From Candidatus Kryptoniota bacterium (GTDB lineage Bacteria > Bacteroidota > Ignavibacteria > Kryptoniales > JAKASW01), in NCBI GenBank assembly GCA_036567965.1, contig DATCTN010000002.1:1-64000 (forward strand): a DNA stretch of 64,000 nucleotides, read 5' to 3'. Within the stretch, counting starts at the first letter, position 1, and each line of letters opens with the position of its first letter. This document shows, piece by piece, positions 1-64,000 of the stretch. Made by a program: the position numbers and the translations under genes. The notes beneath the pieces were generated by a model. It was not told the DNA's origin, ran no database searches, and saw only the letters and a list, made by a program, of their open reading frames with translations.

Positions 1-126
1 CGAGGAGACAATCAAGTGGCCGAGGTACTTGATATTGACGACGAGGATTTTCAAATACAGCTCATTCTCAAGAAATGTTCCATCATCCAGAATCACTTTT
101 TAAGATACAAAACAATCACGCCTTGA
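1..126 (+). CDS. C-terminal end of an unidentified protein (possible)
   Basis: A frame open from the left edge ends at a TGA at 124-126, giving about 41 residues rich in Asp near the edge and Lys/Ile near the end. I do not recognise it. The same codons read on the minus strand are also open from a GTG at 96 leftwards, so the strand is not settled. I prefer the plus strand because the frame stops just before the tRNA terminator, a natural convergent arrangement, and because the minus-strand GTG has no ribosome binding site and would start only 40 bp past that terminator. Confidence 0.3.
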   Translation, partial: RGDNQVAEVLDIDDEDFQIQLILKKCSIIQNHFLRYKTITP

Positions 127-140
127 TACTACCCCTAAAA

Positions 141-168
141 AGAAAAAGTCCGTTTTAAAACGGACTTC
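141..168 (-). terminator. Rho-independent terminator of tRNA-fMet
   Basis: An inverted repeat with arms at 146-156 and 157-167 (AAGTCCGTTTT/AAAACGGACTT) is followed on the minus strand by a T-rich run (TTTCTTTT). It lies just downstream of the tRNA-fMet gene. No T-tract follows in the plus direction. Confidence 0.8.
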
Positions 169-173
169 ATGAG

Positions 174-246
<73 letters not shown>

Positions 247-256
247 ATCAGGCTTT

Positions 257-285
257 AATATAACCACGGGCCGGTTCCTAAACAA
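257..285 (-). promoter_or_regulatory. Sigma-70 type promoter of tRNA-fMet
   Basis: On the minus strand TTGTTT (280-285) and TATATT (257-262) are separated by exactly 17 bp. The predicted start is a few bases before the first tRNA nucleotide at 246. Confidence 0.6.
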
Positions 286-440
286 GATACTTTTGCCGCC
301 GGCACACGAATCCACACGCCGACCGGATCATCAAACAAGACGGAACGAAGTTGTATCGAAGACTGTTGAATTTGCTGAAAGTTGAATGTTCGAAGCGTGT
401 ATTTTAAATTTTGACGGATGAATTAGTCGAAAGCAGCACG

Positions 441-728
441 ATGCCAACCTACGAATACAAGTGCGAGAGTTGCAGCAAAACTTTTGAAGAGATTCAATCG
501 ATGACGGATGATCCGCTGACCACCTGTCCGAAGTGCGGTGGAAAAGTGCAGAGACTCATAAGTTCGGGCGTCGGCCTCATATTTAAGGGCTCGGGATTTT
601 ACCTGACAGATTATAAAAAATCCAGCGCGTCTCCGGCAGGCAGCAACGGGGAATCAAAACCGAAAACAAAGGCGCCTGCCGAAAAGCCAGCGGTTGCGAA
701 AACCAAGTCTACAAAGAAGTCGGATTAG
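441..728 (+). CDS. FmdB-family zinc-ribbon protein
   Basis: A 95-residue protein. It begins with the family hallmark MPTYEYKC and has two CxxC knuckles (CESC near residue 10, CPKC near 36) that should bind one zinc. A middle segment (VGLIFKGSGFYLTDY) is typical of FmdB/regulatory-zinc-ribbon proteins. The last 30 residues are low-complexity Lys/Pro/Ala/Ser. The ATG at 441 is preferred over an upstream TTG at 411 because homologues start at MPTYEY. The molecular role of the family is not established; the name comes from a proposed regulator of formamidase. It is convergent with fmt, with 8 bp between the stop codons. Confidence 0.88.
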   Translation: MPTYEYKCESCSKTFEEIQSMTDDPLTTCPKCGGKVQRLISSGVGLIFKGSGFYLTDYKKSSASPAGSNGESKPKTKAPAEKPAVAKTKSTKKSD

Positions 729-736
729 AAGAATCC

Positions 737-1669
737 CTATCTCTTATTTGAGAATACTGTCGCTGGAGTAATTCGCGCCCCTCTGAGGAATTCGACCGAA
801 CGCAATTTTTTCTTCCCCTCCATTTGAATTTCAAGAATCTCCACCGCTCCGTCGCCACAAACCACATTGAGCTTTCCGGAATCCGTTTGCAATTCTCCAA
901 CAGCGCCGTGAGCGGGTCGTTCGGCGATACGAGCCCTTATGATTTTCGCCATCCTGTTCTGGAGATATGTAAATGCTCCAGGTTCTGGCGAAAACCCGCG
1001 TATGAAATTGTGAACGTCTTCGGCAGGCTTCGACCAATCGATCAGGCAATTCTCTTTTGAAATCTTGGGAGCTTTTGTGGCTTTAGCATCGTCCTGCTCG
1101 ATTATGCTAACCTGATTCCGCTCTATCAAATCAAGCGTGTCCACCACGGCGTCAGCGCCAATTTTCGAAAGACGGTCGGCGAGCTCACCGGCGGTATCAT
1201 CCGTTCCAATTTCCGTCCTTCGCTGGAGAATTATCTTCCCTGTGTCGATTTTCTCATCGAGAAAGAATGTCGTCACTCCGGTCTCTCGTTCGCCTTTTAC
1301 AATTGCCCAATTGATGGGCGCAGCTCCTCTGTACTTCGGCAAAAGCGACGCATGAAGGTTGAATGTACCCTTCTTCGCTATTGTAAAGATCTCCTTCGGC
1401 AATATTCGAAAAGCTACAACCACTATGACATCCGGCTCAAGGCTCCTTAGCCGGTCGGCAAATTCGGGATCTCGCAACGACGAAACCTGAATGACCGGCA
1501 CACCGATTTCGGCTGCAGCAATCTTCACGGGCGGGGGGGTTACTTTCAAACCTCTCCCCTGCGGCTCATCTGTATTTGTGACGACCGCAACGAGTCGATG
1601 ACCCGTCGCCGCTATGGCTTTTAACGAGGGGATTGCAAACTCCGGCGTACCCATGAAAACGATTTTCAT
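737..1669 (-). CDS. fmt: Methionyl-tRNA formyltransferase
   Basis: A 310-residue enzyme that transfers a formyl group from 10-formyl-tetrahydrofolate to Met-tRNA-fMet in the cytoplasm. The N-terminus (MKIVFMGTPEFAIPSL) is the standard formyltransferase start. The folate-binding motif HASLLPKYRGAAPINWAI lies near residues 105-125 and carries the catalytic Asn-His-Asp environment. The C-terminal OB-fold tRNA-binding domain spans about 205-310. Length is normal. Its substrate tRNA gene is nearby in the same orientation, but it has its own promoter and terminator, so the two are probably not co-transcribed. Confidence 0.97.
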   Translation of the reverse strand: MKIVFMGTPEFAIPSLKAIAATGHRLVAVVTNTDEPQGRGLKVTPPPVKIAAAEIGVPVIQVSSLRDPEFADRLRSLEPDVIVVVAFRILPKEIFTIAKKGTFNLHASLLPKYRGAAPINWAIVKGERETGVTTFFLDEKIDTGKIILQRRTEIGTDDTAGELADRLSKIGADAVVDTLDLIERNQVSIIEQDDAKATKAPKISKENCLIDWSKPAEDVHNFIRGFSPEPGAFTYLQNRMAKIIRARIAERPAHGAVGELQTDSGKLNVVCGDGAVEILEIQMEGKKKLRSVEFLRGARITPATVFSNKR

Positions 1670-1741
1670 TTCCTGCCTGACTTTATTGGAATTTAAACGA
1701 GACCGGACATTTATACCACTCTTACGTACCTGTAGCTACGC

Positions 1742-2080
1742 TCAATATCTGCGCATGGCAGGATCGATAAATCTTGCCCACGCGTCTATTCCGCCCGTGA
1801 GATTCTTGACGTTTTGAAACCCCGCGCTTTGAAGAAACCTAACTGCCATCAGACTCCTGTTCCCGGAATGGCAAATGACGACGGTCTCTCCTTCGGCGTC
1901 GAGCTCGCTCATCTTCTCAGGAAGTTGTCTGAGAGGAATCAGGATTCCTCCGATATTGCAAATTTGAAATTCGGACTTTTCGCGGACATCCAGTATTGTG
2001 ATCTTCTCTCCTTTATCGAGCCGATCCTTTAATTCGTGTACCGAAATTGCATCGCTTCTTCCGCTCTTTTGATCAACCAT
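1742..2080 (-). CDS. Single-domain rhodanese (sulfurtransferase)
   Basis: About 112 residues forming one rhodanese domain. It has ITILDVREKSEF near the N-terminus and the active-site loop CHSGNRS, whose Cys would carry the persulfide. NLTGGIDAW follows, as in GlpE/PspE-type proteins. The start is set at the ATG at 2080 because GAGGT precedes it at good spacing. An in-frame ATG at 2119 would add 13 residues but has no ribosome binding site. Substrate is unknown. Same strand as fmt with a 72-bp gap, so co-transcription is possible. Confidence 0.85.
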   Translation of the reverse strand: MVDQKSGRSDAISVHELKDRLDKGEKITILDVREKSEFQICNIGGILIPLRQLPEKMSELDAEGETVVICHSGNRSLMAVRFLQSAGFQNVKNLTGGIDAWARFIDPAMRRY

Positions 2081-2391
2081 TAAATACCTCGATTTGATTT
2101 CTTGAGGTGAAGTGGACATTCAAGTGGGGTTACGGCCCGACGATGTTACGCTTTCATTCGTTTTGCTCCAACGCGAAACCGTATGTGGTTGCTCCTACCC
2201 ACCGCACGCAGTAAATATATTACTCGCGCCTCAACGTCTCAATCCCGCTGAAGTAGAGCATCTCGTTCACTCGTATCGCAAGCTCCTCGCCGACATTCTG
2301 ATGTAGTCACCGATCATTTCGTCTCTCTCCATCTACTTTGAATCCCATGAATCCCTCGTGCCTTCGAGGTTTTCACAACGAATTGTCCGAT

Positions 2392-4794
2392 TCACTCACG
2401 CCGTATTACTTCCGCCGGGTTCACTGTAAAGATCCTGAACGCGTGGGAGGCTACAGTCACGAAAGCAATTGCCAGCGCTAAGACAGTAGAGAGGATGAAG
2501 ATCCAAACACTGATTTCTGTCCGGTACGCAAAATCCTGAAGCCATTTGTTCAAAACAAGATATGAAACCGGGACAGCGATTAGATTCGCGATGAGGACAA
2601 GCGTCAGAAATTCCTTCGCGAATAGTCCAAGTATATCGGATAAACCCGCGCCGAGTATCTTTCGAACCCCTATCTCTCTGGTCCGCTGGGTCACCTTGAG
2701 CGAAGACAAACCGAACAATCCCAGTCCCGCAAGAAATATGGCAAGCCCGGAGAATACCTCGACAATAGTTTCCATCTTCTCCTCGGGAAGGTACGCCGCA
2801 GTATATTTGTCCTTTACAAAAAAATAATCAAAGGGGAACATCGGGAAGACTTTAGCCCAATTTTCCCTGATAAAGCTAAGTCCCTCGCTGATTCGTGATG
2901 GATCCAGTCTCAACGACACTGCAGTATTCTCATAACCGCCCGCGGCGTACCTGTAGACCATGGGCTCCATAGGATTCTGCAGCGACTGAAAATTTATGTC
3001 CTTTATGACGCCGATTACCGTCAACGGATAATGCTCATGGATGTAACAGATCTTCTTCCCCACGGCACTTGTCCATCCAAGAGCTCTTGCAGCACTCTGA
3101 TTGATGATAACGGCGTCGGACTTATCAGTGGCAAACGCTAGCGAAAAATTCCTCCCGTCAATGATCCTGATCCTGTACGTGTCCACAAAATTCTCATCCA
3201 TGGAGGACACAACCATTTGAATCGCCTCCTTGTCGTTCGCTCCAACCGGCACAATCCCGAAGGTATTATTGAAATGATCGCCTGGTATGTTCTCCGACAT
3301 CGCTACCGACAATATCCCGTGAGTCGACTCGTTCGAGCTAATCAAGTTGAAGAAGCTCTTAATTTTCTCATATTGTCCGGCTTCCGCTTCAGTCTCCACA
3401 GGAACTGCCACAATATTATCCGGCTGGAATCCCATGTCATAACTTTTCATGAATCCAACCTGCTGCGAGATGAGGAACACACTCGTCACCAAAACAGCCG
3501 CTATCACGAATTGTCCCACAACCAAAATATTTCGGGCTGTGCTTTTGCTTCTTCCAGCCGCATGCTTCTCGAGAACCTCGGCAGGCATGTGTTTCGACAG
3601 GACAAGGGCCGGATAACTTCCTGCTATTAGTCCGACAAATATCCCGAAGGCGCCGATGACGAGGATATTCGGCATCGTAAGAAAAGGAGATATGGAAATT
3701 TCCTTGCCTGTCAGATTTCTGAATTGATCCAAAGATATTTCTGCCAGTCCGATTCCTATCATCAGAGAAACGAAACTCATGAGTATCGATTCGCAAAGAA
3801 ATTGAACGACGACCTGGCTTCTCTGTGCACCGAGCACTTTCCTCATTCCAATTTCCTTAATCCGTTCCGTGTGACGGGAAATCGAAATATTCGTGAAGTT
3901 CACACATGAGATGAGAAGTATGGAAATTGCGATAAGCATAAGGACCAGCAGAAATGTCCTCGAGCTGGGTGGCACAATGTCGTACTCAATTCCGGTATGA
4001 AGATGAATACTTTCCAGAGGCTCGAGAACCAGACTGAAACCTCCGGTCTTCACGAAATCAGGCACATACTTGGCGATTATCCTTGGAAATTGGTCGCGTA
4101 GTTCGTCGGGGGTCATCTTCCCTGTAAAGGATATGAAAGTGTGTGTCCCCATCGAATACCACTTATCTTCAAATCCGGGATCGACTTTTTGCCTGAACTT
4201 TGTCGGGATGAGAACATCAAACATGATGCTCGAGTTAACCGGAAAATCGTCCAGCACCCCCGTGACCATGAAATCGGTGTTGTTTATCTTCAGAACCTGT
4301 CCCATCGGTTCAGCACTCGCGAAAATCTTTTGTGCGAACTGTTTACTGATCACAACCGAATTGGGATTGTTAAGTGCGGAGCCGCGATCTCCTTCGAGCA
4401 AATTGAAACTAAATACGTCGAAGAACGATGGGGCGCTGCAATAGACCAGCTCCTTGAATGATCTGTTGCCGGATGTAATCCAGAACTCATTGAAGAAGAG
4501 TCGCGCAACTTTGAACATCCCGGGATAGTCATTCAGCAGAGCTTTTGGAAGAGGATCGGGCGTTACCGCGAAATATCTTTCAGTTGCGTTGCCGGGCGCT
4601 TTTGTCACGGTATAAATCCTGTAAATGTCGGACGCGTTCCTTTGGAATGAATCGTAATTCATTTCATTATACACATATGAGAAGATCAGGAAGAACGCGG
4701 CGATGCCGACTGATAGGCCGACGACATTGATGGCCGAGAGAGATTTCGATCTTAGAATATTCCTGACTGCGATTTTCAGGTAATTGCTTATCAT
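2392..4794 (-). CDS. MacB/FtsX-type ABC permease, paralogue 1
   Basis: An 800-residue inner-membrane permease with the duplicated layout of this family. TM1 (residues 18-43) is followed by a large periplasmic MacB-PCD domain, then an FtsX bundle of three TM helices (about 280-400) and a further TM near 430. A second periplasmic domain and a second FtsX bundle (about 680-800) follow. Coupling motifs EIGMRKVLGA and EIGVRKILGA, one in each half, are seen. A GGGAGC ribosome binding site precedes the ATG. It is the last permease of the string and the most divergent at its end (NPAEVIRRE instead of NP-ESLRYE), and it is separated from the others by a small gene. It contains no ATPase domain and must use a separate one. 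Confidence 0.9.
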   Translation of the reverse strand: MISNYLKIAVRNILRSKSLSAINVVGLSVGIAAFFLIFSYVYNEMNYDSFQRNASDIYRIYTVTKAPGNATERYFAVTPDPLPKALLNDYPGMFKVARLFFNEFWITSGNRSFKELVYCSAPSFFDVFSFNLLEGDRGSALNNPNSVVISKQFAQKIFASAEPMGQVLKINNTDFMVTGVLDDFPVNSSIMFDVLIPTKFRQKVDPGFEDKWYSMGTHTFISFTGKMTPDELRDQFPRIIAKYVPDFVKTGGFSLVLEPLESIHLHTGIEYDIVPPSSRTFLLVLMLIAISILLISCVNFTNISISRHTERIKEIGMRKVLGAQRSQVVVQFLCESILMSFVSLMIGIGLAEISLDQFRNLTGKEISISPFLTMPNILVIGAFGIFVGLIAGSYPALVLSKHMPAEVLEKHAAGRSKSTARNILVVGQFVIAAVLVTSVFLISQQVGFMKSYDMGFQPDNIVAVPVETEAEAGQYEKIKSFFNLISSNESTHGILSVAMSENIPGDHFNNTFGIVPVGANDKEAIQMVVSSMDENFVDTYRIRIIDGRNFSLAFATDKSDAVIINQSAARALGWTSAVGKKICYIHEHYPLTVIGVIKDINFQSLQNPMEPMVYRYAAGGYENTAVSLRLDPSRISEGLSFIRENWAKVFPMFPFDYFFVKDKYTAAYLPEEKMETIVEVFSGLAIFLAGLGLFGLSSLKVTQRTREIGVRKILGAGLSDILGLFAKEFLTLVLIANLIAVPVSYLVLNKWLQDFAYRTEISVWIFILSTVLALAIAFVTVASHAFRIFTVNPAEVIRRE

Positions 4795-5000
4795 GCCCTT
4801 GCTCCCTTATACCTCGTTCATGCAGAATGACATTTCACAAGAATATCACACAGAACTATTTAACAACAAGCGTACCGAGAGCGATCAAGAAAAACGACAA
4901 TTTCACCGACAAGATGACGAGAATCAGAACGGATCTGTCCGAATTTGAAGATCATGCGTTCAGTTTCGGACGCTGTAACAACCGGCTTAGATGAAGAACC

Positions 5001-5306
5001 CTACGCGGCATTTACATGGGTATCGCCGAAGCCCGTCGTGCCACGCTGCCTGTACAGGACCTGTATAAATTTCGAGTCTTCTTTCGGCTTGAAGATTTGA
5101 ATCAGCTCCCACGACTTGTCGTAGCTCGCCAATCCCTTCTGAAGCAGCTTGATCTTCTCTTCAACAGTCCATTTTTCATCTTCTGGCTCCCACCGGAACG
5201 CCTCGACTCTGAAGTTGTACTGTCTTTTCTTGCCGTTTATCTTCACCTCAATCTCGGCGATTTGCCGGTCGACAAAATCGGGTAATGGAATACTCACATC
5301 TTTCAT
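5001..5306 (-). CDS. Small conserved-looking protein of unknown function
   Basis: A 101-residue soluble protein without signal peptide or membrane segment, with a strong GGGAGGT ribosome binding site before the ATG. It opens with ISIPLPDF-like residues, then a hydrophilic beta-rich stretch (EIEVKINGKKRQYNFRVE), a helical part, and SYDKSWELIQIF with IQVLYRQR near the end. I do not assign it to a family. It lies between permeases 1 and 2 in the same direction. The 206 bp between it and permease 1 hold an inverted repeat GTCCGAA (4937-4943) / TTCGGAC (4965-4971) with a 21-nt loop and no other signal I can name. Confidence 0.75.
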   Translation of the reverse strand: MKDVSIPLPDFVDRQIAEIEVKINGKKRQYNFRVEAFRWEPEDEKWTVEEKIKLLQKGLASYDKSWELIQIFKPKEDSKFIQVLYRQRGTTGFGDTHVNAA

Positions 5307-5324
5307 TTTACACCTCCCAGTTTT

Positions 5325-5366
5325 CTATTCGCATCTCAAGGATTCAATCCTGCTAAGGCGGGATTT
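5325..5366 (-). repeat. Vestigial permease 3' tail joined to a palindromic repeat
   Basis: Just past the stop of permease 2, minus-strand codons 5348-5325 read I-E-S-L-R-C-E followed by TAG. This is a near copy of the NP-IESLRYE-stop tail shared by the neighbouring permeases. It touches a hairpin TCCTGC-TAAG-GCGGGA (5348-5363), followed by ATTTCG, then the genuine tail of permease 2. The same arrangement occurs at 15328-15367. Confidence 0.6.
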
Positions 5367-5371
5367 CGGCA

Positions 5372-7792
5372 TTACTCATATCGTAATGCCTCCACAGGAT
5401 TTTTCGTCGCGGCCTTTACTGCCAGGAAGGCGATAGTCATAATGGAAATCGCAAAGGTGGCTCCTGCCGCGAGAATGAAAATCCACGGGGTTATGCTGAT
5501 CCTGTAAGCGAAGCCCCGCAGCCACTTAGTTCCCACGTAGAACACGATCGGCAAGGCTATCAGATTAGAGAGTGCAACGAGCTTCAGGAAATCTCCGGTG
5601 ATGATCGTGACGATGCCTGCCACTGATGCTCCCAGTACTTTTCTAATTCCGACTTCTTTTGTTCGTGCGGAAACTGCAAGCAATACCAATCCAAACAAAC
5701 CGAGGCACGAGATAAACACCGCGAACACAGATGCCGTACCGACAATTTCTCCCTCCTTCAGGTCGTCATCGTATTGTTTCTGAACATCCTGGTTCAGAAA
5801 TGTAAATTCAAATGGCGTATCGGGAACGATGTTCTGAAATGCTCTCTTTATGTCAGAAATTGTTGCAGGGATATTGTCTTTTCCGATTTTTATCATCATC
5901 GATGACACACCCCACTCCGGATTCATCGTCAGCACGACCGGCGCGATCTCATCATGCAGGGAAAGGAAGTTATAGTCCTTTATCACCCCGACAATTCTTA
6001 GATCCTCCTTGTCATCTCCGCTCCATGTCCAGCCTGGTATTTTCTTACCGGTCACTGGCAACCTCCACCCTAACTCCCTCACAAATTCTTCGTTGACAAT
6101 TACGGACAGCATAGAATCGGCCGTCGACCCCGCCCTGAAATTCCTCCCTTCCAGCAGATGAAGGCCCAGAGTAGAGATATACCTATCGTCTGCACTATAG
6201 ACGTATGTCTCATGAGTCTTCCCATCATATCGAAATACTTTTCGGTTGTATCCATTTCCAAATGTCGCGCTGGTACAGGAAACATCGATTATCCCCGGAT
6301 GACCCGATAGCTCGTTCTTGAAGACACTTACCATTCTCAAGCCATCACCGTGGCCCCAACCGAATGGGACAACAACTACCTGATCGCCGCTATAGCCGAG
6401 GTCCCGGGTCTGAACATATTTGAGTTGCGACCAGACGATAATAGCGCAGGCGGTCAAGAAGACAGCAAGGCCGAATTGCCCGACAACGAGGCTCCTGGAC
6501 AAAACAGTTGTTTTTCTCGTCCTTGATTTACCCTTCAACACTTCCGCTGGTCGATAGTCTGACAGGACAATTGAAGGGTAACTCCCCGCCAACATCGCGA
6601 CAATGAAAACCAGCCCGATTAGAACGGCGATGAAAGCAGGCGAGAACAGATCTGATATTCCAAAATGTTTTCCAGAAATCTGATTGGCAATCGGGAGAAG
6701 AAGTTCGACCAAAAAGAGACTCGAAAGGAAGGCGGCTGCAGTCAATAATATTGACTCGATCCAAAACTGGATCATGATATCGTTCTGCCCCGCGCCCAAA
6801 ACTTTTCTGACCCCGACCTCCTTTGTCCGATACGCTGCTTGTCCTAATGAAAGAGAAATGAAATTCACACATGCGATAAGGATTATGATCAGTGCAATGA
6901 CGGAGAGGACGTATGAATATACCGGATTTCCGGTACGCTCATTCTGAAACTTCACGCCTGAGAAGTGGACGTGGGAAAGGGGCTCAAATCGAAGCCGGAA
7001 CACATTGTCCGATTTGTCTATCCACCCGTTGGTCTGGCTCTCGGCAATAAACTTTCCAAAATGCTTCGAGACGAATTCGGGAATGTTTCGTTCAATATTT
7101 GCGATGCTCGTCGAGCCTGACAAAAGGAGGTATGTCGACCCGGAAAATGAAGTCCAGTCGGTCCGCATACTCTGGTATCTCGGCATGCTGATTATCGGAA
7201 GGAGAACACCGAAATCAATGCTTGAATTATCAGGAATGTCCTTCGCAATTCCGGTTACTACATAGCTGTCAAGCTTGCCGTCGAGGTTAATCGTTAGAAC
7301 TTTTGAGACCGGGTCCTGTCCTCCGAATATTTCACGGGCCTTTTTTTCCGTGAGGACTACCGAGTTTGGTTGCGCCAGAACGCTGGACGGATCACCTCTT
7401 AAAAGCGGAAAAGAAAAAACTGAAAAGATATCCGGGTCAGTGAATGTGACGTCTTCCCTGGTATAGTTTCCATTGTGTGAAACAACAGCCTCACCGGGGT
7501 ATAATCTGACAGATGAAATTATGTCCGGGAATTCAGAAACTAATGCGGGGCCGAGAGGGACCGGCTGGTCACTGTGCAGAATGGGTTCACCATTTCTTTT
7601 CCATTCGGAGTTTACACGGTATATCTTGCTTACGTTTAGATTGAATTTGTCAAAAGATGATTCGTTATTCACGAAAAGGAGGATCAGGATTGTCACCGCA
7701 AGCCCTATCGCGAGACCAGTGATATTGATGAATGAGTACATCTTTCGCCGCGACATGTTTCTAATGGCAACTTGCAGGTAATTCTTGATCAT
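5372..7792 (-). CDS. MacB/FtsX-type ABC permease, paralogue 2
   Basis: An 806-residue inner-membrane permease with the same two-halved TM/periplasmic/FtsX layout as its neighbours. TM1 is at about residues 19-42. The first FtsX bundle begins near SYVLSVIALIIILIACVNFI, with the coupling motif KEVGVRKVLGAG. The second has KEVGIRKVLGAS near residue 700, and it ends NPVEALRYE. A clean AAAGGAGA ribosome binding site precedes the ATG. It probably partners one of the two ATPases upstream. The large periplasmic domains differ strongly from those of the other copies, as expected if substrate or adaptor specificity has diverged. Confidence 0.9.
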   Translation of the reverse strand: MIKNYLQVAIRNMSRRKMYSFINITGLAIGLAVTILILLFVNNESSFDKFNLNVSKIYRVNSEWKRNGEPILHSDQPVPLGPALVSEFPDIISSVRLYPGEAVVSHNGNYTREDVTFTDPDIFSVFSFPLLRGDPSSVLAQPNSVVLTEKKAREIFGGQDPVSKVLTINLDGKLDSYVVTGIAKDIPDNSSIDFGVLLPIISMPRYQSMRTDWTSFSGSTYLLLSGSTSIANIERNIPEFVSKHFGKFIAESQTNGWIDKSDNVFRLRFEPLSHVHFSGVKFQNERTGNPVYSYVLSVIALIIILIACVNFISLSLGQAAYRTKEVGVRKVLGAGQNDIMIQFWIESILLTAAAFLSSLFLVELLLPIANQISGKHFGISDLFSPAFIAVLIGLVFIVAMLAGSYPSIVLSDYRPAEVLKGKSRTRKTTVLSRSLVVGQFGLAVFLTACAIIVWSQLKYVQTRDLGYSGDQVVVVPFGWGHGDGLRMVSVFKNELSGHPGIIDVSCTSATFGNGYNRKVFRYDGKTHETYVYSADDRYISTLGLHLLEGRNFRAGSTADSMLSVIVNEEFVRELGWRLPVTGKKIPGWTWSGDDKEDLRIVGVIKDYNFLSLHDEIAPVVLTMNPEWGVSSMMIKIGKDNIPATISDIKRAFQNIVPDTPFEFTFLNQDVQKQYDDDLKEGEIVGTASVFAVFISCLGLFGLVLLAVSARTKEVGIRKVLGASVAGIVTIITGDFLKLVALSNLIALPIVFYVGTKWLRGFAYRISITPWIFILAAGATFAISIMTIAFLAVKAATKNPVEALRYE

Positions 7793-7879
7793 AGCTATCT
7801 CCTTTGATATTGGCGAAAGGTGCGCAGAGCTGAGAATATTGCGCGAGGTGTCATTCGAGGTTCGCTCTCTGCGTCCAGC

Positions 7880-10300
7880 TTACTCATATCGCAACGACTC
7901 CACCGGATTTGCCGTCGCTGCCTTAAATCCTTGATAACTGATAGTTAGAAAAACGATAAGCAATCCCACAAGAAAAGTAACCAAGACGGAAATGATATCG
8001 ACATTTATGTGGTAGGCATAATCCCGCAACCAGCTATTTATAAAATAGGTGCTGATGGGCAATGAGATAATGGCCGAGACCAACAGGACCATCACAAATT
8101 CTTTCGCAGAAGACAGGAGAATACTCGTAACCGATGCACCGAGCACTTTTCTTACACCCACTTCCTTTACCCGGCGCTGAATCACAAAAAGTGACATCCC
8201 GAATAAACCGAGACAGGCTATGGAAATTGCAAGGACGGTGAAATACGCAATCATATCGGCGAACTTGTAATCACTCCCGTACATCGCGCTTACCCTGTCG
8301 TCAAAGAATTGGTAATGCGCTTCTTTTCCTCCATCGAATTCTTCAATCTGCCTCTCAATCGCTGGAATGGTCTTCGGTGCATCCTTCGAACTTTTCAGTC
8401 TGACCACTATGTTGTTCTGCCCACGAGTCTGATCCCCGTAGAATACCGCGGGGCCGATCTTCTGGTGCAAGGAAAGGAAATTGAAATCCTTCACGACACC
8501 AATGATTCGGTGTCCCTCGAACAACTGCACTGACGGATCTGTAATTCCGAATTCTTCAATCGCTTCCTGATTCATGATGACGGCATCTTTCGCCTCTTCA
8601 GGCGGCACCTGTCCGAAAGTTTTCCCGTAAATCATTTTCATCCTCAGCGCTTCAAAATAATCGTGGCTTACCCAATCTTCGGTGAACAGCACAAGCATTT
8701 GAGGGTTAGTCAAGTTGGGTGCCTGGCTTGTTACATCCCCAGCGGCTCCAGGGGTTGGAGGAATCCAAGTACCCGCGGCAACAGAGAGTACGTTCGGGAA
8801 AGTTTCTAAATCAGACAGAAGTGTTTGGAATCGGGTCCCATTGTCGGCATCAACGAAACTTGTCTTCCAATTAGAAAACACAACCAAATTTTCAGCTTCA
8901 AATCCCATATCTTTGGTGTGAAGATACCGCATCTGTCTGTATATCGTAATTGAAGTTAAAAGGAGCCCGATGAAAATGACCATCTGAACGCCGATGAGGA
9001 TTCTGCACAGAGTTATCCTGTCGTGTCCCATGTTGAATTTGTTTCTCAAGATTTCAGCCGGATGAAAGCTGGAAAGATGGGATGATAAATAACTTCCTGA
9101 CAAGACTCCTGCTGCGAGGGTGATACCGACATACAGAATTATCGAGTCAATACTGCGATTATAATCAGTCGGTAGTCTCTTTCCGAGCAATGTCGTCAAA
9201 GAGGGCATGAAAAATTCAACGAGTACAAGTGCGATCGGAAGAGATAAAATCGAGACCAGCATTGATTCCACCATTATCTGCTTTGCAATATCGAGTCTCG
9301 AAGCTCCCACAACCTTTCGCATACCGACTTCTTTCGTTCTGATACTTGTTCTTGCGGAGCTTAACGTTACGAAGTTTAGACACGCAATGAGAAGTATCAA
9401 GAGCGCTACAGTCGAGTAGATTTCGACGTCGGCGATATTTCCCTTAGGGATTAGGTATGTATTTACAATCGTTTCCGGCCGAAAGTATAACTCTTTGAGC
9501 GGAACGAGATGGAGCACCAGCGGCCAGGATGGAATGGTTGAATGTTCCCTTGAAAAGGTGACCAGCTTCTTATTGAATTGATCAGCCAAATTCTTATTAG
9601 ATAAAAGTAGATATGTATTGATTACCCCCGGCATCCACGCGTTGAGAATATCTGGATTGCTGGCGTAACCCTTCTGGATCGAACGCTCTGCAAGAAAAAT
9701 GGGAAGTATACAATCTGCCTGAAAGGTCGAAGTCGAAGGGATGTTAGCCATGACTGCTGCTACGGTGAGGTAATATTCTTGCCCGTACCACTTTACATTG
9801 ATTACCTGTCCAACTGCCTCTCCATTGCCAAACATTCTTTTCGCCATTTCGGGGCTTATGACCGCGTAGTTTCGTTCGGCAAATGCTTTTTCAAGATTTC
9901 CAGAAACAACGGGCAGCGTTAAGATCTTAAATATGCCCGAGTCGGCGGAAGCACAGGGAACAAAATCAAAAATCCTTCCTCCACATTTTATGGTGCACGA
10001 ACTAAATCCGCACCTGGCAAACTCTTTGACTTCTGGATATTCAGTTTTCAGGGTCGGGCCCGTTGGGAATGGAACCAAAGGTTGTGTCCATCCCTGGCTC
10101 TTGAAAGTAAAATTCATTGTCAGGAGATTAATCCTGTCCAATTTCTCGTTATATCTGTCGTAGCTCAACTCGTGAACGGAATAAAGCAAGATAATGAAGC
10201 ACGATGCCAAGCCGACCGATAGACCAAAAATGTTTATGAACGAATATGCCTTATTTCTCCAGAGATTTCTGAAAGCAAATTTGAAATAGCTTTTTAGCAC
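7880..10300 (-). CDS. MacB/FtsX-type ABC permease, paralogue 3
   Basis: An 806-residue permease, start GTG at 10300 in an AAGGAGGAGTGTG context; the homologous position in the other copies is an ATG. TM1 lies at about 19-41. The first FtsX bundle carries KEVGMRKVVGAS and the second VKEVGVRKVLGAS. The C-terminus is NPVESLRYE, shared by most members of the string. Compared with paralogues 4 and 6, its first periplasmic domain is richer in Cys (FARCGFSSCTIKCGG near residues 97-111). Those residues could form a disulfide in the periplasm, which is an inference only. The gap to the next gene upstream is 51 bp, consistent with co-transcription. Confidence 0.9.
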   Translation of the reverse strand: MLKSYFKFAFRNLWRNKAYSFINIFGLSVGLASCFIILLYSVHELSYDRYNEKLDRINLLTMNFTFKSQGWTQPLVPFPTGPTLKTEYPEVKEFARCGFSSCTIKCGGRIFDFVPCASADSGIFKILTLPVVSGNLEKAFAERNYAVISPEMAKRMFGNGEAVGQVINVKWYGQEYYLTVAAVMANIPSTSTFQADCILPIFLAERSIQKGYASNPDILNAWMPGVINTYLLLSNKNLADQFNKKLVTFSREHSTIPSWPLVLHLVPLKELYFRPETIVNTYLIPKGNIADVEIYSTVALLILLIACLNFVTLSSARTSIRTKEVGMRKVVGASRLDIAKQIMVESMLVSILSLPIALVLVEFFMPSLTTLLGKRLPTDYNRSIDSIILYVGITLAAGVLSGSYLSSHLSSFHPAEILRNKFNMGHDRITLCRILIGVQMVIFIGLLLTSITIYRQMRYLHTKDMGFEAENLVVFSNWKTSFVDADNGTRFQTLLSDLETFPNVLSVAAGTWIPPTPGAAGDVTSQAPNLTNPQMLVLFTEDWVSHDYFEALRMKMIYGKTFGQVPPEEAKDAVIMNQEAIEEFGITDPSVQLFEGHRIIGVVKDFNFLSLHQKIGPAVFYGDQTRGQNNIVVRLKSSKDAPKTIPAIERQIEEFDGGKEAHYQFFDDRVSAMYGSDYKFADMIAYFTVLAISIACLGLFGMSLFVIQRRVKEVGVRKVLGASVTSILLSSAKEFVMVLLVSAIISLPISTYFINSWLRDYAYHINVDIISVLVTFLVGLLIVFLTISYQGFKAATANPVESLRYE

Positions 10301-10351
10301 ACTCCTCCTTCAATTTTAATTCAGACTCTGCAGATAGATCCCTTGTCCCCG

Positions 10352-12775
10352 TCATTCATACCTCAAGGACTCCACCGGATTTTTCGTCGCAGCTTTGATG
10401 GCGTGTGTACTGACGGTGAGCAATGCAATGATGAACGCCATGATACCCGAAACGATAAAGATCCACAGCGCGATATCCACCCGATAGGCGAAGTCTTGCA
10501 GCCATCTTCTCACCATGAAATAAGCAAGAGGCCACGCGATGACGTTCGCGATCAGTAGCCACTTGGCAAACTCGGACGAGAGAAGCGCGACAACTTCCGT
10601 GACCGTTGCGCCGAGGACCTTGCGTATTCCGATTTCTTTGGTTCTCTGCTCAGTGATAAACGCCGCAAGTCCGAGCAACCCGAGACATGCGATGAAAATC
10701 GCGAGGATGGAGAAAATAGCAGCTATCTTGCTAGTCCTGATGTCGGCCCTGTACAATCGCTCGAGATTCTGATCCAGGAAATTTCCTTCGAACGCCTCGT
10801 TGCCCGCGTATTTTTTCCACGTGGCCTCCAGAAAAGCCATCGTGCGTTCATAGTCGCCGGGAGCGATACGAACAGCTACGAATTTTCCGAAACCGCCCCG
10901 CGGGAACATCCCCATTGCAAGAGGACGGACAACCTGACGTAGCGATTCGTAGTTGAAATCTTTCATAACGCCTACGATCTCGTACTTCGGCGGAGGTTGT
11001 GGTCCGTTGGGAAGTTCCGTGATGTATTTGCCGACAGGATCCTTGATCCCGAATGCATCCACTGCAGCTTCGTTGAGAACTACTGCCATTGAGTCGGATG
11101 GATGATCGACGGAAAGAAACCTCCCTGCAACGAGCTGGATCTGATACGTTTTCGCAAAATCGTAGTCGGAGCGTATTGTACGGAGGCTCCGTGCGTCCTG
11201 TGTTGTTCCTCCCTCGGGCTCGAAGACATTGTCGCCGACCTGATCGCCCGGAATTCCGGTGGAATTTGAAACACTGATTACCGCGGGATTCCCGAGTAGC
11301 TCCTGCTTGAACGACCCAAGTTGTGCCCCGATATCGTCTGTCTTGTTTATGATCACCACCTGTTCCTTGTTGAACCCAAGATTCTTATCCTGAATGAAGT
11401 TGAGTTGATCGTAAATAATAAGAGTGCTTATGAAGAGCACGATCGAAACCACAAACTGAGAGATGACAAGAGTACTTCTCAGAAGGGACTTTCGGCTTCC
11501 TTTCCTTCCATCCGACTTCAGTACGTCGACGGGCAGGAACGACGAGAGATAAAACGCCGGATAACTCCCGGCGAGGAGTCCCACAATGAGCGCGAACAAA
11601 ATGAGCAGCGGTACTGAATAGAAATTGTCGAAGATGCCCAGCGAAAGCTGTTTACCCGAGACGTCATTGAACAGCGGAAGAAGGAGCTCGACAAGCCCAA
11701 CTGCCAGGAACACCGCGATCAGGCTCATCAGTGTCGATTCCGACATGAATTGGTAGATCAGTCTGCCGCGGGTCGAGCCGAGCGTTTTCCTTATGCCTAC
11801 TTCTTTCGCGCGACGCTCCGATCGTGCGGTCGAAAGATTCATGAAGTTTATGCAGGCGATCAGAAGTATCGAGAGTGCGATCGCAGAGAAGACCCACACG
11901 TACGCAATATCGCTGTTTGGTTCGATTTCATAGTCCAGATGTGAGTGAAGGTGGATCCAGGTCAGGGGCTGTAAGTAGAATCCGACTCTATTCCCCGCCG
12001 CTTCAAGCTGCTCGTACGTCGCGCCGGTGGCGGTTTTTAGTTGAGGACCAATGTACTTCTTCAGGTCATCGTTCATTTTCTTTTCGAACTCAACCGGATC
12101 TGTCCCGCTTCGCAATACGGCGTACGTGTAGCAATTATTGCTGAGCCAGAACTGATTGTTGGTCGCGGGATAGCTCACCATTGAACCCAGAAAGTCAAAT
12201 TGGAAATGTGAATTCTGCGGAAACCCGTCAACTACACCGGTGACAATATAGTCTCTTCGCCTGTCGGCGTTGAGAACTTTTCCCATCGGATCTTCGTTGC
12301 CGAAATATTTCTTCGCCATTGCTTGAGTGATGACAACCGTGTTCGGTTGGGTGAGAGAAGTCTTCGGATTCCCCGAGATGAACTTAACCGTAAAGACATC
12401 GAAGAAAGTCGAATCGGCCCAGTAAAATCTTTCTTCGCTGAATGCCTTGTCCTTGTAACGCAGAACCGGGAACCCGAAATTGGTCACCCGCGTCGCGGCG
12501 GTGACCTCTGGAAAATCGCGCAACAGGGTTGGCTCCAGCGGGTCGCAGCTGGCAGCGAGATTAATGTCCTTGTTGTTGAAGAAGGCGTGGAAGTGAATTC
12601 GGTACGTTTGATCCGCATTCACGTTGAACCTGTCGTAACTCAATTCGTCGCGGACAAAGAGCAGAATGGCGATGCAGCACGCGATGCCGACTGCAAGACC
12701 GACAATGTTGATGATAGAATAAGACCTGTATTTCGCAATGTTCCTGAGCGCTACTCGCAAATAATTTTTTATCAT
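10352..12775 (-). CDS. MacB/FtsX-type ABC permease, paralogue 4
   Basis: An 807-residue permease with a GAGGAGG ribosome binding site. Its first 50 residues are almost the same as those of paralogue 6 (both have RNIAKYRSYS, then INIVGLAVGIACCIAI and FVRDELSYDR). The second halves are also close (EIVGV-K-FNY-SL and LAPGD/IAPGD blocks). The two are therefore the youngest pair in the array, although paralogue 5 sits between them. FtsX coupling motifs are KEVGIRKTLGST and KEIGIRKVLGAT; the end is NPVESLRYE. Role as for the other copies: the membrane half of an ABC system that moves or extracts a substrate at the periplasmic side. Confidence 0.9.
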   Translation of the reverse strand: MIKNYLRVALRNIAKYRSYSIINIVGLAVGIACCIAILLFVRDELSYDRFNVNADQTYRIHFHAFFNNKDINLAASCDPLEPTLLRDFPEVTAATRVTNFGFPVLRYKDKAFSEERFYWADSTFFDVFTVKFISGNPKTSLTQPNTVVITQAMAKKYFGNEDPMGKVLNADRRRDYIVTGVVDGFPQNSHFQFDFLGSMVSYPATNNQFWLSNNCYTYAVLRSGTDPVEFEKKMNDDLKKYIGPQLKTATGATYEQLEAAGNRVGFYLQPLTWIHLHSHLDYEIEPNSDIAYVWVFSAIALSILLIACINFMNLSTARSERRAKEVGIRKTLGSTRGRLIYQFMSESTLMSLIAVFLAVGLVELLLPLFNDVSGKQLSLGIFDNFYSVPLLILFALIVGLLAGSYPAFYLSSFLPVDVLKSDGRKGSRKSLLRSTLVISQFVVSIVLFISTLIIYDQLNFIQDKNLGFNKEQVVIINKTDDIGAQLGSFKQELLGNPAVISVSNSTGIPGDQVGDNVFEPEGGTTQDARSLRTIRSDYDFAKTYQIQLVAGRFLSVDHPSDSMAVVLNEAAVDAFGIKDPVGKYITELPNGPQPPPKYEIVGVMKDFNYESLRQVVRPLAMGMFPRGGFGKFVAVRIAPGDYERTMAFLEATWKKYAGNEAFEGNFLDQNLERLYRADIRTSKIAAIFSILAIFIACLGLLGLAAFITEQRTKEIGIRKVLGATVTEVVALLSSEFAKWLLIANVIAWPLAYFMVRRWLQDFAYRVDIALWIFIVSGIMAFIIALLTVSTHAIKAATKNPVESLRYE

Positions 12776-12852
12776 GTGCTACTCCTCCTCATTTATACTT
12801 GTCGATATCCAACTATTTATACTGACTCATCCCCGCTGGCTGCAAATTGACT

Positions 12853-15234
12853 TCATTCATATCTCAAAGATTCTATAGGATTTGCCATCTCCGCTTTGAT
12901 CGCCTGAACACCCACCGTCAAGAGAGCGACGATAAATGCAAAACCACCTGCGATTATAAACGTCCACCAGCTTATTGGGACTCTGTAGGCGAACTCCTGA
13001 AGCCACTTGCTCATGAAGTACCACGCTATCGGAATCGCAACGATATTTGACAGAACAACCCATGCCATGAACTTCTTCGAAAGAGTGAACACCACATTCG
13101 ACGCAGAGGCACCCAAAACTTTGCGGATACCTACTTCTTTAGTCCTCTGCTCCGTAGAAATAGACGCAAGGCCAAACAATCCAAGACAGGCAATCATTAT
13201 CGAAACAAACGAGAAGTACTGGAAGATGGTGCGCATCCGCATTTCGGAAGAATATTGTTTGTTCACGGAATCATTGTAGAAATAGTAATCGAGCGGGACA
13301 CCAGGCATCTCTGCGTGCCATATCGTTTCGGTTGAGGAAATTACACCCTGTGGATTTCCAGGCTTGATCCGAACAGACATGATCTGGTAACGGCTGTCCT
13401 GCTGATTGCTATCAGGAATGGTAAAAACCAGAGGTTCGATAGCCGTATGAAAAGAAGCAAAATGAAAGTCCTTGACCACGCCCACAATCCTGCCCCGCTT
13501 CCCCCACAAACCCATTTCTTTGTTCAGCGGAGAACTTAGTCCCATTGTCTTCACAGCTGCTTCGTTAATTACGAATGCGCTTGTCCGGTCAGTCGGGTAG
13601 TCCTTTGAAAAAAATCTTCCCTGAACCATCTCGAATTTATAAGTGGCAGCCAGATTAAAGTCAGAGTGGAGCACCCAAAAATGCACCTGTTCATTCGCCG
13701 GCTCGCCTTCCCAATAAACGCCCTCGGTTCTCGTTAGTGAAGTGCTAACGGGTTCAGAACGTGACACAGTTATGACTTGTGGTTTTGATTCCAATTCATT
13801 TTTCATTGACTCAAATTTCTTATTCGCGTCAGCCGTCAGTCGAATGCATATCAAATTCTCTTTGTCGAAGCCGAGGTTAGTGTTCATCACAAAAGACAAC
13901 TGATTGGAAACCACGATCGCGCACAGGATCATGGCAATGGAGGCTGCAAATTGAAAAATGACAAGGCCTGATCCCGTGAACAGACCACCCGGCTTGAACG
14001 TCAAGCTTTTTCGCAGGATCTGGATGGGACTGAATGAAGACAGCAACATGGCGGGATAGAATCCCGACGCGAGACCTGTGCCGATTACGACTGCGATTGA
14101 GAGGATCATGAAGGATGTATCCAGGTACCTGATCATCAAGCTTTTTCCAGACAAGGCATTGAATTCTGGGAGGAATAACTCGACGAAGAGAATTGCTAAT
14201 ATGAACGCGATGCAAGAAACGATCAGACTTTCTCCCAGGAACTGAACCATCAGCCTTTTCCTGCTTGCTCCAATCGTCTTCTTGACGGCTATCTCCTTCC
14301 TCCTTTTCAGAGACAGAGCCGTCGATAAATTCATATAGTTGATACTTGCGATCAAAAGAATGACTACAGCTATAGCGATGAATATCCGGACATACTTAAT
14401 GTCTCCTGTTCCCTGAAGGAATTTGATATTGCCGCTGAACAAATGGACTTTTGTAAGCGGAAGAAGCGAATAGCTCAGATTTTCCGTGTTCTGGTTCGGG
14501 AAGTTTCTTATCTCGCATTGCCTGATTTTCGACGACAGGCCTTGAATATCGATATTCCCTTCGGTCTCTATGTATGTATGAAAGGATTGATCATACCACG
14601 TGTCAAAATTGATCCCGATTGACTTAAACCAAGCTGCTGGTAAAATGATATGAGACCTGATCTGCGATTCCAACGGCATATCTTCCAGGATACCACTCAC
14701 CTTTGTTAAAGATTTGCCACCGAAGCCTGAGACGTTGAGCGATTTACCGACAGCATTTTCAGATCCGAAGTATTTTCTCGCTGTCTCTTCGTCTATCACA
14801 ATCGAGTTCGGATCGGAAAGCACAGTGGATGGATTACCCTCCTTGAGCTTCAAAGAGAAAAGATCGAAGAAATTGGAGCTCGCGAACAGCACATTTTCAT
14901 CGAAGCCGGTGTTGCCATTTTGGATCAAAAACTTAAAAGTCGCAGGCAACTGCATGAAGCTTGTCGATTTGTTGATCTCCGGAAATTCTTCCTTCAAAGC
15001 TGGCGCAAGCATTCGGGATGTAACCGCCGTCATTCCGCCGCGATCGCCGCGAAGCACAAGATAGATATTATTTGAATCTCTGAAGAACTTATCGTAACTC
15101 AGTTCGTCTTGCGCCCACAGAAGGATTAATATGGTACACGCCATTCCCGCCGCCAGTCCTGCAATATTGATTAGCGAAAAGACCTTGTGCCGGGAAAGAT
15201 TTCTAAACGCGATCTTGAAATAATTCTTCAACAT
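12853..15234 (-). CDS. MacB/FtsX-type ABC permease, paralogue 5
   Basis: A 793-residue permease. The start is placed at the ATG at 15234 (MLKNYFKIAFRN), preceded by GGAGC, because all paralogues begin M-(I/L)-(K/R)-x-Y. An in-frame upstream start at 15267 would add 11 unrelated residues. First FtsX bundle: KEIAVKKTIGAS, an unusual reading of the coupling motif (AVKK where the others have GVRK or GMRK). Second: KEVGIRKVLGAS. It ends NPIESLRYE. It lies between the near-identical paralogues 4 and 6, so the array did not grow by simple adjacent duplication. Confidence 0.9.
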   Translation of the reverse strand: MLKNYFKIAFRNLSRHKVFSLINIAGLAAGMACTILILLWAQDELSYDKFFRDSNNIYLVLRGDRGGMTAVTSRMLAPALKEEFPEINKSTSFMQLPATFKFLIQNGNTGFDENVLFASSNFFDLFSLKLKEGNPSTVLSDPNSIVIDEETARKYFGSENAVGKSLNVSGFGGKSLTKVSGILEDMPLESQIRSHIILPAAWFKSIGINFDTWYDQSFHTYIETEGNIDIQGLSSKIRQCEIRNFPNQNTENLSYSLLPLTKVHLFSGNIKFLQGTGDIKYVRIFIAIAVVILLIASINYMNLSTALSLKRRKEIAVKKTIGASRKRLMVQFLGESLIVSCIAFILAILFVELFLPEFNALSGKSLMIRYLDTSFMILSIAVVIGTGLASGFYPAMLLSSFSPIQILRKSLTFKPGGLFTGSGLVIFQFAASIAMILCAIVVSNQLSFVMNTNLGFDKENLICIRLTADANKKFESMKNELESKPQVITVSRSEPVSTSLTRTEGVYWEGEPANEQVHFWVLHSDFNLAATYKFEMVQGRFFSKDYPTDRTSAFVINEAAVKTMGLSSPLNKEMGLWGKRGRIVGVVKDFHFASFHTAIEPLVFTIPDSNQQDSRYQIMSVRIKPGNPQGVISSTETIWHAEMPGVPLDYYFYNDSVNKQYSSEMRMRTIFQYFSFVSIMIACLGLFGLASISTEQRTKEVGIRKVLGASASNVVFTLSKKFMAWVVLSNIVAIPIAWYFMSKWLQEFAYRVPISWWTFIIAGGFAFIVALLTVGVQAIKAEMANPIESLRYE

Positions 15235-15251
15235 ACCCTTGCTCCAGTTTT

Positions 15252-15322
15252 CCTTTGCATGGCGCAAAGGGCAGAGCGCGCAGCGTGTTGGTTGCGCTTT
15301 GCTCCATGCTCTGTGCGTCTCG
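15252..15322. repeat. GC-rich repeat words shared with 21000-21440
   Basis: The gap between permeases 5 and 6 contains GGCGCAAAGGGCAGAGCGCGC and, further on, GCGCTTTGC...TGCTCTGTGCGTCTC. Very similar words (GCGCTTTGCGCC...TGCGCTCTGCGTCTC) follow the S23-family gene near 21408-21441. This suggests a short intergenic repeat family. Confidence 0.35.
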
Positions 15323-15327
15323 CGAAT

Positions 15328-15367
15328 TTATTCATAGCTCAAGGACTCCATCCCGCGAAGGCGGGAT
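15328..15367 (-). repeat. Vestigial permease 3' tail joined to a palindromic repeat
   Basis: Minus-strand codons 15348-15328 read E-S-L-S-Y-E-stop. The DNA (ATTCATAGCTCAAGGACTCCA) is nearly identical to the true 3' end of permease 4 (ATTCATACCTCAAGGACTCCA). Immediately before it on the minus strand is a perfect hairpin ATCCCGC-GAAG-GCGGGAT on the plus strand (15350-15367), and then the real tail of permease 6. The arrangement matches 5325-5366. Confidence 0.65.
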
Positions 15368-15374
15368 TTCGAGT

Positions 15375-17804
15375 TTACTCATATCGTAAACTCTCAACCG
15401 GATTTGCCGTCGCGGCTTTGATCGCATGTGAACTAACGGTGAGCAATGCGATAATCAACGCCAAACCTCCTGACGCAACGAAAATCCAAACACTCACGTC
15501 AGTCCTGTAAGCAAAGTTTTTCAGCCAATTGTTCATAACATAGTAGGCAAGAGGCCATGCGACCACGTTCGCGATCAGTACCCATATCACGAATTCCTTG
15601 GAAAGGAGTGCCACTATCTCCCCAACCGAAGCACCCAATACCTTCCGGATCCCAATTTCCTTCGTTCGCCGCTCGGTGACAAATGCCGCCAGTCCCAGAA
15701 GGCCCAGACATGCGATGAAGATCGCCAGGACTGAAAATGCCCCGGCTATCTCACTGGTTCTCCGATCTGCTGCATAGAGTTTCTGAAGGTTATCATCAAG
15801 GAAGTTGCAGTTGAATTCTTCATCTCCCGCATACTTCTTCCAGACATTTTCAATGAAAGAGATTGTACTCAAATGATCCCCCGGTGCCAGACGGGCTGTA
15901 ACGAATTGTCCGATGAACCCTCGGTTCGGGAAGAGGCGAATGGCCAGAGGACGAATCGCTTCGTGAAGCGATCTGTAGTTGAAATTTTTCACCACTCCCA
16001 CTATCTCAAATTTTAGTTCAGATCCTGCACGGCCCGCGCCCGGGAAAACGAGATGTTTGCCGACGATCCCTTTTGCATTGAAGCTCTTTTCAACCTCTTC
16101 GTTGACAACCACGGCAGCACTATCCGAAGGATGCTCTTTCGAGAAAAACCTTCCGTCGGCTATCCCTAACTTATATGTTTTTGCAAAATCATAATCGCAG
16201 AACATTTGCTGGACGTCTTCATATTGGTTCTCGGATGCGCCTTCAAGCCGGCACGCATTGTCACCGCCCTGGTTCCCGGGAATCGCGTTTGAATTGGTAA
16301 GATTTACGATGTCCCTATTTGTTCTCAACTCATCCTCGAACGATTGGAGCTGACCGGAAAGATCGTTTGTCCTGCTTACTACGATGGTCTCTTCTTTGTC
16401 GAATCCGAGATTTCTCGTCTGGACATACCTCAGTTGCGCGAAGATAATGAAAGTGCCCACGAACAGGGCAATTGAGATCGCAAATTGGAAAATCACCAGT
16501 CCACTTCTAAGGAATGATTTCCTTCCTCCTTTCCTGGTGTCGGATCTAAGAACATCGATGGGGTGGAACGACGACAGGTAGAAGGCGGGATAGCTTCCTG
16601 CAACGATCCCAACCACGACAGCAAAGCAGACAAGAACTGGAATTGATAATGGATTGGTGAACAGATTCAGGCTCATCGTTTTGTTGGCGATTTGGTTGAA
16701 AAAAGGAAGCAGGAGCTCGACTATACCGACTGCCAAAACAACGGCAATAATGCTCATCAGAATCGACTCAGACATGAACTGTCCAACGAGATATGGTCGG
16801 GTCGATCCCAACGTTTTCCTAACTCCCACCTCTTTCGCTCGCTTATCAGACCGTGCCGTCGAGAGGTTGACGAAGTTTATGCATGCGATCAGCAATATCG
16901 CGATGGCTATTGTGGAAAATATGTAAACGTATGTGATGTCGCCATTCGCCTCTATCTCATAATCGAGATGCGAGTTGAGATGTATCGAGGTAAGAGGCTG
17001 CAGCACGAATCCATACTTGTTCCCAGCCACCCTGAACTGTTCAAGAGAAAAACCGGTTATTGCCTTCAACTGCGGACTGCCATATTTGATAACCTCCTCA
17101 TCCAACTTTTTTTGAAATTGAACAAGGTTTACTCCCTTTTGGAGCAGAAGATACGTGTAATAGTTGTTGCTCAGCCATGTCGGATTTCTGCTGTCCTGCA
17201 ATGTTGTGAGCGAAACCATGAAATCCGGATGTAAATGTGAATTTTGAGGGATGTCTTTGATAACACCGGTTACCACAAAGTTATCCTGTTTCCCCGTATT
17301 CAGGATCTTGCCAACCGCGCCCTCATTACCGAAATACTTATGCGCCATGGATTCGGTGATCACAACTGTGTTCGGCTGAGTGAGAGCCGTTTTCGAATTT
17401 CCCGCGACGAAGGGAAACGTGAATATGTCGAACACCGTCGAGTCTGCTCCAAAGAACCTTTCTTCAATGAATGTTTTGTTTTCATATCGGACAACAGTCG
17501 GACCGCTCATAATCAAGCGAGTGTACCCAACGACTTCCGGCAGATCGTGATAAACTGCCGGTCCCATCGCTGCAGGAGACAATGCCATATTCATATCATG
17601 TCCGTTTACCCGGCCGAGAAGCCGTGGCCGATATATCCGGTCCGCAAATTCGTTGTACCTGTCGTAACTCAACTCGTCGCGAACGAAAAGTAGAATAGCA
17701 ATGCAGCACGCGATGCCGACCGCGAGCCCGACTATATTTATGAGCGAATAGGATCTGTATTTGGCGATGTTCCTTAGTGCAACTCGGATATAATTTCTGA
17801 TCAT
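15375..17804 (-). CDS. MacB/FtsX-type ABC permease, paralogue 6
   Basis: An 809-residue permease with a GAGGAGG ribosome binding site and the standard layout: TM1, periplasmic domain, FtsX bundle (KEVGVRKTLGST), second periplasmic domain, FtsX bundle (KEIGIRKVLGAS), end NPVESLRYE. It is the closest relative of paralogue 4 over its whole length. The periplasmic cores differ enough that both copies could be selected for separate partners. The gap to paralogue 7 is 55 bp. The 3' flank carries the vestigial tail and palindrome described separately. Confidence 0.9.
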   Translation of the reverse strand: MIRNYIRVALRNIAKYRSYSLINIVGLAVGIACCIAILLFVRDELSYDRYNEFADRIYRPRLLGRVNGHDMNMALSPAAMGPAVYHDLPEVVGYTRLIMSGPTVVRYENKTFIEERFFGADSTVFDIFTFPFVAGNSKTALTQPNTVVITESMAHKYFGNEGAVGKILNTGKQDNFVVTGVIKDIPQNSHLHPDFMVSLTTLQDSRNPTWLSNNYYTYLLLQKGVNLVQFQKKLDEEVIKYGSPQLKAITGFSLEQFRVAGNKYGFVLQPLTSIHLNSHLDYEIEANGDITYVYIFSTIAIAILLIACINFVNLSTARSDKRAKEVGVRKTLGSTRPYLVGQFMSESILMSIIAVVLAVGIVELLLPFFNQIANKTMSLNLFTNPLSIPVLVCFAVVVGIVAGSYPAFYLSSFHPIDVLRSDTRKGGRKSFLRSGLVIFQFAISIALFVGTFIIFAQLRYVQTRNLGFDKEETIVVSRTNDLSGQLQSFEDELRTNRDIVNLTNSNAIPGNQGGDNACRLEGASENQYEDVQQMFCDYDFAKTYKLGIADGRFFSKEHPSDSAAVVVNEEVEKSFNAKGIVGKHLVFPGAGRAGSELKFEIVGVVKNFNYRSLHEAIRPLAIRLFPNRGFIGQFVTARLAPGDHLSTISFIENVWKKYAGDEEFNCNFLDDNLQKLYAADRRTSEIAGAFSVLAIFIACLGLLGLAAFVTERRTKEIGIRKVLGASVGEIVALLSKEFVIWVLIANVVAWPLAYYVMNNWLKNFAYRTDVSVWIFVASGGLALIIALLTVSSHAIKAATANPVESLRYE

Positions 17805-17859
17805 GTCCTTCTCCTCCTCACCTCAAGCTGCTGATTCAATTGGTGCGCGTCTTATCAAT

Positions 17860-20256
17860 TCATTCATACCTTAGGCTTCTTGCCGGATCAGTCCGGGCTG
17901 CCTTGATTGCCTGCAGACTGATCGTAAGTGCGGCAATTAATAATGTCAGCACCATGGCAAACACGAACACTACCGGTCCAACATCAGTCCGATACGCGAA
18001 TCCTTCGAGCCATTTCGATATGAGATAGTACGCCAGAGGCCAGGCGATTAAATTCGATATCAGAACCCATTTGAGAAAATCTTTTGAAAGGAGGAGCGCA
18101 ATGTTGCGAAGTCCGGCTCCCAACACCTTCCTAACGCCGATTTCCTTCGTCCTCACTTCTACAGTGTATGCCACAAGTCCGAAAAGACCCATGCATGCCA
18201 CCACGATGGATAGAGAAGCGAAGATTGAGAAGAGGCTTCCCGTCTTTTGATCCGATTGGTAGAGATTATTGTATGCTTGATCCAGAAACGAGTAGCTGAA
18301 ATCTTTTCCGGGTAGTATCGTCTTCCATCTCCCTTCGAGCATCGGTAAGATCGTGCCGACGCTCACTGCGTTCATCTTGAGCGCTATGTTGAAGTACCTC
18401 GCCGGGTTGATGTAGAGAAACATCGGCTCGATCTTGTTGTGGAATGAGGAGAGATGGAAATCCCGGATCACACCGATGACCTTGGCGAGCCGTTGAGTAT
18501 TGTTCCCTCCTGGTATGTAGACTTCAGCGCCAATTGGATCTTTGAGATCGAGATCCCTCACTGCCGTCTCATTCAATATGATCGCATTCGTGCTGTCGGA
18601 GACAAACTTCTCTGAAAAGTTTCTCCCTTTGATCAATTCAAGTCCGAGAGTCTGCACATAATCATAGTCGACCCCATCGGCCTGGAACATCACGAAGTCC
18701 GTCCCGGTTTTTCCCTTCAACTGAACGCTTTGCGTTTCTTTGTTGGCGATACCGGGGAGACTATAGCTCCCCGAAACATCGATCACGCCAGGAATTGAAA
18801 GAAAGGCCTCTTTCACCACAGAATATTTTGCCGCCGCGTTCTTGTCGGAAATTGGATAATCAACTACGAGTACGTTCTCCTTGTTGAACCCAAGATTCGA
18901 GTTGCGCATGAAATTAAGCTGCCTGTAGATCGCCATCGTGCCGATAATGAGGATGGTTGTAACTGCAAATTGAGTCGTGACCAGACCTTTCCTCAGTGCC
19001 GCCCCCGATGACCCGGAAGTATTCTGACCTTTCAGCGATTCAACAGGCTTGTACTTTGACAAGAACAGAGCGGGATAAATTCCCGCAACGAGTCCGACAA
19101 ACAGCATTGTCGAAAACAAAACAATAATGAAGTTGAGACTGAGAACGGGGGAATTTGAGACACTCATCCCGAAGTAGTCGTAAAGAACCGGATAGACCGC
19201 TTCGTACACTATCAGGCTCAACAAAAGTGCGAGCATCGAGACGAAGAGCGACTCGCCGAAGAACTGAAGAACGAGACTGCTTCTATTCGCTCCAAAAGTC
19301 TTTCGCAATCCCACCTCCTTCGATCGGCGGAGAGAGCGGGCAGTCGACAGGTTGATGAAATTCAGGCACGCGATCAATAAGAGGAGAACGGCGACTGATG
19401 AAAGGAGGTACACGGTCGTGATATTTCCGGTAGGCGCGAGTTCCCCCATCATGTCGGACTTGAAGTAGACATCTGAAATAGGAATAAGCCGGAAGTGCAT
19501 CATGGACGCCATCAGCTTGTTTGTATTCTTAAGGTAAATCTTCTCAAGTTCCGATTTCACATTTTCAAGAGACGCGGCGTCATTCAGATAGAGATATGTG
19601 AAATCCTGACCCCACTGCAGCCACGGCAGGGGAGGGCTCTGGATTTCCAACGCCCGCGAGTATGGAGCTATAAGTTCGCACCTTATCATAGTGTTTGCCG
19701 GTACATTTCGCATGACACCTGAGACGACGAAGTCGTATTTCTTATCGTACGTGAGTCTTCTTCCAATCACGTCAGTGCTACCGAAGTATTTGCGGGCGAG
19801 ATTTTCAGAAATGACTATCGAGGAGGGATCATTCAGGGCAGTGCTGCTGTTGCCTGCCATGAGCGGAAATGTGAAGACACTGAAAACGTTCGAATCGGAA
19901 AAAAAGAAATTGCTCTCTTTGTATTCCCTCTCGTTGGCTGTTATGACGGCATTTCCATCGTTTCTGAATCTCACAGATGCCTTGACATCAGGCAGTTCCG
20001 TCGCAGCTGCCGGACCAAGCGCAGGAAAAGCGCCCGCCAGCTTGATCGTCGAAGTACCGCTTCCAAACTCGATCGATACACGATAGATGTGTGACCTGTT
20101 CTCATGCATCGATTCATAACTCAGCTGGTTGGCGACGTAGTAGAGAATCAGGAGACTCCCTGCCATCCCGACGGCGAGTCCGACGATATTTATGAATGAG
20201 AAGACTCTGTTCTTCAAAAGGTTCCTGACCGCGACCCTCAAATAGTTCCTAAGCAT
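17860..20256 (-). CDS. MacB/FtsX-type ABC permease, paralogue 7
   Basis: A 798-residue permease, the first of the seven in transcription order and the one next to the ATPase genes, 69 bp downstream of ATPase 1. The ribosome binding site is AGGAG. TM1 is near residues 19-40. First FtsX bundle: KEVGLRKTFGAN. Second: KEIGVRKVLGAG. It ends DPARSLRYE. Position suggests that it could be the original partner of the ATPase and adaptor, with the others added later, but the sequence alone does not prove this. Confidence 0.9.
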   Translation of the reverse strand: MLRNYLRVAVRNLLKNRVFSFINIVGLAVGMAGSLLILYYVANQLSYESMHENRSHIYRVSIEFGSGTSTIKLAGAFPALGPAAATELPDVKASVRFRNDGNAVITANEREYKESNFFFSDSNVFSVFTFPLMAGNSSTALNDPSSIVISENLARKYFGSTDVIGRRLTYDKKYDFVVSGVMRNVPANTMIRCELIAPYSRALEIQSPPLPWLQWGQDFTYLYLNDAASLENVKSELEKIYLKNTNKLMASMMHFRLIPISDVYFKSDMMGELAPTGNITTVYLLSSVAVLLLLIACLNFINLSTARSLRRSKEVGLRKTFGANRSSLVLQFFGESLFVSMLALLLSLIVYEAVYPVLYDYFGMSVSNSPVLSLNFIIVLFSTMLFVGLVAGIYPALFLSKYKPVESLKGQNTSGSSGAALRKGLVTTQFAVTTILIIGTMAIYRQLNFMRNSNLGFNKENVLVVDYPISDKNAAAKYSVVKEAFLSIPGVIDVSGSYSLPGIANKETQSVQLKGKTGTDFVMFQADGVDYDYVQTLGLELIKGRNFSEKFVSDSTNAIILNETAVRDLDLKDPIGAEVYIPGGNNTQRLAKVIGVIRDFHLSSFHNKIEPMFLYINPARYFNIALKMNAVSVGTILPMLEGRWKTILPGKDFSYSFLDQAYNNLYQSDQKTGSLFSIFASLSIVVACMGLFGLVAYTVEVRTKEIGVRKVLGAGLRNIALLLSKDFLKWVLISNLIAWPLAYYLISKWLEGFAYRTDVGPVVFVFAMVLTLLIAALTISLQAIKAARTDPARSLRYE

Positions 20257-20325
20257 ATCGAGCTCCTGCAGCTAAGCCGTGACATAGGGGTTGCTCAAGC
20301 ATATTGATCCCGTCCCGCGGCACCA

Positions 20326-20985
20326 TTATTCCATCCATCCATCTTTCAATTTGATAATTCTATTTCCGTAGCCTGCGTTTGTTTCAGAATGGGTCACCTG
20401 GATGATTGTTGTGCCTTGCTTGTTCAACTCCTTGAGCAGATCCATTATCTCTTTTCCCTGGTCTGAATGGAGGTTGCCTGTCGGCTCGTCCGCGAGAATC
20501 AATTTGGGTTCAGCGATGACCGCTCGCGCGATCGCAACCAGCTGCTGTTGACCGCCGGAGAGCTGATTTGGGAACAGATCTTTCTTCGCCACGATATTGA
20601 ATCTGTCGAGTGTCTCAGCGACTCTCCCTTTTCTGTCGTTTGATTTGACTTTCTGATAAAGGAGAGGAGTCTCAAGATTCTCATAAACCGTGAGCTCATC
20701 TATCAGATGATAACTCTGAAACACAAAACCGATATGCATCTTATGCAATTCGGATAGCTTCTTCTCGCTCATCTTGTGGACCGGCTCATCATAGAAATAA
20801 TATTCGCCGTTCGACGGCACGTCGAGCATTCCGATGATATTGAGGAGTGTGGTCTTTCCAGAACCGGAAGGACCCATGACGGAAATAAATTCACCTTCCT
20901 TGACCTCGAGGTTGATGTTTCTGAGAACGTAGGTCTTGATGACTTTGGTAGCGTAGAATTTTTCAATGGCGGAGAGTCTGATCAT
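20326..20985 (-). CDS. MacB/LolD-type ABC transporter ATPase 1
   Basis: A 219-residue cytoplasmic ATPase. The start is at the ATG at 20985 (MIRLSAIEKFY) after GGGAG; the longer frame to 21015 adds ten unlikely residues. Walker A GPSGSGKTTLL is near 40, Q-loop FQSYHL near 90, Walker B LILADEP near 160, and the switch His is in VTHSE. Two positions deviate from the close family. The signature reads LSGGQQQLVAIARA (Leu where Arg is usual). The D-loop reads GNLHS where nearly all members, including ATPase 2 here, have GNLDS. It should still bind ATP. A heteromeric pairing with ATPase 2 is one possible reading. Confidence 0.93.
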   Translation of the reverse strand: MIRLSAIEKFYATKVIKTYVLRNINLEVKEGEFISVMGPSGSGKTTLLNIIGMLDVPSNGEYYFYDEPVHKMSEKKLSELHKMHIGFVFQSYHLIDELTVYENLETPLLYQKVKSNDRKGRVAETLDRFNIVAKKDLFPNQLSGGQQQLVAIARAVIAEPKLILADEPTGNLHSDQGKEIMDLLKELNKQGTTIIQVTHSETNAGYGNRIIKLKDGWME

Positions 20986-21037
20986 GGGAGTCTCCCGTGA
21001 CTTAGCGAAGCGCATAGTGCAAAGGGTAAGGCTATCT

Positions 21038-21388
21038 TCATAAAGTTCTTCCGAAGTTGGTTATCATTCTGCATTCCTTATCTAGTCTATCGAGCACCTC
21101 GTCAAGTTCTTGCTCGGGTATGAGCTTTCTTCGACTGAGAATAATGAGGATATTTGCGTTCTCAAAAGTGGATTTCCTGGCAATATTCAAGAAATTCTTG
21201 AAACCTCTATTTGATGTGGATCCGGAACCTTCAGCTATGTTGTTGCTCATGCTCATTGCCGCACCTCGCAGTTGCTCCGCGAACCTGAAGAGCTTCCTTT
21301 GTTCCAACTGGTCTGCAATGTTTAGAAGCTCATCAGAGATCTCAATAGCAAACTGCCAAATCTGTAAATCCTGAAACCTGAACTTCAT
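21038..21388 (-). CDS. Four-helix-bundle protein of the S23/IVP family
   Basis: A 116-residue, all-helical protein. It has the family opening FQDLQIWQFAIEISDELL, the conserved AMSMSNNIAEGSGS segment and a ...FKNFLNIARKSTFE... helix. Relatives were first found inside 23S rRNA intervening sequences but are now seen as free-standing genes; their function is not established. Here it sits between the two ATPase genes on the same strand, 52 bp from each. It is flanked by repeat-like GC words, which suggests it arrived as an inserted cassette. Nothing in it suggests a transport role. Confidence 0.85.
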   Translation of the reverse strand: MKFRFQDLQIWQFAIEISDELLNIADQLEQRKLFRFAEQLRGAAMSMSNNIAEGSGSTSNRGFKNFLNIARKSTFENANILIILSRRKLIPEQELDEVLDRLDKECRMITNFGRTL

Positions 21389-21440
21389 TTTGAACCCCTT
21401 TCTTAATGCGCTTTGCGCCTCGCCCCCTGCGCTCTGCGTC

Positions 21441-22193
21441 TCATACGTGGAACTTTTCTTTATAATTCTCCGTCACGACATGTCCGTCGAAGAGATGAAT
21501 GATCCTGTGTGCGAATTCGGAATCGTGCGGCGAGTGAGTGACCATGACGATCGTCGTTCCGCCTTCGTTCAGTTTCGTGAGTATGTTCATTACTTCTTCA
21601 CCGTTCGCGGAATCGAGATTTCCCGTCGGTTCGTCGGCAAGAATCAGGGCGGGCTTCGCGACTACTGCCCTGCTTACCGCCACACGCTGCTGCTGACCGC
21701 CGGAGAGCTGCTGGGGGAAGTGATCCTTCCGGTGCATGATCTGCATCCGTTCGAGAACTTCGTTCACCATATTGGTACGGGCCGACGCAGAAACGCCGAG
21801 ATATAGAAGAGGAAGCTCAACATTTTCAAATACCGTCAGCTCATCGATGAGATTGAAGCTCTGGAACACGAACCCGATGTTTGCCTTCCGTACGTTAGCA
21901 CGCTGACGCTCGGTGTGCTTCGATACCTCTTCATTCAAAAAGTAATATTCGCCGCCCGATGGGTTGTCCAGCAAGCCGAAAATATTCAAGAGCGTAGACT
22001 TGCCGCATCCTGACGGCCCCATGATCGCGACGAATTCCTTCTCTTTTATTTCGATGCTCACATTGTCAAGAGCCGTCGTCTCCACCTCTTCGGTCGTGTA
22101 GATCTTCTTCAGGTTGACCGTGCGAAGCATCGTATTGTTGCGAGCGGTCTTCTGATGATTGCTTCCGCCTGCGAGTACATTTTCAAATGCCAT
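21441..22193 (-). CDS. MacB/LolD-type ABC transporter ATPase 2
   Basis: A 250-residue ATPase with all canonical motifs: Walker A GPSGCGKSTLL, Q-loop FQSFNL, signature LSGGQQQRVAVSRA, Walker B LILADEP, D-loop GNLDS, switch His in VTHSP. About 20 extra N-terminal residues precede the first strand. AGAGGAAT precedes the ATG at 22193, while an internal ATG at 22130 would give the more usual family length. It lies 29 bp downstream of the adaptor gene, so the pair should be co-transcribed. It is the better candidate for energising the permeases. Confidence 0.94.
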   Translation of the reverse strand: MAFENVLAGGSNHQKTARNNTMLRTVNLKKIYTTEEVETTALDNVSIEIKEKEFVAIMGPSGCGKSTLLNIFGLLDNPSGGEYYFLNEEVSKHTERQRANVRKANIGFVFQSFNLIDELTVFENVELPLLYLGVSASARTNMVNEVLERMQIMHRKDHFPQQLSGGQQQRVAVSRAVVAKPALILADEPTGNLDSANGEEVMNILTKLNEGGTTIVMVTHSPHDSEFAHRIIHLFDGHVVTENYKEKFHV

Positions 22194-22222
22194 TGATTCC
22201 TCTCCCGTTTATTTGGCTGTTT

Positions 22223-23533
22223 TCAGTTCTTTATAAGCAACTCGTCCACATCGCCGAAGTTATCGTAAGAAGAGGTCACTACCCTGTCTCCAGGTGAAAG
22301 CCCCTTCAACACTTCAAAGTAATCCGGGTTCTGCCGCCCGAGGCTGATGGACCTTTTCACGGCTTCACCGCCGGACTTATTCAGCACGAAGACCCACTGG
22401 CCGCCCGTCTTCTGGTAGAATCCGCCTCGAGGAAGGAGGAGCGCCTTGGTTCTTTCACTCAATTGTAATCTGATCTGAAGAGTCTGCCCTCTCCTTATGC
22501 CGCCCGGAACGTCGCTGTCGAAATTCATGTCGACCTGGAATTTTCCGCCTGTCACTTCGGCGTAGACTTTGGTTACCACAAGACCATAATTCTTTCCGTC
22601 GATTTCGACGGTAGCATGCAGGCCTTGTGCAACACGTGCGATATAAAACTCATCTATATCCGCTCGCACCTTGAAGCCATCGAGCGCATCAATCTGTCCC
22701 ATCTGGTCGCCCGGCGATTTGGCCTGGCCCGTTTCCGCGTTGAGCGCAGTCAACTGCCCGCTGATCGGTGCCCTGACTGTAAGGTTGTCGATTTCTTCGC
22801 GGATCAGTTCGAGATTCTTCTGCAGCCGTTCAATCGACTCGCCGATCTGCTGAAGCTGGTTCTGCTTTAGAACCGAGTCTCTCGAGAAATTCTGGTAGGC
22901 GAGCTTCTGCTGGTCGACCGCGAGATTGAAACTGTTCTCCGCCTGCTCGAAGTCGGCCGCGGAAATCAGTTTCTTGTTCCACAGTGCCTTCTGTCGATCA
23001 TATGTCTGCCCCGCGCTTATGAGGTTGTAGTTAGCCGCCACAAGAGTGTTCTGAAGCGAATTACTGTTCTGCTCAATCTGAAGCCGTGTGTTCCGAGCAT
23101 CGTTAATTTGCTGGTAGGTAAATGTCTCCTGCTGCAAAGCGTTTAACTGAACGTTCGTGTTCGAAAGCTGAAGTATCCTGTCCCCCTTCTTCAGAATCGC
23201 ACCTTCTTCCACGAATTTCTTCTCGACAGTTCCTCCGAGGATCGCGTCAAGATAGAAAGTGGTTCGGGGAAGTATTGTGCCCGTCACTGGTATGAATTCC
23301 TGAAAGTCTCCGACTTCAACAGTCGATATTGTTATCTTATCCGATTCGACATTCAGTTTCGAACCGGTATCAGCGAGAATGAGAATGATCAAAGTGAGAA
23401 AAATAATTCCGCCGCCGATATACAACCAAAACCGTCTAGTTCTGTAAAATGGTTTCTTCTCGATTCGTCGATCCACTTGATATTCCTTTTGCACTAATTC
23501 GAGTACGTCGAAATCGGAAAGTTGGTTCCGCAT
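22223..23533 (-). CDS. HlyD/MacA-type periplasmic adaptor protein
   Basis: A 436-residue membrane-fusion protein. A short cytoplasmic N-terminus (about 30 residues) is followed by one TM anchor (about 32-53). A lipoyl-like half-motif follows (VPVTGTILPRTTFYLDAILGGTVEKKF). A long coiled-coil hairpin (about 140-260, rich in Gln/Asn/Leu) and the second lipoyl half (LTVRAPISGQLTALNAETGQ) come next, then beta-barrel and C-terminal domains. Such adaptors bridge a MacB-like permease to an outer-membrane channel; no TolC-like gene lies in this window. It is the first gene of the leftward operon. A weak ribosome binding site and a sigma-54-type promoter candidate lie upstream. Confidence 0.92.
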   Translation of the reverse strand: MRNQLSDFDVLELVQKEYQVDRRIEKKPFYRTRRFWLYIGGGIIFLTLIILILADTGSKLNVESDKITISTVEVGDFQEFIPVTGTILPRTTFYLDAILGGTVEKKFVEEGAILKKGDRILQLSNTNVQLNALQQETFTYQQINDARNTRLQIEQNSNSLQNTLVAANYNLISAGQTYDRQKALWNKKLISAADFEQAENSFNLAVDQQKLAYQNFSRDSVLKQNQLQQIGESIERLQKNLELIREEIDNLTVRAPISGQLTALNAETGQAKSPGDQMGQIDALDGFKVRADIDEFYIARVAQGLHATVEIDGKNYGLVVTKVYAEVTGGKFQVDMNFDSDVPGGIRRGQTLQIRLQLSERTKALLLPRGGFYQKTGGQWVFVLNKSGGEAVKRSISLGRQNPDYFEVLKGLSPGDRVVTSSYDNFGDVDELLIKN

Positions 23534-23591
23534 GATACATCAAGTACAATTGGTATGCCTTTTAACATCAAGATCACCATCGGAAGTTGAT

Positions 23592-23607
23592 TGCGCCGAT
23601 GAGGCCA
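23592..23607 (-). promoter_or_regulatory. Sigma-54-type (-24/-12) promoter candidate for the adaptor/ABC operon
   Basis: The minus strand reads TGGCCTCATCGGCGCA, with invariant GG and GC spaced by exactly 10 bp. The match to TGGCACG-N4-TTGCA is otherwise moderate (8 of 12). It would start RNA near 23581, about 48 nt before the adaptor ATG. Confidence 0.45.
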
Positions 23608-23696
23608 TTCAATGAAGAATTCCACAGATTTGGGTGAAAGATGAGATCTTGCCTGACTCTATTTGATTATTTTCTGTCCACTTGCCAAGTTCCATT

Positions 23697-23732
23697 TGTC
23701 CGATTACGGACAGTCGTGTCCGGCAGCGGACA
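23697..23732. promoter_or_regulatory. Paired palindromic operator (probable NtrC-type enhancer)
   Basis: Two perfect 16-bp palindromes, TGTCCGATTACGGACA (23697-23712) and TGTCCGGCAGCGGACA (23717-23732), share the form TGTCCG-N4-CGGACA. Their centres are 20 bp apart, close to two helical turns, so both face the same side of DNA. They lie about 90-125 bp upstream of both predicted sigma-54 start sites, the usual enhancer distance. A further TGTCC half-site is at 23675. Binding by the adjacent NtrC-family regulator is inferred from position. Confidence 0.75.
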
Positions 23733-23790
23733 TATGGAGAGCCGACTCTTTCAGGAGAGCCTCCATGAATTCGAGATTGAAAGTCCATTG

Positions 23791-23806
23791 AGGAACGGTA
23801 ATTGCA
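23791..23806 (+). promoter_or_regulatory. Sigma-54-type (-24/-12) promoter for the regulator-kinase operon
   Basis: AGGAACGGTAATTGCA has GG (23792-23793) and GC (23804-23805) spaced by 10 bp and a perfect TTGCA -12 element. The start would be near 23817, 36 nt before the regulator ATG, which makes the regulator autoregulated. Confidence 0.6.
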
Positions 23807-23852
23807 GACCATAAGATGATGGCGGCAAATTGAAAAAGAAGACTTACTGTTC

Positions 23853-25229
23853 ATGGCGTTGAATACCGGGAAAATTCTTGTCGTCGACGACGATGAGGAT
23901 ATTTTATATTCTGCGAGGCTCCTCCTGAAGCGACATTACGCGGATGTGCGGGTCGAAAAGGATCCGAATCAGATTCCTGCCATCTTGATGACGGAACAGT
24001 TTGCCGTCATTCTCCTCGACATGAATTTCACGGGCAATGAAACGCGCGGTCGTGAAGGCTTTCACTGGCTGAATAAAGTCCTGGAATTGGAGCCGTCGGC
24101 TGTGGTTATCATGATAACAGCATTCGGAAATATAGAGATGGCGGTCAGCGCTATCAAACAGGGTGCGACGGATTTCGTGCTGAAGCCATGGCAGAACGAA
24201 AAACTGCTCGCGACGGTGTCAGCAGCGATGAAGCTCAGTGACTCGAAACAGGAGATAGACAGTCTTATCTCTAAGCAAAAGCAATTGAGCCAGGACATCG
24301 ACAGTCAGTTCCATGAGATCATCGGCGTATCGGAGGAGATGCGTTCGGTATTCAACACAATCCAGAAAGTCGCCGTGACGGACGCGAACGTTTTGATCCT
24401 TGGAGAAAACGGAACAGGTAAAGAACTCGTCGCGCGCGCAATTCACAGGCAGTCCGCAAGGAACACAGAGATATTCCTTGGTGTGGACGTGGGCTCGCTC
24501 AGCGAGTCTCTTTTCGAAAGCGAGCTGTTCGGATACGTCAAAGGCGCCTTCACGGACGCGAAGGAGGACAGAGCCGGCCGGTTCGAGGTCGCGTCGGGCG
24601 GCACTCTTTTTCTCGACGAGATCGGAAATCTTTCTCCCAATTTGCAGATGAAGCTTCTGGCGGTCCTTCAAAACCGCAAGGTCACGAGAATCGGGTCAAG
24701 CGCGACAAGAGACATCGACATCAGATTGATCTGCGCGACAAACCTGCCGACGGAGGAGCTCACATCGGAAAAACGTTTCAGGCAAGACTTGCTATACAGA
24801 ATAAACACGGTGGAGATAAACCTCCCTCCACTGAGGAGGCGGACAGTCGACATTCCTCTCCTTGCGGACCACTTTCTCCAAGTTTACTGCAGGAAGTACG
24901 GAAAGCGGTTAAAGACGATTGAAAGCAACGCAAAGGAGAAGCTCCTCGCATATCGATGGCCGGGTAATGTGAGAGAACTGCAGCACACAATCGAGCGGCT
25001 TGTTATCCTTGCGGAGTCTGACAATTTGGGACCGGACGATTTCAATTTCTCATCGCAGGACAGCAAAGAGAGCGGGCTCGAAATAAACAGTTTTCATCTT
25101 GAAGACGCAGAAAGGATCCTCATCATGAAAGCAGTGAGCAAACACGGCGGCAACCTTTCGAAGGCCGCGAAGGAACTCGGCCTCACCAGGGCATCGCTTT
25201 ATCGAAGGATCGAAAAATATGGTCTTTAG
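23853..25229 (+). CDS. NtrC-family sigma-54-dependent response regulator
   Basis: A 458-residue regulator in three parts. The receiver domain (about 5-120) has an acidic triad VDDDED, phospho-acceptor Asp56 in ILLDMN, and the conserved Thr and Lys (MITAFG, VLKPW). The AAA+ domain (about 150-385) has Walker A GENGTGKE, Walker B GGTLFLDEIG and an arginine-finger region. A Fis-type helix-turn-helix (NLSKAAKELGLTRASLYRRI) lies at the end. The sigma-54-contacting loop reads GAFTDA instead of the canonical GAFTGA, a natural variant. The stop overlaps the kinase gene by 11 bp. By context it controls the divergent ABC operon and itself. Confidence 0.95.
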   Translation: MALNTGKILVVDDDEDILYSARLLLKRHYADVRVEKDPNQIPAILMTEQFAVILLDMNFTGNETRGREGFHWLNKVLELEPSAVVIMITAFGNIEMAVSAIKQGATDFVLKPWQNEKLLATVSAAMKLSDSKQEIDSLISKQKQLSQDIDSQFHEIIGVSEEMRSVFNTIQKVAVTDANVLILGENGTGKELVARAIHRQSARNTEIFLGVDVGSLSESLFESELFGYVKGAFTDAKEDRAGRFEVASGGTLFLDEIGNLSPNLQMKLLAVLQNRKVTRIGSSATRDIDIRLICATNLPTEELTSEKRFRQDLLYRINTVEINLPPLRRRTVDIPLLADHFLQVYCRKYGKRLKTIESNAKEKLLAYRWPGNVRELQHTIERLVILAESDNLGPDDFNFSSQDSKESGLEINSFHLEDAERILIMKAVSKHGGNLSKAAKELGLTRASLYRRIEKYGL

Positions 25230-26574
25230 AAGATTTAGCGTCATAGTCGTTTTCAGGACAGTCCTCCTGTGCCTTTCCGTGTTCGTGCTGATCTATCTCG
25301 TGACAAGGACGAGCTTCATAGCAACGCCCTTTATTGTTTCGCTGCTCATACTGGCACAATTATACTCACTGATGCATTATGTTCAGAAGACGAACAGGGA
25401 GATCGCGAGGTTCTTTGAATCGATCAAGTATTCCGATTTCTCACAGACGTTCAGGAGTACTGTAAAAGGTTCATCATTCGAGGAACTGAGCAGCGCGTTT
25501 TCCGATGTGATCGACGAATTCAGGAAAGCGCGATCGGAGAAGGAAGAACATTATCGTTACCTACAGATAGTAGTTCAGCACGTCGGGATAGGTTTGATGG
25601 CATATACGCAGGATGGGAAGGTGGAGCTCGTGAATACCGCGGCGAAACGCCTGCTGAAGCTGAACGGAATCAGCAATATATCCGAGCTCGACGCGGTAAG
25701 TCCGCTGCTTGCCGGTACACTCCGCGGAATCAAGGCGGGCGACAAAGTCCTGGTGAAGATCGCGGGGGATAATGAACTTTCGCAGCTGTCGATATATGCG
25801 GCTGAATTCAAGATGCGGGAGAAACATTACACTCTCGTGTCGCTGACGAATATCCAGAGCGAATTGGAAGAGCGTGAAATGGAGGCGTGGCAGAATCTTA
25901 TAAGAGTTCTCACACACGAAATCATGAATTCCGTCACGCCGATAGTGTCGCTTTCTTCAACCGCGAGTTCGCTTCTCGTGGACTCAGTTGGCGAGGGGCG
26001 CAGCGGGCCCGAGGTGGATGGCGAACGGCTCAGGGATGTGAAGGGTGCGCTCGATACGATCGCGAAGCGAAGCGAGGGATTGCTCCATTTTGTGGACGAT
26101 TACAGGAACTTGACCCGCATCCCGATCCCGAATTTCCAGATAATTAAAGTGCGGGATTTATTTGAAAGGATACAGAAACTATTTGCGGACAGATTCCAGA
26201 TACGCAAAATAGAATTCGCTTATTCTGTCGATCCGTTGGATCTCGAATTGACAGCCGATCCCGACCTGATCGAACAGGTATTGATTAATCTGATCCTGAA
26301 TTCACTTTCCGCACTCACTGCCACAACAGCTCCCACAATCCGGTTGAGCGGAAAGATCGACAGCCGTGGAGCGGTCCTCGTTCAGGTCATGGACAACGGG
26401 CACGGAATTGCGGAAGACCTCCAGGAAAAAATATTCATACCATTCTTTACGACCAGGAAGGAAGGGTCGGGCATCGGCTTGAGCTTGTCACGACAGATAA
26501 TGCGGGCTCACCGCGGGAGCATAACGCTCAGGTCGGACCCACAACGCGAAACCGTTTTCACGCTTAAGTTCTAG
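25219..26574 (+). CDS. Membrane sensor histidine kinase, partner of the NtrC regulator
   Basis: A 451-residue kinase. Two adjacent TM helices (about 8-52) have almost no periplasmic loop, so the signal is probably sensed in the membrane or cytoplasm. A PAS-like region follows (about 110-210, VGIGLMAYTQDGKVELVNTAA). The dimerisation motif LTHEIMNSVTPI carries the phospho-His (near residue 233). The HATPase domain has N-box NLILNSLSAL, G1 DNGHGIAED, F-box FIPFFTT and G2 GSGIGLSLSRQI. It overlaps the end of the regulator gene, so the two are translationally coupled. It is the NtrY-like soluble-input type. The stimulus is not visible from sequence. Confidence 0.95.
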   Translation: MVFRRFSVIVVFRTVLLCLSVFVLIYLVTRTSFIATPFIVSLLILAQLYSLMHYVQKTNREIARFFESIKYSDFSQTFRSTVKGSSFEELSSAFSDVIDEFRKARSEKEEHYRYLQIVVQHVGIGLMAYTQDGKVELVNTAAKRLLKLNGISNISELDAVSPLLAGTLRGIKAGDKVLVKIAGDNELSQLSIYAAEFKMREKHYTLVSLTNIQSELEEREMEAWQNLIRVLTHEIMNSVTPIVSLSSTASSLLVDSVGEGRSGPEVDGERLRDVKGALDTIAKRSEGLLHFVDDYRNLTRIPIPNFQIIKVRDLFERIQKLFADRFQIRKIEFAYSVDPLDLELTADPDLIEQVLINLILNSLSALTATTAPTIRLSGKIDSRGAVLVQVMDNGHGIAEDLQEKIFIPFFTTRKEGSGIGLSLSRQIMRAHRGSITLRSDPQRETVFTLKF

Positions 26575-26581
26575 GACTTCG

Positions 26582-27022
26582 CTAGCGGAGAAGTTCCTCA
26601 ACCATTTCGGCGGCGCTCTTCACACACCTGCGGCACACTTTGTTCGAGAGATCTTTTTCACTGATTTCTCTTTGTCCTTCGGGAGTATTGAGGTCGCAAC
26701 CCTCCAACAGATCCCTGCAATTCCAGGTGCCATACTCACGGGCAAAACTGTCCATGAGCAGGCGGACTTTCTCGTAGGTTTCTCCCGTCCGCTCCGCGCT
26801 TTCGCTGTTGCTGCGTCCATACCTGGCACCGATCACCATGATCGCACCCGTTACCGCGCCGCACACCTCCTGCTTCCGCGCCATTCCCGACCCGAACCCC
26901 GTCGCGATCCGGAGGGCGGTGTCTTTTTCTATCCCAAGAATATCGCAAAAAGAGGAGAAGACGGACTGAGCGCAGTTGAACCCTTCTGTGAACTTCGCAA
27001 CTGCGTTATCGGCGTTCTTCAT
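26582..27022 (-). CDS. C-GCAxxG-C-C family cysteine-rich protein
   Basis: A 146-residue protein matching the C-GCAxxG-C-C family (putative redox-active or metal-binding). It has FNCAQSVFSSFCD near residues 15-27, the signature VCGAVTGAIMVIGARYG near 53-69, a Cys in WNCRDLLEGCD and a CRRC motif near the end. No signal peptide is present. The biochemical function of the family is not established. It is convergent with the kinase gene, with 7 bp between the stops. Confidence 0.85.
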   Translation of the reverse strand: MKNADNAVAKFTEGFNCAQSVFSSFCDILGIEKDTALRIATGFGSGMARKQEVCGAVTGAIMVIGARYGRSNSESAERTGETYEKVRLLMDSFAREYGTWNCRDLLEGCDLNTPEGQREISEKDLSNKVCRRCVKSAAEMVEELLR

Positions 27023-27094
27023 TTTAGATTCCCCCTTTGATTCAAGTTCGAGCGGAAAAATTTCGGTTCAGAAATCAGATTTCACCGGCTCGTC

Positions 27095-27466
27095 TCATGT
27101 GAGCCCGAATCTTCGTCTGTTTTGCTCTGTGTCGTAGTAAATGTGCCATTCGGCGACAAGTCCGCCGACTATCTCGGCAGTCCATATCGCGGGATCGTGC
27201 CGATTTGTCTCAGACCAGTATGCGTAACCCAACATTACCGCTCTGTCTCCCCGCGATTCAATTCTTGTGAATGTGTTCTTATAATTAGGAAATTGCTCGA
27301 AGAATTTTATCCAGGCGTTCACCATAAATTCCTTAGAGCGATGGACATTCCCGTCTCGATCAATAAAGACGTGATCATCGGTCATAAGACTTGCCAGACC
27401 CGCCGAATCATGGTTTGTAATACAGTTATTGAATTCGACTGCGATGAGTTTCGGATCCGCTTTCAT
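27095..27466 (-). CDS. NTF2-like / SnoaL-like protein
   Basis: A 123-residue single-domain alpha+beta protein of the NTF2-like cone fold. Helical opening with FNNCITNHDSAGLASLMTDDHVFIDRDG, the mid-section VNAWIKFFEQFPNYKNTF, and beta strands ending in AEWHIYYD. The family includes enzymes, binding proteins and immunity proteins, so no reaction can be assigned. Its ATG touches the TAG stop of the preceding barrel-like gene (no gap), so the two are translationally coupled and probably functionally linked. Confidence 0.8.
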   Translation of the reverse strand: MKADPKLIAVEFNNCITNHDSAGLASLMTDDHVFIDRDGNVHRSKEFMVNAWIKFFEQFPNYKNTFTRIESRGDRAVMLGYAYWSETNRHDPAIWTAEIVGGLVAEWHIYYDTEQNRRRFGLT

Positions 27467-28948
27467 CTAGAACTCATATTTTATTCCGACTGAGTGGAAC
27501 TGACCGCCAGAACTGCGACTCGTCCCTGCCGCCGGTCCCGAAATGCCGGAAGTGCCGTTCACATTGGTTCGACCGACGTATAGAGGAACGAATTGGGTGA
27601 ACGCGTAATCCAATGAGAATGGTGAGAGGTCGACTTGCAGCCCGGTCGATATCAATGCTGCATCAACCACATCTACGGTGAGAAATCTTTCCTTATAACC
27701 TCTCACTCCGAACACCAGATATTTCGACTCCCACGAATCGAGTTCAAGCTGCGGCTTCATACAGAGGAGACTTGCACCGATTCCGAACCGGACTCTCTCC
27801 CGAATTGGTTTCAACCATCCCGCATGAAGTTGAAGCACGTTCAAAGAACCCGACGCGCTGATGTTTTCGCGAACAGGAATAGGCGAATCGAACAGACTTG
27901 TGAAAGGCCAGTCTTCGGCGAATCCATCAACCTTTCCCCGCAATAGTTTCCATTTGAGGTCCGATTCGAAAATATCGCCCGAGAGACCCTTCTTTTCAAT
28001 CGCAGCCTGAAGAGTGACGGTCCTGAGATCGAATCCGTTGAGTGAGCCATATTTCCTTTCTTCCGAATAAAAGCTCCCGCTGCCCAGCGTCGCCTCCTCG
28101 TTGGCTGTAAGAAGGGTTTTCCATCCCGCCGATAGGAATCCTAGAATATCGAGTCTCAAGCCTGCATCATTTCCATTAGGACAGAATCTAGTGTCAGACT
28201 GATCGACGGCGTCGGGAATTGAAGACAAGAAATTTTTGTGACCGCTCAAGACCATTGTCAGCGCGCCGACAGGTGCCGACACAGAAATGCGGGCTCCCTG
28301 TGAAACAAAGTCGAGCGGAAGGACGCCCTCTCCATCATCGTATTGAATCTGCAAAGTCTGACTCGTATTCCATCTGCCCACGTCCACATTTACAAGCACT
28401 CCGTTTTGGAAAAGGAAAGAGAACCTACTCTCGTAACTCAAGCTCCTGGGCCCTGCGGCCAGAGAACGCCCGACAGATGCCCCGACACGTAAAGCAGGGC
28501 CGAGGGGCATTTGGAAGTAGAGAGTTGCCGCTTTCGACTCGCCCTGATAGTTCGCCAACTCAGAAGGCGACTGATTTACCAACCCCATCGAGCTTACCGA
28601 CGACACGTTGAGTCTGAATCCCGGTGAGTACGGACTCTCCGAGAGCGGAAGACTTACATTGACCTCACGCGAGAAACGCTGGAGTAAATTCTCCGTGCCG
28701 TCCGCGTGCAGCTCGCGAAATACATTGTCCTCGTGGAAATTGAAACTGACGCAACGCGACAAACTCCCTGGAATAAAGCTTTCACATTGAACATCAGAAT
28801 TAAACAGCGAAAGCGGGTTCCCGCCCATCGGGATGAACTCCTCTTCGCCGTCCAGGAAAAAACCTTGAACGTCCTGCGCATGCACCGATCCCGGGACGAA
28901 TGCCGCGAGACTGAATACTGTTAAGAGAGCAACGGAACGCGAGCCCAT
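27467..28948 (-). CDS. Predicted outer-membrane beta-barrel protein, unknown function
   Basis: A 493-residue exported protein. A signal peptide of 24 residues ends at VHA-QDV. The rest is rich in alternating hydrophobic/polar strands with many Gly, Ser and aromatic residues, and the chain ends in ...SVGIKYEF, the C-terminal Phe typical of BAM substrates. Two Cys at about 54 and 66 could form a disulfide. I do not recognise a specific family. It lies 13 bp downstream of the lipoprotein gene and directly abuts the NTF2-like gene, which suggests a three-gene unit working at the outer membrane. Confidence 0.75.
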   Translation of the reverse strand: MGSRSVALLTVFSLAAFVPGSVHAQDVQGFFLDGEEEFIPMGGNPLSLFNSDVQCESFIPGSLSRCVSFNFHEDNVFRELHADGTENLLQRFSREVNVSLPLSESPYSPGFRLNVSSVSSMGLVNQSPSELANYQGESKAATLYFQMPLGPALRVGASVGRSLAAGPRSLSYESRFSFLFQNGVLVNVDVGRWNTSQTLQIQYDDGEGVLPLDFVSQGARISVSAPVGALTMVLSGHKNFLSSIPDAVDQSDTRFCPNGNDAGLRLDILGFLSAGWKTLLTANEEATLGSGSFYSEERKYGSLNGFDLRTVTLQAAIEKKGLSGDIFESDLKWKLLRGKVDGFAEDWPFTSLFDSPIPVRENISASGSLNVLQLHAGWLKPIRERVRFGIGASLLCMKPQLELDSWESKYLVFGVRGYKERFLTVDVVDAALISTGLQVDLSPFSLDYAFTQFVPLYVGRTNVNGTSGISGPAAGTSRSSGGQFHSVGIKYEF

Positions 28949-28961
28949 TTGACGGCGCGCC

Positions 28962-30293
28962 TCATCCCGGTATGATCACGTATGGCTGCCAACCTGAAGA
29001 AGTGATGCCGAAAGTCTGTTTGAGCAAAGCGTCGGACGTCATGCCGGGAAGAATGTTATTAAATGTGGGGTCAGGAAAGATCCATTGTGAGAATGAAGCC
29101 GCCTGCCACATCAGGACCGCATCATAATGAGTGCCATTAGGTTGAATGCTCACGGTATACCCGGGAAGTTTCAACTTGAAGTTTGGAATGGCGTTGTCAA
29201 AAACATTTTTCAGGTTTACCGTGATCGTGGTGGTAGCCTGACTATTGCCGCCGACTGAGACACTAATCTGGACGGGGCCGGAAAGATACGTCTTGACAGA
29301 ATCCATCGCGCTTTTCAATTCGCTCAAGGTGGCGGCATCCTCGGAACGGTAAGGAATTATGCCGTTAGCCGGATGTTGTATGAGAAAGTTCACTCCACTC
29401 TGGATGCTCGTGGCGGCGGCAATGATGTTCGTTCGAACGTCCTTCATTCTTTGCGCTCCACCGCTTCTGAGTGCCAGGAAAGCGGAATTTGGCTGCCAAG
29501 CTGCCTTTACAGCGGAAGAGTCGGTCGCATCATAATCGACGTTGTACGCAACCACAAGTGACGCGCCTGCGTCCACTGTCTGACACGTGGCAAGGAGAAC
29601 ATAGATCTCTGTGAGTCCGATGCGAATTGAATCTCCAATGTTCTCTCCGACCTCCTCGGGAGTAATGTAAAAAATGTAACTGGAATGCTGGGTGACTATG
29701 TTGAGATGCGAAATGGCGTCTGACAATGAAGGCAGGACTTTCGTTTCAATGAGTCCCTGATAATAACTGAACGGCTGACCATTCACGCTCATCACGTGAC
29801 TTCGAGCCATCTTCACCGGGTACATTGGATCTATGACCTGGGCGAGATTAGACTTGATGCTTCCGTTGAGAAGACCGCCGAAGCGTTCCATCCCGGATTT
29901 GCGGTCGAAAACTGAAAATGGTGAGACGGACATCAATGAGGTTGGAGATTGCAGGTTGGCAAACGCAGATCGAAGCGACGGATCTGAAAATACTGTAAAG
30001 AACTCGGTAACAGCGATTCCAAAATGAGCATCGACATTGTCGGGGTCGTAGGTTAGCGCTTCCTTGTACAAAGAAGTCGCGGCGGACATGTCGAACCCGG
30101 TCGTGTCTTTACCTTCTGAACTGATCACGAGCGCGAGTCGCGGGACAAAAATAAGATTCGCCTGATTAACGCGCTCCACGGCTTTTGCCTGGTCTGCCGA
30201 CGATGCAGTGGTTGACTCGTTCTTGCTGCATCCCGCAATGATCCAACTGCTCAGGCAGGCAACTGCGATGAAAGCTTTTGTGAATTTATTCAT
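28962..30293 (-). CDS. Predicted lipoprotein with TPR-like helices, unknown function
   Basis: A 443-residue lipoprotein. The signal sequence ends in the lipobox IAGC (Cys22), followed by a Ser/Thr/Asp-rich linker. Residues about 65-95 (AATSLYKEALTYDPDNVDAHFGIAV) look like a TPR unit. The remainder is helical, with a final beta-rich part. It has no enzyme motif I can see. It is the first gene of a probable lipoprotein-barrel-NTF2 unit. Such lipoprotein/barrel pairs are common in this phylum as envelope transport or assembly modules, but no specific role can be given. Confidence 0.75.
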   Translation of the reverse strand: MNKFTKAFIAVACLSSWIIAGCSKNESTTASSADQAKAVERVNQANLIFVPRLALVISSEGKDTTGFDMSAATSLYKEALTYDPDNVDAHFGIAVTEFFTVFSDPSLRSAFANLQSPTSLMSVSPFSVFDRKSGMERFGGLLNGSIKSNLAQVIDPMYPVKMARSHVMSVNGQPFSYYQGLIETKVLPSLSDAISHLNIVTQHSSYIFYITPEEVGENIGDSIRIGLTEIYVLLATCQTVDAGASLVVAYNVDYDATDSSAVKAAWQPNSAFLALRSGGAQRMKDVRTNIIAAATSIQSGVNFLIQHPANGIIPYRSEDAATLSELKSAMDSVKTYLSGPVQISVSVGGNSQATTTITVNLKNVFDNAIPNFKLKLPGYTVSIQPNGTHYDAVLMWQAASFSQWIFPDPTFNNILPGMTSDALLKQTFGITSSGWQPYVIIPG

Positions 30294-30649
30294 CTTACCC
30301 TCCGTTTGTGCAGAAATTGAGGAGACTTATCAGTCAGACGGCTTCATGGTAACTGCGGTACACAGATCTGCTTGAATGAGGTGTGAAGAAATCAAAGAGT
30401 TACGATAACGAACCACCCATTCTTCGATAACACTACGATCGGGTCCCCCGAAATCGCGAATTGAATCTGCCAGACCTCAAGGAACGAAGAGTCATGCGAC
30501 CAAATCGGTCGCACGAGAAATTTTCCAGTTGATTTTCACTCGCCGTACTCACGAAGCACCCTGACAATGTGCAAGAGAATTTAGCCCAGATGACGGCTAT
30601 TGTCAAATGCTTCGGCCGACACCAACGGAGAGTCCCGGACTGTAAGCCA
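30294..30649. other. Non-coding gap between lipoprotein and transglutaminase-like genes
   Basis: These 356 bp should contain the promoter of the lipoprotein operon. I see no convincing gene. A perfect 8-bp inverted repeat CCCGGACT/AGTCCGGG (30634-30641 and 30658-30665) straddles the stop codon of the upstream gene on the minus strand, but no T-tract follows, so a terminator is doubtful. Confidence 0.4.
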
Positions 30650-31300
30650 CTAATCGTAGTCCGGGTCGAAGAGTCCTTCCTCGACGGAACCCGCAAAACA
30701 GACTTTGACCAAATCAGTATCGACGGGGCTCAGGTTTCTGAGTTGGGCCCGCGTCAGAACACTATGATGCTTCACGCGGGTGAGGTAGTCGCCGATGAAA
30801 TCGAGGTTCGCCTCTGTGGTCATCCAGTCTTGCGCATCGAACCGGCTGAGGTCGACCGGATTGGAATAACTGCGCATCGACTTCTTCCCCTTCACGTTGA
30901 AGTACATGTCGAAATATGACATCGCGAGTTCGCGAACTGACTGATAGACGGGTTCCCTGTATCTTAAGACAGTCGTATTAGATTTCGTGACTGCGCCAAA
31001 GCGTCCGTCCTTCTTGAAGAGTGCTATCACATGGTCATCATCAAGTTGCGCCATGATGTCGAGAACGACAGGTTTGTGGCCGAGAAATCTCAATGCTGCT
31101 GCTGCGAAGAGAGCCCCTTCGAAACAGTTTGCCTTCCGCTCTCTCATCACCACACGCGGCGAGCCGGTACCCGGAATAGCGTCGTAAGTCAGTTCATTCA
31201 GGTAGAGTTGAATATCATACGGCCTCTTGAACTTGCGCAAGAAGTCATTCTCTTCGGCGCTGAACATATCCCGTAGCCGAGCGCTCTTCGAATTTCGCAT
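30650..31300 (-). CDS. Transglutaminase-like cysteine protease-fold protein
   Basis: A 216-residue protein. The catalytic-type Cys lies in KANCFEGALFAAAALRFLG (Cys59) and the His in LDDDHVIALF (His90), followed by a possible Asp/Asn in the VTKSN segment. This is the order found in the transglutaminase-like superfamily. No signal peptide is seen. The ATG at 31300 begins 2 bp after the stop of the M13 peptidase gene, so the genes are coupled; the longer frame to 31504 would run deep into that gene and is rejected. The reaction (peptide-bond hydrolysis or cross-linking) cannot be decided. Confidence 0.75.
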   Translation of the reverse strand: MRNSKSARLRDMFSAEENDFLRKFKRPYDIQLYLNELTYDAIPGTGSPRVVMRERKANCFEGALFAAAALRFLGHKPVVLDIMAQLDDDHVIALFKKDGRFGAVTKSNTTVLRYREPVYQSVRELAMSYFDMYFNVKGKKSMRSYSNPVDLSRFDAQDWMTTEANLDFIGDYLTRVKHHSVLTRAQLRNLSPVDTDLVKVCFAGSVEEGLFDPDYD

Positions 31301-31302
31301 AC

Positions 31303-33345
31303 TTACCAAATCTTTACCCGCTCCTGTTCGGACCGCCACATCGGTTCTACTTGTTTGATCCCAAACGCCTCGTAGAAAGCAGGTAGGTCGCTTAGTGGAC
31401 CATTCACCCTCAGGAAATTTGGCGAATGTACGTCGGTCAGTACCTGCTGCGCAAGGGCTTCGGGCCGTGTATGACCAAGCCATGAATATGCATAGCCGAG
31501 CCAAAATCTTTGAGATGGACTCAGACCGTTTATCGATTTCCCTTCCACGTACTCTGCTGTCTTCTGGAACGCATCGTATCCAATCACGAGCCCGCCGAGA
31601 TCGGCTATATTCTCACCCAGTGTGGCCTTCCCGTTTATATGCATGCTGTCCAGAACGACGTAGCCGTTGAATTGATCGACCATCTTCTTGCTTCTTACCT
31701 CGAACTTCTCCGCATCTTCCTTTGTCCACCAGTCGGACAGATTTCCGTTCGCGTCGTAAAGTCTCCCTTCGTCGTCGAAGCCGTGTGTCATCTCGTGGCC
31801 TATTGTCGAAGCGCCTGCATACGAGTAGACAACCGCATCGTCGATGAGTGAATCGGGAACGCCCGGTATGATGAAGATCGCGGCGGGAAGAACGATCTCG
31901 TTGTTCGACGGATTGTAGTAAGCGTTATAAGTCTGCGGCGTCATATCCCATTCCTGACGGTCCACCGGCTTTCCAAGTTTATTCATGTCCCGGTCGAACC
32001 AGAAGATGTTTGAGTTGATCGTATTTCTCGCAAACGAGCTTCTGTCGATCGACAATTTCGAGAAATCCTTCCACTTATCAGGATAGCCGACTTTTCTCGT
32101 TATCCTGCTGAGTTTGTACAACGCCTTCTGTTTTGTGGAATCGCTCATCCAATCGAGACTCTTGATGCGTTGGGCAAAGGCAGCGACCATGTCGGCCACT
32201 AGTTTCTCATACCGTTTCTTGGTTTGACGTGAATAATACTTTTGAACGTAGACCTGGCCGAGAAGTTCTCCCATTGCACGTTCTGTCGCGTCCTGGACAC
32301 GCTTCCACCTGGGTCTTTGCTCCTTGACACCGGACATCACTGTTCCTTTGAAATGGAAATTTTCTTCTTCCAGCTTACTCCCGAGCCTGTCCGCGAAGGA
32401 ATTCAAGAGATGCCATTTCAAATACTCTTTCCATTTCTCGATCCCAAACCTGGAAATTGCCGCACAAAGTTGGTTGTAAAATTCCGGTTGACCCACGATG
32501 ACTGAATCGACATTATGAGCTCCCTCGTCTTCGAAGATCTCACCCCACGAAATGGCAGAGAATTTCTCCTTAAGTCGTGCAAAATCCATCTTGTTATAAT
32601 TCGCGTATGGATCCCTCAGGTCTTCGAGTTTCCTCGACGAGTCAGCGAGAAACAACTCGAGCTGATAAATCGAGTCGGCGTTAGCAACGGCATCATCGAC
32701 CCTTTCACCGGCGAGCTGGAGCATTTTGGCCACGTGCTTCCTGTACTCATCCCGTATCTTCTGAGTGCGGGCGTCGTTCCGGAAATAGTATTCCCTGTTC
32801 GGAAGTCCGAGTCCTCCCTGCCAGAGATACAGCGCATACGAATCGCTCTTCTTCTGATCCTGGTCAATAAATATTCCAAACATCTCGTTGACGCCTTCCT
32901 TTTGCAGGAGTGCCACGACCTTGAAGACATCTGAACTGCTCGTAATCGACCCAATGGCTTTAAGTTCCGGACTAAGCGGAGACAAACCTTGATCATCTAT
33001 TCCCGCAGAATCCATTCCCGTGTAATAAAAATCCCCCAGCTTTTGCCCGTTGCTCCCCTTAGGAGAGTTCGAGCTTTCTGATTCTTCGAGTATTCCTTTA
33101 AGCCGGTTGTAAGTCTCATCCTCGACGAGGTTCCCTATACCCCATGCTCTCTCGGTAGGAGGTATGGGATTGTTCTTCATCCATGTTCCCGTGGCAAACT
33201 TGAAGAAGTCCGTTCCCGGACTGACTGTGGAGTCAATCGCTCTTGTAAGAAAGTCCCCGTTGCTCAGGTCTTGAGAGAAGGAGGACGCGCATGTCAACAT
33301 CAACAGCATACCAAGGCGACCAAGAAGCTTAAGTGTTTTGATCAT
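31303..33345 (-). CDS. M13-family zinc metallopeptidase (neprilysin-like)
   Basis: A 680-residue secreted or periplasmic endopeptidase. It has a hydrophobic signal sequence with Cys20 in a possible lipobox-like context (LMLTCASS), so lipid anchoring cannot be excluded. The N-terminal M13 domain begins GTDFFKFATGTWMKNNPIP. The C-terminal catalytic domain holds the zinc site GHEMTHGFDDEG (HExxH) and the third ligand in GENIADLGG. The conserved NAYYNPSNNEIVLPAAI substrate-binding segment and a VRVNGPLSD block close to the end complete the family pattern. Length is normal. It probably degrades short peptides in the envelope. Confidence 0.95.
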   Translation of the reverse strand: MIKTLKLLGRLGMLLMLTCASSFSQDLSNGDFLTRAIDSTVSPGTDFFKFATGTWMKNNPIPPTERAWGIGNLVEDETYNRLKGILEESESSNSPKGSNGQKLGDFYYTGMDSAGIDDQGLSPLSPELKAIGSITSSSDVFKVVALLQKEGVNEMFGIFIDQDQKKSDSYALYLWQGGLGLPNREYYFRNDARTQKIRDEYRKHVAKMLQLAGERVDDAVANADSIYQLELFLADSSRKLEDLRDPYANYNKMDFARLKEKFSAISWGEIFEDEGAHNVDSVIVGQPEFYNQLCAAISRFGIEKWKEYLKWHLLNSFADRLGSKLEEENFHFKGTVMSGVKEQRPRWKRVQDATERAMGELLGQVYVQKYYSRQTKKRYEKLVADMVAAFAQRIKSLDWMSDSTKQKALYKLSRITRKVGYPDKWKDFSKLSIDRSSFARNTINSNIFWFDRDMNKLGKPVDRQEWDMTPQTYNAYYNPSNNEIVLPAAIFIIPGVPDSLIDDAVVYSYAGASTIGHEMTHGFDDEGRLYDANGNLSDWWTKEDAEKFEVRSKKMVDQFNGYVVLDSMHINGKATLGENIADLGGLVIGYDAFQKTAEYVEGKSINGLSPSQRFWLGYAYSWLGHTRPEALAQQVLTDVHSPNFLRVNGPLSDLPAFYEAFGIKQVEPMWRSEQERVKIW

Positions 33346-33482
33346 ATGCCACTCGTTTCTCTATTAACGGTTGATATGGTTTTGGCTCGACTGAAATCGT
33401 CGATTAAGATAAGGAAAAATGGTTACAAAAATTGCGTGCCCCCGGTCGGTCAGCCTCCGCAGGAAAAGTCTTCTATGGGATT

Positions 33483-34550
33483 CTAGCAAATCCTTGGGAG
33501 CTGCTCGCCGCTGAGCATGTCCACGACCCTGGCTCCGCCGATTTTGCTATTCATGACCACGGTGCCGATGTGCTGTGCCACGACATCTCCGATTATTTCC
33601 GAGCCTTTACCTAACGGATGATTCCGCATAACAGCCAGGACTTTATCTGCGTCGGTCGGAGGGACGAAGGCGAGTAACTTTCCCTCGTTAGCGACATAGA
33701 GCGGATCCAGTCCGAGGATTTCGCAGGCGCTGCGGACAGCATCGGCAACAGGAATCTTTTCTTCGTCAAGGACGATGCCGAGATGTGATTGCCCGGCGAT
33801 CTCATTAAGTATCGTGGCCACTCCGCCCCGCGTCGGATCTCGAAGAACATGAACATTCTTGCTCACCTTCAATATATCGGCAACAAGTCCGTTCAAAGGC
33901 GCCGTGTCACTCGTAATTTCCGTTTCAAACTCGAGCCCGTTGCGTACAGACAAAATCGCGATGCCATGTCGGGCTATGTCTCCGTTCACAATTATTCGGT
34001 CGCCGACCTTCACCCTTTTCGGACCGATGTCGACGTCCTCCGGCACAATTCCAATCCCCGACGTATTTATAAATATCTTGTCTCCCTTACCGCGGTCGAC
34101 GACCTTAGTGTCGCCGGTGACGAGCAGGACACCTGCCTTTTCAGCCGCTGCCCGCATCGAAAGTACAATCTTCCACAGATCGTCAATTGGCAACCCTTCT
34201 TCGATAATGAAAGCAGCCGACAGATAGAGCGGTTTCGAGCCGCACATCGCGAGATCATTTACAGTCCCGTTGACTGAGAGCTCACCGATATCCCCGCCGG
34301 GGAAAAATATAGGATCGACTACGAACGAATCGGTAGAGAAGGCAAACTTCTGTCCGCCTATCGCAAAGACCGCACCATCATGGAGCTGGTCGAGTAAGTC
34401 GTTCTTGAATTGCGGAACGAACATCTTCTCGACCAATTGATTGGTGAGTTTTCCACCGCTCCCGTGAGCGAGTAGAACATTGGCATAATCCGATTTTGGA
34501 ATCGGACAAGAGAAACCTGAGAGTATGTCGGAATTAAGTTTCTGGCTCAT
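33483..34550 (-). CDS. hypE: Hydrogenase maturation protein HypE
   Basis: A 355-residue ATP-dependent enzyme that dehydrates the carbamoyl group on its own C-terminal Cys to a thiocyanate, giving the CN ligands of the NiFe-hydrogenase active site. The AIR-synthase fold is visible (LLAHGSGGKLTNQLVE near 27; VNGTVNDLAMCGSKPLYLSAAFI near 95). The chain ends exactly in PRIC, the acceptor Cys. It is the last gene of the hypCABFDE string, 112 bp from hypD. Confidence 0.97.
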   Translation of the reverse strand: MSQKLNSDILSGFSCPIPKSDYANVLLAHGSGGKLTNQLVEKMFVPQFKNDLLDQLHDGAVFAIGGQKFAFSTDSFVVDPIFFPGGDIGELSVNGTVNDLAMCGSKPLYLSAAFIIEEGLPIDDLWKIVLSMRAAAEKAGVLLVTGDTKVVDRGKGDKIFINTSGIGIVPEDVDIGPKRVKVGDRIIVNGDIARHGIAILSVRNGLEFETEITSDTAPLNGLVADILKVSKNVHVLRDPTRGGVATILNEIAGQSHLGIVLDEEKIPVADAVRSACEILGLDPLYVANEGKLLAFVPPTDADKVLAVMRNHPLGKGSEIIGDVVAQHIGTVVMNSKIGGARVVDMLSGEQLPRIC

Positions 34551-34662
34551 AAGGCACCGTGTTAAAAGTCAAATCACAAAGTCATAAGACCAAAAGTCGA
34601 CCGGTTGAGGGACAACTCTGAAGGAACAAGAAGCAGGAAATAGTTTTTTCCGAATGCTATAA

Positions 34663-35754
34663 TCACAATTTGATCCTGCCGTAGTGGTAATATGCTGCAC
34701 ATGCGCCTTCCGACGAAACCATAGGTGCACCGAGCGGCTTTTCAGGTTTGCATTCCGCTCCGAACGCCGGACAATCTTGCGGCTTCTTCATCCCGCGCAT
34801 AATTTCTCCTGAGATGCAGACTACAGATTCTTTCGTCTCGATCTTTTCTACTTCATATATTTTCTCAGCATCGTGTCGGGCAAAATCAGCCCTTAACGTC
34901 CACCCGCTATGTGGAATCGTTCCGATCCCGCGCCATTTCCTGTCGCTCACTTCGAATACTTTTCCGATGAGCTCCATAGCTTCTCTATTCCCTTCTCTTC
35001 TCACAGCGCGAGAATACTGGTTCTCAACGTCGACCCTTCCCTCTTCCAGTTGTTTCACGGCGAGATATAGGCCCTGTAGAATATCAACAGGTTCAAATCC
35101 TGTGACGACGATGGGCGTCCTATATTTTCGAGCAATCGGAAAATAGCTTTCAAAACCTGTCACCGCGCAGACATGCCCAGCCGCGAGAAACGCCTGAACC
35201 CGGTTCGAGGGAGCGGAAAGAATTGCTTCAATTGCAGGAGGCACCAGCACATGTGACGAGAGAATTGAGAAATTCTTTATCGCATGTTGTCTTGCCTGCC
35301 AAACCGCCATCGCGTTCGCCGGGGCGGTTGTCTCGAATCCCACCGCGAAGAACACGACCGACTTTGCGGGGTTCTGCCCCGCGATTCTGAGAGCATCGAG
35401 AGGAGAGTATACGATTCTCACGTCCCCTCCCTCAGACTTGATCGTGAGGAGGTCTTTATTAGAGCCGGGGACGCGAAGCATGTCGCCGAAAGAGGTGAAG
35501 ATTACATCCCGACGCGCGGCAATCGCTACTGCCCTGTCAATTGTCTCCACAGGCGTAACGCAGACAGGACAGCCGGGTCCATGAACGAGAGTGATTTTGT
35601 TTGGCAGTAGAGTATCAATGCCGAATTTCACAATTGCGTGAGTCTGCCCGCCGCAAATCTCCATGATTGTCCAATCCTGGGTAGTCAATTCGGAAATCAT
35701 CCAGGCGTATTTCTTTGCCGTAGGGCCGTCTCTGTATTCGTCCAGGAACTTCAT
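34663..35754 (-). CDS. hypD: Hydrogenase maturation protein HypD
   Basis: A 363-residue iron-sulfur protein that, with HypC, forms the scaffold on which the Fe(CN)2CO unit is assembled. Conserved blocks: [11 protein letters not shown] (near 33), [10 protein letters not shown] (near 80), the redox Cys region around HVCAVTGFE, and the Cys-rich C-terminal [20 protein letters not shown]. The start overlaps the hypF stop by 4 bp (ATGA), so translation is coupled. Length is normal. Confidence 0.97.
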
Positions 35755-38159
35755 TTCGTTTCCGCTACTCCAGACGATTCAGTCTGTCTCTCGATTGTCG
35801 ATTCGGCATTGTCACCGTGTGGCGGCTCCATAATCCCGCCCGTATCATCAGTCAGGATTTCCATCGCGTACGCAATTTGTCCGAACGAAATTCCGCCGTC
35901 GTTAGGTGGTATCCTCTGATTCCAGTACGGGCTGAATCCTTCCTGAGCAAGAGTAACGATGGCACGTTCAGTGAGGTACTTGTTCTGAAAACAGCCGCCC
36001 GACATTATGACTTTGTTTTCACCGACACGTTTCGCGATTTCTATAATTGCATTTACAAGTGAATTATGAAATTTCACTGAGATCAATCCTACAGGAACAT
36101 TCGCATCTAAATCAGAAATGATAGCTTTTACCATCTCGCGCCAATCTATCACTAACAGACCATTGGAAGTTGCATCCGATGATCTTTGTTCAACAGACAA
36201 AGGATACGATTCATCAGATGACACGCCGTCGCAGGCGAATTCAAGTTCCATAGCTCCCTGGCCCTCGAAGCTCACGCGCTGGCGGAGTCCGAGAATCGAC
36301 GACGCTGCATCGAATAGCCTTCCGACACTTGACGTGATAGGAGAATTCAATCCGGACGAAAGCATCTTCAAGAGAATGCCCAGCTCATTTGCCGAGAAAG
36401 ACATAACGGGACTCAGAGAATGCATCTCCGACAATGATGGGCCGTAAATCTCGTTCAAAACTCCGAGCGCGCTTCTGCGAGGCTCCTTTACCGCCGTGTC
36501 GCCGCCAGGGAGTCGAAAGGATTTGAACGTACCGATACGCCGATAATCTTTTCCGTTTGTCAAAAAGAATTCTCCTCCCCAAACCGTCCTGTCGTCGCCG
36601 TAACCCGTCCCGTCCCAGGAAACGCCGAGAACATTCCCAACGATCCTGTTTTCAGCCATGCATCCCGCAATATGCGCGAGGTGATGTTGAACCCCGATAT
36701 TGCGCTGGCTCTGGTCAATGGCATACCGCGTTGAGAAGTAATCGGGATGATTGTCGTGAACGATCACAGCCGGTAATTTTTCGAATAGATTCTCGAAATC
36801 CGAAATGACTTTGTGGAAAGCCGAAGTTGCTTCCTTTGTCGTGAGGTCACCAATATGCTGGCTGACAAAAACATTCTTACCGGAATTTAGAGCGATTGTA
36901 TTCTTGAGATGTCCTCCGACTGCAAGTACAGATATCTTCGTTTCCTTTTGGACATCGAGCGGGAAAGGCGCGAATCCGCGTGCCCGGCGAACAAGCTGTA
37001 CGCGACCCCCGACAATCCTCGCGACCGAATCGTCCACATGGCGCTCAATTGGCCTGTCATGAACTAAAAACAAATCGGCAATCCTGCTGAGTTTTGCGAA
37101 GGCTTCAGTGTCATCTGTACATATCGGTTCTTCCGAAATGTTTCCGCTCGTGGCGACCACCGGGAAGCCAAGTTCCTGCATGAGAATATGATGAACCGGA
37201 GAATACGGCAACATTCCACCAAGATAAGGATTGCGAGGTGCTACCAGTTCTGAAATCAATTCATCTGACGATGGGATTGAGCTGCCCGATCTTTTCTTCC
37301 GTCTCAGAAGTACGATTGGCGCTTCTGGAGATTTGACCAGCGATTCTTCAAGTTCTGAGATGTCGCAATAACGATTCAGAGTTTCGATATCTGGAAACAT
37401 AAGTGCGAACGGTTTTTCTTCCCTGTTCTTACGCGCCCGCAGAATGCGCACCGCCTCGTCATTCCCGGCATCCGCGATGAGCTGGTAACCTCCAATCCCT
37501 TTAAGAGCCAAAACTTCGCCGCGTCGAACGGCCCTCGCAGCACCAAGCAATGCATCATGGTACGACGCCACTATTTCTCCTGCGTTGTCACGGAGGTCGA
37601 GATGAGGACCACATTTGGGGCAAGCATTCGGCTGCGCATGGAAACGTCTATCTGACGGATCCTGAAATTCTCTGCGGCAATCATCGCACATTTGAAACTT
37701 GCTCATGGTCGTGTTTGACCGATCGTAAGGAAGCGATCTTATAATGCTGAACCGTGGGCCGCAGTTTGTGCAGTTCGTGAACGGGTACCGGTATCGTCTA
37801 TCTTTCGGATCTGAAATTTCTTTCAAGCAGTCGGGACAAGTCGCTATGTCAGGGAGGACAAAGACTGATTTTTCCCCGGCATCATCACTTTCCCTGATCT
37901 CGAAGCCGCTGTAACCGCACGGGTCAAGGACGGTCGTTTCCATTCCCTGTACGTATGATCGAGGAGGTTTGTCGGAGTTGAGATGCACAAGAAAACGATC
38001 GAGGTCCGGCTGTTCTCCTTCGACCTCGATGAAGACTCCCTGAGATGAGTTGAGCACCCAACCCGACAATCTCATTTCATTTGCCAGCCTGTATACAAAT
38101 GGTCTGAACCCGACTCCCTGCACGGCACCGTGCAAAGAAATGTGAAGCCGCTTACTCAA
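35751..38159 (-). CDS. hypF: Carbamoyltransferase HypF
   Basis: An enzyme of about 800 residues that turns carbamoyl phosphate into the thiocarboxamide on HypE. Domains in order: acylphosphatase ([17 protein letters not shown]), two zinc-finger pairs (CPDC...CTNC and CDDC...CPKC), a YrdC/Sua5 domain ([13 protein letters not shown], about 200-390) and a Kae1-like domain with the metal site HHLAH. I place the start at a TTG at 38159 that overlaps the hypB stop (TTGA), because homologues begin right before the acylphosphatase strand. An ATG at 38195 would overlap hypB by 40 bp. Confidence 0.95.
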
Positions 38160-38809
38160 ATCTTTCCCGTTTTCTCGAGAAGCCAGTGAGTCCAATCAGA
38201 AATTCCGGCCCCGGTCGTACAGGAAATTTCAAATACAACAAGCTTGGGGTTTATCTGAAGCGCATTCCTCTTCAGATGTTCGATATTACAATTTACATAC
38301 GGGAGAAGGTCAATCTTGTTGATTAGAAGGACAGAAGCGTTCCGGAACATGGCCGGATACTTGAGCGGCTTGTCATCACCTTCCGTCGTACTCGCGACAA
38401 CTACTTTCATTGCTTCACCGAGATCATATCCCGCAGGGCAAACGAGATTACCGACATTCTCGATTACGAGAATTCTCACGCCATCCAGATTGAGTTTGGA
38501 CAGCGCATCCGCGACAAGCTTCGCATCAAGATGACATCCGCCGTTGGTTACAATTTGCACTACCGGGACACCGAACTTCGCGACTCTCTGAGCGTCGAAA
38601 TCCGTCTGGACATCGCCCTCAATCACCGCGATCCCTACCTCTCCCTTGATGAACTCAAGCGTCCGCTCAAGCACACTCGTCTTCCCGGAGCCCGGAGAAC
38701 TGACCAGATTTATGGCAAATATTCCTTTCGATTCGATCGCTCTCCTGTTTTGTGCCGCAAGTTCGTCGTTTTTCTGGAGAACCTTTCTCTCGATCGTCAC
38801 TACGCTCAT
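38156..38809 (-). CDS. hypB: Hydrogenase/urease nickel-insertion GTPase HypB
   Basis: A 217-residue SIMIBI GTPase that supplies nickel to the hydrogenase large subunit with HypA. P-loop SSPGSGKTSVL is near residue 42. The metal-binding Cys-His pair lies in NGGCHLDAKLV, and the specificity motif is NKIDLLPY. There is no N-terminal CxxCGC site or His-rich stretch, so it is the minimal form. The start is the ATG at 38809, overlapping the hypA stop (ATGA) and preceded by GGGGGA; an upstream start at 38824 is less likely. Confidence 0.97.
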   Translation of the reverse strand: MSVVTIERKVLQKNDELAAQNRRAIESKGIFAINLVSSPGSGKTSVLERTLEFIKGEVGIAVIEGDVQTDFDAQRVAKFGVPVVQIVTNGGCHLDAKLVADALSKLNLDGVRILVIENVGNLVCPAGYDLGEAMKVVVASTTEGDDKPLKYPAMFRNASVLLINKIDLLPYVNCNIEHLKRNALQINPKLVVFEISCTTGAGISDWTHWLLEKTGKI

Positions 38810-39168
38810 AATGATTTCCCCCAATCATTCTCAACTTCGATTTCCATAACCTGAAGCTCGTCACCGGTAATGACTTCCAAATCAGTGCTGCCACAGGCCG
38901 CACACAGAAACGTGAAGTCCCTTATCTCGGAGTCCTTACCGCAACTCGAGCAGCGGGCTGTGAGCCGGGTTCGTTCAAGGAAAAGCCTCGCGCCTTCGAG
39001 AGGAGTACCGCCAATGATCGCATTGAAACAAAACTCGAGGGACTCAGGTATCACCCCGGCCAACTCTCCGACTTTAACGCGAACGACTTTGACTTTCCCC
39101 GAAGCATTGCCGTCAACATTCTCCCTGACGATGTTTACAATGTTTTCGGCAATCGATAACTCGTGCAT
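38806..39168 (-). CDS. hypA: Hydrogenase nickel-incorporation protein HypA
   Basis: A 120-residue nickel chaperone. The N-terminus is MHELSIAENIV; His2 is the family's nickel ligand, which fixes the start at the ATG at 39168 after GGGGGA. Structural zinc site: CSSC and CAAC pairs, 17 residues apart, in the C-terminal half. It works with HypB and overlaps it by 4 bp. Confidence 0.97.
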   Translation of the reverse strand: MHELSIAENIVNIVRENVDGNASGKVKVVRVKVGELAGVIPESLEFCFNAIIGGTPLEGARLFLERTRLTARCSSCGKDSEIRDFTFLCAACGSTDLEVITGDELQVMEIEVENDWGKSL

Positions 39169-39201
39169 CAATTCCCCCGCTCAAAAAGTCTCAGACGAAG
39201 A

Positions 39202-39456
39202 CTAAATACTGTCGTGATCAATCTCTTTCAAATCGTCGATCTGCTTCAAATATTCGAAGACGCGCGCGGCTTCCGTTTCGTCAACTATACTTATCGCGAA
39301 TCCGACATGCACAATTACATAGTCACCAATTTTCACCTCGGGAACATAAGCAAGGCACACTTCCTTCTTGACTCCTCCGAAATCGATCTTGCCCATCGCC
39401 ATTCCGGAAGGATCAGGTGAGATGCTCTCGACTTTGCCTGGCACGGCTAAACACAT
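39202..39456 (-). CDS. hypC: Hydrogenase maturation chaperone HypC
   Basis: An 84-residue chaperone starting MCLAVPGKV. Cys2, exposed after Met removal, binds the hydrogenase large-subunit precursor and HypD. It is the first gene of the operon, so the promoter for all six hyp genes should lie between 39457 and about 39680. The C-terminal tail is longer and more acidic than the minimal family form. Confidence 0.96.
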   Translation of the reverse strand: MCLAVPGKVESISPDPSGMAMGKIDFGGVKKEVCLAYVPEVKIGDYVIVHVGFAISIVDETEAARVFEYLKQIDDLKEIDHDSI

Positions 39457-39678
39457 TTCCTAACTCCTTATTTTCCTTAACCGGGGAATCGCGCTGGACA
39501 TTGATTGCCCCGTCACGTTCCTAGCCAATTAAGACAACGGGTGTGCCAGCTTCAGGCGTTCATTCGGGCTGATTTCGCGGTTCGGGCGGATAACCGGAGG
39601 CACTCTGCCTCATTCACGCCGTACAATACATGAGTATGTTGAACATCGAGATCGAGCGAAGTTAGCTCCGATGATTCC

Positions 39679-40500
39679 TTACCGCTGAACGTTGCACCGC
39701 TGACGATCCACCTCGTGCAGCACGACCGCGACTGAACTTGCCACGTTAATGGAGTCGATTGAGTTTGACATTCTAACTGTTGCTCGCACATCACAAATAT
39801 CAAGAACCGCCGTCGATATTCCTCCGCCCTCACCTCCGAAGACGACGCATGAGTCATGCGTGAAATCAACTTTCTCGAGGTCGATTGAATCACTTCGCGG
39901 ATGAGCGGCAATGATGTTGTACGATGCTTCATCCCGAAGCCAGACAAGCTCGTCGCGGAGAGAAGCGACCTTCAGCATAGGGAGCTTGAACACTGTCCCC
40001 ATCGAGTTTCTTACGGAGCGTCTGAGATAGGGATCGCATGAGGTTTCTCCTGAAATAAGTATGTGAGCTCCGAATGCTGCAGAGTTCCTGACGATGACGC
40101 CCATGTTTTCAGAATTGGCAATCCCATCAAGAGCTACAACGAGCGCCGGCCGCGGAATTTCCATTATGGCACTTTTCAAATCTATGTTCTCAGGAACCCT
40201 ACCGATCGCCATGATTCCCTGGTGAAGTCCGTATCCAACAATCTTTTCAAGGACAGCTTTGTTCGCGATGAAGATTCCCTGCTCGATGGATCTTTCTTTC
40301 AGCAGGCCGCGATACGCCCCGAACCATTCCGGCGTGAGAAGGACGGAACACACACGCAGATCGCTCTCGATGAGACGTCTCACTACTTTTTCACCCTCGG
40401 CTACGAATATATCCCTTTCCCTATGTTCGATCGTCCGTCTCATAGTTCGGTACGGTTCAAGTTCAGGAATGTCAAGCGAATCAACTTCGAGGGTCTTCAT
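39679..40500 (-). CDS. SpoU/TrmH-family RNA 2'-O-methyltransferase
   Basis: A 273-residue SPOUT methyltransferase. The N-terminal part (about 1-110) is the substrate-binding extension found in 23S rRNA/tRNA ribose methyltransferases. The knotted SAM-binding domain follows, with motif 1 around ANSENMGVIVRNSAAFGA (catalytic Arg), motif 2 VVFGGEGGGIS and motif 3 MSNSIDSINVASSVAVVLHE. Motif 3 is slightly unusual because most relatives have GVDSLNV where this one has SIDSINV. The exact RNA target cannot be told from sequence. It lies between hypC and ahcY, both on the same strand. Confidence 0.88.
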   Translation of the reverse strand: MKTLEVDSLDIPELEPYRTMRRTIEHRERDIFVAEGEKVVRRLIESDLRVCSVLLTPEWFGAYRGLLKERSIEQGIFIANKAVLEKIVGYGLHQGIMAIGRVPENIDLKSAIMEIPRPALVVALDGIANSENMGVIVRNSAAFGAHILISGETSCDPYLRRSVRNSMGTVFKLPMLKVASLRDELVWLRDEASYNIIAAHPRSDSIDLEKVDFTHDSCVVFGGEGGGISTAVLDICDVRATVRMSNSIDSINVASSVAVVLHEVDRQRCNVQR

Positions 40501-40571
40501 GCCCGGCAGCTTTTATAAGGCTCATGAGAAACGAAAGTCATCTCAGATTTCCGATCATCCAAATGAAAAAG

Positions 40572-40606
40572 AAAAGGCCGTCCCCCTATTCAAAGGAACA
40601 GCCTTT
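40572..40606 (-). terminator. Rho-independent terminator after ahcY
   Basis: The minus strand folds as AAGGCTGTTCC - loop - GGGGGACGGCCTT, followed by TTCTTTTTC, starting 21 bp past the ahcY stop. It ends the nucleotidyltransferase-metK-ahcY unit before the methyltransferase gene. Confidence 0.75.
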
Positions 40607-40627
40607 ATATAGAACAGAGGAATCTAC

Positions 40628-41908
40628 TCAGGTACCGGAGCTGTAATCCGTTTGATACTTCACCTGTTCAGGAGTCAGCTTGTCTATTTTGATTCCCATC
40701 GTCTTCAGTTTCACCATTGCGATCTCCTGATCCTGCTTGGGGGAAATATCGTGTACCGTATTCTCGAGCCGCTTTCCTTTCTTGTGTAATTCAGCGAGCC
40801 TGAGTTGGGCCATGAACTGGTTGGCAAACGACATATCCATCACCTCCGACGGGTGCCCTTCTGCTGCGGCGAGGTTCACGAGGCGGCCCTGTGCCAGCAC
40901 GTAAATACGCCTGCCGTCTTTCAGCAGATACTCTTCGTTGTTGGGCCGAATTTCCTGGACCTTCTTGGTCATCCCCTTCAAATGGACAAGGTTCAACTCG
41001 CAGTCGTAGTGGCCCGTATTACAGACTATCGCCCCGTCCTTCATCTTCTCGAAGTGCCGGTCGACGACGATATCCTTTACACCGGTTGCGGTCACGAACA
41101 CGTCTCCGATTTTCGCAGCGTCGTCCATTGTCATGACTCGAAAGCCTTCGAGTGTCGCCTTTAATGCGGCGGTGGGTTTTACTTCCGTAACTATCACATT
41201 AGCGCCGAGTCCTTTTGCTCTAAGCGCAACACCTTTGCCGCAATGTCCAAAGCCGGCGACCACAATATTCTTTCCGGCGAGCAGAACGCTCGTCGCCCTG
41301 AGTATGCCGTCGAGCGTCGACTGGCCGGTTCCATACACATTATCGAAATCCCATTTCGTCTCGGCATCATTGACCGCGATGACGGGATATTTCAGCGCCC
41401 CGTCGGCCGCCATCGCTCGAAGACGATGTACTCCTGTCGTTGTCTCCTCAGTCCCGCCCACAATCGCCGAGGCCGCAAGCTCCGGGTACTTTTTATGCAG
41501 CGTGAATATCAAGTCGGCTCCATCATCCAGAGTCAGGTCCGGCTTCATCTTTATCGTCTCGTCGATCGCCCAATAGAACTCCTTCACCGACATTCCGTGC
41601 CACGCAAAAATTGAGATCTCGTCAGAGGCGAGCGCTGCCGCGACTGAGTCCTGAGTTGATAGAGGATTGCAGCCGCTCCAGCTTACCTGCGCGCCGCACG
41701 CAACAAAAGTCTTCACGAGTACGGCGGTTTCTTTTGTAACGTGAAGACATCCCGCAATCTTGAATCCTTTGAAGGGTTTCGAGGAGCTGTACTTTTCCTT
41801 CAACGCCATCAGGACAGGCATTCTTGATTCAGCCCACGCAATCCTCTTTTTGCCCTCGCTTGCTAAGGAAATATCCCGGACTTTATATAGCCCTTTCACC
41901 TCATCCAT
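40628..41908 (-). CDS. ahcY: S-adenosylhomocysteine hydrolase
   Basis: A 426-residue cytosolic NAD-dependent enzyme that splits SAH into adenosine and homocysteine. Seen: ...GCLHVTKETAVLVKTF near 52, GCNPLSTQDSVAAAL, the Asp/Lys segment NDAETKWDFDNVYGTGQS and the NAD-binding loop AGFGHCGKGVA. The Cys in GHCGKG and the short length (about 40 residues below the E. coli-type/eukaryal form) put it near the archaeal/thermophile type. A close relative acting on S-inosylhomocysteine cannot be excluded by eye. A GGAGAAGA ribosome binding site precedes it. It lies 44 bp after metK, an operon that recycles SAM by-product. Confidence 0.94.
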   Translation of the reverse strand: MDEVKGLYKVRDISLASEGKKRIAWAESRMPVLMALKEKYSSSKPFKGFKIAGCLHVTKETAVLVKTFVACGAQVSWSGCNPLSTQDSVAAALASDEISIFAWHGMSVKEFYWAIDETIKMKPDLTLDDGADLIFTLHKKYPELAASAIVGGTEETTTGVHRLRAMAADGALKYPVIAVNDAETKWDFDNVYGTGQSTLDGILRATSVLLAGKNIVVAGFGHCGKGVALRAKGLGANVIVTEVKPTAALKATLEGFRVMTMDDAAKIGDVFVTATGVKDIVVDRHFEKMKDGAIVCNTGHYDCELNLVHLKGMTKKVQEIRPNNEEYLLKDGRRIYVLAQGRLVNLAAAEGHPSEVMDMSFANQFMAQLRLAELHKKGKRLENTVHDISPKQDQEIAMVKLKTMGIKIDKLTPEQVKYQTDYSSGT

Positions 41909-41952
41909 TGATAATCTTCTCCATGAGTTTTCAATCAGTGATTGGAATTCTA

Positions 41953-43134
41953 TTACTTCACTTCTTTTTGGAGCGCCTTGACCAGATCGGTTTTCTCCCA
42001 GGTGAAATCTTTTTCGTTCCTTCCGAAGTGTCCGTATGCGGCAGTCTTTTCGAAAATGGGCCTTCGCAAATTAAGATGTTTCGTGATTCCGCTGGGAGTA
42101 AGATCCATGACCCGTCTTAAAACTCGACCGAGCTCATCATCCGAGACTCCGGCAGACGTTCCCCGTGTGTCGACGAGGACCGAGACGGGTTCCGCAACGC
42201 CGATGGCATACGCAAGCTGGATCATACATTCTTTGGCGAGTCCGGCGGCAACGATGTTCTTCGCGAGATAGCGCGCGGCGTATGCCCCGCTCCTGTCAAC
42301 CTTCGACGGATCTTTGCCGGAAAATGCTCCGCCTCCATGCGGCGCATATCCGCCGTAAGTGTCGACAATGATCTTTCTTCCGGTTAGTCCGGTGTCGCCG
42401 TGAGGCCCGCCGATTTCGAAACGACCGGTCGGGTTGATGTAATACTTAGTATCCTTTGTCAGCCATTTCTCGGGAATTGCTTCTCTGATGATATATTTCT
42501 TCACGTCGTCAGCTATCTTCTCTTGCCATTTCTTCTCGTTAACTCCCTTCGGCTCCGGATCGTGCTGAGTTGAAACCACGATCGTTTCGGCAGTTATTAT
42601 ACCACCTTCATGGTACGCGACGGTGACCTGGCTCTTTCCATCGGGCCGGAGGTACTTCATCGGGGAGCTGTCTCCCTTCTTTCTCACCTCTGCCAGCCGA
42701 CGGGTCAGCCTGTGCGCAAGCGCGATTGGAAGAGGCATGAACTCATCCGTCTGCGAGCAAGCGTAACCGAACATCATCCCCTGGTCACCGGCTCCTCCAC
42801 GATCGACTCCACGGCTGATGTCGACCGATTGAGAATGCATGACATTTATTATGCCGCACGAGTAAGCATCAAATTTATAGCTGCTGTGAATGTACCCGAT
42901 CCGTTCTATCACGCCTCGCGCGATGTCGGCGACGTCGATTTTCGCTTTGGCTTCTTCAGTCGTTGTCACTTCACCGCCGATGACGACAAGACCGGTGGTT
43001 ACATAAGTTTCGCATGCAACCCGCGATTCGGGTTCGATGGCAAGGTGTTTGTCTAATACGGCATCGGAAATCTGGTCGCATATTTTGTCCGGGTGACCTT
43101 CAGTGACAGATTCCGATGTGAACAATTTGTACAT
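41953..43134 (-). CDS. metK: S-adenosylmethionine synthetase
   Basis: A 393-residue enzyme making SAM from methionine and ATP. It starts with the family motif [24 protein letters not shown]. The ATP-binding [12 protein letters not shown] and the phosphate-binding [19 protein letters not shown] are both present. Length and motifs are those of the standard bacterial enzyme. GGAGA precedes the ATG. It lies 18 bp after the nucleotidyltransferase gene and upstream of ahcY, with no room for a riboswitch at its 5' end. Confidence 0.98.
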
Positions 43135-43152
43135 TTCGTCTCCAGTAAATTT

Positions 43153-44130
43153 CTAAAACAAATCTATTTCGGTAGAATCGCCGGCATTCACCCGCTTGAA
43201 ACTTCCCTTGAGCTGCGCGTTTTGTCCGACTATCGATCCTTCCAACAGAGATTTCTGAATCGAAGCCCCTGAACCAATGATGGAGTCGCGGATTAGAGAA
43301 TCTTCTATGCTTACGTCGGAATCTATTGTCGCGTCGGGACCAATAACCGAATGTACTATCTTTGCGGAATCTGCGATATAAACCGGCGGGATTATCACCA
43401 CGTCCTTACGGCTCTTGAAATGGTTAGTCTTCTTCAGCAAATGTCGGTTCGTCTCGAGCAGAGTTTCGGGTTTCCCGCAATCGTACCAACCCTCTACTTC
43501 GAAATAATTGATCCTCTCTCCGCGATTCAACATTAACTGAAGTGCATCTGTGAGCTGGTACTCCCCTTTGGTCCTTATGTCTTTCTCCACAATTTCCTTA
43601 AGCGCACTGTACAGCGTCCCGGGATCTTTTATATAATACAAGCCGACCATAGCGAGATTTGAAGTGGGCTGATCCGGCTTTTCGACCAGCTTTGTGACTC
43701 TTCCGTCTACGGTCTCCGCGACACCGAATCTTCTTGGATCGTTGACTCTCTTAACACCGATACACGAGTATTCGCTTTTCGTTATCTGGTCAAGATCTAC
43801 ATCAAAGACTGTGTCACCAAGAATGATCAGAAGTGGTTCATTCGATTGTTCTTTGGAGAGGGCAACATAGGCCGCATGCCCAAGTCCGAGTCGTTCCTCC
43901 TGATAAATAAACTTGAAATTCGCTTTGTACTTCCCGCGAAGGTAATCTTCTACCATGTCACCCATGTATCCGACGACAACCGAGATGTCCTTGACGCCAA
44001 TCTTCACCAGTTTGTCGACGATATGACCAACGATTGGTTTGCCTCCGACATTAAGCAGGACTTTGGGCAGAGTGAAAGTGTGTGGACGCAGACGTGTTCC
44101 CACCCCTGCAACGGGGATCAATGCTCTCAT
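43153..44130 (-). CDS. Sugar-nucleotide nucleotidyltransferase with left-handed beta-helix end
   Basis: A protein of about 325 residues. The N-terminal domain (1-235) is an NTP-transferase with LIPVAGVGTRLRPHTFTLPK (nucleotide loop and Lys) and ILGDTVFDVDL (metal Asp). WYDCGKPETLLETN is typical of glucose-1-phosphate thymidylyl/uridylyltransferases. The C-terminal 80 residues contain hexapeptide-repeat turns (ADSAKIVHSVIGPDATIDSDVSIEDS). The start is at the ATG at 44130 because the fold begins there; the longer frame to 44181 adds unrelated residues. Probable product: an activated sugar for cell-surface polymers. The sugar is not decided. Confidence 0.85.
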   Translation of the reverse strand: MRALIPVAGVGTRLRPHTFTLPKVLLNVGGKPIVGHIVDKLVKIGVKDISVVVGYMGDMVEDYLRGKYKANFKFIYQEERLGLGHAAYVALSKEQSNEPLLIILGDTVFDVDLDQITKSEYSCIGVKRVNDPRRFGVAETVDGRVTKLVEKPDQPTSNLAMVGLYYIKDPGTLYSALKEIVEKDIRTKGEYQLTDALQLMLNRGERINYFEVEGWYDCGKPETLLETNRHLLKKTNHFKSRKDVVIIPPVYIADSAKIVHSVIGPDATIDSDVSIEDSLIRDSIIGSGASIQKSLLEGSIVGQNAQLKGSFKRVNAGDSTEIDLF

Positions 44131-44580
44131 TTCTTCATACGCTTTGTGGCAAAATTTAACAACCGCACGCTGAAGTTCCAAAACATCTCGCGAAGTCGAC
44201 GTATTCCTCGTTAGTGCTGAACTCCGGAGGTCTGTCCGGCGTTAATGTTTTGGCGGCCGCAATGATGAATCTCGCGAAGCGTCTTCGTTCAAGATTGTCC
44301 CGCTACAGACCTGCGCACCAGAGCGCTTTGCCGGTGCGGGATGCAGCCTCATTTAAAAATTTGTGATCAAGAAGCGACAGGGCATCTCGTTCCAGCCCCT
44401 GAAGTCCGCCGGAGGTAGTAGTTCCCTATACACTCGGCGAGCGGATCCGACAAGGTAGATGCGTGTCGCCGTCACATGCGGCAAGCGCAGACATTTGATG
44501 TAGCACTGAAAACGAGCAACCTCTGCTGCTTCCTCAACGTTGAATCTTTTGCGGTTTATTGCGAATTTTAGAAGAGAAAA
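44131..44580. other. 450-bp gap with decayed coding-like stretches
   Basis: This is the divergent region between the nucleotidyltransferase and mqnC. It should carry both promoters. On the minus strand, codons 44302-44156 are open and protein-like (about 48 residues, with TLTPDRPPEFSTNEEYVDF) but have no ATG, GTG or TTG start and are preceded by a stop. Another minus frame around 44353-44560 is similarly suggestive (FNVEEAAEVARFQCYIKC). Together they look like a gene that has lost its frame, or are chance. I recognise no family. Confidence 0.3.
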
Positions 44581-45645
44581 ATGCTGAAACACATTTTTGA
44601 AAAAGTGCGCGACGGAGAAAGGCTCAGTCTGCAGGACGGATTGGAGCTGTTTGATTCCAACGATCTGTTGGTGATCGGCATGATGGCGGATAGTGTCCGC
44701 AGGAAGAAACACCCGAAGCCTGTGGTGACTTATATAATAGATCGAAACATCAACTACACGAACGTATGCGTTACCGAGTGCACGTTCTGCGCATTTTACG
44801 CCAAGGTGGGAGACGAGAAGAAAAGTTACACACTTTCGAATGAAGCGCTCGGAAATAAAATCCAGGAGACTATCGATCTTGGTGGGACCAGGATCCTGCT
44901 CCAGGGAGGGTTGAACCCGGAACTCAGGATGGATTATTACGAGGACCTTTTCAGATTTATAAAATCAAATTATAGAATCTGGCTGCATGCCCTGTCGCCG
45001 GAGGAAATCGTTTTCATCGCACGCGAGAACGGACTCAAGACCAGAGAAGTGATAAAGAGACTGATAGACGCGGGTCTCGATTCCATCCCAGGTGGCGGCG
45101 CTGAAATACTGGTCGACGATGTCCGCGATAAAATCGCTCCGAAAAAATGCACGTCTGACGAGTGGCTCGGAGTGATGAACGAAGCGCACCGGCTCGGGCT
45201 GAAGACTACAGCGACCATGATGTTCGGCCATGTAGAGAGTTATGAAGACCGGCTCCAGCATATGATCGTCGTGCGGGAGCTCCAGGACAAGACCGGTGGG
45301 TTCACTGCCTTCATACCCTGGACCTTCCAACCGAGAAATACCGAGCTGGCAGAGAACCACGATAACCTGAGAGAGAAATCTTCTGCTTTCGACTATCTCA
45401 AGACTCTAGCAATCTCCAGACTCATGGTCGACAATGTCGATTCGATCCAGGTAAGCTGGGTAACCCAGGGGCTGAAGGTTGCTCAGATCGGTCTACAATT
45501 CGGTGCAGACGACTTCGGAAGTCTCATGATAGAAGAGAACGTAGTGAGCGCTGCCGGAACCAAACATTTTTCCGGCTTCAACCTAAATCAGATCAAGAGG
45601 TCAATCAAAGCCGCAGGCTTCGAACCTGAACAACGGTTCATCTGA
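44581..45645 (+). CDS. mqnC: Cyclic dehypoxanthine futalosine synthase MqnC
   Basis: A 354-residue radical-SAM enzyme of the futalosine route to menaquinone; it forms the cyclic spiro product from dehypoxanthine futalosine. The cluster motif is CVTECTFC (CxxxCxxC, near residue 62), followed by FYAKVGDEKKSYTLS. The signature IPGGGAEILVDDVRDKI and the SWVTQGLKVAQIGLQFGADDFGSLMIEENVV-type end separate MqnC from MqnE. An AGAAGAGA ribosome binding site precedes it. No other mqn gene is in the window. Presence implies respiratory menaquinone. Confidence 0.93.
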   Translation: MLKHIFEKVRDGERLSLQDGLELFDSNDLLVIGMMADSVRRKKHPKPVVTYIIDRNINYTNVCVTECTFCAFYAKVGDEKKSYTLSNEALGNKIQETIDLGGTRILLQGGLNPELRMDYYEDLFRFIKSNYRIWLHALSPEEIVFIARENGLKTREVIKRLIDAGLDSIPGGGAEILVDDVRDKIAPKKCTSDEWLGVMNEAHRLGLKTTATMMFGHVESYEDRLQHMIVVRELQDKTGGFTAFIPWTFQPRNTELAENHDNLREKSSAFDYLKTLAISRLMVDNVDSIQVSWVTQGLKVAQIGLQFGADDFGSLMIEENVVSAAGTKHFSGFNLNQIKRSIKAAGFEPEQRFI

Positions 45646-45781
45646 CATTGTCGGAAGAAATAGACGCTCGAAAATACAGGTCAGGACAAGCAGGTTGAAC
45701 CGATCTCTACCCTGTTCACCATTTCACTTAATACCTATTCATGGTTAACTAACGAATCTGAAATCAACCAAAGTACATCAG

Positions 45782-47155
45782 ATGTGGTACAATTCAATTC
45801 TTGAAGTAGTCGGCAACACTCCGATGTTGAGACTATCCCGACTCGCGCCCGGGATCAAACCGATCCTTCTCGCAAAGTTGGAGTATCTGAATCCTGGCGG
45901 CTCCGTGAAAGACAGGATCGGGCTGACAATGATCGAGGAAGCTGAGCGGAACGGCATTTTGAAACCGGGCGGCACGATCATCGAAGGCACGTCCGGGAAC
46001 ACGGGAATGGGACTTGCACTGGTCGCGGCGATGAAGGGGTACAAATGCATCTTCACGATGCCCGACAAGATGAGCCAGGAGAAGATCGACCTGCTCCGCG
46101 CATTCGGCGCCGAAGTAATCGTAACGCCTACGGCCGTCGAGCCGGACGACCCGAGAAGTTATCATTCCGTCGCACATCGCCTGAACCACGAAATACCCAA
46201 CTCATATTTCCCGAACCAGTATGACAATCCGGGTAATCCTCAGGCGCACTATGAAACGACAGGTCCAGAGATATGGGAGCAGACAGAAGGCAAGATCACT
46301 CATTTCGTGTGCGGCGTTGGCACCGGCGGTACGATAGTAGGAGTGGCGAAATATCTCAAGGAGAAGAACAAGAGGGTCAATGTGATTGGTGTGGATCCGG
46401 AGGGAAGTATATACGCGGATTACTTCCGCACGGGAGAACTTCCTACAAGCCATCCATATAAGGTTGAGGGAATCGGGCAGGACTCCATGCCGAAGATAAT
46501 GGATTTCACAAATATCGACGACGTAATTACAGTATCAGACAAGGAATCATTTCTCGCTACTCGGCTCCTCGCTCGCAAGGAAGGAGTATTCGCCGGTGGA
46601 TCGGCTGGCTCAGTCATTCACGTTGCGCTAAAGATCGCGCAGGGGCTTTCAGAAGAGGATATTATCGTGACGATAATTCCGGATCACGGTTCGAGATATC
46701 TGTCGAAACTTTACAACGATAACTGGATGAAAGAGAACCAGTATCTCGAGCCAAAATTAAAACTATCGGCAGGTGACATAACGGCCCGCAGGAAAGCAAA
46801 GCGAGGATTAATCACTGTCGGAACTGAGGCAACACTTGTGGAGGCTATTTCGCTCATGCAGGAGAATGCGGTCTCGCAGCTTCCGGTAATCGAGAACGGT
46901 TCTCTCGTCGGGAGCCTTACGGAGAACAAAGTTCTATCGACACTTGTTTCAAATCCGGGTTTGCGCGGGCACAAAGTCAGAGAGTTCCTGGACAAGCCAT
47001 TCCCTATTGTGAAGGACAAGATTTCGATCGAAAGCTTGTACAAGACTCTCGACAAGGAAGCGGCCGCTGTCATCGTGGAGCACGACGACAAAACGCTCGA
47101 TATATTGACAAAATCAGATTTGATGTACGCGCTGACTCAGAATTCAGCCGAATAA
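45782..47155 (+). CDS. cbs: Cystathionine beta-synthase with C-terminal CBS pair
   Basis: A 457-residue PLP enzyme that joins homocysteine and serine to cystathionine. The PLP-lysine is in LNPGGSVKDRIG (near 42), with phosphate loop GTGGTIVG and substrate loop EGTSGNTGMGLA. Residues about 335-457 form two CBS subdomains, LITVGTEATLVEAISLMQENAVSQLPVI being the first. These act as regulatory modules, probably for SAM as in other CBS enzymes. It lies 11 bp upstream of the gamma-lyase gene, so the two form an operon. No clear ribosome binding site is seen before the ATG. Confidence 0.93.
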   Translation: MWYNSILEVVGNTPMLRLSRLAPGIKPILLAKLEYLNPGGSVKDRIGLTMIEEAERNGILKPGGTIIEGTSGNTGMGLALVAAMKGYKCIFTMPDKMSQEKIDLLRAFGAEVIVTPTAVEPDDPRSYHSVAHRLNHEIPNSYFPNQYDNPGNPQAHYETTGPEIWEQTEGKITHFVCGVGTGGTIVGVAKYLKEKNKRVNVIGVDPEGSIYADYFRTGELPTSHPYKVEGIGQDSMPKIMDFTNIDDVITVSDKESFLATRLLARKEGVFAGGSAGSVIHVALKIAQGLSEEDIIVTIIPDHGSRYLSKLYNDNWMKENQYLEPKLKLSAGDITARRKAKRGLITVGTEATLVEAISLMQENAVSQLPVIENGSLVGSLTENKVLSTLVSNPGLRGHKVREFLDKPFPIVKDKISIESLYKTLDKEAAAVIVEHDDKTLDILTKSDLMYALTQNSAE

Positions 47156-47166
47156 ACGGAGAGATA

Positions 47167-48312
47167 ATGAAGTTCGCTACCATCGCGATTCACGCCGGAC
47201 AAGAACCTGACAGCGCCACGGGAGCTGTGATGACGCCGATCTACCAGACCTCGACATATGTTCAGTCCGAACCCACAGTTCACAAAGGGTACGATTACTC
47301 CCGGGCGGGCAACCCGACGAGGACCGCGCTCGAAGCCAATCTCGCGGCACTCGAAGGCGGAAGTTTTTGCGCCGCGTTTGCTTCCGGAATGGCGGCAATT
47401 GACGCAGTCACCAAGCTTCTTAGTTCCGGCGACCACGTAATCGCGGGCAATGATTTGTACGGCGGGACGTACAGGCTCTTCACTAAAGTTTTTGAACAAT
47501 TCGGTTTGAAATTCGATTTCATCGACATGGGCCGTCCCGACAATGTCACTCAAGCGCTGAAGCCGAATACAAAGATGATCTGGATCGAGACGCCTACGAA
47601 TCCTCTGCTGAGGATCGTCGATATAGAGGGAATAACAAAGATTGCGCGAAGCAAGAAGATCATGACTGCCGTGGATAATACGTTCGCGACTCCTTATCTG
47701 CAGAAACCGCTCACGCTTGGCGCCGACATCGTGGTACACAGTGCTACTAAATATCTTGGCGGTCACTCGGATGTCATCCTTGGCGCAGCAGTAACAAACG
47801 ATGCGGGACTCGCGGAAAAGCTCCTATTCATACAGAAGTCAAGCGGCGCCGTGCCGGGTCCGTTCGACTGTTTTCTCGCGCTCCGAGGTACAAAGACCCT
47901 TCACCTCCGAATGCAGCGACACTGCGAAAATGCGGCGAAGGTCGCAGAGTTTCTTGCCAGCCATCCGAAAGTCAAACACGTGAACTTCCCCGGCTTCAGG
48001 ACCCACCCGAACCACGACGTGGCGGAGAGACAAATGAGCGGCTATGGCGGGATGGTTTCGTTCACTCTCAAGAACGACAAGATGGCCATCGCGAAGAAGC
48101 TTACAACTCATACCAGGCTCTTTGCACTCGCGGAAAGTCTAGGCGGAGTGGAATCGCTCATTGAGCATCCCGCCTCCATGACTCACTCCTCGCTGCCCAG
48201 AAAAGTCCGACTTCAATCGGGACTAGATGATACATTGATTAGGCTTTCGGTAGGAGTCGAGGACGCGGACGATCTCATAAACGACTTGAAACAGGCTCTC
48301 TCGAGAATCTGA
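47167..48312 (+). CDS. Cystathionine gamma-lyase/synthase (PLP, Cys/Met metabolism family)
   Basis: A 381-residue fold-type I PLP enzyme. YDYSRAGNPTRTALE is near residue 42, FASGMAAIDAV contacts PLP, and the PLP-lysine is in VVHSATKYLGGHSDV. The order cbs-then-this-gene and the supply of homocysteine from ahcY favour the lyase reaction (cystathionine to cysteine plus 2-oxobutyrate). Sequence alone cannot exclude gamma-synthase activity. GGAGA precedes the ATG. Confidence 0.92.
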   Translation: MKFATIAIHAGQEPDSATGAVMTPIYQTSTYVQSEPTVHKGYDYSRAGNPTRTALEANLAALEGGSFCAAFASGMAAIDAVTKLLSSGDHVIAGNDLYGGTYRLFTKVFEQFGLKFDFIDMGRPDNVTQALKPNTKMIWIETPTNPLLRIVDIEGITKIARSKKIMTAVDNTFATPYLQKPLTLGADIVVHSATKYLGGHSDVILGAAVTNDAGLAEKLLFIQKSSGAVPGPFDCFLALRGTKTLHLRMQRHCENAAKVAEFLASHPKVKHVNFPGFRTHPNHDVAERQMSGYGGMVSFTLKNDKMAIAKKLTTHTRLFALAESLGGVESLIEHPASMTHSSLPRKVRLQSGLDDTLIRLSVGVEDADDLINDLKQALSRI

Positions 48313-48417
48313 GCTCTTTTCTGCCCGCAAATCGCCAAAGGCAATCACTGTGGAACTTATTTGGGTTTTTTTGCGTCTGTAATTTGAGATAGTAAATGGA
48401 ACGAACTAAGTTGTAGT

Positions 48418-48753
48418 ATGTCGATAGAAAAGAGAAGGACATTCGCGAAAGCGATACTCATTGTCTACGCCTTTATAACGGCGACCTTCCCCTTTTCCCA
48501 TAAGGATTGTGTTCCGCTCGGAAGCAGACTGTCCTTCCTGCCCGGTGCCATATCAACCCAGAACCTTGGAAGCAACGACGACAGCTTCGTCTGCCCTGCG
48601 CACAATTTCGCGCAGTCTACTGCCAGCACTCCCGTTCTGGAACAAGACTTCACTTCCCCGGAATCATTCTCATTCCTCAGATTCTCGATCCCCGGCCGGA
48701 TCTCTTCGGATACCTCCCGCCGACTTTTCGCCCGCGCTCCTCCTCAGGCGTAA
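48418..48753 (+). CDS. Small exported or membrane-anchored protein with Cys/His pairs
   Basis: A 111-residue protein with a basic N-terminus and one hydrophobic segment (about 10-26, FAKAILIVYAFITATFPF) followed by SHKDC. A CPAHNFAQ motif lies in the middle and RAPPQA at the end. This pattern (H-x-x-C after the membrane segment, a Cys-His centre and an Arg-x-Pro-Pro tail) resembles small proteins often found just upstream of TonB-dependent receptors. I do not know a defined function; metal binding is a guess from the His/Cys positions. No clear ribosome binding site. It is 57 bp upstream of the receptor, in the same direction. Confidence 0.55.
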   Translation: MSIEKRRTFAKAILIVYAFITATFPFSHKDCVPLGSRLSFLPGAISTQNLGSNDDSFVCPAHNFAQSTASTPVLEQDFTSPESFSFLRFSIPGRISSDTSRRLFARAPPQA

Positions 48754-48810
48754 TCCAGCTTCTTTCGCCAAATTCATTTCCAATAACATTCTCCTGGAGA
48801 AGGAATCTTA

Positions 48811-51060
48811 ATGTTCAGCACATTAATTCGAATTGCAGGCTTATTTTCGCTCGCTCCCTTTGTCTTGCTTGCCGCCCCTACTGATCTGCCAAACCGGGCG
48901 TCGATAAGCGGAAAGGTCACGGAGAAAACGGACGGGCACCCGATAGCGTACGCGGAAGTCGTAGTGTTGAAGGGAATGTCGGTAGTCACGGGAACGACGA
49001 CCGATGAACTTGGAAATTTCCAGATCAAAAACCTTCCCCCCGACCATTATACGATTCAGGCAAGCACGCTCGGTTTCAAGAGAGCGCTATTAGATACAAC
49101 TCTGACTGCCAGGCATTATCAATTCGATTTTCCGCTGGAGTCATCGGACATTACTCTTCAGGAGGTGACCGTGACAGCGGCGGCGAATGAAAAACCCCGG
49201 CAACAGAGACTTGACATCGCGACGAGCGCGCCAGTCTTTCAGGAAGCCACGTATCACACCACACCGACAAGTCTACCGTCGACGATCATCCAGCAGAACC
49301 TCCCCGGCGCAGTCCAGGCCCCATCAGGCGAGGTGCACATCAGAGGCCAACATGCAGAGTATTCATACAATGTTGACGGGCTGCCCGTTCCCGAAACTCA
49401 AAGCGAAGGTATGACCGAATTGTTCGACCCGAGAGTGATCGACAGGATATCATTTCTCGTAGGTGATCTACCGGCGGAATATTCCGACGCGCTGGCAATA
49501 ATAGATGTCAGGACAAAAATACCGGCGACCTCCTTCAACGCTGGAGCCTCCGGATATGTAGGAAGCTTCAATTCATCCGGGCAGTCGCTGTCGTTCACAG
49601 GACACACGGGCAATTTCGCTTACTTCCTGGCCGGCTCCAGGAAAATCACAGACAGGAGAATAGACACACCGCTTCCCGACATTTTCCACGATCACGGCGA
49701 AGACCTTTTCGGACTTGGAAAGATACAATACATTCTTTCACCCGACGACATAATCGCTCTGGACATTGATCAGAGCAAGTCTACCTTCCAGGTCCCGTAT
49801 GATTCGACTGGCGGGATCAACGCGAATGACAATCAACAGGAATCGGACGGGTTCCAGGATCTGATCTTCCGTCATGGATTCGGGTCCAGCGGAAACGAGG
49901 GCGACTTCTTCCTTGGACTTACACACAGGCGGGGATCGTTATCATACTCTCCGGGAGAAAATGATGTGCCGTCATTTTATTTCGCCGGAGATAGTACAGC
50001 CTTTAACATTTCAGAGACCAGGAAATTTGATGTGTATGGAGCCAAGACCGACGTCACAATCCGTCCGGAAGACGAGTTGAGCATCAAAGGTGGATCGGCG
50101 CTTTATTACACAACCGGCAACGAGGACTTCAGTGCTTTCAACGGAAACAGTTCAGGTCCGCAATCTTCTGAGAATCTCCGCGGTTACGATTTTGGAATTT
50201 ATGCACAGTCTCAATTTCAGCCGCTGCCGGTTTTACAACTCAGCGCCGGGATAAGGTACGATCAACATTATGCAAAGGGCATCGGTCAGGAATCACAAGT
50301 CTCGCCAAAAATAAAACTGACTTACCTCCCGGATTTTTCAACTACAACGTACGTTTACTATGGAAGAATCTTTGTGCCGGTCCTCGCGGAACAATTGAGG
50401 GAGATCACCGGCTCATCGGGAACCATCTCTGCCCCGACGAAAGCCGTGAGAGGTAATTATGTCGAGGCGGGAATCACACAGGCATTAACTAATTCGCTGT
50501 CCTCCAAGCTGGTCGGATACTACACTTCTGAAAATCCAGGTATGGACGACAACACGATTCCCGGGACAAACTTAGAGACGGCTGTCAATATCCAGAATAT
50601 CTTTGTGCGGGGTGTCGAGTTAGGCCTCGATTACCATCCTGCTGGACCATTTTCCGGATTCTTTAACATTGCTTTGAGCCATGCAGAGGGTGACGGCAAA
50701 ACAAGCGGAGGATTCCTGCCGGCTTTGCCGCCGACCACCGCGTTCGATCTCGACCACGATCAGAGAATCACCTATACTGTCGGATTGAATCTTACGAACG
50801 ACAATTCCTTTGCCGGACTCATCGGCTCATACGGAAGCGGACTCACGAACGGACTTAACAACGGACATGTCTCTCCGCATTTTATCTTGAACGGCTCTTT
50901 GGGAAAAACCTTTTTCATCGGAAGCTACAGCATAAAACCGGAGTTCTTCGTAAATAACATCTTGAATCATGAGTATCTGTTGAAGGGATCGTTCTTCAGC
51001 GGAGAAGCATGGGGAGAGCCGAGGAATATTCTTCTGAAAATATCGCTGAGCGCAGGTTGA
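48811..51060 (+). CDS. TonB-dependent outer-membrane receptor with carboxypeptidase-like N-domain
   Basis: A 749-residue receptor with a signal peptide (about 1-21). A carboxypeptidase-regulatory-like beta-sandwich is at about 30-118 (SISGKVTEKTDGHPIAYAEV), the plug domain at about 125-260 with IRGQHAEYSYNVDGLPVP, and a 22-strand type barrel to the end. A GGAGAAGGAAT ribosome binding site precedes it. The barrel is short for the family, as in receptors for small ligands. The plug lacks an obvious TonB box. The ligand is unknown; the small Cys/His protein upstream would fit a metal or metal-chelate. It converges on the MerR gene. Confidence 0.9.
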   Translation: MFSTLIRIAGLFSLAPFVLLAAPTDLPNRASISGKVTEKTDGHPIAYAEVVVLKGMSVVTGTTTDELGNFQIKNLPPDHYTIQASTLGFKRALLDTTLTARHYQFDFPLESSDITLQEVTVTAAANEKPRQQRLDIATSAPVFQEATYHTTPTSLPSTIIQQNLPGAVQAPSGEVHIRGQHAEYSYNVDGLPVPETQSEGMTELFDPRVIDRISFLVGDLPAEYSDALAIIDVRTKIPATSFNAGASGYVGSFNSSGQSLSFTGHTGNFAYFLAGSRKITDRRIDTPLPDIFHDHGEDLFGLGKIQYILSPDDIIALDIDQSKSTFQVPYDSTGGINANDNQQESDGFQDLIFRHGFGSSGNEGDFFLGLTHRRGSLSYSPGENDVPSFYFAGDSTAFNISETRKFDVYGAKTDVTIRPEDELSIKGGSALYYTTGNEDFSAFNGNSSGPQSSENLRGYDFGIYAQSQFQPLPVLQLSAGIRYDQHYAKGIGQESQVSPKIKLTYLPDFSTTTYVYYGRIFVPVLAEQLREITGSSGTISAPTKAVRGNYVEAGITQALTNSLSSKLVGYYTSENPGMDDNTIPGTNLETAVNIQNIFVRGVELGLDYHPAGPFSGFFNIALSHAEGDGKTSGGFLPALPPTTAFDLDHDQRITYTVGLNLTNDNSFAGLIGSYGSGLTNGLNNGHVSPHFILNGSLGKTFFIGSYSIKPEFFVNNILNHEYLLKGSFFSGEAWGEPRNILLKISLSAG

Positions 51061-51134
51061 GAATCGCCCGGTAAGAAATCTGGATGAAATAGCTCACAGA
51101 TATTACCAACGCGGGCCCGAGGATTTGCGCGTGA

Positions 51135-51572
51135 CTAATTCCCGGACGGGCCCAGATACTCTGAAACGAGAGCTTTAATACTTTTGCAGTGGGTAACGCT
51201 CTTGTAGAAATAACAAGTCCGGCAGTCGGCAGTAGTACGGCCTCGCTTCACACATTCGAGGGTCCAACATGGCGCTGAGTCATCCGTATACGCCGGACAT
51301 TTCACCCTCTCCTCCGGGGAGCACCCCTGCATCGCCCAGCATGGGACAATCGCGATCATTCTCTTTATAGCCTCTAGAGTCATCCCTTTGTGGGTTATCA
51401 TGTCTCTCACAGCCGCAAGCCAGTAAGCATCATCCTCGGAGAACATGCGATGTTTCCCGACAGTTCTGATCGGCAGTACTATTCCCGAAGCCTCGTACTT
51501 CCGAATGGTCGAAACGGCTACTCCTAGCCTTCTAGCTACATCTCCGATCTTCAATAACTTGCCCGTAGTCAT
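51135..51572 (-). CDS. MerR-family regulator with Cys-rich C-terminal tail
   Basis: A 145-residue regulator. The N-terminal winged helix (residues 5-75) has KIGDVARRLGVAVSTIRKYE and the wing HRMFSEDDAYWL. After a short helix, the tail holds eight Cys at 78, 84, 92, 102, 107, 117, 120 and 129 (PCWAMQGC, KCPAY, PCWTLEC, DCRTC), far more than classical MerR metal sensors. This looks like an iron-sulfur cluster or zinc site, so redox or metal sensing is likely. GGGAG precedes the ATG. It is 60 bp downstream of the CoA-transferase gene on the same strand and may be its regulator or be co-transcribed. Confidence 0.85.
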   Translation of the reverse strand: MTTGKLLKIGDVARRLGVAVSTIRKYEASGIVLPIRTVGKHRMFSEDDAYWLAAVRDMITHKGMTLEAIKRMIAIVPCWAMQGCSPEERVKCPAYTDDSAPCWTLECVKRGRTTADCRTCYFYKSVTHCKSIKALVSEYLGPSGN

Positions 51573-51632
51573 AGATACTCCCTTTCTGCGGAATAAAATA
51601 GAGCATCATTTCTGCCCTAAAATAAACTCTGT

Positions 51633-52946
51633 TCAAATCCACGACCGCTGTTTGGCGAAACATGTAAGTTCATCTCTGAACTTCGGATGAGCTATGCCGA
51701 TCAAAGACTTGACTCGTTCGCTTATCTTCTTGCCGTGAAGGTCCGCCACTCCGAATTCCGTTGCAACGAGATGCACGTCGCCCCTTGAGGTCGTGACGCC
51801 CGCGCCCTCGGCAAGATGAACGGCAATTCTGGAAACGGTTCCGCCCTTTGCCGTAGAAGGCAAGGCGACGATAGGTTTTCCGCCCTCGGACCTCGCCGCT
51901 CCGCGCAAGAAATCCACCTGACCGCCGAAGCCGCTGTAGAAGTTGTACCCGATCGAGTCCGCACACACCTGACCTGTCAGGTCGATCTGGATCGCCGAGT
52001 TTATCGCGACCATTTTCCGGTTCTGACTTATTACGAAGGGATCATTCACATAATTTGAAGGATGAAATTCGATAATCGGATTATTGTCGATAAAATCAAA
52101 AAGCTTTCTACAACCGAGGACAAAACTCGCGACCATCTTCCCCGGATGAAGAGTTTTCTTTTCGTTTGTAATTACGCCGCTCTCCACGAGCTTTATCACG
52201 CCGTCCGAAAACATTTCGGAATGGACGCCGAGGTCCTTCTTTCCCCCGAGCGACATCAAAACAGCATCCGGTATTTTTCCAATACCTAACTGAAGGGTAG
52301 ATTCGTCCTCGATCAATTCGGCGATGTTCGCGCCAATCTTTTCGAAGACTTTCCCTTCTTCTACGGACGCGTCCGGTTCCACTTGCGGCAACTCCATGAT
52401 CTGGGCGTCGGCCTCGACAATCTTGTGAAGCTTACTGACGTGTATGAAACTGTCTCCTAAGGTGCGCGGCATATTCCGGTTAACCTGGGCGATGACAGTG
52501 CGTGCGACTTCTGTTGCCGCCTTTGTGGTATCGACTCCGACGCCGAAGCTGCAGAACCCGTGCTCATCCGGAGGGGAAACATGGATTAAAGCAACGTCGA
52601 TCTTTATTTGGCCCGAATAAAAAAGTCTGGGGATTTCAGATAAGAATACGGGGACGAAATCGGCACGACCGGAATTGACGGCATCGCGCGTGTTCTTGCC
52701 GATAAAGAGGGCGGTATGCCTGAAGTGGGCGACCATCTCCGGCCGCGCGTACATCGCTCTGCCGAGGCTCAGGATATGGAGCACTTCACAATTTTCGAGT
52801 TCATTCGCTCTCGTGACCATCGCGTCGATAAGAACCTCCGGTGCGGCGCAGCCGGGATGCACGTAGATCTTGTCACCCGACTTTACGAGTGACAGAGCTT
52901 CTGCGGCTGTGGCGACTTTGCTATTGTATGTCTCTATCCAGCCCAT
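51633..52946 (-). CDS. Acetyl-CoA hydrolase / 4-hydroxybutyrate-type CoA-transferase
   Basis: A 437-residue class I CoA-transferase-like enzyme. The N-half has SGDKIYVHPGCAAPEVLIDAM and VSPPDEHGFCSFGVG. The C-half has LQLGIGKIPDAVLMSL and the catalytic-Glu segment LGVHSEMFSDG, followed by the GFGGQVDFLRGA glycine loop. It exchanges CoA between acyl groups; acetate, butyrate or 4-hydroxybutyrate are possible. The start at 52946 (MGWIETYN) overlaps the ald stop as TGATG, and the longer frame to 53015 would overlap ald by 70 bp. Confidence 0.88.
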   Translation of the reverse strand: MGWIETYNSKVATAAEALSLVKSGDKIYVHPGCAAPEVLIDAMVTRANELENCEVLHILSLGRAMYARPEMVAHFRHTALFIGKNTRDAVNSGRADFVPVFLSEIPRLFYSGQIKIDVALIHVSPPDEHGFCSFGVGVDTTKAATEVARTVIAQVNRNMPRTLGDSFIHVSKLHKIVEADAQIMELPQVEPDASVEEGKVFEKIGANIAELIEDESTLQLGIGKIPDAVLMSLGGKKDLGVHSEMFSDGVIKLVESGVITNEKKTLHPGKMVASFVLGCRKLFDFIDNNPIIEFHPSNYVNDPFVISQNRKMVAINSAIQIDLTGQVCADSIGYNFYSGFGGQVDFLRGAARSEGGKPIVALPSTAKGGTVSRIAVHLAEGAGVTTSRGDVHLVATEFGVADLHGKKISERVKSLIGIAHPKFRDELTCFAKQRSWI

Positions 52947-54064
52947 CAGCTCAGGAGACTTTCTATCGGAAGGTATTTGCCCCCGAAGATTTCTGTAATA
53001 AGTTTTTGTGTGCACTTCCCACCGAAGCTGCAGACCGCACGTCCCAGGCTCCGATTTTCCTTCAGAGCTCTGACGATTCCCTTCTGTGCTATTTCAATGA
53101 TGTAGTGCAGAGTGGTGTTTGTCAACGAATAAGTCGCAGTGCGCGCCACCGTCGCGGTAATGTTCGGGACGCAGTAGTGTATGACGTCATACGCCAGGAA
53201 TGTAGGATTCTCTATCGTCGTAGGCCGACTCGTCTCAACACATCCTCCCTGATCGATAGACACATCGATTATAACGGCGCCAGGCTTCATGGACTTCACC
53301 ATTTCTTCGGTGACGATATGCGGCGTCCGTTCTCCCTTCGTGAACACAGCGCCGATAAGGACATCGGCGTACGCCGCGCTCTTCTTGACATTGACCGGTG
53401 TTGCAAGCGCAGTCGAAACGCGCTTCGACAGTAGGCGGTCAACCTCCCTCAATCGGGCGAGATCTCTATCGAGCACGATCACTTGCGCCCCGAGACCGGC
53501 TGCTGTCCGGGCAGCCTCGGTCCCGACGACTCCCGCTCCCAGGATGACGACCGCTGCCGGCGCGACCCCGGCGATCCCGCCGAGGATAATTCCTCTCCCG
53601 AGATCGCCGCTTTGAAGACATCTGGCTGCGATGAAGATCGAAAGTTGGCCGGCGATCTCGCTCATCGAATGTATCACCGGACGATCGCCGTCATCCGACT
53701 CGATCAGTTCAGCGCCGATCGTGTTGATTCGATTCTGCAGGATCGCTTCAATAAACTGCGGCCGCGCGACGGGGAGATTGACAAAACTCAGACTCGTTTT
53801 GCCGGGCTCCATAAGTTCCACCTCTTCGGGTGTAGGCGGCTCCACCCCGCAAACGAGCTCGCATCTTCGGAAAATCTCTTCTTTGGCGTAAGCTATCGTG
53901 CCGCCCGAGTGCCTGTACATTTCATCGGTGAACCTGCTCGCTATGCCCGCCTGCGACTCCACGTAAACCGGATGCCCAAGTTGAGTCAGCGTGGCGACTG
54001 CCGACGGCGTGAGCGCGACTCGGTTCTCGTGTTTGGATGATTCGTTCGGTATGCCGATGTTCAT
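52946..54064 (-). CDS. ald: Alanine dehydrogenase
   Basis: A 372-residue NAD-dependent enzyme interconverting alanine and pyruvate plus ammonia. It starts MNIGIPNESSKHENRVALTP, carrying the substrate Arg, and has the Lys and His region typical of Ald/transhydrogenase. The NAD loop is VVILGAGVVGTEAARTA, and the end block is VDVSIDQGGCVETS followed by HYCVPNITATVARTATYSLTN. The C-terminal 30 residues are longer than in E. coli-type relatives and contain CSFGGKC. GAGGT precedes the ATG. The CoA-transferase overlaps its end. Confidence 0.93.
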   Translation of the reverse strand: MNIGIPNESSKHENRVALTPSAVATLTQLGHPVYVESQAGIASRFTDEMYRHSGGTIAYAKEEIFRRCELVCGVEPPTPEEVELMEPGKTSLSFVNLPVARPQFIEAILQNRINTIGAELIESDDGDRPVIHSMSEIAGQLSIFIAARCLQSGDLGRGIILGGIAGVAPAAVVILGAGVVGTEAARTAAGLGAQVIVLDRDLARLREVDRLLSKRVSTALATPVNVKKSAAYADVLIGAVFTKGERTPHIVTEEMVKSMKPGAVIIDVSIDQGGCVETSRPTTIENPTFLAYDVIHYCVPNITATVARTATYSLTNTTLHYIIEIAQKGIVRALKENRSLGRAVCSFGGKCTQKLITEIFGGKYLPIESLLS

Positions 54065-54125
54065 GTTTTAACCTCAAAATTTCAATAGACAAAGGTCAAG
54101 ACCGGGATGTCTGATCCATCTGGAA

Positions 54126-55586
54126 TTAATTCTGACCGCTGGCTTGAACTTTTGGCCCCTGACTTTTGACATTTGCCTTCTCCAGGTACTCGTGGATGGC
54201 CGCCGCGGATCGTTGGCCGTCTTCCATGGCGAGTATAACGGTTGCTCCGCCGCGCGAGAGATCGCCACCGGCAAATACGCTCTCCCGACTTGTCTTGCAC
54301 GAATCGTCCACAACTACAGTCCCACGCTTGGACATATTCAATCCCGGCGTTGTGGCCTGCAGTATTGGATTGGGCCTCTGTCCGATGGCGAGAATGACCG
54401 TGTCCACGTCCATTATGAAATTCGATCCTTGAATTACCACAGGCTTCCTCCGTCCCGATTCGTCCGGCTCGCCGAGCTCCATCTTGACACATTCCATCGC
54501 CTTGACCCACTTGTTCTCACCCTGCATTATGCGGATCGGGTTCGTGAGGATGTGGAACTCAATTCCCTCTTCTTCTGCATGGTGGATTTCCTCGTCGCGG
54601 GCAGGCATCTCTTCTCTGCTCCGCCGATAAACAAGGTAAGCTTTCTCGGCTCCAAGCCGGTTTGCAGTTCTTACGGCATCCATCGCCGTGTTGCCGCCTC
54701 CGATGACTGCGATTCGTTTCCCAATTTTCACCGGCGTGTCGTAGTTCGGGAAATCGTATCCCATCATGAAGTTTACACGGGTGAGGAATTCACTTGCTGA
54801 AAATACGCCTGGGAAGTTTTCACCAGGAATGCCTAGGAAATTCGGCGTGCCCGCACCTGTTCCAAGGAACACCGCATCAAATCCCAAATCGTCCATGAGC
54901 TCGTCTACAGTGGCGGTCCTGCCGATCACAAAATTTGTAATTATCTCCACTCCGAGTTTCTTGACGTTCTCAATTTCTTGATCGAGAATTACTTTGGGAA
55001 GTCTGAATTCTGGTATGCCGTATCTAAGAACCCCGCCCGCTGCATGGAGCGCTTCATAGATTGTCACATTGTACCCGAGCTTCGCTAGCTCAGCCGCGCA
55101 AGTGAGTCCAGCAGGACCCGACCCAACAACTGCGACTTTTTCCTTACGTTTGTTCTCGACTGTAAACCCGTTCGACGCCCCGTGAAGGCGTTCGTAGTCC
55201 GCCACGAACCTCTCTATCTTTCCGATGGCGACAGGAAGATGTTTCTTTCCGATCGGGCAGACTGCTTCGCACTGAGATTCTTGCGGACAGACCCTGCCGG
55301 TCACCGCGGGAAGATAGTCCTTCTCTTTTATCTTCTTCGCCGCTCCGAAATAGTCCTTTTCAACGACAAGCTTTATGAAAGCGGGAATGTCGATATGGAC
55401 CGGACAACCGGTAACACAGAGCGGCTCTTTGCAATCGATGCACCTAAGCACCTCTTGTGAAACAAGACTTTCGTCAAAACCAAAAGAAACTTCCTTGAAA
55501 TTTTTTCTGCGTATATCCGCGTCCTGCTCGATGGGAGTCTGTCGGGGGATTTTCAATCTTTCCGAAGGCTTCAGAGTATTAGGCAT
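54126..55586 (-). CDS. GltD/NfnB-like NADPH oxidoreductase, large subunit
   Basis: A 486-residue flavoprotein. The N-terminal [4Fe-4S] domain has CIDCKEPLCVTGCPVHIDIP and RVCPQESQCEAVC. The FAD loop VAVVGSGPAGLTCAAELAKLGY and the NAD(P) loop IAVIGGGNTAMDAVRTANRLGA follow. The C-terminal GDLSRGGATVILAMEDGQRSA is typical. With the next gene upstream it makes an NfnAB (SudAB)-like pair that couples NADH, NADPH and ferredoxin; a plain glutamate-synthase beta role is the alternative, but no GltB is nearby. AGGAG precedes the ATG at 55586, which overlaps the NfnA-like gene by 8 bp. Confidence 0.9.
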   Translation of the reverse strand: MPNTLKPSERLKIPRQTPIEQDADIRRKNFKEVSFGFDESLVSQEVLRCIDCKEPLCVTGCPVHIDIPAFIKLVVEKDYFGAAKKIKEKDYLPAVTGRVCPQESQCEAVCPIGKKHLPVAIGKIERFVADYERLHGASNGFTVENKRKEKVAVVGSGPAGLTCAAELAKLGYNVTIYEALHAAGGVLRYGIPEFRLPKVILDQEIENVKKLGVEIITNFVIGRTATVDELMDDLGFDAVFLGTGAGTPNFLGIPGENFPGVFSASEFLTRVNFMMGYDFPNYDTPVKIGKRIAVIGGGNTAMDAVRTANRLGAEKAYLVYRRSREEMPARDEEIHHAEEEGIEFHILTNPIRIMQGENKWVKAMECVKMELGEPDESGRRKPVVIQGSNFIMDVDTVILAIGQRPNPILQATTPGLNMSKRGTVVVDDSCKTSRESVFAGGDLSRGGATVILAMEDGQRSAAAIHEYLEKANVKSQGPKVQASGQN

Positions 55587-56451
55587 TTGCTGCTCTCCTG
55601 TCTTCGGAAACTCCATCTCCCGCTGCCAGATCCGCATCGAATTTCTCGAGCGAGATCCTTTCCAGCTCCATGTATGACCGGTTGCGGGTGATGAGCTCGT
55701 CGAAATCAACTTCATGACCTTCGAATTCGGGGCCATCGACACAAGCGAACTTTGTCTCCTTCCCGATCGTCACGCGGCACGCTCCGCACATTCCTGTTCC
55801 ATCCATCATGATGGGATTTAAGCTGACATATGTCTTGATTCCGATCGGCTTCGTAAAATCTGAAACAGCTTTCATCATTATAATAGGACCAATAGCGTAA
55901 ACGCCTTTCACGTCAGGATCTTTTTTCAGATAAGTATCGAGAGCCAACGTCACAAGTCCTTTCGTGCCGTACGAGCCGTCATCCGTCGTGACGAAGAATT
56001 CGTCGGAGATTTCCTTCAGCTCGTTTTCCAGGATGACAAGATCTTTCGATCTTGCGCCGACGATCGTGACAAGTTTGTTCCCGGCGTTCTTCAGCGCGCG
56101 TGCTATCGGATAGACTTCCGCGGTGCCCACGCCACCACCTATGCAGATAACGGTTCCGAACCGGTGTATTGGAGTCGGATTTCCCAGCGGACCCGCCACA
56201 TCAAGCAAGTAATCGCCAACTTTCTGGAGACTCAATAACTTCGTGGTCTTCCCTATTGTCTGGACAATTATTGTTATCGTACCAGCCTTTGCATCCGAAT
56301 CAACTATCGTGAGAGGGATTCTTTCTCCATGTTCGTTCACACGGATGATGACGAAATTACCCGCTTTGTGTTTTCTAGCGACGAAGGGAGCATGTATAGT
56401 AAATTTGGTTATTGCCTTTGCTAGAACGTCCTTGCTAAGTATTTCGAACAT
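55579..56451 (-). CDS. NfnA-like ferredoxin:NADP reductase, small subunit
   Basis: A 290-residue FAD/NAD(P)-binding reductase of the dihydroorotate-dehydrogenase electron-transfer type. FAD motif GNFVIIRVNEHGERIPLTI (about 32-50), NAD loop TVICIGGGVGTAEVYPIA (about 100-118), and a C-terminal [2Fe-2S] site in MDGTGMCGACRVTIG with another Cys in KFACVDGPEF. The start is the ATG at 56451, overlapping the ferredoxin stop as TGATG. It acts with the large subunit downstream. Possible electron bifurcation is inferred from the NfnA/NfnB gene order. Confidence 0.9.
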   Translation of the reverse strand: MFEILSKDVLAKAITKFTIHAPFVARKHKAGNFVIIRVNEHGERIPLTIVDSDAKAGTITIIVQTIGKTTKLLSLQKVGDYLLDVAGPLGNPTPIHRFGTVICIGGGVGTAEVYPIARALKNAGNKLVTIVGARSKDLVILENELKEISDEFFVTTDDGSYGTKGLVTLALDTYLKKDPDVKGVYAIGPIIMMKAVSDFTKPIGIKTYVSLNPIMMDGTGMCGACRVTIGKETKFACVDGPEFEGHEVDFDELITRNRSYMELERISLEKFDADLAAGDGVSEDRRAANA

Positions 56452-56702
56452 CAAGCGATCCTTTCACCAACCTGATCGGCGGTTTCCCTGATCGCGTCCA
56501 GTACGCATAGCTCCTGCGCGTCTCTCAGGAGTGCAACTTCCGATTCGGTACGCGGCTGGTGCGTGATGAAATATGAATAAGCATACTCCACGTAGTCGAA
56601 GAAGTCGGGCGCCAGGTTCCTGCATAATCCGCAGCCGTTACAGTCGTCAGTTACATAAAATTGTGTCGTCAGATTGCGCTCAACATTCTGGATCTTTGTC
56701 AT
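56451..56702 (-). CDS. Single-cluster [4Fe-4S] ferredoxin
   Basis: An 83-residue ferredoxin. CNGCGLC lies near residue 21 followed by RNLAP, and a lone Cys sits near residue 67 in ELCVLDA. That makes CxxCxxC plus a distant Cys, enough for one [4Fe-4S] cluster as in the ferredoxins of Desulfovibrio and Thermotoga. The start is the ATG at 56702 after GGAGGG; the longer frame to 56894 runs through the groES divergent promoter region and is rejected. Being the first gene of the operon with the Nfn pair, it is the likely dedicated electron carrier. Confidence 0.9.
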   Translation of the reverse strand: MTKIQNVERNLTTQFYVTDDCNGCGLCRNLAPDFFDYVEYAYSYFITHQPRTESEVALLRDAQELCVLDAIRETADQVGERIA

Positions 56703-56925
56703 TTCCTGCCCTCCTTCTGAAAAGTCCGCACGAGAGATCAACTTCTGACGGACTTCGTTAGGACGAATTTTCAATTTCCGGCAGGACCATAATTCGGGTC
56801 CTGATTCGTGATACGGCAATGGCTGTGCCGGTTTTTTGCTTGAATTGACCGCATTAAAGGACACAATTCTATACTTGAGGTCATTTTTCCGCATGAAATA
56901 GTGGCAACTTACCTTAGAAAGAAGG

Positions 56926-56952
56926 TTGGCACTCTACCATCACGAGTGCTTG
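56926..56952 (+). promoter_or_regulatory. CIRCE operator 1 (HrcA site)
   Basis: TTGGCACTC-N9-GAGTGCTTG, a near-match to the CIRCE inverted repeat (8 bp of GCACTC/GAGTGC intact). It lies just upstream of and overlaps the -35 element of the groES promoter. Confidence 0.85.
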
Positions 56953-56978
56953 ACTTTTTGCAAGAGGCAAATTAAATT
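56950..56978 (+). promoter_or_regulatory. Sigma-70 type promoter of groES-groEL
   Basis: TTGACT (56950-56955) and TAAATT (56973-56978) with 17 bp between. Predicted start is near 56985, inside CIRCE 2. Both elements touch CIRCE sites, so HrcA would block RNA polymerase. Confidence 0.65.
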
Positions 56979-57003
56979 GGCACTCGCAATATGAAAGTGC
57001 CAA
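56977..57003 (+). promoter_or_regulatory. CIRCE operator 2 (HrcA site)
   Basis: TTGGCACTC-N9-AAGTGCCAA, one mismatch from a perfect 9-bp inverted repeat with the standard 9-bp spacer. It covers the -10 end and start region of groES. Confidence 0.9.
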
Positions 57004-57048
57004 TCGGATTCAAACCCTAATGAGCAAAAAATAAAAGGAGGTTTAGAA

Positions 57049-57333
57049 ATGAAAATTAAGCCATTGGCAGATCGAGTAGTTGTGAGACCGCTTGAGGCTG
57101 ACGAGAAGACCAAGGGCGGACTCTATGTTCCGGACACTGCAAAAGAGCGTCCGCAACAAGGAGAGATCGTTGCCGTTGGGCCAGGCAGAGTCACCGACGA
57201 GGGAAAGAAGATTCCCATCGAGGTGAAAGTTGGCGACAGGATTTTGTACGGAAAATATTCCGGTACTGAAGTCAATTATGAGGGAACAGAGTACCTCATA
57301 ATGAGAGAGAGTGACATTTTTGCAATTCTTTAA
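57049..57333 (+). CDS. groES: Co-chaperonin GroES
   Basis: A 94-residue Hsp10, full length. It starts [24 protein letters not shown]; the mobile loop for GroEL binding follows at about 20-32 ([12 protein letters not shown]), and the end is [13 protein letters not shown]. An AAAGGAGG ribosome binding site precedes it. Repression by HrcA through the two CIRCE sites and heat induction are expected. Confidence 0.98.
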
Positions 57334-58977
<1,644 letters not shown>

Positions 58978-59022
58978 GCAAAATTAAGAGCATCCCCCGA
59001 GCGAAAGCGAGGGGTCAAAGGT

Positions 59023-59053
59023 GAAAAGGTCCCGCGAGAGCGGGACTTTTTCT
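59023..59053 (+). terminator. Rho-independent terminator of groES-groEL
   Basis: GGTCCCGC-GAGA-GCGGGACTTTTT, a 7-8 bp GC stem with a T-run, 45 bp after the groEL stop. A weaker hairpin CCCC..GCGAAAGC..GGGG (58993-59014) precedes it. Confidence 0.85.
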
Positions 59054-59361
59054 ATTTGAACGCGGCCAGAGTCAGCATACGCAGGGATTTAGATAAATCA
59101 TCCAACAATCCAGCCGACGAATCGATGCGGTCAGATCGACACCGAAATAAAAAGCGATATATGATTTGCCTGTGTGCCTCAAGCCATACTTTACCGCTTT
59201 ACGCTCGGACGACAAAGTATCCCGATAGCTCTCTGAGCAAAGATTTCACGGACCATATGAGCTCAACAAGCTCCGAAAGCGTTGCGGCTCTGCGACCAAG
59301 GAGTCCTGTCAGGATAAGCTTTGACTTGAATGCAGAAGGAGTCAGGGTTACTCGACATTCC
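59054..59361. other. Gap between groEL terminator and mscS, nothing clear
   Basis: About 308 bp of ordinary base composition. An open frame on the plus strand runs into mscS (to 59460), but its residue make-up is not protein-like and it has no ribosome binding site. I see no gene, repeat or operator here. Confidence 0.4.
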
Positions 59362-60393
59362 CTATTTGTTCAAGTGGAGCGTGCGTACCGGGAATGGAAT
59401 TACTATCCCCTCGCGGTCGAACCTATCCTTAACTCTCTTGATGAATTCATGTTTGAGTAAATACTGATCGACGAATCTTTCGCCCCGAAGATTTACAGAG
59501 AAGCATATCGCTGAATCGCCGAACTTGCCAAACCTGATTGACGGCTGGTAATCGCGGACGGCACCCGGCACTGTTTTCTGGACTTCCTTGGCAACTTCCA
59601 CGGTCACGCGTTCCACCCTCTCAAGATCGCTGGCGTAATCTACACCCATCTCGACCGGGACCGCGACATCGGGAGTAGGTCTTTCGTAATTCGTTATAGT
59701 CAGATTAGCCAGGCTTTTGTTCGGTACGATCATGTGGTTCCCGTAAAGAGAACAGATTATTATCGCCCGCCAGTTGAGGTCTTCAACGTAACCCTCCTCG
59801 CCTGTGCTCAACTTAATGTAATTCCCGATTTGAATCTGTTTAGCGGCCAGTATCTGGAGCCCGGCGAAGAAGTTAGAGAGTGTTTCCTGGAGACCGAGGC
59901 CAATCGCAAGTCCGCCCACACCCAGCGCGGTAAGAAGAGGCGCTATTGATATTCTCAGATCATCCAGGATGATCAGGACGCCGACGGAATAGACGGTAAA
60001 CCGAACGATGTTCTTTAGGAGGCTCGTCGCGGAGGCAAGGCCGGTGATTCTTGATTTATAGTATTCGATTATCTCTGTGCCGATGTAAGAGGCGACGACT
60101 GTAACCGAAAAGATTACAATAACCCCGAGCGCCTTTGATACCCACTCTTCCGTCGTCTTCTGAAGTCCTTGAGTTTCAACGATGACATACAGTCCAAGGG
60201 CGAGCGACCAGAGGACGATAGAATTCCTGAGGGCGGCAATGACGATGTCTCCGAACCGCCAGCTCGTCTTCCGTGCAACTCTGAGGAGTGATGCCAGCAC
60301 GACGGCTCTCAGGAAGAATCCCACGAGGATTGCCGAGACGACGACGACTCCCGGGATGAGCAATTGTTCAAGCACTTGTAGTTTCAGGGTCAT
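59362..60393 (-). CDS. MscS-family small-conductance mechanosensitive channel
   Basis: A channel of about 343 residues. Three to five TM segments lie in the first 190 residues. The pore helix is rich in Gly/Ala (ALGVGGLAIGLGLQETLSNFFAG), followed by the MscS beta domain (GNYIKLSTGEEGYVEDLNWRAIII) and the C-terminal alpha/beta domain. It relieves turgor on osmotic downshock. I use the ATG at 60393; a GTG at 60423 in frame is possible. It is longer at the N-terminus than E. coli MscS, with an extra TM pair. It is 286 bp from tmRNA on the same strand. Confidence 0.9.
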   Translation of the reverse strand: MTLKLQVLEQLLIPGVVVVSAILVGFFLRAVVLASLLRVARKTSWRFGDIVIAALRNSIVLWSLALGLYVIVETQGLQKTTEEWVSKALGVIVIFSVTVVASYIGTEIIEYYKSRITGLASATSLLKNIVRFTVYSVGVLIILDDLRISIAPLLTALGVGGLAIGLGLQETLSNFFAGLQILAAKQIQIGNYIKLSTGEEGYVEDLNWRAIIICSLYGNHMIVPNKSLANLTITNYERPTPDVAVPVEMGVDYASDLERVERVTVEVAKEVQKTVPGAVRDYQPSIRFGKFGDSAICFSVNLRGERFVDQYLLKHEFIKRVKDRFDREGIVIPFPVRTLHLNK

Positions 60394-60578
60394 GCTCCAC
60401 GAATTCAAAATTAAACTATTCACTTCGAATACTTGCAGCTCATCGGTAGTTCCACCGCCACCGATTCCGGAGAAAGCCGCAATTCAACCTTAAGCGGCTA
60501 TTCTCTCTTTCCTTCACTCAGCATTCCTCTCCATGTCTACTCGTTGAACCTGTGAGTGTCGGTTTGCCAAAGGGGTAT

Positions 60579-60616
60579 TGCCGAAATCTCACTCGCCAGA
60601 AGTGAGTGTATCGGCA
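60579..60616. other. Long imperfect hairpin between tmRNA and mscS
   Basis: TGCCGA (60579) and TCGGCA (60611) enclose CTCACT and AGTGAG with an internal bulge and a 7-nt loop. No T-tract follows on either strand, so I do not call it a terminator. Confidence 0.35.
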
Positions 60617-60679
60617 GGCGGTTATTCCAATGTTTGCTGTCGAATTAAACCTTGCTGCTGACGTTTTGAGCCTGAGAAG

Positions 60680-61094
60680 TGGAGATGCGGGGAGTCGAAC
60701 CCCGGTCCGAAGATAGGATCCGATGAGCTTCTACGTGCATAGCTTCGACGAATTATTTCACCGGATACTGCTCGCGAAGCAGAGTTGTGTCCGGCAATCC
60801 CGGCGTAATATTTCCCTTCGCCCACCGGGCGCCTGCGAAGGAAAAGCCTGCCTGGGCGACGCCCATTCTCCCGAACAGGATGTTCGGGATGCCGATCATC
60901 ACAGGATGTGAAAGGGTCGGCACGGTACCGGCAGACAGAGCCACCGGATGGACGGGTTACCTTTTTTTAATTAGGCAGCCAATGCGTAGTTGTAGTTCGC
61001 ATTTACAGATTTACCGATTTTTTAACGCGGCACCGGAGAACCGCGGCACGCGACTCATCGCTTCCCAAATCCCCGTCGATTCCGTATCATCCCC
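60680..61094 (-). ncRNA. ssrA: Transfer-messenger RNA (tmRNA)
   Basis: The 5' end GGGGATGATACGGAATCGACGG and the 3' end with T arm GGGGTTCGACTCCCC and CATCTCCA pair as an alanyl-tRNA-like acceptor (7 bp with one G-U). No CCA is encoded. About 415 nt, on the long side. The resume codon is most likely GTA (61005-61003). The tag reads V-N-A-N-Y-N-Y-A-L-A-A-stop (61005-60970), ending in the ALAA degradation signal recognised by ClpXP. It rescues stalled ribosomes. Single piece, no sign of permutation. Confidence 0.95.
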
Positions 61095-61151
61095 AAAATT
61101 ATTTCGTAAAAAGATGCACGGCACCCTTGGAGGAAATTGGTTTCCAGTTTG

Positions 61152-61418
61152 TCAAAGAACAGACGCGTCGGAAATTTTCTTCACAAGTCCTGGCGCAAGT
61201 TCCAATCTATTCTGCGCGATCGACTGTTCGAGTTCCGCGGCGAGCGCCGAGATATTTGTGAATCCGAAGGATTTCGCCGTTCCTTTTATCTGATGCGAAA
61301 TCCTGCTTATCGTTTCCCAGCTCCCGTTGCCGACGGCATCCTGCAAAACTTTCATCTTCTGCGAGAGATCGGCTGCGAACAGAGCTTTCAGTTCTTCAAA
61401 AGTATAATCTTTACTCAA
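61152..61418 (-). CDS. Hpt histidine phosphotransfer protein
   Basis: An 88-residue single four-helix Hpt domain with the phospho-His at residue 42 in ISHQIKGTAKSFG. It starts with a TTG that overlaps the response-regulator stop (TTGA), so it is translated by coupling. With the adjacent receiver it makes a two-part phosphorelay segment. No kinase lies nearby, so the donor is elsewhere. Confidence 0.85.
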   Translation of the reverse strand: MSKDYTFEELKALFAADLSQKMKVLQDAVGNGSWETISRISHQIKGTAKSFGFTNISALAAELEQSIAQNRLELAPGLVKKISDASVL

Positions 61419-61780
61419 GCGTTAAATATTTCGAGTACCTGATTCGCAAAAGTTTTCGGTTCGATCGGCTTCGCAAGATATCCATCAAAACCGGCCGCCT
61501 CGAACTTCTCCTTGTCACCTCTCATCGTGTAGGCTGTCAACGCGATGACGGTAATTTCTTTAGTCTCCTTGTCCTCGCGAATACGTTTCAAGACTTCTAT
61601 TCCATCCATCTCAGGGAGTTGAATGTCGAGGAGGATGACATCCGGCCGCTGAGCATGGAGGAAACCGATCGCCTGCATGCCCGATTCAGCTTCGTACACA
61701 TTGTAGCCGCCCTTCTTCAAAAGATAGACGGCAAGCTGCCTGTTAATCGCGTTATCGTCGACAACAAGAATATCTCGCAT
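61415..61780 (-). CDS. CheY-like single-domain response regulator
   Basis: A 121-residue receiver domain. Acidic pair VVDDN near 8, phospho-Asp in VILLDIQLPEMDG near 53, the conserved Thr in IALTAYT and Lys in GYLAKPIEP. No output domain, so it passes phosphate or binds a target. GGAGA precedes the ATG. The Hpt gene follows with a 4-bp overlap. Sequence is of the type found as receiver modules in hybrid kinases, so partners are probably distant. Confidence 0.9.
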   Translation of the reverse strand: MRDILVVDDNAINRQLAVYLLKKGGYNVYEAESGMQAIGFLHAQRPDVILLDIQLPEMDGIEVLKRIREDKETKEITVIALTAYTMRGDKEKFEAAGFDGYLAKPIEPKTFANQVLEIFNA

Positions 61781-62178
61781 TCAGTTCTCCACTAAAAAAT
61801 ATACGCACAGGCCGTCGCAAAGGCAACGCAGCAAGCTGGCCGGTATAGCTTACCAATTCGACAATGCTCGCCTGTTGTACCTTTGTGGACACCTCCGGAA
61901 GATTCTTCACCTTGTGAATCTGTCCGCGCTCCATGGACGGAATCACTTCGTTCGGAATGACAAGAGCATTACTGTTCAGTCAGACTCATAATTTTACAGT
62001 TTTATTGTGAACTTAAATGAATGCGGATGTGGATCCACAATTCAATCCAGCTGAAATTATCGACCCGGTTCATTTTGCGACAATACCGCCGTCAAAGGGC
62101 ACCTGCTTCGACATAACCACCCAAGTCAATTGAATTTTCCCTTCACGTTATATAAATATTGAAAAACTGAGGACAGAC
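61781..62178. other. Gap with a REP-like repeat upstream of the RR-Hpt pair
   Basis: About 400 bp. The minus strand at 61962-61935 reads TGTCATTCCGAACGAAGTGA followed by TTCCGTCC, a variant of the widespread TTCCGAGCGAAGCGAGGAA intergenic palindrome family. Further left (61805-61860) is a structured-looking GC stretch (ACGCACAGGCC, GCAAAGGC, GGTATAGCTTACC). I see no protein gene; a 64-codon frame here is accidental. Confidence 0.4.
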
Positions 62179-62850
62179 ATGCGCAGCATCGTGGCTCTTG
62201 CAATTTCAATTGCTCTCTCCGCATCTTCATGGGCACAATCGGAGATAACGGTGTCAGCGGACGCTGAGGTATCCGCAGAACCCGGTATAGCCGAATTCCA
62301 CTTGAGCATCATAGCCAGACAGCCGCTCGCTACGGAATCTTTCAAGACGTATCTGGCAACATACAATTCGCTGCAGAGCTCACTGAAGAATCTTGTCGAC
62401 ACGACAAAGATTTTCACCGACAATCTGTCCGTGACGCCGTCTTTCGATTACAAGAAACCAGAAAAGATTACGCCGGATTATTACCAGGTGTCGGCAATTA
62501 TGAATCTCTCCGTCCCGATCTCACAAATGAATCAAGTCCTCGAGAAGATCACAGCAGTCGAAGGCGTGACGATAAACGGGATCCAGTTCAGGGCGAAAGA
62601 ACAGGATCGGCTGCAGACGGAGGCGCTCGAAAAAGCCGTGGCGAAGGCGCACGAGAAGGCCGCGACGATCGCAAAGCTCGAAGGACTCTCGGATCTGAAA
62701 GTCAAGAATATGAGCACTTCGTTTGTTCGGCCTCCGGTTCCTCTCTACGGAGCGCGGATGGAGACGCTCGGCGCGATTCCTTCCCTCAATGCCTCAGACG
62801 TGACGGTCTCCGTAACGATAACGGCCACCTACACCGCGACGCCAAAGTGA
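62179..62850 (+). CDS. SIMPL-domain (BP26/OMP28-like) exported protein
   Basis: A 223-residue periplasmic protein with a signal peptide of about 19 residues ending SSWA-QSE. It then starts ITVSADAEVSAEPGIAEF, the standard opening of the SIMPL/DUF541 fold. A KAVAKAHEKAATIAKLEGL helix and a final beta strand (DVTVSVTITATYTA) follow. Family members form channel-like or ring assemblies of uncertain role. GAGGA precedes the ATG. Its stop overlaps the GTG start of hutI (GTGA), an unexpected coupling. Confidence 0.88.
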   Translation: MRSIVALAISIALSASSWAQSEITVSADAEVSAEPGIAEFHLSIIARQPLATESFKTYLATYNSLQSSLKNLVDTTKIFTDNLSVTPSFDYKKPEKITPDYYQVSAIMNLSVPISQMNQVLEKITAVEGVTINGIQFRAKEQDRLQTEALEKAVAKAHEKAATIAKLEGLSDLKVKNMSTSFVRPPVPLYGARMETLGAIPSLNASDVTVSVTITATYTATPK

Positions 62851-64000
62851 GACTAGCGATCAGAAACGCGGAAGCGATCGTCACATGCGCTGCAAACGGA
62901 CGCCCGTACAAGCGCGGACATGAAATGGACGAAGTGGGCGTCCTCCACGATGTCAACGTCCTTATTGATAATGGCAAGATTGCAGCGATTGGAAGGAACA
63001 TAGCTGATGCGGATTGCGACTCCCTCGATGCTTCAGGCAAAATCGTCATACCGGGTTTTGTAGATCCGCACACTCATCTGATATTTGCCGGCACAAGAGA
63101 GCACGAGTTTGCGTTGCGTGCTAACGGCGCCACATACGAGGAGATTGCCGCGAGGGGAGGCGGGATACTCGAGACTGTCAGGGCGACACGTGATATGCCG
63201 AAATCAAAACTGAGAGCGATTGCCGACAGGAGAATAGACAAATTTCTTTCAAACGGTACGACCACGATCGAGATAAAGAGCGGCTACGGACTGGATTTCA
63301 AAAATGAACTGAAGATTCTCGAAGCTGCGAATGAGCTCAAGGAAGATTCCGTCGCGGAAATCGTAATCACTTTTCTCGGGGCCCACGCAATCCCTCCGGA
63401 ATTCAAGAACGACCGCGCCGGTTACATCAGATGCGTTACCGAAGAGATGATTCCATACGTAGCGAGGAGAAAACTCGCCGAATTTTGCGATGTCTTCTGT
63501 GATAACGGATTCTTCAACGTCAGCGAAGCCGAGAGGATACTGAAGTCCGCTAAAGACCATGGCTTAAAGATAAAGATACACGCAGACGAGCTGTCCGCGA
63601 ACGGCGGAGTGACTTTAGCTACCGAGCTCGGGGCGGTTTCCGCTGACCATCTCGAAAACATTTCCCGGGAGGAGATGAAATCTCTCGGGAAGAGTGAGAC
63701 GGTGGGAGTCGTTCTTCCGGCCGTTGCTGCCTATCTAAGGACGAAGCCCGCTCCAACGCGAGAGATGATCGATAATAACTGTGTGGTAGCAATCGCCACC
63801 GACTTTAATCCCGGCACGTCAATGATAGACAACATGCGCGCGACGATGTGGCTCGCAATTACTCTGAACGGCATGACGGCGGAGGAGGCACTGAACGCCG
63901 CTACTATCAACGCCGCCGCAGCTCTCGGGATATCGGACCGGCTCGGGAGCATCGAAGTCGGCAAGCAGGCGGACATGCTTGTCATCGACGCGCACGATTA
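62847..64000 (+). CDS. hutI: Imidazolonepropionase, 3' end cut by the window edge
   Basis: At least 384 codons are open from the GTG at 62847 to the right edge, so only the last 20-40 residues are missing. This amidohydrolase converts imidazolonepropionate to N-formimino-glutamate in histidine breakdown. Metal-site motif VDPHTHLIFAGTREHEF (near 70), the substrate segments IEIKSGYGLDF and FLGAHAIPPEF, zinc His in IHADEL, and the catalytic ATDFNPGTS near 315. The start overlaps the SIMPL gene stop by 4 bp. No other hut gene is visible before the edge. Confidence 0.93.
   Translation, partial: MRLAIRNAEAIVTCAANGRPYKRGHEMDEVGVLHDVNVLIDNGKIAAIGRNIADADCDSLDASGKIVIPGFVDPHTHLIFAGTREHEFALRANGATYEEIAARGGGILETVRATRDMPKSKLRAIADRRIDKFLSNGTTTIEIKSGYGLDFKNELKILEAANELKEDSVAEIVITFLGAHAIPPEFKNDRAGYIRCVTEEMIPYVARRKLAEFCDVFCDNGFFNVSEAERILKSAKDHGLKIKIHADELSANGGVTLATELGAVSADHLENISREEMKSLGKSETVGVVLPAVAAYLRTKPAPTREMIDNNCVVAIATDFNPGTSMIDNMRATMWLAITLNGMTAEEALNAATINAAAALGISDRLGSIEVGKQADMLVIDAHD

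Follow-up and report, generated by a model that had tools for sequence, protein, structure and literature searches.

The divergent locus and its palindromes

The window, i.e. the whole 64,000-nt stretch analysed (Candidatus Kryptoniota contig DATCTN010000002.1), contains a 21-kb minus-strand run of transporter genes (2392-23533; HlyD, two ABC ATPases and seven MacB/FtsX permeases) that diverges from a regulator gene and a kinase gene on the plus strand. The first-pass annotation had described these neighbours in the same way, as a Fis-HTH NtrC-family regulator on one side and a 21-kb ABC export gene run on the other, and our analysis agrees with that description. The features of the locus are as follows:

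2392..20256, minus strand: seven MacB_PCD/FtsX duplicated (ADOP-like) permeases, from profile matches
20326-21015 and 21441-22193, minus strand: two MacB/DarD-type ABC ATPases, from profile matches
22223..23533, minus strand: HlyD/MFP adaptor, start likely GTG 23476 rather than ATG 23533
23545..23560, minus strand: conserved sigma-54-type promoter predicted for the HlyD/MacB operon, AGGCATACCAATTGTA (GG-N10-GT), from 14-way alignment A1
23592..23607, minus strand: GG-N10-GC element of the first-pass annotation, TGGCCTCATCGGCGCA, in an insertion of ~54 nt found only in this genome
23697..23712, no strand: palindrome 1 of the putative paired enhancer, TGTCCGATTACGGACA, exact and kept in orthologues
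23717..23732, no strand: palindrome 2 of the putative paired enhancer, TGTCCGGCAGCGGACA, centre 20 bp from that of palindrome 1
23791..23806, plus strand: candidate sigma-54-type promoter of the regulator gene, AGGAACGGTAATTGCA, score 11.6, also in locus L151
23853..25229, plus strand: NtrC-family response regulator with receiver (D56), sigma-54 AAA+ domain with GAFTDA loop and Fis-type HTH
25219..26574, plus strand: histidine kinase following the regulator; two hydrophobic segments near the N-terminus, hardly any extracytoplasmic loop

The regulator has the domains of a receiver-type sigma-54 bEBP (PF00072, PF00158 and PF02954, all above the Pfam cut-offs), and the genome contains a sigma-54 gene (PF04552 match, E 1.2e-52). 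The sigma-54-contact loop reads GAFTDA in the regulator and in 77 of its 92 orthologues, GSFTDA in 11 and GAFTGA in one; the G-to-D change was seen also in the regulator's own paralogues. In the paralogue clade at 55% identity the loop was GAFTGA or GSFTGA, as against GAFTDA or GSFTDA in nearly all of the 92 orthologues. The kinase probably senses within the membrane or via a partner, because few residues separate its two N-terminal hydrophobic segments.

The seven permeases are non-identical proteins of ~800 aa each, and only two ATPases are encoded in the same run. No minus-strand terminator-like sites were detected in the gaps between the transporter genes (scan of 4700-24000), a result that is consistent with a single operon without proving one, and we infer that all seven permeases would be expressed from one promoter. 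Homology to MacB-type and Dar exporters suggests that membrane-active or amphipathic compounds, or envelope stress, may be the substrate or signal.

The first-pass annotation had drawn attention to two 16-bp palindromes with centres 20 bp apart in the intergenic region, and both proved to be perfect and exactly where it had placed them. It had also proposed a genome-wide search for TGTCCG-N4-CGGACA; an exact search of the 4.15-Mb genome returned these two copies (23697-23732) and none elsewhere. Near-matches with up to three mismatches were at chance level in the window (32 observed vs 28 expected), leaving the perfect adjacent pair as the one feature above background there. The single site TGTNCG-N4-CGNACA was rejected as a genome-wide regulon finder, since its matches were at background level in 12 genomes and the pair alone was informative.

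Conservation of the pair and its association with transporter genes

Orthologues of the regulator (58-76% identity) were found in Ignavibacteria, Bacteroidota, KSB1, Aminicenantes, Zixibacteria and Acidobacteriota, and in many of the orthologous loci the order MacB-ABC-HlyD / regulator-kinase was retained. The first-pass annotation had made its reading depend on conservation of the palindromes in orthologous intergenic regions, and they are indeed conserved. Counting as a site any match to at least 10 of the 12 positions of TGTYCG-N4-CGRACA, we found 104 sites in 90 distinct regulator-upstream regions (from Ignavibacteria, Bacteroidota, KSB1, Aminicenantes and Acidobacteriota) compared with 3-9 when these regions were dinucleotide-shuffled (20 shuffles), and 19 pairs of sites 16-25 bp apart compared with none in the shuffles; some of the loci share ancestry, and these site and locus counts are not counts of independent events. 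Nearly all of the pairs had a spacing of 20-22 bp (20 bp in genus relatives, 20-22 bp elsewhere), and many orthologue regions carried one good palindrome with a degenerate partner.

The palindromes might instead be chance repeats or a structural element (a hairpin or terminator), given that the AT-rich spacer between the divergent genes might contain repeats by accident. We regard this as extremely improbable: both sites match at 12/12 positions and are the sole exact ones in 4.15 Mb, the orthologues show strong enrichment over shuffles and conservation across phyla, and the pair lies upstream of both candidate promoters and is therefore not expected to be transcribed.

Across genomes, when scored with a degenerate paired pattern, the pair was present in 15 of the 19 genomes with a regulator orthologue (>=60% identity) and in 0 of the 81 without one (Fisher p 1.5e-14). 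The sole member of the genus that lacks a regulator orthologue (G001) lacks the pair too. A pair match in G109 fell within an ORF and was considered a chance hit.

The pair remains with the transporter genes even when the regulator is elsewhere. It is still directly upstream of HlyD in loci where the regulator lies 12 kb (L146, G004), 6 kb (L147, G007) or 2 kb (L160, G071) away from it, and a palindrome matching at 11 or 12 of 12 positions was found in 56 of 58 HlyD upstream regions. Following the suggestion in the first-pass annotation that the MacB/HlyD operons of relatives be searched, we found extra pairs just upstream of distant MacB genes in three loci (L164, L203 and L204). In a further locus (L202:4157-4700) the pair adjoins a short vestige of MacB (~90 residues aligned at 54% identity), where the operator seems to have outlived its gene.

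Candidate promoters on the two sides of the pair

In the 14-way alignment of the HlyD leader (A1) strong conservation was seen for the palindrome pair, for a GGCA...TTG element and at the translation start. The first-pass annotation had placed outward-facing GG-N10-GC strings on both sides of the pair (23592-23607, minus strand; 23791-23806, plus strand), and both are literally present. However, the string that it had taken as the HlyD-side promoter lies inside the ~54-nt stretch, which has no counterpart in any aligned orthologue. With an approximate sigma-54 matrix (maximum 18.6), used to score both GG-N10-GC elements, TGGCCTCATCGGCGCA scored 6.4, a level reached by ~0.7 sites per kb of strand in the window, and a leave-one-out matrix built from the orthologues gave -5.6 bits for 23607-23592 vs 20.2 bits for 23560-23545. 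The element at 23592-23607 is therefore probably not the promoter.

More generally, a sigma-54 score of at least 6 was found downstream of the palindrome on the coding strand in 48 of 56 HlyD regions, vs 4 on the opposite strand, while the same test on the regulator side gave 17 vs 5 of 68 regions. The -12 element was often TTGT or TTGG rather than TTGC, with GC in 13 of 31 distinct sites, and for this reason the use of sigma-54 at these promoters is likely rather than proven. The idea that the lax -12 element goes with the GAFTDA loop found no support, because paralogues with GAFTGA or GSFTGA also carry non-GC -12 elements.

The HlyD start is probably GTG 23476, which has AAAGGAA ahead of it and is the codon that aligns across orthologues; in the orthologues a (T/G)TG-GA(C/T) codon pair lies at the aligned HlyD start, together with a Shine-Dalgarno sequence. 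ATG 23533 was disfavoured on the basis of this alignment and because the conserved promoter would leave it no leader. We infer that the HlyD transcript would start near 23534 and have a leader of ~58 nt.

The distance from the centre of the pair to the -12 element was 111-114 bp in 11 of 14 closely related HlyD loci; in the other three it was 91, 146 and 167 bp, i.e. -2.1, +3.1 and +5.1 turns of 10.5 bp from 113. Across lineages, distances below 200 bp had a best period of 10.4 bp (equalled in 0 of 4000 jittered controls), and the phasing weakened when repeated distances were collapsed to one (p 0.0055 for a period of 10.5 bp, 0.049 when any period of 8-14 was allowed). We read this phasing as selection that would keep activator and polymerase on one face of the DNA, with shared ancestry as a caveat. 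The arrangement has the geometry of an NtrC-type paired enhancer: both dyads face the same side of the helix and lie upstream of a -24/-12 promoter, and this layout is conserved in other species.

On the regulator side, AGGAACGGTAATTGCA reached 11.6 of the maximum 18.6, and sites of this quality occur at <0.05 per kb in the window. The first-pass annotation had proposed that the regulator autoregulates and activates the permease array through one shared enhancer. In this reading the element would work in both directions, driving the regulator and kinase genes from 23791-23806 as well as the transporter genes, and we give it about an even chance. Its first half draws support from the element itself and from the counterpart of that element in L151, TGGAACGGAAGTTGCA, which scores 14.4; in the Cyclobacteriaceae without an adjoining HlyD, moreover, the regulator has its own palindrome pair followed by TGGCAY-type elements. 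On the other hand, a comparable regulator-side sigma-54 promoter was missing in the other genus-level orthologues, the pair follows HlyD and not the regulator, and the regulator-side distance from pair to -12 (~90 bp) is about half a turn off the HlyD-side phase. Autoregulation in this genome is thus plausible and as open to acceptance as to doubt, but it is not the conserved function of the pair. In other lineages autoregulation probably occurs, because the Cyclobacteriaceae regulator has its own pair and TGGCAY elements. The divergent neighbour in these Cyclobacteriaceae loci (L132, L084, L101, L085 and L105) was, by eye, a short FKBP-type peptidyl-prolyl isomerase-like ORF and not HlyD.

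The putative activator and comparison with known systems

A second clade of regulators occurs in the same genomes. Its members are 55-57% identical to the regulator (recognition helix TRTALYRR vs TRaSLYRR) and adjoin their own ABC-MacB operon, and they are accompanied by a related but different operator pair, TGTATCRAA-N2-CGNACA, spaced by 22-23 bp in 8 of 9 loci, with a single matching site in L166. GGCAY-N5-TTTG elements lie 68-70 bp from the centre of the paralogue pair, placing the pair about 69 bp ahead of the predicted -24/-12 promoter of the paralogues' ABC-MacB operon. In this paralogous system (L166-L174) the regulator diverges from ABC-MacB and another sigma-54 activator. A remote homologue (L165; 41% identity) has a similar recognition helix, LTRQALYRRLEKYGL, and here the original pair fronts the homologue's own transporter operon. 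The operator therefore changes along with the regulator clade, the strongest argument we have that the regulator is the binder, and the adjacent NtrC-family regulator very probably binds the pair.

The palindromes might alternatively be the operator of some other DNA-binding protein, a repressor or global regulator that happens to act here, as many families use palindromic operators. We consider this improbable in view of the strict co-occurrence of the pair with the regulator orthologue, the changed operator in the paralogous clade, the position of the pair upstream of sigma-54-type elements at preferred distances, and the presence of the pair in the transporter operon of the L165 homologue.

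The reading that we prefer, with a probability of about 0.86, is that the pair is a paired UAS for the adjacent NtrC-family regulator, which would activate the HlyD-ABC-MacB operon from the putative sigma-54 promoter at 23560-23545. The proposal in the first-pass annotation that the pair is an enhancer-type operator of this regulator and the transporter operon is upheld by the conserved position and sequence, the co-occurrence with the regulator and the different operator of the paralogous regulators. In the proposed mechanism the partner kinase would phosphorylate the regulator; each of two regulator dimers would occupy one palindrome, both on one side of the helix at a spacing of two turns, and together they would nucleate an AAA+ ring; and the ring would reach sigma-54 polymerase at 23560-23545 by DNA looping, turning on the operon. 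In this genome the pair may in addition activate transcription of the regulator gene from the promoter at 23791-23806.

More broadly, we lean towards a widespread, unnamed two-component system (a sigma-54 activator and a kinase without a sensor loop). In Ignavibacteria, Bacteroidota, KSB1, Aminicenantes and Acidobacteriota it would control arrays of MacB/HlyD exporters via one conserved paired operator, and the enhancer-promoter distance would be kept in whole helical turns over 73-168 bp. At least one paralogous copy would have acquired an operator of its own that serves a second exporter operon. With this operator one could predict regulons in Bacteroidota that can be cultured; the paralogue pair and its altered operator are in effect a natural specificity-switch experiment for Fis-type HTHs.

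Control of this exporter class, which is abundant in these phyla, has so far been only hinted at by a genome-wide survey, the relevant passages of which predict sigma-54-type promoters before FtsX-type permeases (COG0577) in Bacteroidia and others (PMC12316311). The permease class and the sigma factor are the same as here; those passages name no activator, enhancer operator or geometry, and our analysis supplies a candidate operator, promoter and activator. The mechanism class (paired UAS, bEBP and sigma-54) is ordinary; the literature searched contained nothing specific on this operator, regulon or two-component system.

The enhancers of NtrC-type activators (NtrC, ZraR, NorR) are paired dyads with centres whole helical turns apart, 70-170 bp upstream of the -24/-12 element. 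The present system resembles them in its paired dyads in whole turns, its -24/-12 promoter and its activator with receiver, AAA+ domain and Fis-type HTH, but differs in the operator (TGTHCG-N4-CGDACA), in the target (HlyD-ABC-ADOP exporters), in the loop (GAFTDA in most orthologues rather than GAFTGA) and in the frequent TTGT or TTGG at -12. Among NCBIfam models the regulator matched PrsR/PrsK (TIGR02915, PEP-CTERM response regulator), AtoC and ZraR best, over nearly the full length. It scored far below all curated cut-offs, with 395 bits for TIGR02915 (PrsR) vs an equivalog cut-off of 502.6, and its gene neighbours differ from those of all three.

The transporter genes match the DarC (adaptor), DarD (ATPase) and ADOP/DarB (permease) models, and can be compared with MacAB and the darobactin exporter DarBCD. 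Scores were below the equivalog cut-offs for DarC (206.8 of 450 bits), DarD (271.7 of 375) and DarB (up to 166.7 of 700), and the best ADOP score among the four permeases scored was 334.3 vs a cut-off of 622.3 bits (TIGR03434), although the best matches were full length. Unlike DarBCD, MacAB and ADOP, this locus has seven permeases for two ATPases, and it shows no identified gene for an exported peptide. In detoxification modules of the BceRS-BceAB type a kinase without a sizeable sensor loop likewise adjoins an FtsX-type exporter. Bce response regulators are OmpR-type proteins and not sigma-54 activators, whereas the response regulator here is a sigma-54 activator.
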